Positions 1 to 64,000 of a stretch of DNA of 64,000 nt are shown here, in pieces (within the stretch, counting starts at the first letter, position 1; each line of letters starts with the position of its first letter). The notes beneath the pieces were generated by a model. That model saw nothing but the letters and a program-made list of their open reading frames with translations, was not told the origin of the DNA and ran no database searches. Location: NCBI RefSeq assembly GCF_905475395.1, contig NC_058342.1, forward strand, positions 29,594,140 through 29,658,139, in the 5' to 3' direction. Source of the stretch: Chrysoperla carnea (Eukaryota > Arthropoda > Insecta > Neuroptera > Chrysopidae). Position numbers and translations under genes: made by a program.

Positions 1-305
1 TGAGTTGAAATACCATGTATAGACAGTGTTGATTACACTTATTACACATACATCGTAACGATTTACAAGATGAGTCTTACGAACCCAAGACCTTTACCTA
101 TGTTGCTCATTTACAAACTTAACCTCACTTTTTACGTCCTGAGAACGCTGTAATTTCAGCTTGATATCTCCTTTTGTTTTTGAGTTATCGTGTTGTCAGA
201 CGGGTAGATAGACAGACATGCAGCCGAAAATTGACTAATTAGGTGATTTTATGAACACCTATACCAAAATTTTTCGAGCGAGCGGATGAGATGGGTATGA
301 AAAGT
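1..305 (+). repeat. Family A interspersed repeat, shortened copy
   Basis: The window opens inside a copy of the commonest repeat here. It has the head GAAATACCATGTATAGACAG, then jumps to the part beginning CGATTTACAAGATGAGTC, the GTTTTTGAGTTATCGTG stretch, a GACAGACATG-type run and the tail ACTAATTAGGTGATTTTATG. The middle part present in the copy at 656-1209 is missing. No protein is encoded. Confidence 0.8.
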
Positions 306-309
306 GTTT

Positions 310-353
310 TGATTATCGAGGGATTCAATTATCGAGACGCTACTGTAATAAAG
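310..353 (-). mobile_element. pogo/Tigger-type element end (solo fragment)
   Basis: Read on the - strand this begins TACAGTAGCGTCTCGATAAT and continues with a second 'CTCGATAATC' phrase. This doubled 'cagt..ctcgataa..' phrasing is typical of pogo/Tigger-type terminal repeats, and a better preserved relative lies at 59951-60802. Only one end is seen, joined to the family A copy before it. Confidence 0.4.
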
Positions 354-655
354 GATGGTATAACTCGCATGTATTACTCCTCAACAAAACAATATAGTTT
401 TCTGCCTACACTTAGTTTAGTACACCGTAACAAAAGAACATATATAATGAGTCATTGAAAATTATACACAAAATCTATGGCGCCAACATTTTATAACTAT
501 AGAGGCGAGACAATATTTTCAACATTTTTCATTGCAAGGAACTAGATCAGTTTCATTTATGATAATATAAAATGATAATAGCATAATTTTTATCTTATCT
601 GTTTTATTTTCTTAGAAAAAATAGGAACAAATTTTTGTATTGTTACAAAAAATAA

Positions 656-1209
656 ACAAGTGAAAACAAACAATTGACTGAATTAATTGTTGAAATACCA
701 TGCATAGTCAATGTTGATTTCTTTATCACATTACACATACAAACATGTGACACATACATAACTGATAATCAAGTATAGTACACATTATAAAATTTCCGCC
801 TAATTGGCGCCCCCACGGGTAAACAGTGATGTTAACGAAAAAATGTTTCAATCAAAAGTTGTTTAATTTTTGATAAGGAACATTTTTTACATTTGAACTG
901 TTCTATCTCTAACGGTTTACAAGATGGGTCCTACGGACCCAAGACCCAATTGACCTATGATGCTCATTTACGAACTTGACCTCACTTTTTACGTCCTGAG
1001 TACGCTGTAAAGCTTGATATCTTTTTTCGTTTTTGAGTTATCGTGTCCACAGACGGACGGACGGACGGACAACCGGAAATGGACTAATTAGGTGATTTTA
1101 TGAACACCTATGACAAAATTTTTTTCCTAGCATCATTATTTTTAAGCGTTACAAACTTGGGACTAAACTTAATATACTATGTATATTTCATATATACATG
1201 GTATAATAA
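656..1209 (+). repeat. Family A interspersed repeat, near full-length copy
   Basis: This is the reference copy for the family in this window. It starts ACAAGTGAAAACAAACAATT, holds a small hairpin in its head, then TACCATG..ATAGTC, GCCTAATTGGCGCCCCCACG, GATGGGTCCTACGGACCCAA, CTCACTTTTTACGTCCTGAG, repeated GGAC units, ACTAATTAGGTGATTTTATG, and ends TATACATGGTATAA. The head phrase ATACCATG and the tail phrase CATGGTAT are inverted, which suggests subterminal inverted repeats and a non-autonomous DNA element, although it could also be a SINE-like unit. Open frames inside it are not conserved between copies. Confidence 0.85.
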
Positions 1210-2160
1210 TTTTTGGCATGTATGTTCATTTGTTTTAGGTCTGTTTTTTATTTGCTCACTAGATGGCAGAAATATATTATTATTCCATAATATAACAATT
1301 AAATTGACCCAAAAACTAACATTCTTTGCTAAATTAGGTTATGTATCCTGTTTTTTTCGAGATCTAAACACAATGCGTTTTCGACATAAATATATATAAA
1401 CCATGTATAGATAAATTGATTATAAAAAAAAAAAAAACGAACTACGATCGGGTAAAAAAAAAACACGAAGAGAAAAATCTTATATTAAAAAAAGAAAATT
1501 TCATAATAACATTTGATCGTTTAATAAAGATATCATCGTTATGAATAGATGAGTAAGCCCACACTTTCAAGTTTTGTGAAGTTGAAATAGGGAAAAAAAG
1601 TTATAAAGCAGCATATATAGTGTAGCATGGCGATTGAACGAGACTAGCTACGATCATCGAACAAACAATAGCATATATATGCTTGCTACGCATCAATCGT
1701 ATAGATAGACGGACTTCTTCGAACTTTATTACTTCCATATATACACACTCCAACGGGGGGATATTGTTTTTCGGCTTCAACCAAATATAAAAAATACAAG
1801 CCGTGGATAAAGTCTAGTACGACGCTTGAGGTCAACACGAATAACTTCCCAGCATAAAAAAAATGTTATAAAATCTGGGCTAATTTAGTTGATCATCGCC
1901 AATTTTTAGTTTTTTCGAGTACGTAACCCTAAATTCGCACTTTAAACATAGCTAACAACACTCCCCATTAAATTACTTTTCCACCAATTACCAAATCCGT
2001 TTATGCGTTACGATGCCATAAACAGACAGACAGGCAGACAGACACACAGACAAATACAAACACATAGCGGTCAAACTTTTAACACCCCTTTTTTTTTAGT
2101 TCTGGGGTTAAAAAATAAAAACTTCATTTCGAAGAGATTATATCGAATTTCATGAATTTC

Positions 2161-2335
2161 TTTTCGGGTTATATTGCTTTTAATGCGCATTGATCGATAC
2201 CTCAACGAAGTCGATATCACTTTTTGTTCGCACGATATCGATCAGGATAAACCTTAAGAAAAAGCTTGTCCGGTTCTTTTCGGATCATATTGCCTTTAGT
2301 ACGTATCGATCGACACCTCAACGAAGTCTATAAAA
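2161..2335 (+). repeat. Imperfect direct duplication, period about 116 bp
   Basis: CTTTTCGGGTTATATTGC..GATCGATACCTCAACGAAGT at about 2161 is repeated as CTTTTCGGATCATATTGC..GATCGACACCTCAACGAAGT at about 2277. There are two units only. Confidence 0.6.
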
Positions 2336-2356
2336 AAGACTACGAACGTACGTACA

Positions 2357-2391
2357 TACACACACGCACACACACACACACACACACACAC
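2357..2391 (+). repeat. (AC)n microsatellite
   Basis: A run of AC dinucleotides with one CG interruption. It is translated as alternating Thr-His in one frame, which makes an open frame that is not a gene. Confidence 0.9.
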
Positions 2392-3250
2392 GTGTTTTCG
2401 ATTTCGGTTTTTTTCGAAAATTTCGATTTCGAAAATCGGACCCATTACAATAATTTCCTATAGTGGGAAGTTTCAGTCTTGGGACCCCCGTTAGGAACGA
2501 AGTTCTTTACGAAGCTGTTAAATAAAAACATATAGGTAATCTGTTTTTGATTGCTAAACTAATTAAAGTTATACACTAATTAGTTAAAATAATTTAATAA
2601 ATAATTAACGTTTATAAATTAATATTCGTAATGACAGCTAACAGAATAGTAACAGATTTGACTAGAGTCACGAAACAGTGTTCATAGATAATTATAGTAC
2701 AATAATTTACATCCAAAACTAGTAATGCAAATGTATCCATAACTACTTTTGGATGTAAATAGGACAAAAATGCCAAATTAGTGTACTATAAAAAATAAAA
2801 ATAATATAGGGTTGGTGAACATATCGGTGCCAAAAATTCAACCCCCCCCCTTCCTTGAACCAAAGCTTGGTACACCCATGACCATTAACTATTTTAATAT
2901 GGTTTTCTAATAAATTCAAGAGGTTGGTCAAATATTCCAGAGTTAAAGCCCGTGATTGAATGTTAAAATACCTGCTATAAGAATTATTCATTTTAGTACC
3001 AATAAATTAAAATTGTCTTTTATAACCTATAAATAAATATCCTTTCTATACAACTTCTATTCACATAGTATTTGACTTAATTTGTATATAGAAGTCATGT
3101 GAGTGTTTTAAACACAAGATTTTTTTCCCATATAATAAAATATCTATAAAAAACACAACAAATACAGTTGCAACTTTTTAAACAGTACTTCAAATAAAAA
3201 AATAATAACACGGGAAAAGTAGTCAGTCACGTTTATAATATCTTTGATAG

Positions 3251-4080
3251 AGGAAGGTCGTGTACCTTTGGATATTTAGAAAAGGTTTGGAAATTGGGTG
3301 GTTAAATTTTAATCTAAATTACAATAATTTTTGTGTTTTTTTGTCATGTTTCACTTGACAACAATAGCGGCAATATTAAACACAAAACTGCAGTAGTCTC
3401 TGCGTCAGTTGCTTATAACTTAAATACTTCTATTTGATGAAATTTGAAAGAAACTGTCAAAGCTATTAACGAACGCAAACAGGAAAAATTTCAAATTCCG
3501 CGCCTGCTTATACTTCCAAAAAGACTGAAGTCAGGTTCAACCAAAACTTCAAAAACTTCAGAAATTATTTCAGGAAATCTTCTTTGGAGGTTTTCGAACA
3601 ACTAATTGGATAATTTTTTTGGAATTGCTTGTGCGATTGGCTATCGGTCAGACAGCTGGTATCAAAAAGCTTGTCAACTTTTATAAAGATAATTTTGACA
3701 GCGCAAAGTTGTTTAGCGACAGGAAAATATTTTTCCAACTTTTCCAGAGACAAAATCAGTACATGAACAATTTGGGGAAGATTGTGAATTTGTTGAATTA
3801 TCGTAATTCCAGGGTCAATTTCCCCCCCCCTCCCAGCAATTACCAGTTATTACTTGAGCCTAGTATGATCGGTCATGCTTTATTTATAACTTCCTAAACC
3901 CCCTCGCTCCACTAATTACCAGCTACTACTTGGGCTGGGCATGATCTGTCGTGCTTGATTTATTCCTTCCTAAACCCCGTCCCCCAACTAATTACAAGCT
4001 ACTACTTTCACCGGTATGATCTGTCGTACCTGATTTATATCTTGCTAAAATATTAGCGCCCAAAGGTACACGACTTACCC
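3251..4080. mobile_element. Candidate DNA element with about 20-bp terminal inverted repeats
   Basis: The left end AGGAAGGTCGTGTACCTTTG and the reverse complement of the right end, GGTAAGTCGTGTACCTTTGG, match over about 17 of 20 bases. The 830 bp between them hold no recognisable transposase but do hold the 76-bp tandem array. No clear target-site duplication was found, so the family is unassigned. Confidence 0.5.
3824..4050 (+). repeat. 76-bp tandem repeat, three units
   Basis: The phrase AATTACCAG starts at 3838 and 3914, and AATTACAAG at 3990, a spacing of exactly 76 bp. Each unit has a C-rich opening (CCCCC..), AATTAC.AG.TA.TACTT, TATGATC.GTC, and a TTTAT.. tail. Units two and three are closer to each other than to unit one. 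Confidence 0.85.
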
Positions 4081-4898
4081 CTAAATATATACCGTATATG
4101 TATAGATGTATCGATGTTCAATAGATAATCTTATTATGAACTCTATCAATGTATACTTACAGTGCAAGGTACAGTAAAACCTCTTTACATTATAAAACGT
4201 GTCGTATATTCTTGTATATTACATGAAATTGATATGATTAAATAGTTGTATGTATAAATATATTTTTATAGTAAAACTTCTTTATACAATCAAAACACTT
4301 TATGAGATAATTATTATCCAATTTCACTTCCTATGTTTGCTAGTCTGTACATAAAAGCCATATTTAAATCGATTATTTATTCGATTATTAAAATTATTTT
4401 TATTTATATTAGTCTTAAAATTTATATATTAAAATGTAAACTTGGAATTTCTGGGGGCCAAATTTACGTCTCTTATAAATACCCTTCCTTTGTAAAATAT
4501 TTTTCATGATTTTCCCCGAACATTTTGTAATAGTTTTAGAATGTTGATGTAACATAACAGAAAATTAGTAGATATTTAAAATATTAAATTTTTATTCGAA
4601 TGAAATATGATGTTCAACTCTTTCAAATATTATGTTTCCATTAATTAAAATGTTTATTGTCCTTCAGGATAACACACACAGAATATTCAGGATAGCTCTA
4701 CAGGATAACAGCTGCAGTTTAAATATAAATGTTTCTGTTATTTTTTTTCTCGTTTTTATATTAAAAATGCGAACATATTTTTCTGATAGGAATTTAAAAA
4801 AAACAAAATAAAAATGTTTTTACACTTTCATATTTTTAGAGAGAAATTAGAAGTCGATTTCTTTTCTGGTCCAATTTTTTCATAATTATTTTTTTCTA
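4081..4898. other. Gene-free AT-rich stretch
   Basis: No coding signal. ACAGTAAAACCTCTTTACAT at 4171 resembles the end of a pogo/Tigger-like element, but no partner end could be placed. Confidence 0.4.
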
Positions 4899-4966
4899 GG
4901 TTAGGTTAGGTTATATTGGCTGTCCACCAACGACACACTTAGGCTATAGAGCTCATTGTGATACCA
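4899..4966 (-). mobile_element. LINE 3' end fragment (I-like family)
   Basis: Read on the - strand this is the 3' UTR tail of the same LINE as at 53145-53534: TATCACAATG.. then AAGTGTGTCG, GGACAGCCA.., closing with CTAACCTAACC. It has no coding part. It should not be read as a telomeric repeat. Confidence 0.7.
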
Positions 4967-5526
4967 TATATATGTTTTACCACCTTTCTGCTGATAAAAA
5001 GTTATTAATCATTTTAAATTTTAAATCATATATTAGTTAATTATGTACCACACTGTTTTAGAGCTTAACCAGATGAAAGCTTTGGTTTTGTTAAAAGATT
5101 AAAAGATTTTGGTTCAGCTCAGAGTCCCCTTTCTTCAATTTAAACATATGGTCTTTCTTAAATATAGTTACGTAACTAACTACTATTACTTCACTTTTTG
5201 TGCATTCGTAAGCAAATTTTATTCACCACAAAACTACACTTTCCTGTTTTGTTACACTTTCCAAGCTTATTGAAATGTTTATGGAATGAGAAATTGTAAA
5301 CCTGAACTGACAAATAAATTATATTTTCTGATATTTAAAATTTCACTACCATGGCATTATTTGTCATCCCTACTAGGTAACCGTGTATGTTTTTCGACTA
5401 CATACAAACAATAGAAAAAAAATGATGTATTAGAAAAATATTAACTAGCATATAACTTGTACTTCATTATAGAAAAAATATGAAATTAACGTGTTTAATT
5501 ATTAATTATATTATTATTTTTCTACC

Positions 5527-5934
5527 AGAGGGACTTTCAATAAGAGTGGCCCTTAAATTTTAGTAAGTGTCACAGAAGAATTCCTTTATTTTGTTTTGAA
5601 GTTTTTTTGTGCACAAAATATTATTCATATGTTCAACACGACTTTTTTACTGGCCTAAATTTGAATGGCGAAGATTTTGTCTCACACAGGCTGTTGTGCT
5701 GTACACACAACAAGAAGTTGTAGTTAAATATAAATGAAATCAAATAGCGCGTGATTGCTTACACATATCCGTACCTTTTTAAAAAATAACTACCACAAAG
5801 AAATGTATAACTCCTACTTAAAGAACTTTTTGTTCTTGCCAAGATATCGCCTTCTTAATCACTCCGATTGAAATACCTTAAGCTATTTATTTTTATTGAA
5901 ATTTCCAAAAGTACCGCTCTTATTGAAAGACTCT
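5527..5934. mobile_element. Non-autonomous DNA transposon (MITE), TCTTTCAATAAGAG termini
   Basis: The left end AGAGGGACTTTCAATAAGAG and the right end, whose reverse complement is AGAGTCTTTCAATAAGAGCG, form inverted repeats of about 20 bp around 408 bp of AT-rich sequence. TA lies next to the right end. No open transposase was found. Similar single ends occur near 18030, 21765 and 63228, and a relative with a longer open frame is at 44539-44975. Confidence 0.65.
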
Positions 5935-6976
5935 ATATGCTTCTACAATAAAATTATAATTAAATCAGTAAAGGTACATATTAAATAAAATAAATTATTA
6001 ATGAATATGAAAAACGTTCAAATGAGATAAAACAAATTACAATCGCAAAACCTACGAGAGCGATCTTTGTTACGCTGACACGTGTACAATTAAAAATTGT
6101 TACTTTAAATAGAAATTAATACTATTGTGTACTCTAATTATAATTTTTCTGATTGGCATTGTGAAATTTTCAATAAACAAGTACGTATATAGTAATAATA
6201 CAACACAGGGGTTTCATTTTTAACCGACTTCAAATAGAGGATAATTTTTGTTTTGTTTTGTTTGTTTGTTTTTAAAGTATGTTCACCGATTTCTCCGTAC
6301 AATTGTGAATCGATTTAAAAATTTTGTTTGTTTGAAAGGGTCTTCAAGTCTCCAAACTTATATCTTACATTTCATTTCACATTGTTATTCATAACCTCTA
6401 ATTTAACCACATATCATTTTGACAGTGTTGCCAACTTAGGGGATTCCCCCTAAATTTAAAGATATATTTAAAATTAGAAGTTTTTCATTCATCAATTGTA
6501 CACATAAGTATGAATTGTTTTACAGAATTTTTGGGGAGTTTTTACCTCACTCTTGGGTGGACAAAAACTAACGTGTTGACAACACTGCATTTTAAATGAT
6601 ATACGTGTCCTATAATCGTTAAAATCATGAAATATCGCTAAACTCCACAGACATCCATTGTATGCTATACAGTGTACAATATCTCGGAAACGGCTCATTT
6701 TCTCAGTTTAGAGATAAAAATCCACTTGATTTCGTATGCGATTACGATAATCCGGAGATTACGTATACAGATTTTTAGGTCGATAGGATTTAGGTCCCAC
6801 TACAAAAGTATTGGGAGTAATATGACCAATTAAAAACTTGGAAAAATGGGTGCTCTAAAACTTCAGTACCCCTTATAAAAAAAATCAACGAAAAAATTTC
6901 GTTCTTTAACGCACTCGTAGCAGTAGTTTTAAATAAAATCTAAATTTCCAATAAAACACCAAAAAAAAAAACTAAC
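5935..6976. other. Gene-free stretch with a LINE-tail-like piece
   Basis: The segment 6220-6345 (TTAACCGACTTCAAATAGAG, T-rich and TTTG runs, then CACCGATTTCTCCG) resembles the 3' UTR of RTE-like LINEs. The rest is AT-rich. If the - strand gene starting at 7193 continues into this window its second exon would lie here or further left, but I could not place it. Confidence 0.4.
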
Positions 6977-7193
6977 CTGAACGTCCTGTAGGCGTTGCAG
7001 CTGATGATGATGGTGCTGTGGGAACTGGTGGTGGATACACAGGATCACAACATTCTCGTTCAGGGAACTCACTAGCTAAGACTCCATTAAACATAAACGA
7101 TTGTTGTTCATGACTATAAAATTGAATAATTTGTTCTTGCACAATTGCAAACAAGCAAATAAATGCCACTGATTGGGCAAATATTCCAAACAT
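6977..7193 (-). CDS. First coding exon of a small secreted or membrane-anchored protein (partial)
   Basis: The ATG at 7193 opens a 217-nt exon of 72 codons plus one base, which ends in TTCAG just before the donor GTTAGT at 6976. The protein begins MFGIFAQSVAFICLFAIVQE, a good signal peptide or signal anchor. It then reads FNGVLASEFPERECCDPVYP and ends the exon in a Pro/Ser/Ala-rich stretch (VPTAPSSSAATPTG). The adjacent Cys pair in ECCDP suggests a disulphide-containing extracellular segment. Codon use is richer in GC than the surroundings and the donor follows directly, so the exon looks real. The family is not recognised and the following exons were not found in the window; the reading frame remains open for only five codons beyond the donor. 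Confidence 0.55.
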
Positions 7194-7674
7194 AACAGTG
7201 GATTTTCTTTTATATGATCTTGATTTTACAAAAAAATTAGTACAAAAAAAATTAACTGAAAGTTAATTATATTTTTTTTAAATTACTGTTTTAATTCTTG
7301 TTATTTTACAATGAGTTTAATATGACATTATCATTCACTGTCACCGAACAACCGCGCGCTATTTGAATTGTTCTCAAAATGAAAATTTATGCAAGAATTA
7401 TCAAGTTAGTATACATCATGGAATAAACTTTACTGTTCTCAATTAGTGTTATTTACAGTAAAGTTTTTCGTTGAGAAAATTTAACTATTTATGTTTGTAG
7501 TCTTAGTAAGAGTCTCCTGGTTAATTTCGCACATTTTTCCATCAGTGTTCATTGAACTGTCTGTAACAAATAAACAAATATTTCAAATTAGTATTTGCTC
7601 CGTGCATGTTTTTTATTTCAGCATTATTAGGAATATTGACGATGAAAAAACTTATGACCATAATTATTTCTACA
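7194..7674. promoter_or_regulatory. Presumed 5' flank of the - strand gene and of the tRNA-Phe cluster
   Basis: This holds the upstream DNA of the gene that starts at 7193 (-). Its least AT-rich part, around 7340-7365 (CACCGAACAACCGCGCGC), is the likeliest promoter core, which is an inference from composition only. No protein or RNA gene is seen. Confidence 0.25.
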
Positions 7675-7747
7675 GCCGAAATAGCTCAGTTGGGAGAGCG
7701 TTAGACTGAAGATCTAAAGGTCCCTGGTTCGATCCCTGGTTTCGGCA
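7675..7747 (+). tRNA. tRNA-Phe (GAA), copy 1
   Basis: The 73-nt cloverleaf has acceptor arms GCCGAAA/TTTCGGC with discriminator A, D-arm GCTC..GAGC, anticodon loop CTGAAGA (anticodon GAA, decoding Phe), and T-arm CCTGG TTCGATC CCTGG, which is paired as CCTGG/CCAGG-type stems. A T-run follows within 25 bp as the Pol III stop. It is the first of three units spaced by 159 bp. Confidence 0.95.
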
Positions 7748-7833
7748 TACATTTTAACTTCAACTTTTTTTGTAACGCCAAGTAATAATGATGGTAAAAT
7801 AAAAAGAAAGTTATGTTCATGAAGATATCAACA

Positions 7834-7906
7834 GCCGAAATAGCTCAGTTGGGAGAGCGTTAGACTGAAGATCTAAAGGTCCCTGGTTCGATCCCTGGTT
7901 TCGGCA
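7834..7906 (+). tRNA. tRNA-Phe (GAA), copy 2
   Basis: Identical over the mature tRNA to copy 1. The 3' flank (ATTTTAACTTCAACTTTTTT) is also shared with copy 1, so whole units were duplicated and not just the tRNA. Confidence 0.95.
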
Positions 7907-7992
7907 TATATTTTAACTTCAACTTTTTTTGTAACGCCAAGTAATAATGATGGTAAAATTAAAAGAAAGTTATATTCATGAAGATCTCAACA

Positions 7993-8065
7993 GCCGAAAT
8001 AGCTCAGTTGGGAGAGCGTTAGACTGAAGATCTAAAGGTCCCTGGTTCGATCCCTGGTTTCGGCA
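7993..8065 (+). tRNA. tRNA-Phe (GAA), copy 3
   Basis: Identical mature sequence. Its 3' flank has diverged from copies 1 and 2 (AACTTAAATTTCTTTTG, and GGAATATTGATAG in place of GTAATAATGATGG), so this unit border is probably the oldest. Confidence 0.95.
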
Positions 8066-8160
8066 TATATTTTAACTTAAATTTCTTTTGTAACGCCAAG
8101 GAATATTGATAGTAAAGTATAAATAATTGAGTTCATAAAGGTCTCAACAGCCGAAATAAC

Positions 8161-8743
8161 ACACTAGCCAATAATATTGATCAAATAAAATCGTGATTTG
8201 ACCAGAGACGGAATTCGCTGGAAAAATACCGCAATATAACGCAACCATGCCACTGCTGCTGTGGAAAACTTGGAGGCTGCATTAATTTTTTCATTATTAC
8301 CATAATATTTTATATAATTTTATTTAGACTATAAGAAATTATTTGTGATGACACTAGAAAGAGACGCGACAAAGTATTAAGGAAATAAACAAAACTCAAC
8401 ATAACCTTACAAAAAGTTCAAAAAAGTGTGAAAATGTAAACAATACAAGATAATTGTGTATGACAACAATATAGGAACAAATGGAACGTATATTATCTGT
8501 TTAAAATGAGATAGAATTACCGGTATATGATAATAATTAGTATAATTCAAATTACTAATTACACATAAAGGCTATATTAATTGCGTTTTACACTATCATT
8601 TTTAATTAATATCAGTTTAAATAATCTGTTACTTGTTTTAATTATATTTAAATTATCGTCATTAATATTATTCATATAATTTTTTTTTGTTTTGTGTGTT
8701 GTGTTAGAAAAATTATTATAAATTATATATTGTTTATACCATC
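8161..8743. other. Gene-free AT-rich stretch
   Basis: No coding or RNA signal recognised. Sequence composition is strongly AT-rich with T runs near 8690. Confidence 0.5.
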
Positions 8744-9290
8744 TATATGAAAAATATACAAGGTATATTAAGTTTAGTAGTAAGTTTATAACGCTTGAAA
8801 ATTTTGGTACAAATATTTATAAAATCACCTAATAAGTCCGTTTCCGATTATCTGTCCGTCTGTCATCACGATAAATCAAAAACGAGATCGGCTCAGTGGT
8901 CGAGCGGTCTAAGGCGTTAGTCTTTGACCTCTAGCTTCTGACGGAGAGGCTGCGGGTTCGAATCCAGGTAGCGACAGTGTGAACAAATTATAATTAATGA
9001 GGGTGTAGAATTGATCACATTGTCGTCGCTTGGATAAGAACGAAGTAACCAATTCCACCCACATCATAAAATTTAATTGTATATATGTAATTATATAAAT
9101 AAAGAGTAACAAATAATGATGTGGGTGGCCTCTGTTATAGGCGAATGTCAGAAAAACGAAGGTTAAACCCCATTATTATCGTATTAACGGAGGGACAAAC
9201 AGGCGGACGGACAAACAGAAATAGACTAAATTTACCTATAGCAAAACCTTGATATATTTAATATATACAGAGTATATAAACTAGAAAATC
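8744..9290. mobile_element. Composite: two inverted family A ends flanking a SINE
   Basis: The left part (8744-8884) is the family A tail in reverse (AAATCACCTAATAAGTCC, TGTCCGTCTGTCATCACGAT). The right part (about 9176-9290) is the same tail forward (ATCGTATTAACGGAGGG, ACAGAAATAGACTAAATTTA, CCTTGATATATT). The SINE at 8885-9175 fills the space. The pair forms terminal inverted repeats of roughly 100 bp. Confidence 0.65.
8885..9175 (+). mobile_element. tRNA-derived SINE, near full-length
   Basis: The head is related to a leucine-type class II tRNA. It has an A-box-like GGTCGAGCGGTCTAAGG at 8899 and a perfect B box GGTTCGAATCC at 8955-8965. The acceptor ends do not pair, so this is not a working tRNA. 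The body ends in AACAAATAATGATGTGGGTG, GTTATAGGCG, GGTTAAACCCC and an ATT-rich tail. CCACCCACATCAT at 9055 and ATGATGTGGGTGG at 9118 can form a hairpin. A 5'-truncated second copy lies at 25014-25097. Confidence 0.8.
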
Positions 9291-10212
9291 ATGAATTTTC
9301 TAGTTCATTATTTAAATGTTTATGAAAAACAATTGAAAATTGCTTATATGCGACGCGATGCGACTCGCAATATTCATATGAACAAATAGTTATTAAAATG
9401 TATTAACACGTTTTAGTTTCATTTCAAAATTATTCAAATTACATGGTAGTTAAAAACTATGTATACAGAGTGTTCTATAATTGTCTACAGAATTTCCGTT
9501 TCCTGAATAAGCTGAGAAAAAAAAGAAGAAAATATTCTTTACCAAATTTGGATCTGAGGCCTTATTCACAAGATAATTAACCAACTCTTATATTAATAAA
9601 TTAATAAAAACTATAAACATCAAAATAAAAGTAATCCAAGAAAACCCAACTTAAACAGGGAATGTGTTTTATCATAGTGTGAAAGAGTGACCTAAATGGA
9701 AAATTACCACAAAAAAAGAAATCCTAAAACAGAATCTTGTTCATTGTATCAACTTAACACAATAATGAAGTTTATTTTTGAGTACACAGTCCGTTTCGAT
9801 CAATAAAATTTGGTTTTTATGGGTTAGTTAAATAATAATATAAGAAGCCAAATAGAGTTTTTTTTATAGTAATTTTTCAATTAGGGCACCCCTTCACACT
9901 TTGATAAAACACATTATCTGTTTAAGTAGTGTTTTATTCTATGAACATTTTCTTTTTTTTCTCAACTTTTTCATGAAGCGAAAGTTTTGCAGACAATTAT
10001 AGAACACCGTGTATACAATATCCAAATTACTATTGTTATTATTACAATAAATGTTCTGTTTATATTTTGAATGCATTAAGTATTAGGTAATAAAGTTTTG
10101 TACCCGTGTCTGCTTACCTATGTTGTTACGAAGTTTTGTGTTTTGTATTTTGCATACTTATGTACTCGAACATGCTCACGATTAAAAGAATTTGTATACG
10201 CTGTTTATCAAG
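9291..10212. other. Gene-free AT-rich stretch with a short inverted pair
   Basis: GTATACAGAGTGTTCTATAA at 9461 and the reverse of TTATAGAACACCGTGTATAC at 9998-10017 form matching ends about 550 bp apart. Phrases next to them (GTCTACAGAATTTCCG on the left, GTTTTGCAGACAATTATAG on the right) are also related. This could be a decayed DNA element with about 25-bp inverted ends. No transposase is seen. Confidence 0.45.
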
Positions 10213-10395
10213 ATATCCTTATTTTAGCCCCAAGTTTGTAACGCTTAGAAATATTGATGAAATCTACAAGATTTTGGTATAGGTTTTCATAAAATCACCT
10301 AATTAGATAAACACGATAAATCCATAGCGAAAAGAGATATAAAGATGAAATTTTTAGAGCGTGGTTATGACGTAAATTGAGTTTATGTTCGCATG
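10213..10395 (-). repeat. Family A fragment, reverse
   Basis: CCCAAGTTTGTAACGCTTAG, ATTTTGGTATAGG, AAATCACCTAATTAG and AAAAGAGATATAAAGATGAA follow the reverse of the family A tail. The head and middle are lost. Confidence 0.7.
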
Positions 10396-11300
10396 AAATG
10401 CTTATGCTAGCGGGTTAAGAATTTTAGTAGGTAAAACTAATTTTATTGTTTACATTTGTTTTCAGTCTTGAAAACGACTGCTTTTGCGTTTTCTGAAAAC
10501 AGTTAACTAATCCGCATGGAGCTTTGAGACTTTTTGATTTTTTTTTTTTTTAAATAAAAAAATTTATACCATTGTTCGGAAACTCTGATTCATAACCGGA
10601 AAGATAGAAATCCTACTTTTAATTTTTGTGGTGTAGATTTTAGACAATTAACTCTCTCATATACTTAACAAACTTTCATTATACCCATACACATAGTTAA
10701 AATTTATTTGATCAAAAATAATTTTATTAAGTGATTTAGTTCGAATATCTTGTAAAATTGATCGACCACCCTTGAGGAAGTGTAAATAGCACGATCTATT
10801 TATCTACTGCTGCATACTCTGAATGGGTTTGATATATATAAAAGCCATCTATATCAACTGTCTAGGCATACCATAGCGGTCAACTGCAACTGTCAATCTT
10901 AATTAACCTTTGTTATATAACATATGATGTGTTTTGGATGAAATTAGAACTTATAGAAGAGCATTGAAGTCACTAGTCAATATTATAGTCAAATAAATAA
11001 GCCAGAAATACTGTGAAATTATTTTTTTCTACGTGTTTCTTTGATCTTTGGGATCTAAACTCTGCCTTGATTTGAAAATTGGAGAAGTTTTAACTCTCGC
11101 CCCAAACTGCAACAAGAAACAGCCTATAAATAGCATAAAGCACATCAAAGAAGAAAAAATAAAAAATGTCTCAATTTTTCAAAAACAAATGACAAAAATA
11201 ACATTTGGCTGAGTTAATTATTCAAATACCCGTCATAGACAGTGTTAATTTATCATTTTCAACAAACTGTGACTTGAAGTTTAATTATAATAAAATAATC
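10396..11300. other. Gene-free AT-rich stretch
   Basis: No exon supported. A short family A head fragment lies at about 11208-11262 (GGCTGAGTTAATTATTCAAA, then ATAGACAGTGTT). Confidence 0.5.
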
Positions 11301-11371
11301 TGCATCGTCCGGGAATCGAACCCGGGCCGCCCCCGTGGCAGGCGAGTATTCTACCACTGAACCAACGATGC
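11301..11371 (-). tRNA. tRNA-Gly (GCC), variant copy
   Basis: On the - strand this 71-nt tRNA has acceptor arms GCATCGT/ACGATGC, discriminator A, anticodon loop CTGCCAC (GCC, Gly) and T-arm CCGGG TTCGATT CCCGG. It differs from the two + strand copies at two places: A for G at the base before the anticodon stem, and a C-to-G change that makes the stem CTCGC/GGGGG, with one G:G mispair. TTTT follows as a Pol III stop. It may be a weak gene or a decaying copy. Confidence 0.85.
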
Positions 11372-12259
11372 TATACTATTTTATACTAATATTTACGTCC
11401 AAAATGAGTTCTTCATTTAATTTAGATTCGAGAATTTAATTTAAAAGTAAATATCCCATATTCGTGACCAGTTTCTTGATAGAGTAGCTTAAGTTCGTAG
11501 TGATGAATGTTTCTAAAGACCTAAGGTACACGTAGAAAAAAGAATTTTTGAAATCGATGCTGTCCAAAAATTTTTCAACATTTTCCGCATTATGAATTTG
11601 ACTATTATACTGATCAGTTAGTTATTTAACTATCATTGAGTTGGTAATGTGTATTTTATCATGTGTGCCGATCAAGTTTCATTATAATATAGGGTTGTCA
11701 ATCTCATTTTTCTACTCAATTTATTTCTGGGTCGATTTAGTTGTCGTAAATTGATTAACAAGAATCGTGGGAACATCTTACATTCCAAATAAAAACAATA
11801 GTATTGTAAAGATAGTATTGTCAAGCGACACTTAGATGGGACATGTTTTTTAAATTTGGCGCGGAAATTTAAACTAAAAACAAAATTGATTTTCATATGA
11901 CATTAACATATCATCGTTAGAAAAAAATTCTGATAAAAATAAATTTATCTCGTTATAAAAAAAAATCGAATGCCCTTTTACCAAAATAAATATACAATAT
12001 ATATTATATGTATATGATGTCATATTTTTCATGGAAATTTATTTATTTTCAATCAGATTTAACGCATTCTTGGTTAGGAAATTGAATCATATAAACTTTT
12101 AAATGTTACAACTTTTCATTTGAAAATATGTAAATTTTATCATAGTATAACAATCGTTAACTATTTTATCAACAGTGGTTTAGTAAAATTTAAAATTGAA
12201 ATTATTATTCACCGGATGGTTTATCCTCAAAGTGATACGCATAATATTATAGGAAAATT
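11372..12259. other. Gene-free AT-rich stretch
   Basis: No exon, RNA or clear repeat recognised. Confidence 0.5.
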
Positions 12260-12955
12260 AGGGTAGATAATTCGTAAAGAAAATAAGTGTATAAGTATAT
12301 TTGAAGGGTACAGGAGAAGAACATTCTATGTCACACAGACATAGATCTGAGATGGGTATGGGTATAGGAATAGAGGTTAGCGGGCCATGCTCGAAGCAAT
12401 AGTTCAGAGCACCTAGCCAAATAGACCCTTGTACTCTATCCCCGCTACGCTTTTCAGTGGCTATTATAACCAACTGATGTACTGAAACCCAGGATCTGCC
12501 TAGCGCAGAGTTTCCTAATATCTTCTGGTTCGACTATGGCCGGACCAAACCATTTCCTTCGCTGCTATATGAGCGCCGGGCAGTAACAGAGAAAGTGGAT
12601 CGATGTTTCTTCTGAATTTTCTCCGCATCTGTCACACGCGGGAAATTGTCTTTTTCCAATCTGATGTTGGAACTTGTTCAGGTTATCATGCCCTCAGTAA
12701 CTCTACGATGACTCTAATATCAGCTCTGTTTAGTTTCAAGATCTCCTCGGCTCTGTTACCGAGCGAGTTTCCTTCACACAACAGGTTTTTGGCAATTCGC
12801 CCTCCCTCGTTGCTGGTCCATGCCTTTAATTGTTGATTTTTCAGATTATCTCCTAATCTGTTAAGACCTTCTTGGTATGGCATCCTCGCAAGCTTTTCTT
12901 GAGTGGGAGCCATGGTGGTTAGCAGTTTGGCCACCTTGTCTGCTCTCTCACTACC
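12260..12955 (-). mobile_element. I-like LINE fragment: RNase H end, zinc knuckle and 3' UTR
   Basis: The protein on the - strand starts inside the RNase H region (ADKVAKLLTTMAPTQEKLAR, MPYQEGLNRLGDNLK) and runs through EEILKLNRADIRVIVELL. After a frame change it continues in CDRCGENSEETSIHFLCYCP, the Cys-His knuckle typical of I/R1-type LINE ORF2 ends, and then WFGPAIVEPEDIRKLC. The fragment is 5' truncated and no longer codes through: a 2-bp loss near 12695 relative to the copy at 22205-22745, plus an in-frame stop after CYCPALI. The family (I superclade) is inferred from domain order. Confidence 0.75.
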
Positions 12956-13408
12956 TTATTATTATAGTGTAAAATTTTTATGATCCACCCTATATTTATA
13001 TATAATTTCACATTTTTTGAGGCATATAAATTCTACTTAAATTTTATTTCAAAAGCTATTAGTATAATCTAATCTAATATAAATAATTTCAGATACAAAT
13101 CATTATTTTTGACATTTCAATATTATAATGTTACAAAATTTTGTGGTAACTCGAAGCAAGAAAGGCACAAATCTCTAATATATGATATACAGTAATCTTG
13201 ATAATTTGGACTCAATAAGACGAGGAATATTCCGAAAACTGGGATTGTATGGAAAAATTCATTATAATTTATAAATAAAATAAAACACTAAAAAAACACG
13301 ATCGGAGTCTATGTATTTAATTTAAACGAAATGTACATAGAATACATATTTATCGAGTTTAAAGCATGTCAAATTTTTTTGTTTTGTTTCACAAGTGTAA
13401 ATAACGCA
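12956..13408. other. Gene-free AT-rich stretch
   Basis: TACAGTAATCTTGATAATTT at 13189 resembles a pogo/Tigger-type end. Nothing else recognised. Confidence 0.4.
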
Positions 13409-13479
13409 GCATCGTTGGTTCAGTGGTAGAATGCTCGCCTGCCACGCGGGCGGCCCGGGTTCGATTCCCGGACGATGCA
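13409..13479 (+). tRNA. tRNA-Gly (GCC), copy 1
   Basis: The 71-nt cloverleaf has acceptor GCATCGT/ACGATGC plus A, D-arm GTTC..GAAT, anticodon arm CTCGC CTGCCAC GCGGG (anticodon GCC), and T-arm CCGGG TTCGATT CCCGG. All stems pair, allowing G-T. A T-rich stop follows. Confidence 0.95.
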
Positions 13480-13572
13480 ATTTATTTTATTAAAATTATT
13501 TTTCAAGCCATAATTTATCAGAAATAAGTTCAGTTTTTTCAAACGTTATATTTTCCAAACCATCAAAGCACA

Positions 13573-13643
13573 GCATCGTTGGTTCAGTGGTAGAATGCTC
13601 GCCTGCCACGCGGGCGGCCCGGGTTCGATTCCCGGACGATGCA
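13573..13643 (+). tRNA. tRNA-Gly (GCC), copy 2
   Basis: Mature sequence identical to copy 1, 164 bp downstream of it. Apart from CA.. at the 5' junction the flanks are unrelated, so unlike the tRNA-Phe group this pair shows no recent unit duplication. Confidence 0.95.
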
Positions 13644-15831
13644 TTTATTTTTAGATACTTTAATTATTTTTATAAAAATATTTTCTTCTAGTGACTTTTA
13701 TTTCTTTAAAATATAACGAAATAGCTCTTATTATAATTTTTTCCCACAGCTTCCACCAAAAATTAAATTTAAATCTTTTTCTACAGCATATTTTCAATTA
13801 ATTATCTTTTAAAAATTTTGATAGAACTATACAGGATATAATATTCTCTGAAATATGAATTTATCAAGCCAAAATCGAATGCGGTAAACTCATTTTCGGT
13901 AAACTCGAATTTTCGCGATATTAAATTTTTGACAACTTATTGATAAAAATTATAATTTCTGTGGAAAGAATAGTTTCAGACAATAAATTTTACTAAAATT
14001 TATTATTTTGCAATATTTTATCTAAAATTACTATTTATAAGAATACTTTCAAATTTAAAAAATTTTAAATTTGAAATATATAACTAGTTTTCCAATTATA
14101 GAATTTACTTTGAACGTTAATATTAGACTTAGAGAAAAAATGGTCAGATGATATATTTTAATAAAAATTTAATTTCTAATTTTCACTTTATACAAAATTA
14201 GCTAACCTTAAATGAGAAGTTACGAAAATTAAAAATTATCATTATCGTGAGATTCGTTTTATGTATCGAAAAACTTTAAAGGACTTTTCGAGCTAATTTC
14301 ATTCTCAAAGATTCTTCGAGGCATACTAACTATACATTCAAAGCTTCCGTAAGCTATGCGTTCCTTCATTCAAAGCTTCATTCCGATTCAATATTTAAAA
14401 GTGGGTGAAAAACTGCTCAATTTATTCACAATGAAGAAGCGAAATACAATTTAATTTTTACTCCCTAAAATATACGATAAAATTTTACAAAATAGCGCAA
14501 AATATCTAAGAACATATAATTTAGATAAAACCAATGAGAATCCTTACTTATTTATAATTAAAATTTCTCCCGCCCAAAATTTACAACCATATAAATTGCC
14601 TTTTATCTTAACTAAAAAAAAAAGTAAAAATCTTTAAAAGCGGGAAAAGAATTTATCGTTTAAAATTATCATAAAAGTTAATTTTACTTCTCCAAGTCGT
14701 TTAAAATAACTTATTATTATTTTTAAATTACCCCGATTATAAATTTTTCTCAATTTTTTCCTCGTGTATGTAATATATTTTATCTCAAAAAAAAAACGTT
14801 ACATTGTACTTTAATTAAATTGAAAATTCCATTGTAGTACATAGAGAAAACACACCGGGCAAGGAAAAACAAAAACACACTATTTTCCAACATACACAGA
14901 CGATGAATTGAAATTTATTATCCAATCTTCAAATTCTATACGTTTTGTTTTTTTCTTATTGAAAATACAAAACAAAGTTCAAATTATTTAATTTCATTCG
15001 AGAAAATGGAATTCCATAAATAACTTTTTATTTAAGATTTTCTTTTTCGGCTTTAAAATTTATTTTCTTATAAAACATTAATCTAACTTCCATCAAAAAA
15101 TTAATCTAATCTTCCCAATAGTGTCAGGACAGGTATGGTATGAAAATATTAAATTTTGAATAGAAAGTGGGTCTAAAAATTTAATTATCTCTTAATCTAT
15201 ACTTCGAAAGAAGTCGAAAAATCGAATATAAGTTAAACATTCGATATATATGTTGATCAATTACATTTTCATAGAAATTTGTAATCCGAGATAACACATT
15301 TTGAAAAATTTTATAGTAACTATGGAAATTAAAAAGTTTTGTACCAGTATTAAATAAGAATACAGCGGGTAAATTTATACATACCGCAGTATTGTTGTCC
15401 TTTTTTAAATAACAAGTTTTCTTTGTTTATTAATAAACTTTTCAAATAGTTTTCAAAAATTTTTCTAGTTCACTTAATATTTTTAAACAATAATTTTTTT
15501 TTCACAAAAAACCGATTTAATTCAATAACAAAAATTTTCACTCAATTTCACAACTCTATTTTATTTTTTGGGTTTAAATCCAAATTATTTTTTTTCTTTT
15601 AAATCACAAAATAATTTATTTTTTTTGGATTAAAACGTATTTAGGAAAAAACTGAACTACAAAATTTTTTTTTAAATTCACAAACAATTTTTTTTAGTGG
15701 CAAAACGACTTTTGAAAAAGCAACATGACTCAACGTGTTTTGAGAAAATGCAGTTAAAAATGAGATAGTTCATTACTCAGAGGCCGTCCAAATCGAACTG
15801 TCAGATAATCAACGGTAAATGTTCTACTTAC
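13644..15831. other. Gene-free, strongly AT-rich stretch
   Basis: No exon, RNA gene or dated repeat recognised in about 2.2 kb. A short duplication of CATTCAAAGCTTC lies at 14336 and 14370. If the exon at 15899-15832 is real, this is the start of its first intron. Confidence 0.4.
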
Positions 15832-15899
15832 AAGCATTTTCCATCGTTATCCTTTTCTAACTTGTACGAACCTCTGTCATTTCCGTTTTTACTCGCCAT
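15832..15899 (-). CDS. Candidate first coding exon (partial gene, unknown product)
   Basis: On the - strand an ATG in the context TTTACATGG begins MASKNGNDRGSYKLEKDNDG followed by Lys-Cys, 22 codons plus two bases, ending exactly at the donor GTAAGT (15831 downward). The peptide is hydrophilic with Lys/Asp/Glu/Asn, and codon use is less AT-rich than the surroundings. There is no signal peptide. Later exons were not found to the left, and no homologue is recognised. Evidence is limited to start, donor and composition, so this could be chance. Confidence 0.35.
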
Positions 15900-17004
15900 G
15901 TAAAGCTTTGTAGAGGGGTTTGTGGGACATAGTAAAACCACCCTAATATATATATATGTAACGTTCAACCGACGTCGCGGCGTTCGCATCAATTTCAATC
16001 CGCATTAAAATTTATTTTCTTCTCCAAAAAACTTGTATGAAAAAACCCTTCAAATTTCCTTCAAAAAACTTTCTTTTTTTTTGAAATCAGACAATTATTC
16101 AATTTTTTTTTTTAATGAAATAAACAAAGAGATGAATGTTAAGTTTTATATAATTCCATCTCTTTTATCCATTAGCCATAACATAAAATTGTTGTTTGAA
16201 TTAAAATGCAGACATACTATTTCATATTGTAACATAGATATTCAAATACGCATGCGCATATAATACAACAATTTTACAATAATGTTGTATTTTGTGTGTA
16301 TTATATGAAAAACTACGAATATTCACGATGTTTAACGAGGCGTTCAGTCTGATTCTGATAAACCATTTTTAGTGTCATTTGCAGAAGTGCATACGTGAAC
16401 GTGATTGTCGATTCGAAATATAAAAGCAATGTTTGGGATTCTTTTTTTTTTTTAGTATTTGTACTGTAGTGTGACCTATATATAAATATATAATCTAGTC
16501 GAATTTTTTTTTTTTCGATAAGGAAAAGCGCACATCTTGGAGAAAAAAATAGAAGAAAATTGAGACAATTTATATTAAGATGACGATACTTTTTATATAA
16601 CTTCTTTTTTTGTTTTGTTTTTGTCTGGAGGGTAATTTTATTTTAAAGTATTCCAATTGGTCTGTTTATTGTGTATATACATATATACATATATACTGTA
16701 ATCGAATGCCCACCATCTTCGAATATTCGAGGAAAAACTGTAATTAGATGGTATATAACCTCGACAATGCACTATGTATATAATATATAGGTCAGGGACC
16801 TTACCGTGTTTTTTTTTTTTTTTAGTTTAATCTATAACTCGAATTGAATTTGTTTTGTGACTTAAATTTTGTTTTCGTTATTTTTAACTTTATACAGGAT
16901 ATTTCTTTTTCTGTAAAATTACATAAAACCACACAGAATTTTTTGTATAGATTTAAACTGGGTAAAATATTTAAAAAATAGTTTTCTAAAAAATTATATT
17001 TAAA
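15900..17004. other. Gene-free stretch, possible promoter side of the candidate exon
   Basis: The segment 15955-16000 (GTTCAACCGACGTCGCGGCG) is a small GC-rich island in AT-rich DNA and would suit a promoter for the exon at 15899 (-). This is inference only. Otherwise AT-rich, with T runs. Confidence 0.3.
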
Positions 17005-17559
17005 ACAAGTGAAAACAAACAATTGATTGAGTTAATTGTTGAAATACCATGTATAGACAGTGTTGATTACTCTTTCACATATCACATACATACATGTCAC
17101 ACACATACATAACTGATATTCCCATATAATAGCATACTATACAATTTACGCCTAATTTGCGCCCTCATGGGTAAACAGTCATGTTTACGAAAAGAAGTTT
17201 CAGACAAAAGTTGGTTATTTTTTTATAAGAAATATTTTCATTTAAAATTTTATTCTGTTCTAACGGTTTACAAAATGGGTCCTACGAACCCAAGACCCAA
17301 TTGACCTATGTTGCTCATTTACGAACTCGACCTCATTTTTTACGTCCTGAGTACGCTATAAAAATTTCATCTTGATATCTCTTTTCGCTTTTGAGATATC
17401 GTGTTTACAGACAGACGGACAGACAACCCGAAATGGACTAATTAGGTGAATCTATGAACAACTACACCAAAATTTTGTGCGTAGCATCAATATTTCTAAA
17501 CGTTACAAACTTGGAACTAAACTTAGTATACCTTGCATATTACATATATGCATGGTTTA
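17005..17559 (+). repeat. Family A interspersed repeat, near full-length copy
   Basis: Head ACAAGTGAAAACAAACAATT, ATACCATGTATAGACAG, CCTAATTTGCGCCCTCATGG, GGTCCTACGAACCCAAGACC, TGGACTAATTAGGTG and tail TGCATGGTTTAA align in order with 656-1209. The open frame in its tail is a by-product. Confidence 0.85.
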
Positions 17560-19221
17560 AAAAACGAAAATTTGAAGAATTCAGGAGGAATAATAGAGGA
17601 AATGCTAACTCAAGAGGGAGCCACGTACTCTTGGAAATTATCAGGTAATCGTATCCCAACAAATTAACGATACCTGATTAATCCGTCAGCACTCGCGTCA
17701 ATCGTTCGGTAATGTTAAGTCACGTGAAGAGAGATTTGCTCACGCGTTTTGCAGATGCGTCAAATTTTTCATGTGTTAAATATTTTTTAACTTTGTAAAT
17801 CATAACCTCTACATAATTTTATATAAATTAATTTTTTAATGCACTAGCAAATTTAAAATAGTTGATTACATTTTATGCAAATTAGCATGAAAATCTGACG
17901 TGATAGAAGTTTTTTAATATGTCATCCAGTTTCAGTGGATGAAAAATCTGTAAGGAGTAGTTAAAAAGTCCTGTCCAGTTTTTTAGTTGTAGATCTGTAT
18001 ATCTGTTATTATATATTTAAATAGTATCATTCTTATTGGAAAACTCTGTACCTATACTAAACTAAAGAAGAATTAAGTTTTAACAATGAAGTTTTCTTCG
18101 TTCAATGATAAAATTTGTTTTGTTTAAATTTACGGAACCCTAAAAATAATAGAAAACAAGATTTTCTTTTCACAGACAATGTTGATGATTATTTATTTTT
18201 TTTGTCCTGTGTATCGAACATCAATGAATAGATCACTAATTTAAGAGTATGTAAGGCAATCAGAAACTAATTTTCTTTTCAATATCGAAATAGAAAATGA
18301 ATTACGTATATCATGATACAATATTTTCCATTAGTTCAATACACAATTCTGCTGAAAACGGTACACACTGTGTTTTCTGTATTGTATTGTCTACTGGTAT
18401 AATATTAAAACAGTGTTTACATTTTCATTTTACTCTGTATACCATATAAAAATTATACTTCCAAAACCGATTCTAACTTCTTTGAAAGGACCAACAGTCT
18501 TGGTCGTTATAACCGATAGTCTTTATAAGCGATATTTATATTTTTATATGAAGATATTAGAATATTGAAATGTGTAATTCTGATAATTACTATTTAAGAG
18601 TTAAATTTATAATATATTTTGACATATGACATTCTTTTGCTTTTAATAATATAAAATCTACTAACTTGCTTGTGTCAATTAGTACATAATTTTAGACTGT
18701 TATAGATACTTTTTTTCTTAAAAAATTTATTATAATTTCTTAGAAACATAATCCAAATATCATTTTTGACATATATGGTCATTTATTTTAAGTATCCCAA
18801 GGCTATTTCGATCCCTAGTTTAAACCTTTTCCAAAAATTTTGTGTAGACTAAAACACTTATTTTTTTAGACCGTATTTCTGTTATTTCGAAGTAATACAA
18901 ATTAACGATCAATATTCGATTTGTATAGTACTCATTCGATATAAAATTTAATTTTCTAATTTAATTAGATTTTTTAACTCACTTTTTAATAACGCTACAC
19001 ATGTTTTGTAGAATTTTTTTCATACATAATTAAATTTAAAGCAACCCATACACCAAATAATTTTTAAAACGTAGATATATTTTACAGAAAAGAGACCATT
19101 CTTTAGGTATCAAGGTGTTGAAATAGTCTTGAAATTTTTTTAAATTTTCTACATATTTTCAAAGTGTAGACCTTTAAAAATATATATCAAAACAATTTTT
19201 GAAATACCATTTGAATTATTG
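17560..19221. other. Gene-free AT-rich stretch with element scraps
   Basis: A solo TCTTTCAATAAGAG-type end lies near 18025-18055 (AGTATCATTCTTATTGGAAA). At 18485-18545 GGTCGTTATAACCGATAGTC is shared with 61265-61310, marking another dispersed element. No exons. Confidence 0.45.
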
Positions 19222-19295
19222 CTAGTTTCAATAGGCTCGAACCACCAACCTTTCGGTTAACATCCGAATGCGTTAACCAATTGCGCCAGAGAGAC
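19222..19295 (-). pseudogene. tRNA-Asn pseudogene
   Basis: On the - strand it begins GTCTCTCTGGCGCAATTGGT and keeps anticodon loop ATGTTAA (GTT) with paired arms TTCGG/CCGAA and the T-loop TTCGAGC. The 3' T-stem and acceptor strand (CTATTGAAACT) no longer pair. It lies 108 bp from the intact tRNA-Asn at 19404. Confidence 0.8.
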
Positions 19296-19403
19296 TCTTA
19301 TTCGCTAAAAATTCATTGGAAATCAAATAAAAACGTTAAATCCGACGAACTTTAAAATTTTTTACTACAAATGTACGTATTGACGTTTGTAGTAAAACAT
19401 TTG

Positions 19404-19420
19404 CGCCCCCGGGTGGGCTC

Positions 19421-19457
<37 letters not shown>

Positions 19458-19477
19458 GCCAATTGCGCCACGGAGGC
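19404..19477 (-). tRNA. tRNA-Asn (GTT), copy 1
   Basis: The 74-nt cloverleaf has acceptor GCCTCCG/CGGGGGC (one T-G pair) with discriminator G, D-arm GCGC..GCGC, anticodon arm TTCGG CTGTTAA CCGAA (GTT, Asn), and T-arm GGTGG TTCGAGC CCACC. TTTT follows on the - strand. Confidence 0.95.
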
Positions 19478-20010
19478 TGTTGATATTGTAAATGACATTG
19501 AAATTCAAATAAATACGTTACAACTCAAATATTAAAAAAAGAAAGTGTACAAAAATAATAAAATTAACTTTTTAAAGGTTTATTCTCTAGTTTTGAGTTA
19601 AACATACAATTCAAATAAATTATCGCGTTCAGATTCGATTCTCAATGGATCCATTAACACTTTTTCACATATTTATTTTAAGTTTCGATACCTACCATCA
19701 AAAACAATCGTATATTATATAATAATGTATTGTGTGACTACTTTACGTATATTTTCATTTTGCAATGTAACATTTTTTAATATGTGAATGTGTTAACCTT
19801 TACGATTATATTAATAATTCAACATTCTCTGTGTGTGTATGCGAAAACAGTAGCAAATCGTAATAGTTTCAGTGTTGCCAAAATGGCTTCTTCATTATAT
19901 CGAAAAGAAAGATTCATAAATCAGTAAGCAATTAAAATTAATAAGTTTTAAGAATCCCCGACAAAACAGGATCTCTTGGGCGCTAACTTCAATTACATAA
20001 AAATTATTTG

Positions 20011-20013
20011 CGC

Positions 20014-20064
<51 letters not shown>

Positions 20065-20084
20065 GCCAATTGCGCCACGGAGGC
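20011..20084 (-). tRNA. tRNA-Asn (GTT), copy 2
   Basis: As copy 1 except for one base in the T-loop (TTCAAGC for TTCGAGC), which still fits the T-loop consensus. Its upstream flank (GTTATTCAAATAAAATTTAT) matches that of the pseudogene at 19222, including AAATCAAATAAAAACGTTAA, so the two arose from duplicated blocks. Confidence 0.95.
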
Positions 20085-20193
20085 TGTTATTCAAATAAAA
20101 TTTATTGGAAATCAAATAAAAACGTTAAATCCGAAGAACTTTAAAATTATTTACTGCAAATGTACGCATACGACGTGTGTAGTAAAATATTTG

Positions 20194-20210
20194 CGCCCCC
20201 GGGTGGGCTC

Positions 20211-20247
<37 letters not shown>

Positions 20248-20267
20248 GCCAATTGCGCCACGGAGGC
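20194..20267 (-). tRNA. tRNA-Asn (GTT), copy 3
   Basis: Mature sequence identical to copy 1. Its downstream flank (TACTGCAAATGTACG..TAGTAAAATA) is the same as that of copy 1, so these two are a block duplication about 790 bp apart. TTTT stop present. Confidence 0.95.
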
Positions 20268-20707
20268 TGTTGACTTTATAAATTACGTTGAAAATGAAAT
20301 AAATACGTTACGCCTGAATAACTTTAAAAGACCAAAACTTTGTTTTAGTATCTCAAATGTCCTAATTCGGATTTAAATACCAAACCCGTTAGACCTATTT
20401 ATTGTGAAACCGTCACTGTAAATTTATTGTATTTAGTAACCGATACATTTATTATTTAATGATTAATTTCTGATAGTTAAATTTAACGGAAATAAAGAAG
20501 AAGATATTACAAATTGCCATGTAAGCATCCGTAATTGATTGTTTATTGACGTATATACGAAAACTTTTAAATAAATAAGTTAAAGTGAACAAACATTACA
20601 CATATTTACTATTGATTAGAATGAGATCAATATATAACTCAGTCTGTCGTCATTATGTATAATATAGTAGTAGGCTTTAATAGTACGAACTACGAACATT
20701 TCTATTA
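20268..20707. other. Gene-free AT-rich stretch
   Basis: Nothing recognised beyond upstream flank of tRNA-Asn copy 3. Confidence 0.4.
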
Positions 20708-21562
20708 GTGGAGCACATACGGGCACATCCGTCGGGAAAACAATTATTCCCGTTCGAAATATGTCCCCTTTCAGGCGTTTTTCGGTCAGAAATCTGGTCA
20801 AATTTTTGTTTAGTCAATTTTCTTTTTGGTACCTGTCAAATTTTTGTGAATCAAGTAAAGTTTTTTTGAATTTTTTTCCAAAAGTTCACTGTTTCCGAGA
20901 TATTAGCAGTTAAAAGCTTAGAAAAAACTCAAAAAGACCATTAAAATTTTTGGGTTTTCCAAAATCCTTAAATAATTTTTTGACATCTCATAACAAAATC
21001 GTGAAGAGCAGATTTCTTTACATTGGTATATGAGATATACAGATCAATCTTTTCCATTGGTTACTCTGGGCAATTGCCCAGAACTCCTCGATCAACGGAG
21101 GCCTGCGCTCAAATAAACATTCTTTGCAGCCGTTGTTCCATTCTACATATAAAGTATACAATTCAATTGCAAAATACTTGCAAAATTGATTTGCAATGCA
21201 AATGGAAGAGAAATTCAAAGAATGAGTACAGATTTTGGTAGCAAAAAAGTTTAACATTTTTTTCAGCTTTACAAATGGTATATTTTTAAACTTTTCTAAA
21301 CATTTCTAATATCTCGAAAACGATGAATTTTACGAAAAAGATATAATGATCAAAAAAACCTAAAATAATTTTACTTGATTCAAAAATAGATTTTTGACAA
21401 AAAAGGAAAATTGGTTTTTTTTTAAACTAGGTCAGATTTTTGTCTAGCAAATTCTTGATCCATGCTTAGAGACGTCTTTGGAACGAGAATATGCAAAGAA
21501 ATCTAATTCGATATTAATTTATTTATAATTTTTCCCGACGGATGCGCCCATATATGCTGCAC
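20708..21562. mobile_element. Foldback DNA element with long inverted repeats
   Basis: The ends match in inverted orientation: left GTGGAGCACATACGGGCACA..TCCGTCGGGAAAA, right (reverse complement) GTGCAGCATATATGGGCGCA..TCCGTCGGGAAAAA. TA flanks both ends, compatible with a TA target. Similarity continues inward as imperfect arms of about 250 bp (for example CTGTCAAATTTTTGTGAATC against TTGTCAAAAATC..GAATC, and CCGAGATATTAG against TCGAGATATTAG). A single-copy-like middle (about 21000-21240) contains TCTGGGCAATTGCCCAGA, a perfect 18-bp palindrome. No transposase. Confidence 0.7.
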
Positions 21563-22204
21563 TATGTATTATTTATCCGTTGATATTAAAACGGATAATA
21601 GGATTTTCCAGTATTTTACGCATTTGGTATTGAAGGGAAAGTTAAAGTGTTAATTGGTTCACTTGTTATAAATAATATGCGATAGATTTTGTGTTTGTTT
21701 TTTTTAATACTTGTTTAACTTAAGGGTGTTCGGACGTTTTTTATGCTTTGAGGTATTATACAGTCGAGCTTTCAATAAGAATGATATTATTTAATTTGAA
21801 TTTAAAAAAATAATAGTTTCTATGATATCACCTCAAAACGTTCAATCACCAAACAAGATGATTGTATTATCGATACCAAAGTTAACTAATAAACTAACTT
21901 TAATATTTTCGATTTTTCTTTAGGACTATCCTAAAAAAATAAGTGTATGGAAATATTTGAGACTTACGTTTCAAATTTAGCGGGTGGATTCTGTTAGAAC
22001 TTTCTGTTAGTAAATTAGACGAAAATTAAGAGTAAAATTTTTCTGCGTATACCATAGTTTTTGAAATATTAATGCTTAAAGTTTTAGGGAAAATTCCTTA
22101 TAAAAGGAATAACACACAAATGCACGCAATTTCATTACTTTAAATGTATTTTATGGAAAACCGAGTACCGCTTGTTATACTTGTCTTTATATAGGAAAAT
22201 ATTT
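21563..22204. other. Gene-free AT-rich stretch
   Basis: A solo CTTTCAATAAGAATGATA end lies at 21769. No exons. Confidence 0.4.
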
Positions 22205-22745
22205 GTCATGCTTTTTCCAATCTGATGTTGGAACTTGTTCAGGTTATCATGCCCTGTGAGTAACTCTACGATGACTCTAACATCAGCTCTGTTTAGTTTC
22301 AAGATCTCCTCGACTCTGTTACCGAGCGAGTTTCCTTCACCCAACAGGCTTTTGGCGATTCGCCCTCCCTCCTAGCTGGTCCATAACTTTAATTGTTGGT
22401 TTTTCAGATTATCTCCTAATCTGTTAAGACCTTCTTGGTATGGCATCCTCGCAAGCTTTTCTTGAATGGGAGCCATGGTGGTTCTGAGTTTGGCCAGCTT
22501 GTCTGTTCTCTCATTACCTTTCCAACCAGAGTGTCCGGGGATCCAGGTAATATTGACTTTATTGTGCCTCGCCAGGTAGTTTAGACTGTTTCTAGTCTCC
22601 TTGACGAGTCGCGATGACACTGTACAGTTTGATAGCGCTTTGAGTGCTGCTTGACTGTCTGTGCAGATACTAATCACATCATCCTTCAAATTGGCCAATT
22701 GGAGTGGCCAGTGGTCAGCACATCTCATGATGGCTACCAGCTCTG
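22205..22745 (-). mobile_element. I-like LINE fragment: RNase H domain
   Basis: The - strand codes for the RNase H part of a LINE ORF2: ICTDSQAALKAL (Asp of the active site in TDSQAA), then LNYLARHNKVNITWIPGHSG and WKGNERTDKLAK, which carry the later active-site region with Asp in place of Ala/Glu-type spacing as seen in I and R1 elements. It then follows MPYQEGLNRLGDNLKN and NRADVRVIVELLTGHDNLNK. One in-frame stop interrupts it after LWTS. Both ends are cut without a poly-A-like tail. It is close to the fragment at 12260-12955 where they overlap (most residues identical). Confidence 0.85.
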
Positions 22746-23987
22746 CCTACATTTAACAAATAATTTAATTAAATTTGTATTATAATTATATTAAATTTAA
22801 ATAATTCGTCTACTTTAATCGATTACTAAGGATAAAATCTACAGCCTAACTCCGTAGAACTCTATAATTCATAAAGTGTCATATGATTGTTATGTTTCAT
22901 CAGATTACAACAATATTAGAGATTCATTTCGAAGTTATTAACCTATCTATCCGGTTTAATATTAGCTGTTATGTGACATCTCTTGTTATTTCTGTGAACT
23001 ATAATATAACGTCCACCGACAATGTAGATATTATTATGCTGTAAATAAACAACGCTAGATGGCATTACTAACACAAATGTCAAAAGTATTTTTATTATCA
23101 AAATCAGTTTATGAACTGCGTGTTAATTGTTAATCATTTAACCTAAAAAATGATATGTAAGTCAATGAATTTTTTTTTTTCATAAAAAAGCGAAAATTTA
23201 TTTTGATGAGACTGATATCATTTCTGATATATTTTTAAAAATAATTTATTACTATTTATATAGAATTATTTTGATAGTTTTTTTTTATACTTTTATTTTT
23301 AATATAAACAATATTTTTATCAAAAAAATTGTTTACATAATTTGCAACATTTTGTAATTTGAGCAAAAAAAATATTGTTTTGATTAGAATATTATAAGAT
23401 TATTTATATAGTTTTATGAAAATCTAAGTAGTAAGTAACCGGAAAAATCTTGAAAATATCAAGGAAATCTAAGATTAAGGAAATTTTCAGTTGGAGGATA
23501 GCAACAATGATAACAATATCGTTGTAGAATGCAAAAATAATTTTGTGTAATCGAAACAATTTTTAATTTAATTTTTTCTAAAGAAAATCTAATCAAAGTA
23601 GTTATTTTTAACATTTAAATATAATTGACGCCTTGCATATTTCAACAAACATACGATTTTTAGTGTTAAACTAGCTCTACTCGTACGGAATTTCGCATTA
23701 CCGTAGCCGTGGTTACAAACAGGCTAGAGAAATAATATAATATCAATAGTAATTTACTTTTTTATAGGCAATTTTATTGCAGATATGATATACAAATTAC
23801 ATAATGAACAATTAAATGTTAATATTATTTCTCTGGCCTGTTTTTTCCTAAGCGAAAGCGGTACATTTCTAGACCGTGAGTCAATTTTTCGGCAGTACCG
23901 AGCACGAAAAGCTTGAAAATGACGGGTAAATAATAGAATTAGAATAAGCAAGATATCGCGTGGACAGGAAAAAACAGGCTAGAGAAT
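22746..23987. other. Gene-free AT-rich stretch
   Basis: No exon supported. ATAATATTAACATTTAATTG..CATTATGTAATTTG around 23790-23830 and 'ttactttt' runs carry no recognised function. GGCTAGAGAAATAATATAAT at 23722 and CAGGCTAGAGAATCCCTATA at 23977 are a short direct repeat; between them CGGAATTTCGCATTACCG is present. Confidence 0.35.
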
Positions 23988-24460
23988 CCCTATATATTAT
24001 AAATGTGAAAGTAATCATGTTTGTTTGTTACGCTTTCATGCTAAAACTAGCGAATAGTTTTTAATGAAACTGTACAGCAATATAGCTCATATATCAGAAT
24101 AACACATGAGATATAATTTATAAACATATATTAAAAAGTCAATAAAAAATTAAATTTAATTTGACATTTACCATTTTTAAATTTTTACAGAAATCTTTAA
24201 TTTATGGTTCATAACGATGATTATAGATGGAGCGAATCTATGATCATCATTTTGGACCATAAATTAAAGAATTCTGTAAAAATTTAAATAGTAAATGTCA
24301 AACAAATCATGGTCATCTATTCTGATATACTCAATGAATTATAACTATTTTACATATAACAAAATTGAAAACTGTGTATATCAAGATAAGATGGTGGCTA
24401 TAAAGCGGTGGTTTTTACTTTTAAGCCCTGTGAAGCGGACGGGTATCAATCTAATAATAT
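23988..24460 (+). mobile_element. Short non-autonomous element interrupted by a palindrome
   Basis: The head TATATTATAAATGTGAAAGT with GTTACGCTTTCATG and the tail AAGCGGACGGGTATCA match a widespread insect element layout ('..ATTATAAATGCGAAAGT.. GTTACGCTTTCACG.. GCGGGTATCAGCTAGTA'). The 143-bp palindrome at 24160-24302 lies inside it. Related scraps: tail at about 50688-50710 (AGTGAGCGGGTATCTGCTAG), and head in reverse at about 60965-61005. Confidence 0.55.
24160..24302. mobile_element. 143-bp near-perfect palindrome (foldback MITE)
   Basis: The left arm starts TTTGACATTTACCATTTTTA and continues with ATTTTTACAGAAATCTTTAA. The right arm, reverse complemented, starts TTTGACATTTACTATTTAAA and continues ATTTTTACAGAATTCTTTAA. 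Arms are about 70 bp around a centre near GATGGAGCGAATCTATG. A relative lies at 63553-63653. Confidence 0.85.
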
Positions 24461-24936
24461 ATAATAATATATTAGATTAAAATTTTTTCTTCTGGGCTTT
24501 CATTTAGGATGTTCTGGATTTAACTCGATTTAATCAAAATCTGTATTTGAGAATCAGCAAATTAATGTTAAAAGTCTTTTGTTAAAAATTTGTAAAAAAA
24601 AAAGTGTCATTGATTACCAATCTATTAGTAAATAGATATTAATTTATGCACACATAAGCCATTTACATTTAATTAAAATTGAATATTTAATTATCCAAAT
24701 ATGAATCAATCGAATAATTGTTAATCATTGTGCATCAATTATCATATATCAACAAAACAAAAGGAAAAAAATTATTTTATTTTATTTAATGCATACCTGA
24801 ATTTTAAATTTATGTGTGACCTTCTTAATAATCACAATTAAAATCCGTTCATGTTCAAATCAATTTGATTTTAACCCTCTGATTACAAACTATTTGAGAT
24901 TACAGTCAAAATGTATCTTGAAGTAGTGTTGCGAAT
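24461..24936. other. Gene-free AT-rich stretch
   Basis: Nothing recognised. Confidence 0.4.
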
Positions 24937-25740
24937 TCCTTAAATAAAAAATTCCAATAAGATCGGATCAAACTTGTCTGTGTTAACAAAAAAAACGAAT
25001 TTTTTAACTTTATAACAAATAATGATGTGGGTGGCCTCTGTTATAGGCGTATATGTCAGAGAAACGGAGGTTAAACCCCATTATTTTTATTATTATTAAC
25101 TTTATGACGTCATCAGAATCCAAAAAATTTAATTTTGCTCTATCACATCCAAATTTTATCCAATTTTTATAAACCGAGTATGTAATCCTACTAAATTTGG
25201 GCCATACTTTCCTAATTTGTGATCAAAATTAACCTAGCTATGATAAGTTTCAAGAATGTGGAGTCCTCGTCCCGAAATTAAGCACATTAGTGATAGCTAG
25301 TGAAAAACTGACATCACAACTGAAAAGAATAACCCAAAATTAGTGGGTTTCAAAAAAAATTCCAATAAGATCGGATCAAATTTACCTGTGTTATAAAAAA
25401 AATCAAATTTTTTAACTTTATGACGTCACCAGAATCCAAAAAATTTAATTTTGCTTTACCACACCCAAATTTTATCTAATTTTGATAAACCAAGTATGTA
25501 ATCCTACTAAATTTGGGTCTTACTTTTTAAATTTGCGGTCAAAATTAACCCAGCTCTAATATATTTTAAGAGTATGGAACCCTGGTGCCAGAATTAAGCA
25601 CATTTGTGATAGCTAGCGTAAAACTGATATCAAAGCTGAAAATTATGACCAAAAATTAGTGGGTTTTAAAAAAGTTCTTATAAAATCGGACCAATTTTGC
25701 CTGTGTTATCAAAAAAATAAAATTTTTTAACTTTATAAAG
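24937..25740 (+). repeat. 315-bp tandem repeat, about 2.3 units, with a SINE insertion
   Basis: The phrase AACTTTATGACGTCA starts at 25098 and 25414, and AACTTTATAAAG at 25729, a spacing of 315-316 bp. Each unit contains AGATCGGATCAAA, CAAAAAATTTAATTTTGCT, GTATGTAATCCTACTAAATT, AATTAAGCACAT and GTGATAGCTAG. TGACGTCA, a perfect CRE/ATF consensus, is present at 25105 and 25421. Related copies: 29650-30230 in reverse and 62465-62720. Confidence 0.85.
25014..25097 (+). mobile_element. 5'-truncated SINE with 8-bp target-site duplication
   Basis: These 84 bp match the 3' end of the SINE at 8885-9175 (AATGATGTGGGTGGCCTCTG, GTTAAACCCCATTATT) and end in ATT repeats. AACTTTAT is present on both sides (25006-25013 and 25098-25105). 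This marks an insertion into an existing 315-bp repeat unit. Confidence 0.85.
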
Positions 25741-25909
25741 CCTCAAAAATTGGCTTTAGAAGGTTGCGGCTATTAAACCTTTAAATCATGTTAACAATTG
25801 ACAATATCTATCTTAATAAAAAGTTTTAATTTTTAACCAAAAACAAATGTTTTATGCGCGGGATCCTGATAATGATATGAAATTAGTTGACCCAAATATT
25901 AAATTAAAT

Positions 25910-26417
25910 ACAAGTGAAAACAAACAATTGACTGAGTTAATTGTAGAAACACAATGTATAGACAGTTTTAATAACGCAATCGTTTGTTTTTTTATGTCAC
26001 GGAGAAAGATAACCACTCTTAGATAGCCACACACAGATTGCTAATACTCCCATATAATTTGCACCTAATTTGTGAAAAAATGTTTGAAACAAAAGTTATT
26101 TTTTATAAGAAACATTTTTTACATTTAAACTTTTGTTCTAACGATTTACAAGATGGGTTCGACGGACCATAGGTCAAGACCCAATTGACCTATATTGCTC
26201 ATGTACAAACTCGATCTCACTTATTACGTCCTAAGCACGTTATAAAAATTTCAACTTGATATCTCTTTTCGTTTTTGAGTCAGATGGACAGACAGACAAC
26301 CGAAAATATAATAATTAGGTGATCAAAATGCATCAAAGCATCAATATTTTTAAGTGTTACAAACTTGAGACTAAACGTATTATACCTTGATATATTTCAT
26401 GTATACATGGTATAATA
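25910..26417 (+). repeat. Family A interspersed repeat, slightly shortened copy
   Basis: Head ACAAGTGAAAACAAACAATT, AATTTGCACCTAATTTGTG, GATGGGTTCGACGGACC, ATAATTAGGTGATC and tail TATACATGGTATAATAA. The GCGCCC..GGGTAAACAG part is missing. Confidence 0.8.
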
Positions 26418-28239
26418 ACCTTTAAGGACTTTAACGAATAACAAATATGCAACGCTAACTCTCGGGTTATGACTTAATGATGACTTAATATTACAATGTT
26501 GAACGAATATTACAGTGCACTATTTTTGAATAAATTAATTTTTGTAATTTTTTTTTTATAAATTTAATTGACCGACCTTTTAAGTTATTGAGTAAAGACT
26601 TATGTAAGTTACGATGTTATTACAGATGACGGAAGAAAGTTTTGCTTTACAGAAAACATCAAAATAATAACATAATTTTTGACGTTGTTGGATGTTTGAC
26701 GTACGCCGTATATTTTTAGCCGTAAATACAGTAGTTTTCAAAATTATGTACCCTTCATATTATTTTCATTTTATATCTATAATACAATTTAAAGTTTGTT
26801 ATCGTTTATTTCTTTAAACTGTGACCTCTTTTCATGAGACTCACCTTCAGGCATTATAAAAAAATCATTTGCAAGTAAGCTCCAGGGCCGTCGTTAACTA
26901 TATTGGGCGGATAGCTACCGAAGAGCTTGATGTTGTCATGCACCTGGCCCCTAAACGAAAGGCTTTCGGATACTTATTCCAAGTTTGGAATGTAAGTATA
27001 ATAGGTTGCAACACTTAAATTATGGCAACTCATTTGAAAGAATACAGAAAAATTCCCAACAAGTTTCGACTTCTGTTCGATACTTTTGGGGAATTCCCTT
27101 GTAATCTTTCTGTTGTTTGTGCAGTGTTGTGTTGCCAACTTGAAAGAAACGCCGTCATATTTAGCCCTTAAGGCAATAAGGAAAAGGTTAATAAAAATAA
27201 ACCGTTAAATAAAAAATTACCCAAAATTGACAAATTTTTAGTCAGCCTTCAACAAGTAATTTTGGCGCAAAAATTTTTGTTGATAGTGACTTGACACTGC
27301 AGGGCAGATTAAGAAGGCTACTGATGGATATTTTACAATTATTGCAGTTACTTGGTAAAACCAGTTTGGTTAAGCCTCTAAGCGCTGGGGTGCGAAAATC
27401 AGCCTTCTGTCCTCTAAATCAATTTAATTTTTCTGTATCTCTCCTTGCACCCCCAGTTAAAACGGCCATAAGTAATATTTTCCTTGGATGAAAATAGAAA
27501 ATTACATACGATTATTGTCAGAATATAAAGTTGTTCAAACCAATACAGAAAAGCTGGTATTTTTTTGCTCGGTTAATGATCACAGTGAAAATTATTATTA
27601 ATAGCCCGAATTCCAAGCTCTGCAGTACAAAAATTCGAAAGCCTTAAAACAGAAACTCTGGACGGCTTGAAATTAAATACATCGAATCTCCAGAAAATAA
27701 TTTTGATGGAAATTGAGAATAATAAGAGTCTGTTTTGAACACTTGAAACCTGTTTTGACATTGACACCGAAAATAAAATCTAAATTGGTTAAAATTTGAA
27801 TTTAGAGGTATCGCTAGAGAATAGATTCAAGATAGATTTTGAAAAGCACTGTTTTAATTAAATGAAAGTGATAAATTTTGGTATCTGTAAATATAGCAAA
27901 ACCACATTTTGTAATTTATTTAATTTGAGAACGAAATTTCTATAATTGACACATTATTGAAAATTTTCCTAAATTTCCAAAAGAAATATTTAAAATTTGA
28001 TTAAAACAGGGGAAAGTATACAATTGACAGAGTTAGTTGTTGAAATATCCTGTATAAACAGTGTTGAATATCAGCGCTTGCATTATTTTTTAAAAATTGG
28101 ATAAGTTTAGAAAATTTTTAAAAAATATCTGGTTATATCAGTTTGATGTATGTCTAAATAAACGGTCCGAAACATCGGAAAAGACTTTATTATATTATAA
28201 AATTGATATATTATTCTTGTAATATTTTTATTGAAATTT
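26418..28239. other. Gene-free stretch with repeat scraps
   Basis: The segment 26880-27000 (AGGGCCGTCGTTAACTATAT, TTGGGCGG) and 54118-54175 (GAGCCGTCTTAATCACATTG, GGCGCCGAGG) share wording, so a dispersed repeat lies here. A family A head fragment is at 28010-28070 (ATTGACAGAGTTAGTTGTTG) with the same odd continuation (CATTATTTTTTAAAAATTG) as the copy at 55321. The open frame at 27291-27491 has no recognised domain. Confidence 0.45.
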
Positions 28240-28815
28240 TGAGTAGGGTTAATTTGACCACTTTTGACGGTTTCATCCCTTCCAGCTCCACGGCTACAGG
28301 GGACGGGGTCCCAGAGGGGAGTTATATCAAATCTAGGACCTTGTTGATATTAACCCTGATATGAAGTTTCACTGCTGCCCCCTTTGCCTCTCCCTAGAAA
28401 ATCCCATTTTCCTGTATTTGGAAAGGTTTTCCCTAGGGTGTGGGCCTTCTCTAATTTTCCCGGATATGTGGCTTATACCAATCCTAGGAACACCTTAAGT
28501 TTAATCGAAATCGTTAGAGCCGTTTTTGAGAAAACTCCAAAAATCCTGTTTTGGTCTAGAGGGAAGTACCCTTGAAAAAAGGCTTAAGGAAGAAACTGTC
28601 TGGAATTATGACCAAACTGAAGCTATGTACCGAGTTTGAGAAAAATTGGTTGAAAATTGAAGGCTCCAGCTTGGTAACAGACATACCGACACACCGACGG
28701 CCGCAACATTTTTTAAAAACCACTTTTTTGGAATCAGGGACCCTCAGAACGTGTATTTCCGTTGAAACCCCAATATCGATTTTTTTTCGATCCCAATACT
28801 TATAATATAATAAAG
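28240..28815 (+). repeat. Unclassified dispersed repeat, less AT-rich than its surroundings
   Basis: The stretch has CTTCCAGCTCCACGGC, phrases like GAGCCGTTTTTGAGAAAACT and CAGACATACCGACACACCGA, and ends at a TATAATATAATAAAG tail. This pattern (a 'gttttTGAGaaaa' phrase, then an 'acagac' phrase, then a simple-repeat tail) is usual for 3' UTRs of RTE-type LINEs. No reverse transcriptase is seen. Confidence 0.4.
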
Positions 28816-29649
28816 TAAAAAAAGTTATAAAGTCTCATCTAAGCTCGGCTAGAGTAATGCTTAACTACATTACTTTAATTAAACGACTTTGTTTTGACTT
28901 AGCAAATAAATGAAATTTTTGATAATAAATTTAAAAACATTGTAATTACAAATATATAAAATTCAAAAACAATAATAATTTTGTGCATATATGACCCTAA
29001 ATTTGATATGGATCAGATAATTAACTGCAAAATATATTGGTAAAAAACTGATCCGTCCTTCGGTTTAGCTCGGCTTTTTTTTTGCGAAATGTTTTTTTTA
29101 TCACGTGTTATTCAACATCATTATGGCACAAAAAAATTTAAATTTTTATAGATGCTGACAGCGTGATTTTGATTCACAGGAAAATTTTTTATTAATACGA
29201 AATAATCACCCCAACTGAAGGCTAGTTTAAATGTAGGAGGACAATGGGAGATTTTCCGAATATATTATTTTTTTTCAATCCTCCTAAGAACTCGACAACT
29301 CGTATACCTTCTTGATTAATATCCAGTATAGTTAATATCCAGTGAAACGTGACTATTACAGGCTCTGTCATAACGAGGAGGAAAAAGAAACAATGATTCT
29401 CCTTGCCAGACATTTTCCAGAAAAAGTAAAACGGCGTAGATCATACATAATTCTAGTTCCAATTTGTTGCAGTAGGTAGATTTGATTACTAGGTCTATTG
29501 ATCCTAATTTTAGATCAATTCTATCCGTTCATATTAATGAGGCTTAAAGACAACCCTGAATCTAGAAGGGGGGAGGAGATAGGCTTCAGCAAATTGAAAA
29601 TAATTAAATCTGCGTTCAACAATGAACCAGGAACGTCTACCTGGCTTGC
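28816..29649. other. Gene-free AT-rich stretch
   Basis: Nothing recognised. Confidence 0.4.
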
Positions 29650-30230
29650 GGAAATATTAATGTGATAGAGCAAGGTTAAATATTTTTGATTCTGATGACG
29701 TAATAGAGTTTAAAAATTCAATTTTTTTGATATAACAGTCAAATTTGATCCGATCTTATTGGTTTTTTTTTTGAAACCCACTAATTTTGGGTTGTTCTTT
29801 TCGGCTATGACATCATTTTTTCGCTAGCTATCACTTATGTGCTTAATTCCGAGACCGGGTCTCCACATTCTTGAAATCTATTAGAGATAGGTTTATTTTG
29901 ATCACAAATTTGAAAAGTATGACCCAAATTTAGTTGGATTACATACTTAGTTTATCAAAATTGGATAAAATTTGGATGTGATAGAGCAAAATTAAATTTT
30001 TTGGATTCTGATGACGTCATAAAGTTTAAAAATTCAATTTTTTTGATATAACAGGCAAATTTGATCCGATCTTATTGGGATTTTTTTTGAAACCCACTAA
30101 TTTTGGGTCATTCTTTTCAGCTGTGATTTTTTTTTTTTGCTAGCTATCACTTATAGGCTTAATTCCGGCATCAGGACTCCACATTCTTGAAATCTATTAG
30201 AGCTAGAATAATTTTGATCACAAATTTAAC
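29650..30230 (-). repeat. 315-bp tandem repeat in reverse, about 1.8 units
   Basis: TCTGATGACG starts at 29691 and 30006, exactly 315 bp apart. The content is the reverse complement of 24937-25740 (ATTTGATCCGATCTTATTGG, CTAGCTATCACTTATG, CTTAATTCCG). TGACGTCA at 30012 is kept in the second unit only. Confidence 0.85.
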
Positions 30231-30762
30231 AATTCTATTTTATATTATATATTATATATTACTATTTTATTTTATAGACCTAACCAACATTTTTTGCTTG
30301 AAGCAATTTTACCGATAAAATTTATTTTTCAATTTGCATGTGTCAATTTAAAAAAGACAATTTATAAATATACAGATGTGTATAATTTGTATATGTATAT
30401 GTATACATACGATGTCTAAGTATTCTTTATAGTAACACGTATGTTGTCACAAATAGTATACGTTTATAGCAGCATGTTTTTATGAACTTGACTACAATAC
30501 TTAAAGATCGAAGTTTGAGTCTTTCGAATTTTTATGACAGGAATATACACATACCTACAGTAAAATCTTCATTCATAATCAGTACACGCATGTTAATTAA
30601 AAATCACTGCGTTAATTAAATAATATCAAACTAGATGAATTATTATAAATAAAATATAATATTTAAATATTATCAGTTAAATACATGCGAACTTTGATTC
30701 TCCCTGCTTGAACGTTGATGACCCAAAAAAGCTCCGCCTCTTATCGCCAATCATGAATAATG

Positions 30763-30770
30763 TATAAATA
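30763..30770 (+). promoter_or_regulatory. Possible TATA box
   Basis: TATAAATA follows a less AT-rich block (AAGCTCCGCCTC, TTATCGCCAATCATG). The Inr-like TATCAATT starts 24 bp downstream. It lies 585 bp ahead of the LIPT1 start codon and could serve its 5' leader or another transcript. Weak evidence. Confidence 0.25.
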
Positions 30771-31354
30771 CTGATTTTAAAAATCTATCAATTCCAATTC
30801 AATCATACACTGGGTATATTATTGTTAAGTCACTTCGTTTAAACTTATTCTTTTGTTATTAATAACAAAAAAATCGTGCGAACGAATTGTGTTCTTAATC
30901 CTTGTGGAAACACTTTTCAAACGAAACGGTCGTTACGGGTGGAGATTAAACGTTTTTAATCTTTGATCAAAAATCTTAAAAAAAAACTTTAAATTCGAGT
31001 GTTTCGTAATACCTAGTGTTTTTGTTTGTTTTCTGGTTAGTGAGGTGTAATTTAATTTCAATCTGTCGTCACACGGAGGAATGCAAAGGATTTCTGGAGA
31101 TTGCTTAGGGATCAGATTCCGCACCAACCATTTACATCAAACTTGGAAGTGGTTACATCAAACCATCACTTTACACGAATATTTGGTATCATTGGTTTCT
31201 GCTGACACAAACGTTTGTAAAACCGATAAGTTTTTTATGCATCATTAAAAATTTTTAACATAAACTTTTTCTTGCTTTAAAAACTTTATACAACAAAACA
31301 AAAAAACTGCCAGAACTCTCTATTTAGACACTACTTAGAAAATTCGATATAACA

Positions 31355-31864
31355 ATGTTTTTCAAACGTGCAACTAGTTTAACAATCTTAACAACATGCG
31401 GAAAGAATATGACTCTTGTTCGGCGTCTATCTGACGATGCCCTCAAGAAATCCAAACCAGCTGCGAATGAAATCAAGAAATCCGTGTTTATTTCCCAATC
31501 CACGGATGTGTTTACAAATCTAGCATTGGAGCAATGGATGTTTAAAAATATGGATTTCACACATAAACATATTTTAATGTTATGGCGTAACGATCCATGT
31601 GTGGTTATTGGACGTCATCAAAATCCATGGATTGAGACTAACGTGGACGAGTTGAAGAATCAAGGTGTTAAGATTGCCCGACGGAACAGTGGCGGCGGTA
31701 CCGTTTATCATGATTTAGGAAATTTGAATATGACCTTTTTCACACCGCAGAAGTTTTATAATCGTCGTTATAATTTGGAGATTATTTCGAGAGCATTGTT
31801 CCGTGAATGGGGTTTGGATGCGAAGGTTAACAAGCGCGAAGATATTGTTGTCAGAGATTCAAAA
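31355..31864 (+). CDS. LIPT1: LIPT1 exon 1 (codons 1-170)
   Basis: It carries the transit peptide and the RRNSGGGTVYHD lipoate-site loop. The donor is AAAA|GTATCC, weaker than usual, but the frame joins exactly to ISGTAS in exon 2, which the family demands. Confidence 0.93.
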
Positions 31865-34800
31865 GTATCCTTTTTTATATAAATATAAGTTATTTGCATA
31901 ATTCACTTTTTCTCTTTGATGAAACTCTTCGAATTACGCACTGAACTAGATTTAATTATAAGGTATTCAAATTTTCTCAAATTTTTTCCATCTTTCACAG
32001 TTTTTCCCCAATGAAACATTGAAACTACGCAGTTAATTCATACATTTATGTGCGTAGTTTTATAGTTTTCAAGTATTTGTCTATTATTTTAACAAAATAG
32101 TGACCTCTTGGTCAAAATTTATGTTGATAATGATCATTATTAACTTTTCCTTAAACCACGGAAGTGGCTACGTTGCCACTGTTAGCTAAAAATATTTTCA
32201 CAATTTCCCTTTCACAAGCTCTTTAACTCATTAATTTAAAAAGTCTTTTTAGAGTCTCTTTGCTTTAAAATTTAGTTCGATAAAATTACCAAATTTTTAT
32301 AGAACACAGCTCTCATAATTTTAACCCCCCGCAAAAAAGGAGGGGTGTTCAGTTTAATATATTATCTGTGTGTCTGTCTGTGACATCGTAGCTATTATTT
32401 GGATGAACTGAATTTACTTTTTTTTATTTGAATGGTGACTTGATCGAGAATGCTATGCTTCAAGAAAATCTGTTTAGTTTGGAGATATTTCCTGAGAAAA
32501 AAACGTAATCTTTGACGTTTTAAGGGCTTTGCTCATCTTCACAGCCCTTGCAAAAGTATTTTGTCTGGGGCTGTTAAAATTTTGTAAATTTCAATTGTAT
32601 TTTAGCGAATGTATTTCATCTTTGTCTTAAAATTGACATCTTATTTAAATGTTTGCACGTCTGCAGAGCATTTTACAAATTATTTGTTAATTCTATCAGT
32701 CTTATGAATGTGACGTCAGAACTAATTCAATGTGGAGTATCTTGATGTCGAAAAGTGACAGTATCTTTTTAGTAATTTTGTTGTAAATAATTTTATTTAG
32801 CACAACATTTTTGAAAAAATTTATGAGCAGTAGAGCTCCATTACTAAAGTCACCTCCCCGAGAAATTTCTATCCCGAAAACACATTCTCAACTTCTAACT
32901 CAAATTACATATCAATATTTGAACCCTCTTGGAAAATTCATAATTATCCGGCATACAAGTGAGGGAAGTGGCTATAAAGTACACATTCCCAAAAAGATTT
33001 TTCTTGGCACAAACTCGACTTACAATCAACCCTGTAGCTCAATTCCTACAGGCGAACAAAGCATCAAAAACCGCTAAAATCTAATGTAATTTCACTAGCT
33101 CAATTTGGAGGGATTATAGAGAGTAGCAAAGCTTAAAAAACAAATATATATCTCAGACATCCTGTGTACTAAGGGTTATCAAATGGGTTTATACCATACC
33201 CCAAACCGTAGACCTTCGATACAGTGCTTAAGTCTATATTTTTGGAGAAAATTTGATTAAAAATGGTAACAAAATAAAACGCAGTATTTGATAATAAACA
33301 TTTTATTCCTTAATAAATATACTTAGATATCTGGAACAGCTTCGAAATTGACACGAACCAACTGTTATCATCATTGTACACTTTTGGTGGATGTTAATAA
33401 GTCTGCACTTGGAAATGCTTTATTGAAGAAAGATGTAAGTTCATGACCTGTGCTATTTTTTTAACAAAATAATCATTTTTTTACAGACACTTAATATCAA
33501 TGACCTCCCAAATATAAATTATTGTTTCATATCAAGTCTATGACCGGTTTAGCACAGATAATAAATCGTTAGCTGAATTAATAATTTTTGATACAATTTT
33601 ATTAAAACTTTTAGGTTGACTTGAGTAATTATTCAATTTCCAAATCTGTAGGGTTTCCAGAAAATTTGCATTCAAATCTATAAACAAGGAGCGAAATATT
33701 CTGAAATGTTGCCCAATCATCAGTTGAAATATATTTTATTAGAAATATGCCTTTTTTTATTGGAATTTTACTTATAGTGACACCTGAAGTCACTGAAGCT
33801 ACCGACGATTTAAATTGCCGACATGTAAAGAAATTGCATGATATTTTGACTTATTTATGATTGTGCCGAAAAATAAAAAGAGCCTCATTTGCGACTTGTC
33901 GCTCAAATCAAAATTTTGGAGCGAATGCATCGTAAAAATCGCTCAATCAATCTATCTGAGCTAACAGCGATGAGAAATTATTAATTTTTTGAGGTTATGT
34001 TTTTTTCTAACTAAACGAGAAAACTTAGTAAAAGCCAAATATGAATTCATTTTAAACACTTTTTATCTCAGTTTTCTTTTGCTGGGAGATTAGTTTACAC
34101 TTCGCTAATCGATTTGATTGACTGGGTAAAATAGAAAGATTTAATGATTTGAGAGAAATCGATTTGTACGACTGATATTTTTACTGACCCGCTGTGATAA
34201 ACTGCCTTGGCATTTTCTATTTGTGAGAGGCGTAAGGTCTCGAGTTTCACGGAGTGCAAATAGTTAGCCCGAGTGACTGGAAAATTCGAGTAAGACTCGA
34301 GTAACGTAATGAAATACAAGAGTGATTCGAGACACAAAATCCTACTCAAATGGCATCACTAATCCACTCCATTGGCGGGAACCAATCAGAAGTCATGATT
34401 TTCGGTTTCTGCGAGGCTGCTGTGTGATTTCTGTGGCCAAACGCATAAATTTGTGCCGTAAATGTAAAAGAGCGTCGCCACGAATCTTAAGAATTTGAAA
34501 AAATTGAATTTTTTCTTCTTTTTACATGTTTATCTCAGTTTAAGAAAAAAATAATTTTCTGATAAAACAAATTCAAGGATTTTTATACACAACAATGTTG
34601 ATAAACACACAAAGTTATAGTGTGATCCCCTCTCACTCTCAAATGCTCCAAACATGGGAGACCCGTTCATCCGTGCTCGTGTCTCGTGTTTTATAAGTTA
34701 CAGGGGATAATCTCTCCAACTGAGTGTGTGAACATTCCATTTTATGTTGCGTGTCTTTTTTGTCACGCAGGCACTGATTATGAATCGGATTGATTCGGTT

Positions 34801-37800
34801 TTAATCGGATTTTAATGTTTAGACTTTAAACTTCAAAATATTATTTTTAGGATTCAATAACAAAAATATTAGTTTGATAGCGAAAGTGACTAGTGTTTAT
34901 CAGGAGGTAGTCAAAGTACAACTCCGTGTTTATTTACATCTTGGATAAGATAATCAAGGGGGGATTTCTTCTATTTTTAGGACCCAAAAAGTAATATTTT
35001 TATTTAGTTTTGGTTTTTAAAGATAAAAAATTTTAATCATAAAATAACATGTGATCTTTTACTGTGCCTTGTCTAAGAGACGTACTTTGAGTTACACAAA
35101 TTGGAACTTCTACTTTTGAGTTTTGATTACATTTTGCAATCAAAACATCTAGTTATAATGGTTTAAGCCTCTACCTCCCCAAAATGGCAAAATATATTTT
35201 GTTCTTTAAAACCATCTTGATATAGGAATTAAACAAAATGGCTTTATGAATAGCAAAAAACTACCTTTATGACGTCATTATTAACCGATTTTTAAGTAAT
35301 TCAAGAACTTGTAAAGTGAACCAAATGATGTAACTAAAATTTCAGTCCCATTTATCCGAATGTTAGTGTGGATTGATCCGCATTTACCCATCAGAACCCG
35401 AAATATTTGAATTTATCTTTCCAGTTTCTACGGTTATGGAATAATTTACACAGGTCTATTGTCTTTAGTTTAAAGCCATTAAGGGAGTCTCAGCTTTTCT
35501 GACAATAAGTCATTTCTAGAAGGGCTCTCTGCCAGGCTCGGTTCTACAATTAAATTTTGGAAGGGATCACAGACTAAAGACAAGATTTATACTGCTGCAA
35601 ACGGTTTCTTTCGAAAATGTATCTGGGACCCTGTTTTATAGGAGCCCTTCTTCTAAAAATTGTGTTTAGTTTTGGGGACGGGAGGTCATAATTTACTACT
35701 TATAATCAAGGGAGGTGCTTGCTTTTCTTCGTACATTGTACAAGGATGGGTTAAATGCTGCCTTCACACTAGGTGCCGTCATTAAAAGGCGCTGAAAACC
35801 AAGTGAATTTTCCAATTCTTTTAATTTATCAACTTTTTTATTATTTCAGTAACTATTAAGACAAGATAAACAAGCTAATGAGCTTAATTACGAATAAGCC
35901 ATTATATATAATTGTGTAACGTGGCGCCAGAAAGAAATTTCGCTCTACTCCTAAAATTTGCGCAGGTCCTGCCCCTGAGATTACAAAATTGTTCGTATTT
36001 TTACATGAGCCTTTCTTATATTTCTGAGAACGTCTTTGCCTGCTAAAGATAACCAACCTGTATCTACATAGTTGCGTTGTTGCATCTAAGGTTAAATTGA
36101 AAAACTTAATTTCTACGAATTTGAGATATAATTTTTGAATAGCTTATCTACCGACTTACGAAATAGATTAATATTTTTGACCCCATAAAATTTCCCCTGT
36201 AATGTCTTTACGTACGTCTTTCAAAAAAAGAGTGATAAAAATTTTGAAAAAATAACTTTTCTTATGATTTTCAAAAACAACAATTTTTTTTATAATTGTC
36301 GACGCAATCAATTCGCAATTTCAAGTTATTTTTAACTTGTATATTTGTTTGTTGCTTACAATTAATTTATTTTTGAAAACAACAAACAAGTGTGTGATTG
36401 GAATCACATACAAATTATCGAGGCTATTTTTTCTTATTTACCAAAAGGGCATGCATGAGATAACCTCTTAATTATTAATTATTTTGACTTCATTTATTTA
36501 GGTACATAGTATTATGTGTTTCTTAGAGGAAGTATTTCGTTGATTTAAATGACCCAAAGATAATTTTGCTAATCTTCTAGCCGCGGGAACATTTTTTGCA
36601 TGAAAAGCAATTTCAATTATTTGCTGTTCTCAATAGGGCTTTTCATTTTAAAATCACGATTCACATTTGTTTCGTACTAAATGATTTATAACCAATGTGA
36701 TAAAATGAATAAGAAATATCTTCTATCTTAGTCCTACTTATTGCTGTCAGTACGAAAAAATAAACTCTGCACTTGCGCTTACGACATGATGAAAAGGCCT
36801 ATTGATTTTTGAAGTGAGTCAAAAATATTTGTTTTCCCGCCACGATTTTCAAGTTTCATTGACCCAAAGCTGAGTTTCGTAGAAAGGAAAATTCCTCGCG
36901 ATTTTTCCATGATTTTTCTAGTTTAAATTAAGTATTTTTTTTTAAATTTACAGTTAGGAATTGAATCAAATGCAACCAAATCCATCCCGTCCCCAGTTTT
37001 GAACTTGAAGGATGAAAATCGTCATGTCAACATGAACAAACTTATGACAGCTGTTGGATGGGAATATTTACGTACACCGGCCACTGAACTAATTGATAAT
37101 GGAATGAAATACGCTTCTCAACAAAATGGTTTTAAATATATTAATCCAACTGAAGGGTGGTTCCCAGGTTTGTTCCTTAACTTATTTTAACTATTATTTT
37201 ACCCGTCGCACCTGGACAATTCTAAGTCGGTATGTTTTCTAAGTGTGTGCATCTCCCTATTCAGTGTAGATCTTATTCTCCTGCTGGATTATAAGTTATT
37301 CGTAATGATACCGGGCTACGTAATTAACACTAGTCTGTTAACTCCATTTTCTTTTCCTCATTCGCTTCCCGTTGACAGATTTCCTAGTTTCAGCGTGGAT
37401 TCAGAAAATATTTTAGCTGGTCTATTCTATTCTCGAACGACTGGGTATTCTTAACCATATTGGGAGCCGGAATATGAAAATAAGCTTGCGCTTTCTTCCA
37501 TTTTTTAAATTTTAAGTGGTTCGGCTATCACTTGGATGGTTAACTAGGCAATTTGTGTTGCCCCAAAACTGTTTATTGTGATCAAGGGACTTTGAACTGT
37601 CATCTACCGCAAAAAATGACCATTCACCGTACTTGCTCAAACAGCCGAACTATGACTGTAATACTGTTCTTTATATTTCAGAATTGAATAATATTCGTGA
37701 AGAATTCGCAAGCTGGGATTGGACCTTTGGTAAAACACCAAAATTCACGTCAAACATCTATTTACCAACTGTGCACGATGAAAAAATCAAAATAAAATTA

Positions 37801-38022
37801 AGCATGATCATTGAAGGTGGAAAAATCCAAGATATTGTCTTACAAATCCCACCAGGTCTCTCCACAATGGGTTTCGAGGGTGAGGCACGTGTTTACATTG
37901 CTGAACTATCTTCGTTAAAAGGACAACCGTTCTCACAAAATGCTGTGGACTTGCTACGGAAAATGATGCCATATCAAGAGTCAAAAGATCTTGGGAAAGT
38001 GCTTGTAGAATCTGTTAATTAA
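31355..38022 (+). CDS. LIPT1: Lipoyltransferase 1, mitochondrial (four exons, complete)
   Basis: Joined exons 31355-31864, 33327-33434, 36954-37167 and 37682-38022 give 390 codons and TAA. The protein is a member of the LplA/LipB fold family. In animals LIPT1 moves the lipoyl group from the glycine-cleavage H protein to E2 subunits of the mitochondrial 2-oxoacid dehydrogenases. Motifs seen: RHQNPW (87-92), RRNSGGGTVYHD (109-120), KISGTASK (170-177, with the family's conserved substrate-binding Lys as residue 170), YHHCTLL (184-190), and the C-terminal WDWTFGKTPKF region typical of the accessory domain. The basic N terminus (MFFKRATS.., LVRRLS) suits a mitochondrial transit peptide. Length is close to the human protein (373). 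A second in-frame Met at residue 19 exists. All four exons keep phase. Identity by motif is firm; activity is inferred. Confidence 0.95.
31865..33326 (+). other. LIPT1 intron 1
   Basis: 1462 bp. The segment 32325-32480 (AAAAAAGGAGGGGTGTTCAG, TGTGTGTCTGTCTGTGACAT, GGATGAAC) is a LINE 3' tail-like repeat shared with 48650-48800. Its open frame at 32811-33077 is not conserved wording and has no domain. Confidence 0.7.
33327..33434 (+). CDS. LIPT1: LIPT1 exon 2 (codons 171-206)
   Basis: A 108-bp phase-0 exon between acceptor ATACTTAG and donor GTAAGT. It codes ISGTASKLTRTNCYHHCTLL followed by VDVNKSALGNALLKKD. This short exon is easy to miss, but without it the enzyme would lack part of its active site. 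Confidence 0.93.
33435..36953 (+). other. LIPT1 intron 2
   Basis: 3519 bp of AT-rich DNA. No exon or clear mobile element recognised inside; the few open frames on either strand lack domains. Confidence 0.6.
36954..37167 (+). CDS. LIPT1: LIPT1 exon 3 (codons 207-277 and first base of 278)
   Basis: Acceptor TTTAAATTTACAG. It codes LGIESNATKSIPSPVLNL.. through KYINPTEGWFP, matching the family's 'SNAT.S.PS.V.NL' and 'INP.E..FP' phrases. It ends CCCAG|GTTTGT in phase 1. Confidence 0.93.
37545..37657 (+). repeat. Dispersed repeat at the end of LIPT1 intron 3
   Basis: ATCAAGGGACTTTGAACTGT, CATCTACCGCAAAAAATGAC and TCACCGTACTTGCTCAAACA recur almost word for word at 61690-61820. The copy ends 25 bp before the exon 4 acceptor, so part of the splice region is repeat-derived. 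Confidence 0.75.
37682..38022 (+). CDS. LIPT1: LIPT1 exon 4 (codons 278-390 and stop)
   Basis: Acceptor CTTTATATTTCAG. It starts in phase 1 (G+AA gives Glu) with LNNIREEFASWDWTFGKTPK and ends LVESVN and TAA. It carries the C-terminal accessory domain. Confidence 0.95.
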
Positions 38023-38086
38023 AATGAAATCTCATGTGAAAATATAAAGCCATGTTCATATTATAAAAATATATATTTTTTTAAGC

Positions 38087-38092
38087 AATAAA
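38087..38092 (+). promoter_or_regulatory. LIPT1 poly(A) signal
   Basis: AATAAA 65 bp after the stop codon, followed by AT-rich sequence. Confidence 0.7.
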
Positions 38093-38255
38093 GATACAAA
38101 GTATGCGTGATCATCGCCTGTATATGATTGTTGATCACGTGATCTGATAGCATAATTTTTTTATATTATTATTTTTTTGATACATAAAATAAATTGTAAT
38201 TTATTCAAAATCCTTGATCCTTCATATTTTTTCAATGTTGGTATAGACCTGTCTT

Positions 38256-38493
38256 CACTAAAATATAGAGAGACTGGAACGCTCACTGCCTATAGCGCCC
38301 AACGAGCGGTAAGCGAGAACGTGTTTCTTTCTAACTCTTCTGCTCATGCCCATCTGTCACATATTATACAACTTTAAAGTCAGTCACTTTCAAACCAGAT
38401 TATTGCACGAGAAAGATATGTATACCCGTCATTTTCTCTCTCTCCTCGCTGCTAGCAGGCTAGAGAGCGTTCCAATCTCTCTATATTTCAGTG
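38256..38493. mobile_element. hAT-type MITE with 8-bp target-site duplication
   Basis: Ends CACTAAAATATAGAGAGACT (left) and, reverse complemented, CACTGAAATATAGAGAGATT (right) are inverted repeats of about 29 bp closing in GGAACGCTC. CCTGTCTT lies directly on each side (38248-38255 and 38494-38501). An 8-bp duplication and CA-starting ends fit the hAT superfamily. It is 238 bp with no coding capacity, and sits 230 bp past the LIPT1 stop. Confidence 0.85.
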
Positions 38494-38501
38494 CCTGTCT
38501 T

Positions 38502-39445
38502 TCTCAAAGTGGGTGCACCTTTGTGGGCACTAAAGGCGTACAAGAAGGTGGTAAGGCTAATTTATATAAGATAAGATATAACACGCTTTGGGGACGCTGA
38601 AAAACACTTGATTTTCGAAGTGGGCGGTAGACAAAATAAATTCGAGAAATTCTGATATAGTCAAATATAATTTAGAGTGAGATTTGACCTGGAAAACCTA
38701 GAAATGCCAGGAAATAACTCCGGTTTTAGTCTGAGTTAAAGATCCTTTCCTTCATAAAGAGGTAGATCCAGTAAAAATCAGTACATTCGCATTTTTACTG
38801 CTAAGCGGTACAAAAGGTGATGGTTACGCAAATGGATATATTTTCATGGTTTTATTTCACGATTTTTTCTTCTAAATTTCGATGGATTATAACTAAAAGG
38901 AAACTCTTGAGGCACTCCGAGCGTGTTACTCGATTTTTTCCAGATGTATACTCAAATTTTCTCCATTGAAGTTGCTTTATCATTCAAGGTAAGTAAATAT
39001 AAAATATTTTCAAATATAGGAAATAGCTAACCATTCTCTGAGCCTCTTTACTTATCCATGCTGTGACCAAGCAATATCAACTTCAAATTTAGGATTATAA
39101 CGTTTACGCTGTCAGTTTGTTTTTGTTATTTTTCTCAATCAAGAAAAGCGTTTTCGCTATTTCAAAATTTGATCTCAGAATAAAACCTGTTTTTTGGCAA
39201 TTTGCTTTAAAATTTCGATAATTTATTCTCTTTAAATACTTTTATAATCCACTTTTGACTCTTTTACGTTGTTTTAAGTCGATTATCCCTCTTCGGGGTC
39301 CGCCCATGCACTTTTATACGGTCCAGCATTGTTTACATATTATTCGGCTGCTAAAATCCGAGTTGTCGGATTGTCGATTGTTCTATTTGACAGAGTCCAC
39401 AATTCAGAATATCCATTCTAGTAATAGTTTTTCAATTACTTTTGC
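38502..39445. other. Gene-free AT-rich stretch
   Basis: Nothing recognised. Confidence 0.4.
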
Positions 39446-39730
39446 TAAATAGGGTTTATTTAATGATTGGATGCGTGGCTTTTGAGATATAATCCAAATT
39501 TGGACACGAAGAGCGATTTTCTCAGAAACTATGCATCCAATCGATACATAAACCTAATTTTCGTATTTTTTGGGTTAAAATTACCTTATATACATAGTTT
39601 TATGGAAATCGGATACAAAAATTTTTTCCCTTCAGAAAATTGCAAATAATCGAGACCCAGTTGACCTATGTTACTCATTTAGGAACTCGACCTCACTTTT
39701 TACGTCCTAAGCACGCTATAAAAATTTGGA
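39446..39730 (+). repeat. Chimeric repeat: one 307-bp-type unit joined to family A middle
   Basis: 39446-39650 follows the 307-bp unit (TTAATGATTGGATGC, TTTGAGATATAATCC, AAAATTACCTTATATACATA, GTTTTATGGAAATCGG). At 39655 it passes directly into GACCCAGTTGACCTATGTTA..CTCGACCTCACTTTTTACGT, the family A middle. There is no intervening sequence. Confidence 0.75.
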
Positions 39731-40339
39731 TCTGGAATAAAAACGTAAAATGAAAAACAAAAAATTAATTTTGATAAAATTTTTATTCTAGAAAATATAT
39801 AATATATATTTTTATAGTACCGTTTTTCTTTTTTTTTTTCATTTAGTATTTTTGAAAAGTTTTTTGTACTTAGAGATAAAATATAACAAATAAATTGAAG
39901 AATTAATTTCTTTTTAATTAGTACTAAAATTAAATTGCACATATAGTTTGCTAGCATTTCATCAAAAGTGCTATTTGGAATGTTAAAAAGGTTGTTTAAA
40001 GCTTTTTTTTTTTCATTTTGTTTTTGTAGAGCCAAAATTTGTAAAGACTTATTGTTATAAAGACCCGACCTGTTGGATACAATTCACAATTGAGACAGTT
40101 GTATTTTTTTTCAGTTTAAAAAGCTAAATTAACTTAGATCAGCTTTGGTTGTTACAATCATGGCGTAAAGAAAACAAGGCGAGTCGGCACAGAAGTAACA
40201 AAATTGTCTTGGGATACGTAGTCACTGTGCCCAAACCCCCCAGTACGTCATTGATTATTCATTCACGTAATATACGCACCGACTACGACTTTGATTCATT
40301 TGAAGCCAATCTTTCTTGACGACGACCTCTCCGATCTTT
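39731..40339. other. Gene-free AT-rich stretch
   Basis: Nothing recognised; the long - strand open frame at 40035-39700 is low-complexity Lys/Ile/Phe and has no domain. Confidence 0.45.
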
Positions 40340-40405
40340 TCGATATTACAACAGACCCTAGGTCTAAGTTTGTCCCACCTCAGAACAGCCATTCTAACCT
40401 AGACT
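40340..40405 (+). mobile_element. LINE 3' UTR fragment (I-like family)
   Basis: ATTACAACAGACC..GGTCTAAGTTTGTCCCACCT, CAGAACAGCCATTCTAACCT matches the 3' end of the LINE at 53145-53534 in forward orientation. Confidence 0.65.
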
Positions 40406-41754
40406 GACCACTTAGAATCAAATAACTTTTACATTTAACATTCAAACACATTTGAGCCTGAATTTTTTTGTAAATTCGCCACTTTGCGTCGTAATCAGTC
40501 AGTTCACTTTAAAAGTTTTTCGAAATATATTTTGTCTCCCATTTTGTTAACAAAAGAATCCTGTTTATTATAAATGTAAGTAAAAACAAAAACAAAATAA
40601 AATGGACGGCTTAAAATGCATTAAACTAGGAACTGTTTTCGTCAACAAATATCAAATTGAGACAAAAAGAAATTTTTGTGAATTGTATACAGAACAGAGC
40701 CGTTTTTGAGAAAGATTTATATATTTTGACACATGAAGAATTTTGGATATTTTAAACTAGACCATAATTTTCAAAACAAAAACTATTCGAAAATTATTGT
40801 GTAGTTTAAAATATTTAAAGGATTCCTAGGTTTTTATATGGAAAATGGCTTCAGTTTTTCTTTTTCTTTTAGATAAATTTGAAATTTGTGAAGCTTCAAT
40901 TTTAAAATGAACAAAACTCTAACCTAAAAATAAAAATTAGGATGGCGATTGAACTATTCGAATGCAATTCTCTCTCTCTTTTAACGGTTATAGCAAAAGA
41001 TATCTTGACGGTTTTCGATGTCATAATTTGAAACTCTTCAAATTAAAATAAATCTCTGAGGTCAATCGAACCCAAAAACGAGGATTTTGTGATTACAAAG
41101 TGATACAGAATATACCAGTTGTATCCAAATAATTGATCAATATTCGCGGAAATGCTCCTTCGAAGTTAGACCTCAGAACTTTTGTTTGAACCGATTATCA
41201 TTTTCCATATAAAAACTACGAAGTCCTTTCGCTTAGAAAAATATGAAAAATCACAAATGGCTCTATAGTAAAATGTATAAATTTGAAGGAAAATCAACAA
41301 GAACCACTGTCATAATAAAACGGAAAAGTTTAACAGTAAAAAACAAAGCACCCCCATCACAAATCGATGAGGGAGAGGTATAACAGGAAAAACATAATAG
41401 AACCGGAAACAATTACAAATTAATATACAAATAATTATTTTATGAATATACAAATAATTTTCTAAATATTTTCATGATTTAAATTTTCGAAGCGTATTTT
41501 CTAGGAAAATTGTTTTGAATCGTAGACAGGATCACAAATATTTCAAAGTGAGAACAATTGAAAGTTTTAGTTTTTCATTCTATGATTATTTGCCTTGAAT
41601 CAAGGCAATATTTGTACAAATTTCTATGTATGGAAAATTTCAATAAGTTCTCACTTTTATGAAAATTTGGCACGAAAATCACATTTTACGACTTCGTTAC
41701 GGTTATTAAAAATGGTGGAAAAAAGACCAAAGAAATAAAACCTATTTTACAAAG
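40406..41754. other. Gene-free AT-rich stretch with one inverted pair
   Basis: Several phrases recur inverted across about 40680-41260, for example GCCGTTTTTGAGAAAGATTT at 40699 against AAATATGAAAAATCACAAATGGC at 41239, and GGATTCCTAGGTTTTTATAT at 40820 against ATATAAAAACTACGAAGTCC at 41207. This is a decayed foldback about 580 bp long with no coding part. Confidence 0.5.
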
Positions 41755-41845
41755 CACTCCTACTGTTCTTAAACAGTTCCAAATGGCTCATGGATTAGTT
41801 GCCGAGCTTGGACTAACCCTTTTTCAGTATCACAACGGATTCTTT
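41755..41845 (+). mobile_element. LINE 3' terminal fragment (I-like family)
   Basis: CTCCTACTGTTCTTAAACAG, TTCCAAATGGCTCATGGATT and CAGTATCACAACGG align with the C-terminal codons and 3' UTR of the LINE at 53145-53534 (FLNSFKWFME stop). It stops at TTTGGTCTA where a different LINE begins. Confidence 0.7.
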
Positions 41846-42295
41846 GGTCTACTAGAAAGACTCCAGAGAGGCAATCGAGCATACTTTGCAAATGTGAAGC
41901 TCTTGAAAAACAAGTTGATTACAAGAAGGACAAAGTTGAAAATATACAAGATTTTGGTTCGACCAGTAATAACCTATGGGAGTGAAAACTGGACACTCAC
42001 GGTAGAAAATCAGGAGAAGATAAGAAGGTTCGAACGGAAAATAATCAGAAGAATCTATGGAGCGGTACAAATCAATGAAAATCAATGAGACAGAATGGCG
42101 TATCCGGAACAACAGAGAGATATTAGAAATTCTGGACGGTGAAGATATTGTTAAGTTCATCAAATCCCAAAGACTACGTTGGTTTGGGCACGTCCAGAGA
42201 ATGGAAGACGCCAGGATGCCGAAGAAGATACTGAACGCCAAGATCTATGCTACAAGGAAGAGAGGAAGACCAAGGCTCAAATTTCAATTCTATTA
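41846..42295 (+). mobile_element. Second LINE family: C-terminal reverse-transcriptase fragment
   Basis: The protein wording runs [60 protein letters not shown], then after a frame change [40 protein letters not shown] and RGRPRL. This is the thumb and C-terminal part of non-LTR retrotransposon ORF2 of the kind often annotated as 'endonuclease-reverse transcriptase' in insects. The catalytic FADD part is absent. There is at least one frame change near 42085. The clade is uncertain. Confidence 0.85.
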
Positions 42296-44538
42296 TCTAC
42301 TAAAGTGTCTTGACTATTCCCTTACCTTTTTCAGCGTTTATAAGAGAAACCTGTTCTTTAGATGGCATGAATCAAAGTGTCGAACGTTCAGGGATTGGAT
42401 AACCTCCACCGAAAACTAATTAAGGAAAATTATGCTTTGAAAAAATGAAAATCATGAAAATATTTTATCGATACAATTCAGATATCAAGACTAGAGCATA
42501 ACACCGTGCCTGTATCGAAGAACTTAACCTAAAATAATACTTTTAAAGTCATAATAAGTACATTTAAAATTTAAATACATTTAAGTGATCTATTTGAACC
42601 CACAAATCCACAATTTGTAGCAGCAAATAAATCCCAAAAATGTATCGAACATCACATTAAAAATAAAAACATAAAATCACACAAGACAAAGTGTTTCAAA
42701 ATGTGAATTTTTTTAAAAAGAAATGTAAAATTTCACCCTGTGTGGTTTGTTTTTTTCGTCCGTTTTTTTTTGGTATGCTCTCAATTTTGAAACACTTTGT
42801 CGTACATAAAATATTATACATATACAATTTTTATTTTAAAAATATTAGCTCCAGTTCGTATATTCCATAGAAAAAGAATTTCGAATAAAAAGCGGATATG
42901 GAATTTTTGTTGTTGTTATAATCGAGGAAATAATCCAAGTTTCGGAATCCCAGGAATCAACACCGTTCTCATAGATTTTTATGGAAGCCGGTGAAAAATA
43001 TGTATGAATAAGTAATATATATATATATGAATAAGATGTATACATTTTTTCGGGACACTGTGTAGTTTGAAAATTATTGAAAATCTTATTTCCAACAGAA
43101 ATTGTAATTACCATTTTTAACGTAGCTGCCGTACGAAATAAGTTAAAATTTAATTTTCGATCTAAAAAAAGGGTCGAAATTTGTATTTCGATAACCAACA
43201 AAGATTCGACCATATTTCCTGTCTCTTTCCAATACATATACAAACTGGTGACTGAATTTAACATTTCAGTAAAAAAAGAAAATTGATGATTAAATTTCCT
43301 TACTGAAATATTCACGTTATAAATAATATTTTTTATTTTTACTTATTTTTTTGTTTTAATTAGAAAAATATGCTTTTTTTCTTGTTTTTAAGTACAGAAA
43401 TAACATATGGACGCAAAAATTTATATTTTCTAAATGCTATGGTACGACTTTTTCAATTTTAATTCACAACAAATATGTGAGAAAAATTCTATAGCTGAGA
43501 AATAACACGATTTTTTTTTTTGGTGTGATCAAATTTGTAAACACTTAACAATTTTCTTTATTTATAAAATCGTATTTAGTATATTTTTCAGTGGGGAAAA
43601 AGATAGGAATTTGGGAAAAAATAAATTATTTAATCTACATTTAATTGTATTGAGTTACCAGACTTAAAAATTTGCAAGAGATGGCTTGAGAATCCTGAAA
43701 TTTCATAAAATAGTTTTTCAGTTTACCATTCCCGGTGCCAGTCAATTTTCTCCTAACGCGAGATGCACTGTACTGTCATAGAATTTATCAAAAAAAGTAA
43801 CGCAATTTCAGCGGTTTAATTATCAACCCCTAACGCTTTGCGCCAAAGGTTGAAAGAAGAATATTTCCATTTATTTTCATAAAAAGTGAACGCCGAAGTT
43901 TATTTTGAATGAAAATCGATATTATCATTGACAAGCCAGTTTCTTTCTAGAAAAACCGCAATTTAGCGTTGTCGTACGAGTTGAATTTCGCTTTGGCGGT
44001 TAATTTCGCTTTGGCAGCCAATGATAATAACAGTTTTCACTCTTCGATAGTTTTTGTACTCGGCGTTTTGTACACAAAAAACCCCTTCGGGAAGTATTTT
44101 TAGATATTTTTGGGGAGTATACTGCATGTTAAGCTAACATTTGAGATTTCCTCACTTTCTGACTTTAGATTTAGATTGAATTGAAATTTAGAGCCCCTTG
44201 GATATAATTACAAACAGCTTCGACCAAAGTTTTTAAAAAATGCATTAAAAATTTACGACACTACGTGAAATTAGCCCTCTCTGAAGGAAGACCGTGTTTC
44301 CAAGTTCATTTGACATCTGAAATTTAGCATTTATGTAGGAAATTCAAGACTGACAACTAACATCTAATATTTAAACACTCAACATCTAGAATTCAGTCTT
44401 TGTAGAATAAGCTGCCATATTTAAAATCAGCTAAAAGTTTGATGGAGGGAGGAGGGGATTGTAGTAAAAACATACTAAATACATCAAACAGCAATGTTTG
44501 CAGTGATATTATAAAAACATGCAATAATTAGCAATAAG
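42296..44538. other. Gene-free AT-rich stretch
   Basis: No exons recognised. AAGTGTTTCAAAATGTGAAT at 42690 and CTCAATTTTGAAACACTTTG at 42780 are a short inverted pair around about 100 bp, so a very small foldback may be present. GAATTTCGCTTTGGCGGTTA and TTTCGCTTTGGCAGCCA near 43983-44020 are a short direct repeat. Confidence 0.4.
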
Positions 44539-44975
44539 AGGGTCTTTCAACAAGAGGAATCATTTCAAATTTCCCAACTTTTTTTTAAGTGTCAACATAC
44601 AACTGTTATTCGATTAAGTTTGGTAAAAAAAACTAGGAGAGTTTTAGATATGGATCGATACACACTCACGCAACGTTTATTTTCAGCAGAACGACTCAAC
44701 ATATCACAACAGCTGATGAAGACTTTGATTAGACGCGGAGATCGTACATTTTTAGACCTTTTTCTTTTGGTCTACGATAAATTTAAAGTCTACGCCAATG
44801 TTCCAGTAAATATTCAAGCCCTCAGATACAATATTAGAGAAATGCGAAAATTTCACGAAAAATTTAATCAAAAGAATGGCCAAATACAAGATAGACCCGC
44901 GGTGGAGGCTTTTTTCACAAAAATATTGTGTTTGTGTTTTTTTAATTTTAAATGACAACTATTGTTGAAAGACCT
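44539..44975 (+). mobile_element. Decayed DNA transposon with a transposase N-terminal remnant
   Basis: Ends AGGGTCTTTCAACAA and (reverse complement of right) AAGGTCTTTCAACAA are inverted repeats around 437 bp. The open frame 44620-44955 reads MDRYTLTQRLFSAERLNISQ from its eleventh residue and later REMRKFHEKFNQKNGQIQDR followed by Pro. The wording 'M..YT..QR..' and 'KF..(T)G..QDRP' is that of the N-terminal HTH region (DUF4817-like) of mariner-related transposases. The middle is poorly matched and the DDE part is missing. The MITE at 5527-5934 shares the terminal motif. Confidence 0.55.
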
Positions 44976-46561
44976 TGAATAATTATGACAAATAAAATGC
45001 GCCTGATTGAATGCGCTTGTCAAATAGATTTTTTTTTCTATATAAATATTTACACTTAAATGCAACCATTAACGCTTTAATTAATGTGTGATTGTCTTAG
45101 AAAAATAGTTATTTATAATGTGAATATATAGCTAAGGAGTTGACATACATTTTTATGTAAAAATCCTAATCTTATGATTGTTGATAAGTGAAAAATTATT
45201 GTTTCCTTTACATTTGGCTGATAAACCCAGCGTTTTCAAGTTGGTGGATCCTGGGCTGTTGGAATAAATTAACATGCAACCACGTGATCAGATAAAAATT
45301 TTAATTCCCCATCCAGCAAACATTTTTAGTATCAAAAAAGGGAGTAAAATTAAAATATTTTTCTGACCACTTGGTTATTAGGTTCATTTGTTACTCGATA
45401 ACACCCAAGAGGTTAGGCAGACATTTTTAATTTCAACTTCTGCCTTGTAAACGCCAACTTTTCCAGCCAAAAGTAATATAACGATCGGACGATTAGGAAT
45501 TTTACATAATAATAAATGTTACCTCTTTAACTAATAAGATGAATCGGTAGAAATGCATACAAATCCTTATGAGTTTTGTACATGGCTGGGTTCTTCCGAC
45601 TCACCCTGTATATATAATATATAAATTGTAAAACTCACTAAATTATTTACAATAAAAACGGACATAATATTTTATATTGCATTTATGAAACATCACATAA
45701 TCAGTATTGGACTGAAAATTTTTGGTTCAGAAACTATTTTTTTGAAAAGGATTCAGTATGAGACAATTAGTATTTTTGAAGAATCATAATTTGTAATTCT
45801 GCTATTCGAATAATACAGAAATCTTTAGTAATTTAGTAATATGTCAATGTAATATTGTAACTAAAATCAACTTATTACGTTATATATAGTTGATCGGGGT
45901 GGTTTTTGGCCCTTTTTGGGAGTAAAAATTACAATTTTACTATTTAGTTTACAATCGAACGGAAATTACAATATTACGGTGGCATATATATTCCATGATA
46001 TCGATGAAGAATCAGGTTTTGTATTTGGCCGATACAAAAATTCTCAGACTTTTACAGAAACTGAAAAATTCTCGGACATTTCTCTAAATTTTTCCAAATT
46101 GATTGCCACTTTGTTAAAACTAATCTCTAACATGCGATTGTCAAGTTTACGAAAAATTAAAATATTTTGATTCATTTCTTATAAATAGTTTTCGCATCCA
46201 GGTTTTCTACAACAATAAATGAGCTAAAATTGATTCAGAGCTACTCATTTCAAATGAACCAATTCCAGAATCAAAATTATTCAGTCCAGCATTACACAAA
46301 ATATTTTTTTTTTTCTATTTATATTATTTTCATCTTTTTTTTTTTGGGAAAATATTTTGATTTTTCTTTTCTTAAAATATCTAATAAAAAATAAAATATT
46401 TCTTATTTTTTTAAACAACAATTATTAGTTTACCTATTGTGAAGTGAAAAGTTAGTTTGTGTATGATATAAAGAGAAGGAGAGGGGGGGAGGGTGAAATT
46501 CATCGGAGGGGTAGAAAATTAACATTAATATAATTCAAGGAATTTTATATACCTATATAAG
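44976..46561. other. Gene-free AT-rich stretch, 3' flank of the - strand membrane gene
   Basis: No exon supported; the frame at 45916-46170 has no domain and no splice context. Confidence 0.45.
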
Positions 46562-46672
46562 TTATAGTTTTGTATGTTTAACATTATCGGTCCAATAGTT
46601 TTGGATCGTCATCGCTTCTAAGCTGTTTAGGAACGAATCATTGTCCAAACTGTACATTTCTTCAGAATTTTC
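46562..46672 (-). CDS. Membrane protein exon 4 (C-terminal tail)
   Basis: Acceptor TTTTTTTTCCAG, then 36 codons from ENSEEMYSLDNDSFLNSLEA to VKHTKL and a stop. Phase 0. Rich in Asp/Glu/Asn/Ser with a Tyr and a Trp. Confidence 0.8.
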   Translation of the reverse strand, partial: ENSEEMYSLDNDSFLNSLEAMTIQNYWTDNVKHTKL

Positions 46673-49600
46673 CTGGAAAAAAAACATATGAAATAAATAT
46701 ATATATGAAAATTTAATAATACTAAAAAGATGACGAAGTCTTGGGAAATTGACCCATCCAAACAAACTTTCGCTCAATTTGGAGAGTTCATAGAGACACC
46801 CAAAGCCTTTCGTAAAAAACATTTCAACATAAAAAAGGTAAAGGAGTTGAGAATTGGATTAATTTCTGGACTGTTGAGGAGCATCTTTCATAATTTTTGT
46901 GTCATTTAACTTATTGGCACTATACGAGTGCCAGACACCTCTCTGATTAGGGCTCATGATTGAAAGTTGAAAAGGACCGTTCATTCGTCGCTGTTGTCAA
47001 AATTGTCAGAACGTGAAGCATTTGGAAACGCACTTTCATTGCAAATAACGAGTGAATTTTTGACTTCCTGTCCGGCAATGTGTTTTCGTCAAAGTTTAAC
47101 CTTCGTGTAATATTGAAGAGTATGGTTCCAAAAGTTGGGGGCTAAATTTTTCATTTTGTTGGGAAAGAAACAAACAAAATTAGATAAAATATTGCGATGA
47201 TTCAAAAATCGATCCTGTAAATGTGAAACAAATCGTTGTAGGGTATGTAGATTTTAATCCGGAAATAATCTTCAACTATTCAGTGGAAATGCGTTGTTTC
47301 ATAAATGGCTACATTAATAATAATAATAATATCTTTCTGCTGTCTAGAAGATTATTTAAAACTTTACGAAAAGTAATGATGAATTAGAAAAATTTAAATA
47401 AAATTTGTATATTCGGAAACGGAATGTGAAACTTTTCATATTCAGCAACATTAATCGGAACTGTTTAAGTAATGACATCGAAAGTCGGATTAAAATATTG
47501 CAATAAAATTCGTAACTTACCCGCATTGTACTATCATCAATATATCCACTCGAATCTAAATTACTACTTTTATCATTCAAACTTTGTGGTTTATTTAAAT
47601 ATCTACGTCGATATAAAACGAAACTAATTGCTCCAATCAATACACCAAATATTAAAACTCCAAACGATGCACCCGTAATTGTTGCCACTGTAAATATTGA
47701 ATTTGGATTCTCACGTGATTCAATGATATCGGTTGATGCACCCACTTTCTCTTGTACATTAATTTCATCGGTTGGCGTTACATCGATATCATCGATTATT
47801 AATTCTTTACGTTTTTGATCATTTGCTAACGATAATGTTAACGGATCTGTTGTATTTGAAGCAATGATTTCGTCATGATAGACAGTATCCTAGAAAAAGA
47901 ATGTGAACAAATTGATTTTTGTATCGTCAAATCATTTTTATGGCCGAGGTATTGGGAAATCAAACCACCCAAAATACGCATACAAATTTGCAACTCTAAC
48001 TCAACTTGGAGAGTCCGTGGAGATACCCAAGCCTTGAGAATCGCAAAAAAACATTATATTTCAACATAAAAAGGGCAAAGGGGCAGAAAATTGAATTGAT
48101 TTTTGGATTTTTGAAAAGAATTGATTGATTTTGAAAAGCAATGATTTCTATAGCAAGATATTTCGGGATGTTAAGTAGAACTTGATCATTAAAATTTCGC
48201 GGCAGATATGTGGCAAGCTAAGTTCTAAGAAATTGCCTTTAGATAATTCAATTGTGCTTGGGTAAAATTAATAAGGATCCAGTAAAAAGAATGGTAGGTA
48301 GCTCAATGTAGGGGGAATCTGGGCACACCACTCCACATTTTTACGTGTAGAAGCCGCTGGAAAATTTTGAGCAGTGTTCGCCTTGAAAGATATCGCGGTA
48401 CAGAAACTTTGGGCACTTTTACTGTTCATATGGTACCATCTGCTTACCAGCAGTAAGCATTCCCTGTTTCCAGGAAATGGGTTCTGAAACTCTATCTAAC
48501 GTGCGTTTGTCAGAGGACGCAATTTTATATTTTAGATATCAAGGAGGAGTTAGTGTAAAGTTAAATCCAAATTTGTGGGGTTATAGCCTTTGTCCTCCGG
48601 CCGCCATTTTTGAAAAAGAATACAAATGATTGTTAACTCCCGAATTAAAAAAAAGGGTGTTATAAGTTTGATCGCCATGTGTGTGTCTATGGTATCGTAG
48701 CACTTAAACGGATGAACCGATTTTAATTTTTTTTGTTTTATTTGAAAGGTAATTTAACGAAGAGTGTTCTAAGCTATGTTTCAAGTGCAAGTTTAGGGTT
48801 CCGTATCCAAGAAATTTGTCGGGGGTTTTTTATATTTTGTAAATTTCAATTAGATTTATTTTGTTGCAAATAAAATTCTTTTTGAACTTTGGTAGGTAAC
48901 TTCCATATACAAAATACTTACATTTAACGTTTTATTACCATCTGCAATACCAAACGTTGAATTTGGCAACAATGATTCAATCAATTCCGAATGATTAAAA
49001 TGATTCAACATTCGTATATCTTCATGTTGAATTGAACCGGTAGCATTTTGATCCGCTACCACCATACTCTCGTGCAATAAAACTTTCGTCACATTACTTT
49101 TCACCGTTGAACTATTTCCAGGATTCGTCATAGTAATCTGATGTAATTGCTTTGGTATTGTTGTATCAATTGCTTTGGGTGTTCTTGTCTCTTTAACCGT
49201 TGTCTCATTATTATTGATGATCACTGATGTGGATCGATTCTTTTGCTGTTGTTGATTTGTTGTTGTTGTTGCATTTGAATGTAGTAATTCATCATCGTTA
49301 TATTTAATTGTTGATGTTGATAGTATAATGGAATCATCTAGCGTTGTTGATTTATTGTATGTGGAATTATAGGAAGGGTATGAATTTGACACTTGAATTG
49401 AGCTGATTACTGAAATAATATAAAATAAAAAATATATGTTATTAATCATACTTTAAGTCTATTAATTATGGTAGCACAGTGGAACCTCGATAACTCGAAT
49501 CTCGAAAACAATGCAAAAAAAATTTTTCCTTTGGAATTTGATCAAACTTGGTGGATGGGGTAATTTTGAACCAAAAATTATGAAAATCGGATTAATTTAA

Positions 49601-52600
49601 CGATTGGATGCAGAGTTTCTGAGATATCGCAATATTTGGATCGATTTTAGTCCGTATCTCAAAAACTATTCGGCCAGTCATTAAATGCACCCGATTTTTG
49701 TACTTTTTGGGTCAAAATTACCTTATATACGGAGTTTTATCGAAATTGGAGATCAAAAAAATTTCTCAATTTTTTGCAATTTTTTTAAGGGGTACCCCTT
49801 TGAAAAAATCGAGAAAAACGCAAAAAAAAATTTTGCTTTGGAATTTGATGAAAGTCGGTGGATCGGGTAATTTTGACCCAAAAAGTATAAAAATCGGGTT
49901 AATTTAATGATTGGATGCAGAGTTTCTGAGATATCGCTAAATTTGGATCGATTTTAGCTCGTATCTCAAAAAATATTAGACCAGTCATCAAATTCACCCG
50001 ATTTTTGGACTTTTTGGGTCAAAATTACCTTATATACTGAGTTTTATCGAAATTGGAGATCAAAAAAATTTTTCGATTTTTTGCAATTTTTCTAAGGGGT
50101 ACCCCTTTGAAAAAATCGAGAAAAACGCAAAAAAAATTTTTGTTTCGGAATTTGATGAAAGTCGGTGGATGGGGTAATTTTGACCCAAAAAGTATAAAAA
50201 TCGGGTTAATTTAATGATTGGATGCAGAGTTTCTGAGATATCGCAATATTTGGATCAATTTTACCTCGTAACTCAAAAAATATTAGACCAGTCATTAAAT
50301 GCACCCGATTTTTGGACTTTTTGGGTCAAAATTACCTTATATGCTGAGTTTTATCGAAATTGGAGATTTAAAAAATTTTTCGATTTTTTGCAATTTTTTT
50401 AAGGGGTACCCCTTTGAAAAAATCGAGAAAAACGCAAAAAAAATTTTGTTTTGGAATTTGATGAAACTCGGTGGATGGGGTAATTTTGATCCAAAAAGTA
50501 TAAAAATCAGGTTAATTTACTGATTGAACCTACAGAAAGTTGCAATATAAGCGAGTATCATGGACAAAACTCTAACAAAAGTTAGAGTTCCCACCAAAAA
50601 ATTAAAATCCATAAAATTGTGAACAAAAGGGAAGTTAACTGAGGGCTATAACGTGATAGTCTTTGTTTTTATAGGAGAAATTACCCAGCAAAGTGAGCGG
50701 GTATCTGCTAGTACATAATATAAAACAAAGTCGTCAAAATTTTGACTTTACGAGCGATATTTCGGAGCGAAAATCTTTCGATAAGAGAAAACTGATCAGC
50801 CTAAACGTAGACTAATAAACATCGGTGACAACCCATATTATGCCTACTCATAACTTAACATTAACCGTATTAATTGTGATTTAAGTGTAATTGATATCCA
50901 ATTCAGTATATACAAGGTTTTTAAACAATTAATTCCATTAATTGTTATATTTACTTAATACTTGTTGGTTTTTTCAAGTTTTCTGTCATTTAATACAAAT
51001 ACAAAAAAAAATTTCTAAATGTACAATAGACCGTTTCACTTGAACTAGCACCCTGATTAGGTACCTGGTAGTACCTGAGTTAGTACCCATCCAACAAACA
51101 GTTTACATACAAAAATACAAAAAAGATACTTGAAACAATATGATAAAATTTTTGAAATTTTGCATATACTTTACATAAAATTTAAGAAATGACTATTAAA
51201 ATATTTTACAAATAATTATTTTTTAATAACCATTATTTATAAATTGCCCATTAATTTTTTTTAATGATCTTATATATTATTACTCTAGCAAGTTTTTTCC
51301 TGTCTTACCCTCAGCATTCACTCCTCATGATTCACTCTTCATTTTCAAGCTCATTATGTCTAGGCTTTGCGAAAAATATACTCGCGATCAAAAAATGTAC
51401 CGCTTAGGAAATGACTAAGCTAATTTAAAAACAAGTGAAAACAAACAATTGACTGAGTTAATTGTTGAAATACCATGTATAGACAATGTTGATTACTCTG
51501 TCACATTACACATACATACATGTCACACATATAACTGATATTTCCATATAATACATACTATACAATTTCCGCATAATTTGCGCTCTCACGAGTAAACAGT
51601 GATGTTTATGAAAAAATGTTTCAAACAAAAGTTGTTTATTTTTTATAAGAAACATTTTTTACGTTTAAACTTTTGTTCTATCTCTAACGATTTACAAGAC
51701 CCAATTGACCTGTGTTGCTCATTTACGAACTCGACTTTTTACGTCCTAAGTACGCTATAAAAATTTCAGCTTGATATCTCTTTTTGTTTTTGAGTTATCG
51801 TGATGACAGACTGACAGACGACAGACAGACAGAAAACCGGAGATGGACTATTCAGGTGATTTTATGAACGAACACCTATACCAAAATTTTGTTCATAGCA
51901 TCAATATTTTTAGGCGTTACAAACTTGGGACTAAATTTAGTATTATACCTTAATATATTTCATATGCATGGTATAATTAAGTTGTTTTTAGCCACGGGTA
52001 CCGGTAGCTCGGGAGTGTAATTCCTCACGGGCCGAGCTAGTATTAATAAATAATTTTTATGCTAATAAATTTCTATGACGTTTGTTTGTTTACCTACATT
52101 ATTTAAATTTTACACTCGATGTAAGTAAAAAACGACAGTTCTAGTAGGATATGACCATCCTTTTCTATTTATTTTCACCGAGTGTAGAAGTGTATGAAAA
52201 CGCAAAAATAAACAATATTTCGTTTTTTTATAAAAATTTAAAATTTATACAAAATTAAGAAAGAGATTTATTTCAAAACCTTTTTTACGTTATCTTGAAA
52301 GCAACTCCAGCAGAGAAAATTTGGGTTTTTTATTCTTGTCTCGATAGAATCGTATAGTTTCATTTTACTTAACACCAACTTCATCAGGAGACGCCTCTGC
52401 TTCTAGGTGACAAGATGTTCTTATTGAGGGCAATGAGGTACTCGACTCATTCTTTATTAATATTCCTGAACTGAAATGATAGGAATTGCTTTTTTCTCGG
52501 TTTTTAAGGTTTTGCATACCTTTTACAAAATCTCCGCATTAAGTTAAAGTGTTGAAAATCTGTTAAGTTAGAGAGTTGAATTGGTTGTTGACTATTAGTG

Positions 52601-55600
52601 TAACTTTCGTAAATGTCAACTTCCGAACACACCTACCAACTATTGTTTATAGAAATATCAAGAATTCCTGCGGTTTTTAAGATATTTGAGATGTCGGCTT
52701 GCTAGTCGACCCCCCTTCATGTAAATATTTCATGGCTGCAAAAAAATGAAACAACAAAAATCTGATTTCAATAAAAAGTATCGAATCATAAGAAGCACCT
52801 ATACTCTGCGCATATATGACAGAGTACATATCAGAGAATATTATTAAGTTTAGTAACGCTTAGAAATATTAATGATACAAACAAAATTTTGGTTTAGATG
52901 TTACCAAAGTAGTATGTTTCTTAGATGTTTTTCAGTTCGCGCGACGTCAAAAGTGACTTAGAATTCGTAAACAAACAATCCAAGTCAATTGGGTCAGTAG
53001 GGCCCATCATTTAAACCGTAAAAGATAGAAGAATAGTACAACACAAAAACAAATCTCCATGAAAAAATAAACAACTGTTACAAAAATTATTTTCGTAAAC
53101 ATCATAGTTTTCCCGCAAGGACGCAAATTAAGACGGAATAGTAGTTTCGGTTAGGTTAGGTTAGAGTGGCTGTCCTGGGGTGGGACACACTTAGACCATA
53201 ATGTCCGTTGTGATACCGAAAAAGAGCTGGCCCATTCCCGGCCACTACTCCATGAACCATTTGAAACTGTTTAAAAACAGCAGGAGAGCTTTGACGTCGA
53301 CGGACTTTAGGTCGGTGAGGTCGTCAAAGAGAGTCTCAAGTAAGTCCATCTCCTCATGACAACTCTGGGCAGTGACAGAGAAGATGAGACATTGTCTCCT
53401 TCTCCTCTCCACTGTGACAGCTCCTGCAGTAGTCGTAATACACTGCCAGGCCCAGGCGTTCAGCATGTCTGCCGTCCAACCAATATCCTGTAATAGCCGC
53501 AACAACTTTTCGAACAGACGCCCTTGGAATGTATGACGGAATAGTATAGACATACAGAATATTTTAACAATTAACTCAGTTAATTGTTGATTTTTTTGAC
53601 TTGTTCATCTGAAATTATGCATATACTATAAATAGAATTTAAAAAATGAATATTAAAATATTTTTTTAAATAAAAATAATAATTTTTTAAATAAACAAAT
53701 ATTTATTAAAAATTTATTTTTTTTTATGATAGGTACTTAATAATTGTTATGCTTATAGTCACAAGTATGTACATGTACTGAAGGACAAAACGCAACAATA
53801 AATTCAACTAATTAAAACGAATTAAATTAAATATAAAAAAAAATGAAAGTAAGAATTTTTATATTATAAGTACTTCTTAGATTTTGTATTGTCATAGATC
53901 AACATGAAACGGCATTGACCCATTGAAAAATACAATATGGTCATTAAAAGACTTTTTAAGAGTTGACATGTCTACTACATTTTTCATTTTAAGGTAATTC
54001 ACCCGTAAACACGTTATTAGGTGATATTTAAAAAAAATTATAATTAATGAATCATTGGTCAGGCGACATAATTTTCATATTTAATATGCAGGTAATTAAC
54101 ATGCAATTAAATGGTAAATAGAGCCGTCTTAATCACATTGGGCGCCGAGGTGGGCGAAAATCAACCTGCGCCTCTTATTAATACAAAAACCCTATCTAAA
54201 ATAAAGTTTTTTAAAAATCAAAATCAATTTTTCTGGCTTATTAGTTACATAAATTATAATCCCAAGGAATTTAAAATTTCTGGATGACCGATTTTATCAC
54301 TAATATAAGAACCATTCAAAATATCTCCACACAACTATCAATTTGAATGTCTCGGTAATGTATTTTATTTCGTCGCCAATAGATGTCAGGAAGACACATA
54401 ATTTGCAATCAATGTTTCAATTTTTTCTAAAAACACCTATAAAACGACGTTTTCTAAAAATGAAACCATGCTAGATCGATTTTTCCCCCCAAAAGCCCCT
54501 TACATACTAATTTTCATGAAAATCCGATGCGCCGATTAATCGTTTCCAAATCGGAAACGGCCAAAACGATTTTCATGAAAATTAGTATAAAGGGAGCTCT
54601 TGGGGCGAAAAATCGATCTAGTTTGGTTTCATTTTTAAAAAACGTTGTTTTATCTGTGTTTTTATGAAAAATTGAAACATTGACTGCAAAATATGACTCT
54701 TCCTGACATCTATTGGGGACGAAATAAATTACATGACCGAGACATTCAAATTGGTAATTGTGTGGAGTCATTTTAAATGGTTCCTTGTATTAGTGATAAA
54801 ATTTGTGCTTTTTAGATGAGAAAATACCGAGTAAAGCTCGGTCATTCAGGTACTGAAACATTAAAGCTTGTTGCTCACAAATATTTTAACATATAAAGGC
54901 CGTTTCATACTATACTAGGTTTGATAATTGTAAGTAATTTTGTAAGTTATAATCACAAAACGGCAAGGTTATTATTACATGAAAATTGTCGTAAAAAATT
55001 GATTTCGGTAGATTAATTTTCCTAAAAACATAAATATCCGTCCTTGATTCAGTAATAACAAACGACTTTAAAACTAAAATTTGCAATTGTAAAACTAATT
55101 GATCTAATTTTTAATTGTTCAAATCCGGGGTTTTAAATTTAAATTTATAAACAGGAAATTTTCAAATATCCTGTTATTCTTTTAATTTAAAAAAAAAACG
55201 TTACTTCACTATTTTTATTTATTCATTTCTTTCAATTAAGGTTATGCGACCACTACCATTTCTTCTTAACTCAAAATTTAACCGGAAATATACAAATTGA
55301 AATTTTGAATTTCTAGTTTGACAAGTGAAAACAAATAATTGACTAACTTAACTGTAGAAATACTCTGTACGTAGAAAGTGTTGAATGTCATTGCTTACAT
55401 TATTTTTAATAAATTAGAAGAGTTTAAAAAAGCAAAACATTTATGGTGGCCTTTCGACACAACCAAGTAAATGGTTTTCGAAAATTTCGAAAGTATTTTC
55501 TACGTTTTTCGAGAATGTTTCACAAAACAACTAGTTGAAGCTACCTGTAAATTTTCAGCTTCCTATCTTTTATAGCTTTCGAAAAAATGGACATCAAAGT

Positions 55601-57325
55601 TTTGTCCTAATTTGCGCTTTCATGAGTGATGTTTAGAAAAAAACGTTTCAAACAAAAGTTGTTTTTTTTTATAAGGAACTATTTTTATCTATAACAGTTG
55701 AAATTAACTTTTTTGTTTCTAACGGTTTACAAGAGGGGTCCTACGAACCCAAGACCCAATTGCGCCATGTTGCTCATTTACGAATCTGTATTCTGACCTC
55801 TATTAATGGAACCCTCTGTAAGTGAGACAGATATTTATTTATACCTCGATATCTGAGACACTGGGTAAGTTGAATACCCCTATAAGTGAGACAAATTTGT
55901 AGGCCCCTTCATGTCTCACTTAACCAGATTTCACTGTACTTGAATAAAAATCTTTGTACTCTTTTCTTCGCAATTGCGAAACAATAAGGTTATCTGCACA
56001 ATGGCTGTGCCATTAAAAAAAAATACCTCGCAAAAATATGAAATATAATTTATGCGTCTATTGTTAATTGTCTCCCATTCAATTTTACGTATTGTTTTGA
56101 AGGAGATCATTTAAAATTGCTCATTTACTTGCTATTCACATTAAAGAAAAACTATTAATTTTTCACCATCCCCGCCAATGGATTCGTAACCTACGTCAAA
56201 AATGCTTTAGTTTAGTTTTTTTTTCTGGCGATCTAGGAGCATTTTTAAAAAACGGCACTAAATTTCAATAATACGTCTAACTACTTCGAAAAGTGCGCCG
56301 GATATGCAACCACATTTGCTCACATTGTTTCGCTTTGGTTTTTGAGTTAAAAATAAACGCATTTAAACAACGATCATGACGAGTTTCTTGCCCCTCGAAC
56401 ATTTTTCGATTATCCATATAGTTCGCCCCTGTCTATTTATTGATCGTGCCCCCTAATTTGACTATTGCACAACTTCCTGTTCCTAGCAACTTTTTAACCA
56501 CAATAGGACTTCCTGAAAATTAACCATCATCCAATTTTGTTTAACGTAATTGGGAAAACCGAATTTTATATTTTATTATGCACTTCCTTTAGAAAACAGT
56601 ATTGAAAAAAAAAAATTAAGATCATACAATTTTAAAGAATTAAAAACTATAGTTAAGCCGATTGCCTTGGCTTCAATTGCGGTCGACTTCAAATACTTAG
56701 ATATTTCGAAATTTTTATTACATCTAATTATTGAGTACAAAATTTATTTTTTACTTTTTCTAATCAAAAAAGCTGAAGATCGCAACATAGATAGTTTTCG
56801 AGGAAGTTCAAAGATTTCTTTCAAAATTGATCCAAAAAAGTTGATTGATAATGAATAAAAACCGGTATTTTTAAAAAGTTTCTACAATAAGATCCTGTGA
56901 TTTTGGAAAAGTCGAAAGACTTTCTTATACAGCAAGAAATTTTATTTCCTTCACGATCGTAAAGTTTATTTTTACCAGTTTCGCTTGTTTGAATTTAATC
57001 CAGAACCATGTTAAAAAAAAAAACGTAAATTATAGTTAAAAAAATTCGAAAAACTATTTATTTTCGATTTTAATAACTCAGCAAGTATGACCGAAATTAA
57101 ATTTTATATTATAGAAAAACTATTTTCCACAACAATAGGGTGATTGCTTTGAAATTCTACCGATTCTTTTTAACTATTTAAGGAAGTGGTGGCAACGTTT
57201 TTCTGTTTCCCACTGCGAAGGAAGTAAATTCATCAAAGCCTTTTCGGCACTTAAGTATCTAGAAAAATTTTAAACTTACCAAAAAACGTTATCCAAAACC
57301 AATGCATCCAATATGGCATAATCAT
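46562..57325 (-). CDS. Single-pass type I membrane protein, mucin-like ectodomain (four exons)
   Basis: Exons 57325-57280, 49409-48922, 47889-47521 and 46672-46562 join in frame to 337 codons and a stop. Residues 1-22 (MIMPYWMHWFWITFFVISSI..) form a strong signal peptide. Residues 23-240 are a Ser/Thr/Asn-rich ectodomain with about ten NxS/T sites, a Gln run and no Cys pattern. IFTVATITGASFGVLIFGVL and IGAISFVL (243-270) form the transmembrane helix, followed by the stop-transfer YRRRY. The 66-residue tail has LDSSGYIDDS and ends EEMYSLDNDSFLNSLEAMTI, QNYWTDNVKHTKL, with Tyr motifs that could be signalling or sorting sites. The tail looks far more constrained than the ectodomain. I do not recognise the family. 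The first exon is an inference from splice phase and signal peptide; a read-through start at 49449 (MINNIYFLFYIISVISS) is the alternative. Confidence 0.75.
46733..46870. repeat. Intronic repeat, copy next to exon 4
   Basis: GAAGTCTTGGGAAATTGACC, TTTGGAGAGTTCATAGAGAC, ACCCAAAGCCTT and ATTTCAACATAAAAAAGG parallel 47940-48110. It lies 61 bp upstream (in gene sense) of the exon 4 acceptor. Confidence 0.75.
47521..47889 (-). CDS. Membrane protein exon 3 (juxtamembrane, transmembrane helix, tail start)
   Basis: Acceptor CTTTTTCTAG, donor GTAAGT, 123 codons in phase 0. It starts DTVYHDEIIASNTTDPLTLS, crosses the helix and ends SSGYIDDSTMR. Confidence 0.85.
47940..48110. repeat. Intronic repeat, copy next to exon 3
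   Basis: GGTATTGGGAAATCAAACCA, CTTGGAGAGTCCGTGGAGAT, ACCCAAGCCTTGAGAATCGC and TTTCAACATAAAAAGGGCAA mirror the copy at 46733-46870 at the same distance (about 50-60 bp) from the neighbouring exon. Confidence 0.75.
48650..48800 (+). repeat. LINE 3' tail-like repeat in intron 2
   Basis: AAAAAAAGGGTGTTATAAGT, TGTGTGTCTATGGTATCGTA, GGATGAACCGATTTT. Shared wording with 32325-32480 in LIPT1 intron 1. Confidence 0.55.
48922..49409 (-). CDS. Membrane protein exon 2 (ectodomain)
   Basis: Acceptor TATATTATTTCAG, donor GTAAGT after ACGTTAAAT. It codes the Thr/Ser/Asn-rich ectodomain (for example LLHSNATTTTNQQQQKNRST, NPGNSSTVKSNVTKVLL). The upstream sequence in the same frame is open as far as an ATG at 49449, which gives the alternative start. 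Confidence 0.8.
49481..49505 (+). mobile_element. pogo/Tigger-type end (solo)
   Basis: CAGTGGAACCTCGATAACTC is the usual terminal wording. It directly adjoins the 307-bp array. Confidence 0.45.
49506..50560 (+). repeat. 307-bp tandem repeat, about 3.4 units, forward
   Basis: The marker AAGGGGTACCCCTTTGAAAA starts at 49787, 50094 and 50401, exactly 307 bp apart. Each unit has AAAAATCGAGAAAAACGC, GGTGGATGGGGTAATTTTGA, TTAATTTAATGATTGGATGC, TCTGAGATATCGC and TTTTGGGTCAAAATTACC. The array ends with TGATTGAACCTACAGAAAGT. Adjacent units are highly alike. It lies in intron 1 of the membrane gene, about 95 bp from exon 2. Confidence 0.92.
50561..51430. other. Intron 1 sequence with an element tail
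   Basis: About 50580-50712 (GTTAGAGTTCCCACC, ATTACCCAGCAAAGTGAGCG, GGTATCTGCTAGTA) is the tail of the element seen at 23988-24460. The remainder is AT-rich. Confidence 0.5.
51431..51977 (+). repeat. Family A interspersed repeat, near full-length copy
   Basis: All landmarks in order, from ACAAGTGAAAACAAACAATT to CATATGCATGGTATAATT. The GGACCCAAG block is shortened (TTACAAGACCCAATTGACC). Confidence 0.85.
52840..53605 (-). repeat. Family A copy, reverse, split by a LINE
   Basis: 52840-53144 runs from the tail (TAAGTTTAGTAACGCTTAG) to GCAAATTAAGACGGAATAG. 53547-53605 continues with TATAGACATAC and TTAACTCAGTTAATTGTTGA, then TGACTTGT. The LINE at 53145-53534 and its duplicated target separate the parts. 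Confidence 0.75.
53145..53534 (-). mobile_element. I-like LINE, 5'-truncated insertion with 12-bp target-site duplication
   Basis: The - strand codes KLLRLLQDIGWTADMLNAWA, then in a second frame YCRSCHSGEEKETMSHLLCH followed by CPEL (the Cys-His knuckle), and in the first frame again DDLTDLKSVDVKALLLFLNS and FKWFME with a stop. The 3' UTR ends CTCTAACCTAACCTAACCGA. GACGGAATAGTA lies on both sides (53133-53144 and 53535-53546). Shifts between frames show at least two indels in a copy of only 390 bp. Confidence 0.9.
53606..54290. other. Intron 1 AT-rich stretch
   Basis: A scrap at 54118-54175 (GAGCCGTCTTAATCACATTG) relates to 26885. Otherwise nothing. Confidence 0.45.
54291..54802. repeat. 512-bp near-perfect palindrome
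   Basis: The left arm opens ATTTTATCACTAATATAAGA and the right arm, reverse complemented, ATTTTATCACTAATACAAGG. Further matched phrases are TTTGAATGTCTCGGT, CAATAGATGTCAGGAAGA, CAATGTTTCAATTTTT, CTAGATCGATTTTTC and ATACTAATTTTCATGAAAAT. Arms are about 250 bp, most bases identical, around a centre near 54548 (CCAAATCGGAAACGG). No coding part is seen. It lies in intron 1 of the membrane gene. Confidence 0.92.
55321..55802 (+). repeat. Family A variant copy
   Basis: The head (ACAAGTGAAAACAAATAATT) and the part from CTAATTTGCGCTTTCATGAG to TTGCTCATTTACGAATCTGT are family A. Between them, about 55390-55605 is different sequence (GAATGTCATTGCTTACATTA.., TGGTGGCCTTTCGACAC), partly shared with the fragment at 28010. 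This may be a distinct subfamily. Confidence 0.7.
55803..55938 (+). mobile_element. pogo/Tigger-type right end (same family as 59951-60802)
   Basis: AACCCTCTGTAAGTGAGACA, GATATTTATTTATACC, CCCCTATAAGTGAGACA and ATGTCTCACTTAACCAGATT..CACTGTA match the last 140 bp of the element at 59951-60802. Only this end is present, attached to a family A copy. Confidence 0.8.
55939..57279. other. Intron 1 AT-rich stretch
   Basis: The open frame 56550-56858 has no recognisable domain, and its composition is that of the background. Nothing else recognised. Confidence 0.4.
57280..57325 (-). CDS. Membrane protein exon 1 (signal peptide), inferred
   Basis: ATG at 57325 gives MIMPYWMHWFWITFF and one base, then donor GTAAGTTT. 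Joined to TA of exon 2 this forms Val and completes a hydrophobic signal peptide MIMPYWMHWFWITFFVISSI. A frame-keeping join has a one-in-three chance and the donor is strong. The 7.9-kb intron makes transcript support desirable. Confidence 0.55.
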
Positions 57326-58369
57326 CTTCTCATTTAAAACACTGACATTATCTAAAAAACGAGAAAACATTTTGAACAAAAAAATTTCCCAAAAGAAAAT
57401 CTTTTTTTACATCAAAGTATTTTATCAAAAAACAATCACTTTCTAATCACTGTCACACCAAAATGAAAAATAAATTTTTTTTAATCAAAAAAACTACATA
57501 AACAGTTTTCACTTACTACGTATTTTCCTAAATAAAAAAAATTTAACACAAATGACTAATTTTGTAGTATCCTATCAATCACGTGGGGGGGTACATAAAT
57601 AAATAAAAAGGTATTTTCTGTTTTAAACACGAAAATTAGTCATCAAAATACATTAATTAACAATTCATTATCTCATCAGTTAAGAAAAAAAATATGAGAA
57701 ATATGTTAATTAAAACGTTTGATAAAAATTATTAAACAGCTCAAACATAATTAAAACAAATATCAATTGTTTATTTAAAAATTTGCATACCGATTAATAG
57801 TAATTTATTAATCAAACTACACAAAACACTACTACTTGATTACTCGATCAAATATTCTAATCAAGTTTTTAATGAAGTTTATACATTAATAAATATAGTT
57901 TTGATGTTTGACATATGAAATATCAACCATTTTATTTATGATTTAAGTAATAGCAAAAAAAAATAAAAACAATTATAGTCAATATTTATTTTTAGGCATG
58001 TTTATGTTTTCGTAGCGAATTTCTTATCAATGAGTTGTACATTTTTAAAACGACTTACTCTAATATTTGTAAATACTGTGCGAAGGTAGTGTCATCTTTA
58101 CGGTTAAATTGTGAAGTTGGTAGTACAAATTAATGGGTGGTTTGAAACTTTGATAAATGTTTTTAATATCCCGGAAATATAAAATGATGAGTAATCTATC
58201 ATAATAATAATATATCCCCGGGAATACCTATTAGTTAATTCATACTCATAGGATAATTTTCTAGGTGTAATACCAAGAAATATAAATTATTCTTTTATTT
58301 CGAGTTAGTTGAAAATTTCAGCAGTTTCACTTGAGGTTTTATTAAGATACTCGCTGACATTGCAACTTT
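57326..58369. other. 5' flank of the membrane-protein gene
   Basis: Likely holds the 5' UTR or promoter. TTAGATAATGTCAG just before the start (57338-57351 on the - strand) could be the acceptor of a 5' UTR intron. No repeat recognised. Confidence 0.3.
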
Positions 58370-59290
58370 CTATAGGTTCAATCATTAAATTAATCTATAT
58401 AATAATTTTTATACTTTTTGGTTCAAAATTATCCCATCCACCGAGTTTCATCAAATTCTGAAACACAAATTTTTTTGTGTTTTTCTTGATTTTTTCAAAG
58501 GGGGGAAAAAATTGCAAAAAATCTAGAAATTTTTTTTTATCTCCAATTTTGATAAAACTCAGGATATAAGGTAATTTTGACCCAAAAAGTCCAAAAATCG
58601 GGTGCATTTGATGCCTGGCCGAATATTTTTTGAGATACGAGCTAAAATCGATCCAAATATTGCGATCTCTCAGGAACTCTGCATCCAATCATTAAATTAA
58701 CCCGATTTTTATACTTTTTGGGTCAAAATTACCCCATCCACCAAGTTTCATCAAATTCCAAAGCAAAAAGTTTTTTGCGATTTTCTCGATTTTTTCAAAG
58801 GGGTACCCCTTAAAAAAATTGCAAAAAATCGAAAAATTTTGTTAATCTCCAATTTCGATAAAACTCGGTATATAAGGTAATTTTGACCCAAAAAGTCCAA
58901 AAATCGGGTGCATTTGATGACTAGTCTAATAGTTTTTGAGATACGAGCTAAAATCGATCTAAATATTGCGATTTCTCAGAAACTCTGCATCCAATCATTA
59001 AATTAACCCGATTTTTATACTTTTTGGGTCAAAATTACCCCATCCACCGACTTTCATCAAATTCCGAAACAAAAATATTTTTTGCGTTTTTCTCGATTTT
59101 TTCAAAGGGGTACCCCTTAAAAAAATTGCAAAAAATCGAAAAATTTTGTTAATCTCCAATTTCGATTAAACTCAGTATATAAGGTAATTTTGACCCTAAA
59201 AATACAAAAATCGGGTGCATTTAATGACTGATTGAATAGTTTTTGAGATACGGACTAAAATCGATCCAAACATTCGATATATCAGAAACT
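58370..59290 (-). repeat. 307-bp tandem repeat, about 3 units, reverse
   Basis: TCAAAGGGG marks start near 58495, 58795 and 59102 (spacing 300 and 307). It is the reverse complement of the array at 49506-50560, including the same terminal phrase ACTTTCTATAGGTTCAATCA. The shorter first spacing reflects a small loss where GGGGTACCCC became GGGGGGAAAA. Confidence 0.92.
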
Positions 59291-59950
59291 CTATCCACTC
59301 GCTTCGCTGTACAATTGCAATTTTAAATATAAAAGACTATTCGTTATAAACTTCACTTCATTTGCCATCACTTATTTCCGCTTAGAAAAAAAATAAAGAA
59401 CATTTAGTATTCTAAATTCTAATACACTTGCACCCACCGAAAGGATTTAATTGAAATGGTAGTGACCCCCACATGAAGTAGCATCAAATGATATCCCATT
59501 TGAAAAAATAAACTAAAAATCCTTTACAAGAGTATAGAAAAAAATACTTTACAAGAGTATAAAGTAATTTTTTTGCTCTAAATAAAAATATAAAAAAATT
59601 TACATACATGCGAAATACAACAAAAGTTATAATTGAAAATCAGGAAACCCAATCACAAATTATATTACTTTCAATAATGTCAATCGTTCGATTGATAATA
59701 CATTGTTCACTCGAGAGTTGAAATATTAAATTTTTGAAAATAAGCGATTTATTAAAAATGATAACAAGGAACTAAAACTGTATACAATAAACTATAACAG
59801 TACACTACACATTACTTGTTCTTTAAAAACACATGTAATTATTTATCATATTAATAATTAATATCGTATTTCATTTTATAAATATTACAATGATAAAATT
59901 GCAAATGTAAGCATTGTCAGTAGACATAAAATACATAGCATAATCATATA
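59291..59950. other. Gene-free AT-rich stretch
   Basis: Nothing recognised. Confidence 0.4.
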
Positions 59951-60802
59951 CAGTGGAACTTGATTAAGTGGGACCTGGATAAGTGAGAAACCTCTATGTA
60001 ACTGGAACTCATGCTGAGGTCCTAAATACTTTGTCACTGAATTATCTCTGTTAGTGGGACGAAGCAAATCTCTATATCTGGGACTCGTTCTTTCGATTTT
60101 ATCTTACCTCTATAACTGAGATAGCGAGTAAATATTATATGCATTAACCTCTGTAACTGAGAACTGAGATAGCATCGTCTTATTTGTTTATTTACTTATT
60201 CTTATTATACCCCCAAATTTCACACTCAACTAATTTTGAGGCTCAAAGACCTTCAGTTTTAGTTTTGCTTTACTATCATACGGATGTTTATTTGAAAAAT
60301 GCCGAAACGAAGGCTCAAATCGTTACCAGTACGTGGAAAACTGAAGTTAATATCCGTTTATGAAAGTGGAAAGACACGCGATGAAGTCTGTATCGAATTT
60401 AAAGTGCCAAAATCTACTCTTTGTAGAATAATTCAGAATAAAGATAAATCAGAATATCCCGAACTTGAACAGTGTTTGCTAACATGGGTCAAGCAACTTC
60501 GTTACTTAAACGCTCCGGTAAGTGGACCGATGCAAAGAAAAGGCACAAGATTTCGCGCGAAAGATCGGTTTTCATAATTTTTGTAGCATCAATGGTTGGT
60601 TGGAAGGGTTTAAAAAGAGAAACGATAAGTTTTCAAAGCATTTTGTGGAAAAAGTAACACCATTAATGGAAACCTCTGTAAATTAGACAGATATTTATTT
60701 ATATCTGGATATCTTGGGTATCTGAGACATTGGGTAAGTGGAATAACTCTATAAGTGAGACTTTGAAGGCCCCGTAATGTCTCACTTAACCAGGTTCCAC
60801 TG
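59951..60802 (+). mobile_element. pogo/Tigger-type DNA transposon, internally deleted
   Basis: Ends CAGTGGAACTTGATTAAGTG and (reverse complement) CAGTGGAACCTGGTTAAGTG are inverted repeats, each flanked by TA, the target of this superfamily. A second inner repeat uses the same 'AAGTGAGA' wording. The 852 bp contain only the N-terminal part of the transposase (60299-60660). It is too short for a full element, about 2-3 kb with a DDE domain, so it is a deletion derivative. Confidence 0.88.
60299..60660 (+). pseudogene. pogo/Tigger transposase, N-terminal remnant
   Basis: MPKRRLKSLPVRGKLKLISV and YESGKTRDEVCIEFKVPKST then LCRIIQNKDK form the psq-type HTH of CENP-B/pogo transposases. YPELEQCLLTWVKQLRYLNA and PVSGPMQ begin the second HTH domain (Tc5/CENPB type). 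After a frame change near 60560 the text VASMVGWKGLKRETISFQS continues it. The DDE catalytic domain is absent. Confidence 0.85.
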
Positions 60803-62464
60803 TATTGTTATGATCAAAGAATCATGTTTACTTTCGTGTAAGCACGTTGTTTTCAGAGCCGCTAGGAAGTCAGGAAGCCCATGTAATTGAGGAGTCAATT
60901 CAAAAAAGTCGTAAATCATCCAAATTTGTTCAGCTGTTCAACGTGATTGTCGAGTAACAAACATCCAAAACATACAAACTTTCACATTTATAAATAAGAT
61001 TGGTATTTCGACATCATACGCCAATATATGTATAAAACTGAAAACGACACCAAATTTTCAATAAATTTTGACCGAAATATCTTTTTAATTTGAATTGTGC
61101 GAGGCCCTCCTTTTCATTTCTTCTCAAATTTTAAAGTAAATCAGATAAGTTCGTGATAAACGTGATCTAAAATGAATAAACTTTTAAACAATAAATTTCA
61201 AGGTTTTTAAAGTTCGTTGATTTTTTTTTTCAAAATTTTTATCACCTTGAAGGAACCTATAATAATTATGGTCGCTATATCCGATAGTCATTATAAGCGA
61301 TATACTAATTTTAATTTAATTTACATAAGAAGTTTTTAACGTGTATATTTGAATCTAGAGAGTAATTGAATCAAAATCTTCCAATGTGCAAATATTACGA
61401 AATATATCGTAATCTAGGCATTTTGTATGACGTAAATGTATTAAAATGCTCTAAAAATATCGTAAAAGCGTCAAAAACAAAACGTTTTTTTATGTTTTCT
61501 TTTTAGAAAGCTTCGTAAGGTAGAGTTCTTTTTACATAAACAGAATCTGTGATAAATTTTGCTTCAAGATGAAAAATTTTTGAAGGTCAATCACCGATTA
61601 ATTTTTGTATAATTAACATTATTGTTAGTTCTTCCATAAGGTACTGTGTTAAAAATCACAATTTTAAAATGAAATATACAGTTTTGGGCCCCACAAGAGG
61701 CTCCAAAACTATATTTATTGTTATCAAGGGACTTTGAACTCTCATCTACTGCAAAAAAAAAAAACAAAAAAAATTAACATTCACCAATCACCGTACTTGG
61801 TCAAACTGTCGAACTACCTTAAGAAGGCGCTTTTCTTAAATTGCTACTTAATTTAGACAGAATGTTCTTTCCCATTTAATTTGTGCGAAGTTCTTTGTTG
61901 TGAAATAGTAAAAAATAATTTTTTATTTTTCATATTTTAATTACCGTATTGTTTTCATGGCCAGTCATTATCTTATCTCTAGTATTTACTGCTAAATATT
62001 TACAATTCAACAGAAAGTTTATTACACCTAACATCCAACATATTATTGTTAAAACAAAGAATATCTAACTAATTTTAAGCGAAATGATTCAACTATTGAA
62101 ACATTCAATTTGCTTTCCGAAAACCACAGATGCAAAAGAAAAATTCATTAATTGTGGTTTTTAAATAAAAGTACGGTTTTTTTTAATACTTTCACATATT
62201 TGGTATTGTAAAGAATTTTGTATTGTTGCATAGTATATAGATGACGGTGTTATTATGTTAGTTTCACAAAATTATGGCAGATGGCAATGTTACACCATTG
62301 GATTAAAGATATATATTATTCTATGTGATTAAAGATTAAATTAGAAATTGGATACAAATTTGTCTAGATAATGGAATTGTCACTAATTTCAATAATTATG
62401 GATAATTATTCATAATTTGTATTTTATTGTTTGCATAAACGATTAGGAAAGTAAATCTAAAAAG
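60803..62464. other. Gene-free AT-rich stretch with element scraps
   Basis: 60965-61005 holds the reverse head of the 23988-type element (AACTTTCACATTTATAAATA). 61262-61310 (ATGGTCGCTATATCCGATAG, TCATTATAAGCGATA) matches 18485-18545. 61690-61820 is the second copy of the repeat in LIPT1 intron 3. Confidence 0.5.
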
Positions 62465-62720
62465 GCATCACAGCCTAATTTTATCCAAGTAAAATAAACC
62501 AAGTATGTAATCCTAACAAATTTGGGTCATAATTTTCAAATTTGTGATCAAAATTAACCTAGCTCTAATAGGTTTCAAGAATGTGTACTACTGGTCTCGG
62601 AATTAAGCACGCAAGTGATAGCTAGCGAAAAAGTTACATCCCAGCTGAAAAGAATGACCCAAACATAGTAAAAAAAATTCAATAAAATCGGATCAAGTTT
62701 GCCTGTGTTTTTAAACATTT
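62465..62720 (+). repeat. 315-bp repeat, single partial unit
   Basis: AAGTATGTAATCCTAACAAA, TGTGATCAAAATTAACCTAG, GGAATTAAGCACGCAAGTGA and CAATAAAATCGGATCAAG match the unit of 24937-25740. The TGACGTCA part is not included. Confidence 0.75.
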
Positions 62721-63405
62721 GTCTTCTTACAATTACAGTCAAATTACACTGCTTATATGTAATAACAATTGCATATATTTCAATAAAAAAGCTTAGAATT
62801 TTTTTAAAAGTTTCATATTGTTTCATATAATTCTTTTGAAATCAATTTTCTAATTTATTTAACAATCATTTGGAGTTTTATACAAGCTTATCAATTGATA
62901 GAAAAAAAAATTTGTAAAAATTAAATCAAATTGATTCACAGATTATTAAGAGCTAAGTGATACGATTATGAAAACTCTCCCTATCTGCTCGCGTAGAATT
63001 CGGTGATATATAAGCGATGCAACGTCAAGCCATACAAATGATTTTATAAATATTTATATAAAAAAGCTTTAAAAAGTGTTATAAATTGAAATTTATTTGA
63101 AAAAAGTTCAAAATTTATTTAGCCCATAAAAAGCGTATTAAAAACATTGTCGTATTTATCCATTGAGACAGAGACAGGCATACATTTTTACTATACAATT
63201 GCAATTGAAGCATCTTATAAAAAGGGTTTTTCAATAAGAATGATACTTTTTAAAACTTGAATAAAAAGAAACAACGTGTCAAAAAAAAATTGTGCTTTAT
63301 TATGGAACTTAAGTTTTATTGGGAAAATATCTTTATAAAATCAATCTACGACTTCTTTAGCAGGACTTGACTATTTTTTCTTTGAATTTATTACAATTTT
63401 TTTTA
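62721..63405. other. Gene-free AT-rich stretch
   Basis: A solo TTTTTCAATAAGAATGATAC end (transposon family of 5527-5934) lies at 63228. No exons. Confidence 0.4.
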
Positions 63406-64000
63406 ACCATATATATATGAAATATGTCAAGGTATACTAAGTTTAGATCCAAGTTTGTAGCGCTTGAAAACATTGATGCTAAGAACAAAAGTTATAGGTA
63501 AAAAAGGTTCCTTATTAAAAATAAACAACTTTTGTTTGAAAAATTTTTCCGTTAAAATTTTTACAGATATCTTTAATTTATGGTTCAAAATGATGATTAT
63601 AGATGGAATAGATTTATGATCATCATTTTGAATCATAAATTAAAGAATTCTGTCTGTCTGTCCGTCTGTCATCACGATTACTCAAAAACGAAAAGAGATA
63701 TCAAGCTGAAATTTTTATAGCGTGCTGAGGACGTAAAAAGTGAAGTCAAGTTCGTAAATGAGCAACATAGGTCAATTGGGTCTTGGGTCCGTAGAACCTA
63801 TCTTGTAAACCGTTAGAGATAGAAGAAAAGTTTAAATGTAAAAAATGTTCCTTATAAAAAAACAACTTTTGTTTCATACATTTTTTCGTAAACAACACTG
63901 TTTACCCGTGAGGGCACAAATTAGGCGTAAATTGTATAGTATGTATTATTATATGGGAATATCAGTATTATTATATGGGAATATGTGTGACATGTATGTA
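63406..64000 (-). repeat. Family A copy, reverse, interrupted and running off the window
   Basis: It runs from the tail (ACCATATATATATGAAATAT, CAAGTTTGTAGCGCTTG) to GGGAATATGTGTGACATGTA at the window edge. Near 63495-63652 there is extra sequence: a second short piece of the family A middle (AAGGTTCCTTATTAAAAATA, ACAACTTTTGTTTGAAA) followed by the palindromic MITE. Confidence 0.8.
63553..63653. mobile_element. Palindromic MITE, second copy, right end truncated
   Basis: ATTTTTACAGATATCTTTAA, ATGGTTCAAAATGATGATTA and the inverted ATGATCATCATTTTGAATCA, TAAATTAAAGAATTCTGT form a hairpin of about 47-bp arms. Compared with 24160-24302 the right arm stops at TTCTGT, merging into CTGTCTGTCC of family A. 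Confidence 0.85.

What the first reader, a model, noticed from the sequence alone, without database searches (positions are those of the whole stretch)
49506..59290. Two 307-bp satellite-like arrays in opposite orientation around the first exon of a membrane-protein gene
About 3.4 forward units end about 95 bp from exon 2, and about 3 reverse units lie about 1 kb upstream of exon 1. They end in the same terminal phrase. If the transcript starts beyond 59.3 kb, one pre-mRNA would carry about 0.9 kb of complementary sequence on both sides of exon 1, enough for a very long intramolecular duplex. Such inverted intronic repeats are known to promote A-to-I editing and circular RNA formation. That the pair does anything here is inference.
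Basis: partly seen in the sequence, partly recalled or inferred. Interest (0 to 1): 0.75.

Follow-up and report, generated by a model that had tools for sequence, protein, structure and literature searches.

The report
Two intronic Helitron repeat arrays, lacewing
The two facing repeat arrays beside this lacewing gene are fragments of a common jumping-gene family that carries its own short satellite; they could pair as RNA, but nothing found here shows that the pair does anything.

Summary
A forward array (49502-50526, 3.3 x 307 bp) and a reverse array (58405-59292, 2.9 x 306 bp) match inversely at 91.1% over 967 columns and share a 33-bp flank. The gene is real: its four-exon protein is 337/337 identical to LOC123302690 of the green lacewing Chrysoperla carnea.

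The arrays are best read as internal repeats of a dispersed non-autonomous Helitron. The forward copy keeps a 3' tail ending at 50711: hairpin, CTAG, then host T. T follows in 22 of 22 recognised ends. In 11 of 12 tail loci, repeat units end 183-190 bp before that terminus. The array query gave 5301 unscored candidates in 559 Mb, so inverted neighbours are expected by chance, roughly hundreds.

Each unit is a 288-column imperfect palindrome without covariation. A duplex between arrays would have longer perfect runs (68 bp against 22). Co-transcription is unproven: the published start codon hints that the transcript begins, or is spliced in, at 57326-57369. A 72-nt exon is a poor circle substrate. 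Verdict: ordinary transposon biology.

The parts
49502..50526 (+). Forward array, 3.3 tandem units of 307 bp: internal repeats of a non-autonomous Helitron, 5' part missing
   Evidence: (TRF), (genome copies)
50527..50711 (+). 3' tail module of the element, ending CTAG; host T at 50712
   Evidence: with a query running on to 50900, the 7 listed matches (other than the window itself) that pass query 1200 all stop at window-equivalent 50710-50727; T follows in 22 of 22 recognised ends; recount
50683..50702 (+). 3' terminal hairpin ACCCAGCAAAGTGAGCGGGT, 5 nt before CTAG in this degenerate copy; in consensus-like copies a 16-nt stem-loop lies 9 nt before CTAG
58346..59301 (-). Reverse copy: about 3 units plus 33 bp of the tail, truncated at both ends (array by TRF 58405-59292)
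39447..39628 (.). Third, older fragment of the same repeat family (at most about 75% identity; matches both orientations because the unit is palindromic)
57280..57325 (-). Exon 1 coding part (MIMPYWMHWFWITFF + 1 nt)
48922..49409 (-). Exon 2 of the same gene (Ser/Thr/Asn-rich ectodomain)
47521..47889 (-). Exon 3 (contains the hydrophobic, probably transmembrane segment)
46562..46672 (-). Exon 4 (conserved C-terminal tail and stop)
57326..57369 (-). Interval where the transcript start or a 5'UTR splice acceptor probably lies (candidates: AG ending at 57352; TCAGTG, A at 57343)
   Evidence: inferred from the NCBI start codon

Best explanation
Both arrays are decayed copies of one non-autonomous Helitron family of Chrysoperla carnea. 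The family carries a central array of a 307-bp, internally palindromic satellite-like unit, and its 3' end is a 16-nt hairpin followed by CTAG, set before a host T. Copies were presumably mobilised in trans by the RepHel protein of autonomous Helitrons present in the genome. One lies in intron 1 of LOC123302690 without its 5' part. The other lies about 1 kb upstream of exon 1 in the opposite orientation and has lost both ends. The inverted arrangement is what random orientation of an abundant repeat gives. Any double-stranded RNA would be a by-product, possible only if an upstream 5'UTR exon makes both copies part of one pre-mRNA. Shown: array anatomy, dispersal, 3' terminus, similar 3' architecture of autonomous elements, lack of covariation in the unit. 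Inferred: mobilisation in trans, two separate insertions, absence of selected function.
For: Dispersed: 173 matches from 40 scored of 5301 first-look candidates, listed on contigs C1, C2, C4, C5 and C6. 3' boundary: with a query running on to 50900, the 7 listed non-self matches that pass query 1200 stop at 50710-50727 (recount; the list was cut). T follows in 10 of 10 recognised ends among 41 array loci (9 read CTRR, one CTAT) and in 12 of 12 tail loci (all CTAG). In 11 of these 12, units end 183-190 bp before the terminus. A 5' motif with TATATATAAAAGAATGG lies upstream of the array in 4 of 41 loci; in L037 and L042 the start reads A|TC. Autonomous Helitrons: 64 PF14214 matches, seven in frames of 1462 aa. 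Two such copies, 99.7% identical over the 340 bp compared, part 4 bp past a hairpin...CTAG. No covariation in 41 units, 124 pairs: 4 double changes against a shuffle mean of 6.9, 323 broken cells against 317.
Against: No fetched locus has 5' motif, array and intact 3' tail together, so the whole element is inferred from overlapping partial copies. In the tail search 40 of 40 scored matches, the window's own included, end at query 184-187, but the query itself ended at 187, so that alone does not prove a boundary. The tail of the two autonomous copies differs in sequence: the mobilising partner is not identified. 23 of 41 array loci fail the score for the shared flank. F is the best match of R among 40 loci and R ranks third for F, and they alone share two flank variants, so local duplication is not excluded. 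Paired positions of the unit vary less than unpaired ones (minor-allele mean 0.050 against 0.073), which could hint at some constraint on the stem. The 39 comparison loci were those most like F, not a random sample. The genome search with R as query did not complete.
Confidence: 0.85

Rival explanations
1. The two arrays are parts of one pre-mRNA (an upstream 5'UTR exon lies beyond 59.3 kb), pair into a duplex of about 0.9 kb around exon 1, and so cause A-to-I editing, nuclear retention or back-splicing.
For: 91% inverted identity over 967 columns; perfect runs to 68 bp; duplex predicted far more stable than separate folds; an acceptor-like AG ends at 57352 with the same pyrimidine fraction (0.76) as the exon-2 acceptor (exons 3 and 4: 0.82).
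Against: No RNA data. The published start is equally explained by transcription starting near 57343. No GTRAGT donor on the minus strand at 58346-64000 (about 1.7 expected by chance at 0.30 per kb, so weak). About 7.8 kb of intron separates the arrays, and each can fold alone first. A 72-nt exon is a poor circRNA substrate (general knowledge).
Confidence: 0.07
2. The reverse copy arose by a local inverted duplication of part of the forward copy (both its ends fall inside the forward copy), not by a separate insertion.
For: R corresponds to an internal part of F (49601-50559). F is R's closest array of 40 loci. Both flanks carry GAACC and TTGCAAT, a combination seen only in these two of 30 loci with a readable flank. 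They share 3 rare unit variants.
Against: Units are not more alike in collinear register: the R unit at the F2 position is closer to F3 (95.8%) than to F2 (94.8%), and the next R unit is 92.3% to F2 and 92.0% to F3. 16 of 820 locus pairs, F-R among them, share at least 3 rare variants, some on different contigs such as L038-L040. No homology seen outside the element in the window self-comparison.
Confidence: 0.15
3. The arrays are an independent satellite DNA that spread by its own route (for example as extrachromosomal circles), and the Helitron tail is an accidental neighbour.
For: Most array loci have unrelated 5' flanks by eye, and 23 of 41 fail the score for the shared 3' flank, though L022, L031 and L032 of these keep the terminus.
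Against: When searched by tail alone, 11 of 12 tail loci have units ending at a near-constant 183-190 bp before the terminus.
Confidence: 0.05

Closest known systems
Cg_HINE elements of the Pacific oyster (PMC7492417; abstract, two results sections and passages read)
   Same: Short satellite-like central arrays carried by non-autonomous rolling-circle transposons, dispersed in both orientations, sometimes truncated, sometimes kilobases apart in one gene (bindin: two truncated copies about 4.5 kb apart); 3' palindrome.
   Different: Cg_HINEs are Helentron-type, with subterminal inverted repeats, a 5' microsatellite and TT target preference. The lacewing family ends in CTAG before T, and no subterminal repeat was found (mostly truncated copies). 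The palindromic unit was not compared with theirs.
DINE-1 / HINE of Drosophila, mites and Culex (PMC4067079; passages read)
   Same: Non-autonomous rolling-circle elements with a 3' stem-loop, some with central tandem repeats, in high copy number.
   Different: Defined by subterminal inverted repeats and TT insertion; here canonical Helitron signs (CTRR end, hairpin ending 13 nt from the 3' end).
Autonomous Helitrons of C. carnea (L062, L063)
   Same: 3' end of hairpin, short spacer, CTAG, then host T.
   Different: They encode RepHel; no similarity of the tail beyond the architecture (best chance-level matches of 10-14 bp).
Intronic inverted repeats that promote A-to-I editing or circular RNA (search listing only; otherwise recalled)
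   Same: Two long complementary sequences on either side of an exon.
   Different: Co-transcription of both arms unproven; tiny exon; no RNA evidence; each arm is also self-complementary.

Membership tests
Canonical Helitron (non-autonomous), definition as in passages of PMC4067079 | 3' end CTRR | tested here: met
   9 of 10 recognised ends among 41 array loci (one reads CTAT); 12 of 12 tail loci read CTAG. Ends were found with a motif allowing 6-7 substitutions, so CTAG itself was part of the motif.
Canonical Helitron (non-autonomous), definition as in passages of PMC4067079 | 16-20 nt palindrome about 11 bp from the 3' end | tested here: met
   GCCCAGCAAAGCGGGC folds into a stem-loop ending 13 nt from the 3' end, -5.0 kcal/mol with DNA parameters; degenerate in the window copy (-3.5)
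Canonical Helitron (non-autonomous), definition as in passages of PMC4067079 | Insertion between A and T without target-site duplication | tested here: inconclusive
   3' neighbour T in 22 of 22 recognised ends (T was not part of the motif). 5' neighbour A in the 2 loci where the 5' end reads TC. No empty site examined.
Canonical Helitron (non-autonomous), definition as in passages of PMC4067079 | 5' end TC | tested here: inconclusive
   5' motif upstream of the array in 4 of 41 loci, TC readable in 2. The window copies lack this end.
Canonical Helitron (non-autonomous), definition as in passages of PMC4067079 | Rep/helicase-coding elements in the genome | tested here: met
   64 PF14214 matches, seven in frames of 1462 aa; the partner of this very family was not identified
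HINE / Helentron | Subterminal inverted repeats at both ends | tested here: inconclusive
   Reverse complement of the terminal 14 nt, up to 2 mismatches, upstream of the array: 0 of 41 loci (L023 had the forward form, a second 3' end). Most loci have lost the 5' end.
HINE / Helentron | TT target with a run of terminal Ts | tested here: not met
   17 of 22 ends have a single T after CTAG, 5 have two or more; 5' side not readable in most loci
Long heterochromatic satellite DNA | Long homogeneous arrays | tested here: not met
   The 41 loci seen hold 2.97-6.43 units; long arrays elsewhere in the genome are not excluded
Functional intronic inverted-repeat pair (editing or circRNA) | Both arms in one transcript | not testable with these tools
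   No RNA data; boundary inferred at 57326-57369
Functional intronic inverted-repeat pair (editing or circRNA) | Complementary stretches long enough for a stable duplex | tested here: met
   (prediction only)

The most novel reading that the evidence does not exclude
A Helitron that ships a palindromic satellite plants self-pairing RNA modules in many introns. Where two copies face each other across a short signal-peptide exon, as here, the duplex regulates inclusion or editing of that exon, so the element acts as a dispersed source of intronic double-stranded RNA in lacewings.
Probability: 0.04. Interest if true: 0.6.

Novelty: new member of a known kind. Interest (0 to 1): 0.2.

Why it matters
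A pair that looks like a designed inverted repeat around an exon can be what an abundant, array-carrying transposon gives by chance. It adds a lacewing example of satellite-like arrays carried by Helitrons of canonical type. The listings (no paper) show no title on this family; of those papers none was opened, so prior description is not excluded. The palindromic unit makes the family a usable natural test of whether intronic self-complementary DNA is edited or made into small RNA in lacewings.

Tried and rejected
Selected RNA structure in the unit: not supported. One unit per locus (41 rows), 124 pairs of the consensus fold: 4 double changes against a shuffle mean of 6.9 (288 of 300 shuffles reach it), 323 broken cells against 317. 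Against this: paired positions vary less than unpaired ones (0.050 against 0.073).

Local inverted duplication: considered, left as a rival.

Helentron/HINE membership: subterminal repeat not found, T run absent in 17 of 22 ends.

Known RNA families at the arrays: none; the 10 Rfam matches in the window are all tRNA. Pfam: no match above cut-off in the two host-gene exon frames scanned; the whole protein was not scanned.

It was estimated from 157,487 flanking bases of the 39 loci, which held 2 further pieces, one diverged array-like piece (76%) and one tail fragment (77%), so copies as similar as F and R are rarer than this suggests; and from the unscored first-look count. The third density (47 per Mb, from this window) is biased and not used.

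Other start-like sites: one search also lists TCATTT at 58185, 57553 and 57464; a start at any of them would also exclude the reverse array from the transcript.

Script troubles: one search did not find the fetched loci and was replaced; one search timed out and was replaced.

Full report
OBSERVATION. Tandem Repeats Finder reports 49502-50526 (307 bp, 3.3 copies) and 58405-59292 (306 bp, 2.9 copies). BLAST within the window aligns 49601-50559 to 59301-58346 in inverted orientation at 91.1% over 967 columns; the match runs 33 bp past the array on the tail side. The gene is on the minus strand: exon 1 coding 57280-57325, exon 2 48922-49409, exon 3 47521-47889, exon 4 46562-46672 (splice sites read). 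The spliced product is identical over 337 of 337 residues to 'uncharacterized protein LOC123302690 [Chrysoperla carnea]'. Of 384 relatives, 120 were listed, from many insect orders; most of the listed rows align only a part of about 27-45% of the query at high identity. The held genome, 559,487,470 bp in 337 contigs, agrees in size with the published 560 Mb C. carnea assembly (PMC10116181, abstract start seen in the listing).

WHAT IT IS. The forward array with its flank as query gave 173 matches from 40 scored of 5301 candidates (the match list was cut). I fetched the 39 scored copies other than the window's own, with flanks. With the two window copies they make 41 loci of 2.97-6.43 units. 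138 nearly full units are 95.9% identical within a locus and 90.4% between loci. Past the array many loci share a tail of about 185 bp that stops at ...GCCCAGCAAAGCGGGCGGGTATCTGCTAG, followed by sequence that differs from locus to locus. The query ran on to 50900, yet the 7 listed non-self matches that pass query 1200 stop at 50710-50727 (recount). In one search, 10 of 41 loci (the window's F included) had this end within 6 substitutions; 9 of the 10 read CTRR, one CTAT, and all 10 have T next. Searching by the tail alone (window 50527-50713) gave 2255 candidates, 40 scored, on C1 to C6; that query stopped at the terminus, so its ends say little about the boundary. Twelve of these were fetched: 12 of 12 read CTAG then T, and 11 of 12 have repeat units upstream, 0.13 to 1.61 unit lengths, ending 183-190 bp before the terminus (L051 also lists one inverted partial match, as expected of a palindromic unit; L056 has none). 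A 5' motif with TATATATAAAAGAATGG lies upstream of the array in 4 of 41 loci; in L037 and L042 the start reads A|TC. Hairpin plus CTAG plus host T is the canonical Helitron 3' end as described in PMC4067079 (passages read).

AUTONOMOUS RELATIVES. The genome has 64 matches to Helitron_like_N (PF14214), seven in open frames of 1462 aa; some matches are pieces of one element. Pieces downstream of two such copies (L062, L063) are 99.7% identical for 340 bp and part 4 bp past CCCGGGCGAAGCCGGGTTTTTAAGCTAG, with T next in both. So the resident autonomous Helitrons end in the same architecture, though the tail sequence differs. The partner of the array-carrying family was not identified.

THE PAIR. 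F keeps the array and the 3' tail and lacks the 5' part; R lacks both ends. Units of F and R average 92.6% identity; R's closest of 40 other loci is F, and F's third closest is R. They share two flank variants found together only in these two of 30 loci with a readable flank, of 53 examined, and 3 rare unit variants, a level reached by 16 of 820 locus pairs, F-R included. They are of one subfamily. A local duplication is possible, but unit-by-unit identity is not collinear, so I favour two insertions. The comparison loci were chosen for likeness to F.

IS THE ARRANGEMENT UNUSUAL? Density is 9.5 per Mb if each first-look candidate were a copy, and 12.7 per Mb from 2 further pieces in 157,487 flanking bases, one array-like at 76% and one tail fragment. 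With random orientation, 9-12% of copies would have an inverted neighbour within 9.8 kb, some 245-441 pairs genome-wide. Both densities are rough, and pairs as alike and as long as this one would be fewer. Still, the arrangement needs no special cause.

CAN IT PAIR? The two arrays have perfect complementary runs of 68, 67, 59 and 46 bp. The predicted duplex is -1341 kcal/mol with 895 pairs, against -328 and -341 for the arrays alone in the minus strand. But each unit is an imperfect palindrome, 75% over 288 columns, with perfect internal runs to 22 bp, so each array can fold by itself as soon as it is made, about 7.8 kb of transcription before its partner exists. The unit's hairpin shows no compensatory change; paired positions are somewhat less variable than unpaired ones, which I note but cannot explain. 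I read the palindrome as inherited sequence rather than a maintained structure.

IS IT CO-TRANSCRIBED? Unknown. The only upstream in-frame ATG before the stop at 57409 is at 57370, yet the NCBI protein starts at 57325. Automatic annotation usually takes the longest frame (general knowledge), so the modelled transcript probably begins, or is spliced in, at 57326-57369. That interval holds both an acceptor-like TTTTCTCGTTTTTTAG (G at 57352) and a TCAGTG (A at 57343). If spliced, the circularisable exon would be 57280-57351, 72 nt, not 57280-57325.

VERDICT. The anatomy is real. It is best explained by an abundant Helitron family with a central satellite, a kind known from oyster and fly genomes in Helentron form (PMC7492417, PMC4067079). 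The regulatory reading is untested, with several features against it.

Noticed in passing
G000:C3:3767553-3809834: Seven Helitron_like_N matches in one orientation; the first six are spaced 5,813-5,815 bp apart, as in a head-to-tail tandem array of Helitrons, which rolling-circle transposition could produce.
   Followed up: no
G000:C6:6.5-12.8 Mb: 32 of the 64 Helitron_like_N matches (some of them pieces of one element) lie in about 6.3 Mb of the contig that also holds this window: a strong local accumulation.
   Followed up: no
window 7675-8065, 11301-13643, 19223-20267: Ten tRNA genes in clusters: three tRNA-Phe in a 159-bp tandem repeat, three tRNA-Gly, four tRNA-Asn, one of them a weak match.
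   Followed up: partly
window 25096-25736: Another satellite-like tandem, period 316 bp, two copies, 84% matches; not found by the array query.
   Followed up: no
window 49478-49501: Just left of the forward array: CAGTGGAACCTCGATAACTCGAA, resembling a pogo/Tigger-type terminal repeat (recalled, not tested).
   Followed up: no
window 46562-46672 and 47521-47889 (minus): The host gene's membrane segment and C-terminal tail are strongly conserved across insects (many listed relatives are 70-85% identical over about 27% of the protein), without a Pfam match above cut-off in the two exon frames scanned: an uncharacterised conserved membrane protein with a fast-changing ectodomain.
   Followed up: partly
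unit alignment, 41 loci: Stem positions of the palindromic unit vary less than loop positions (0.050 against 0.073) although there is no covariation.
   Followed up: no
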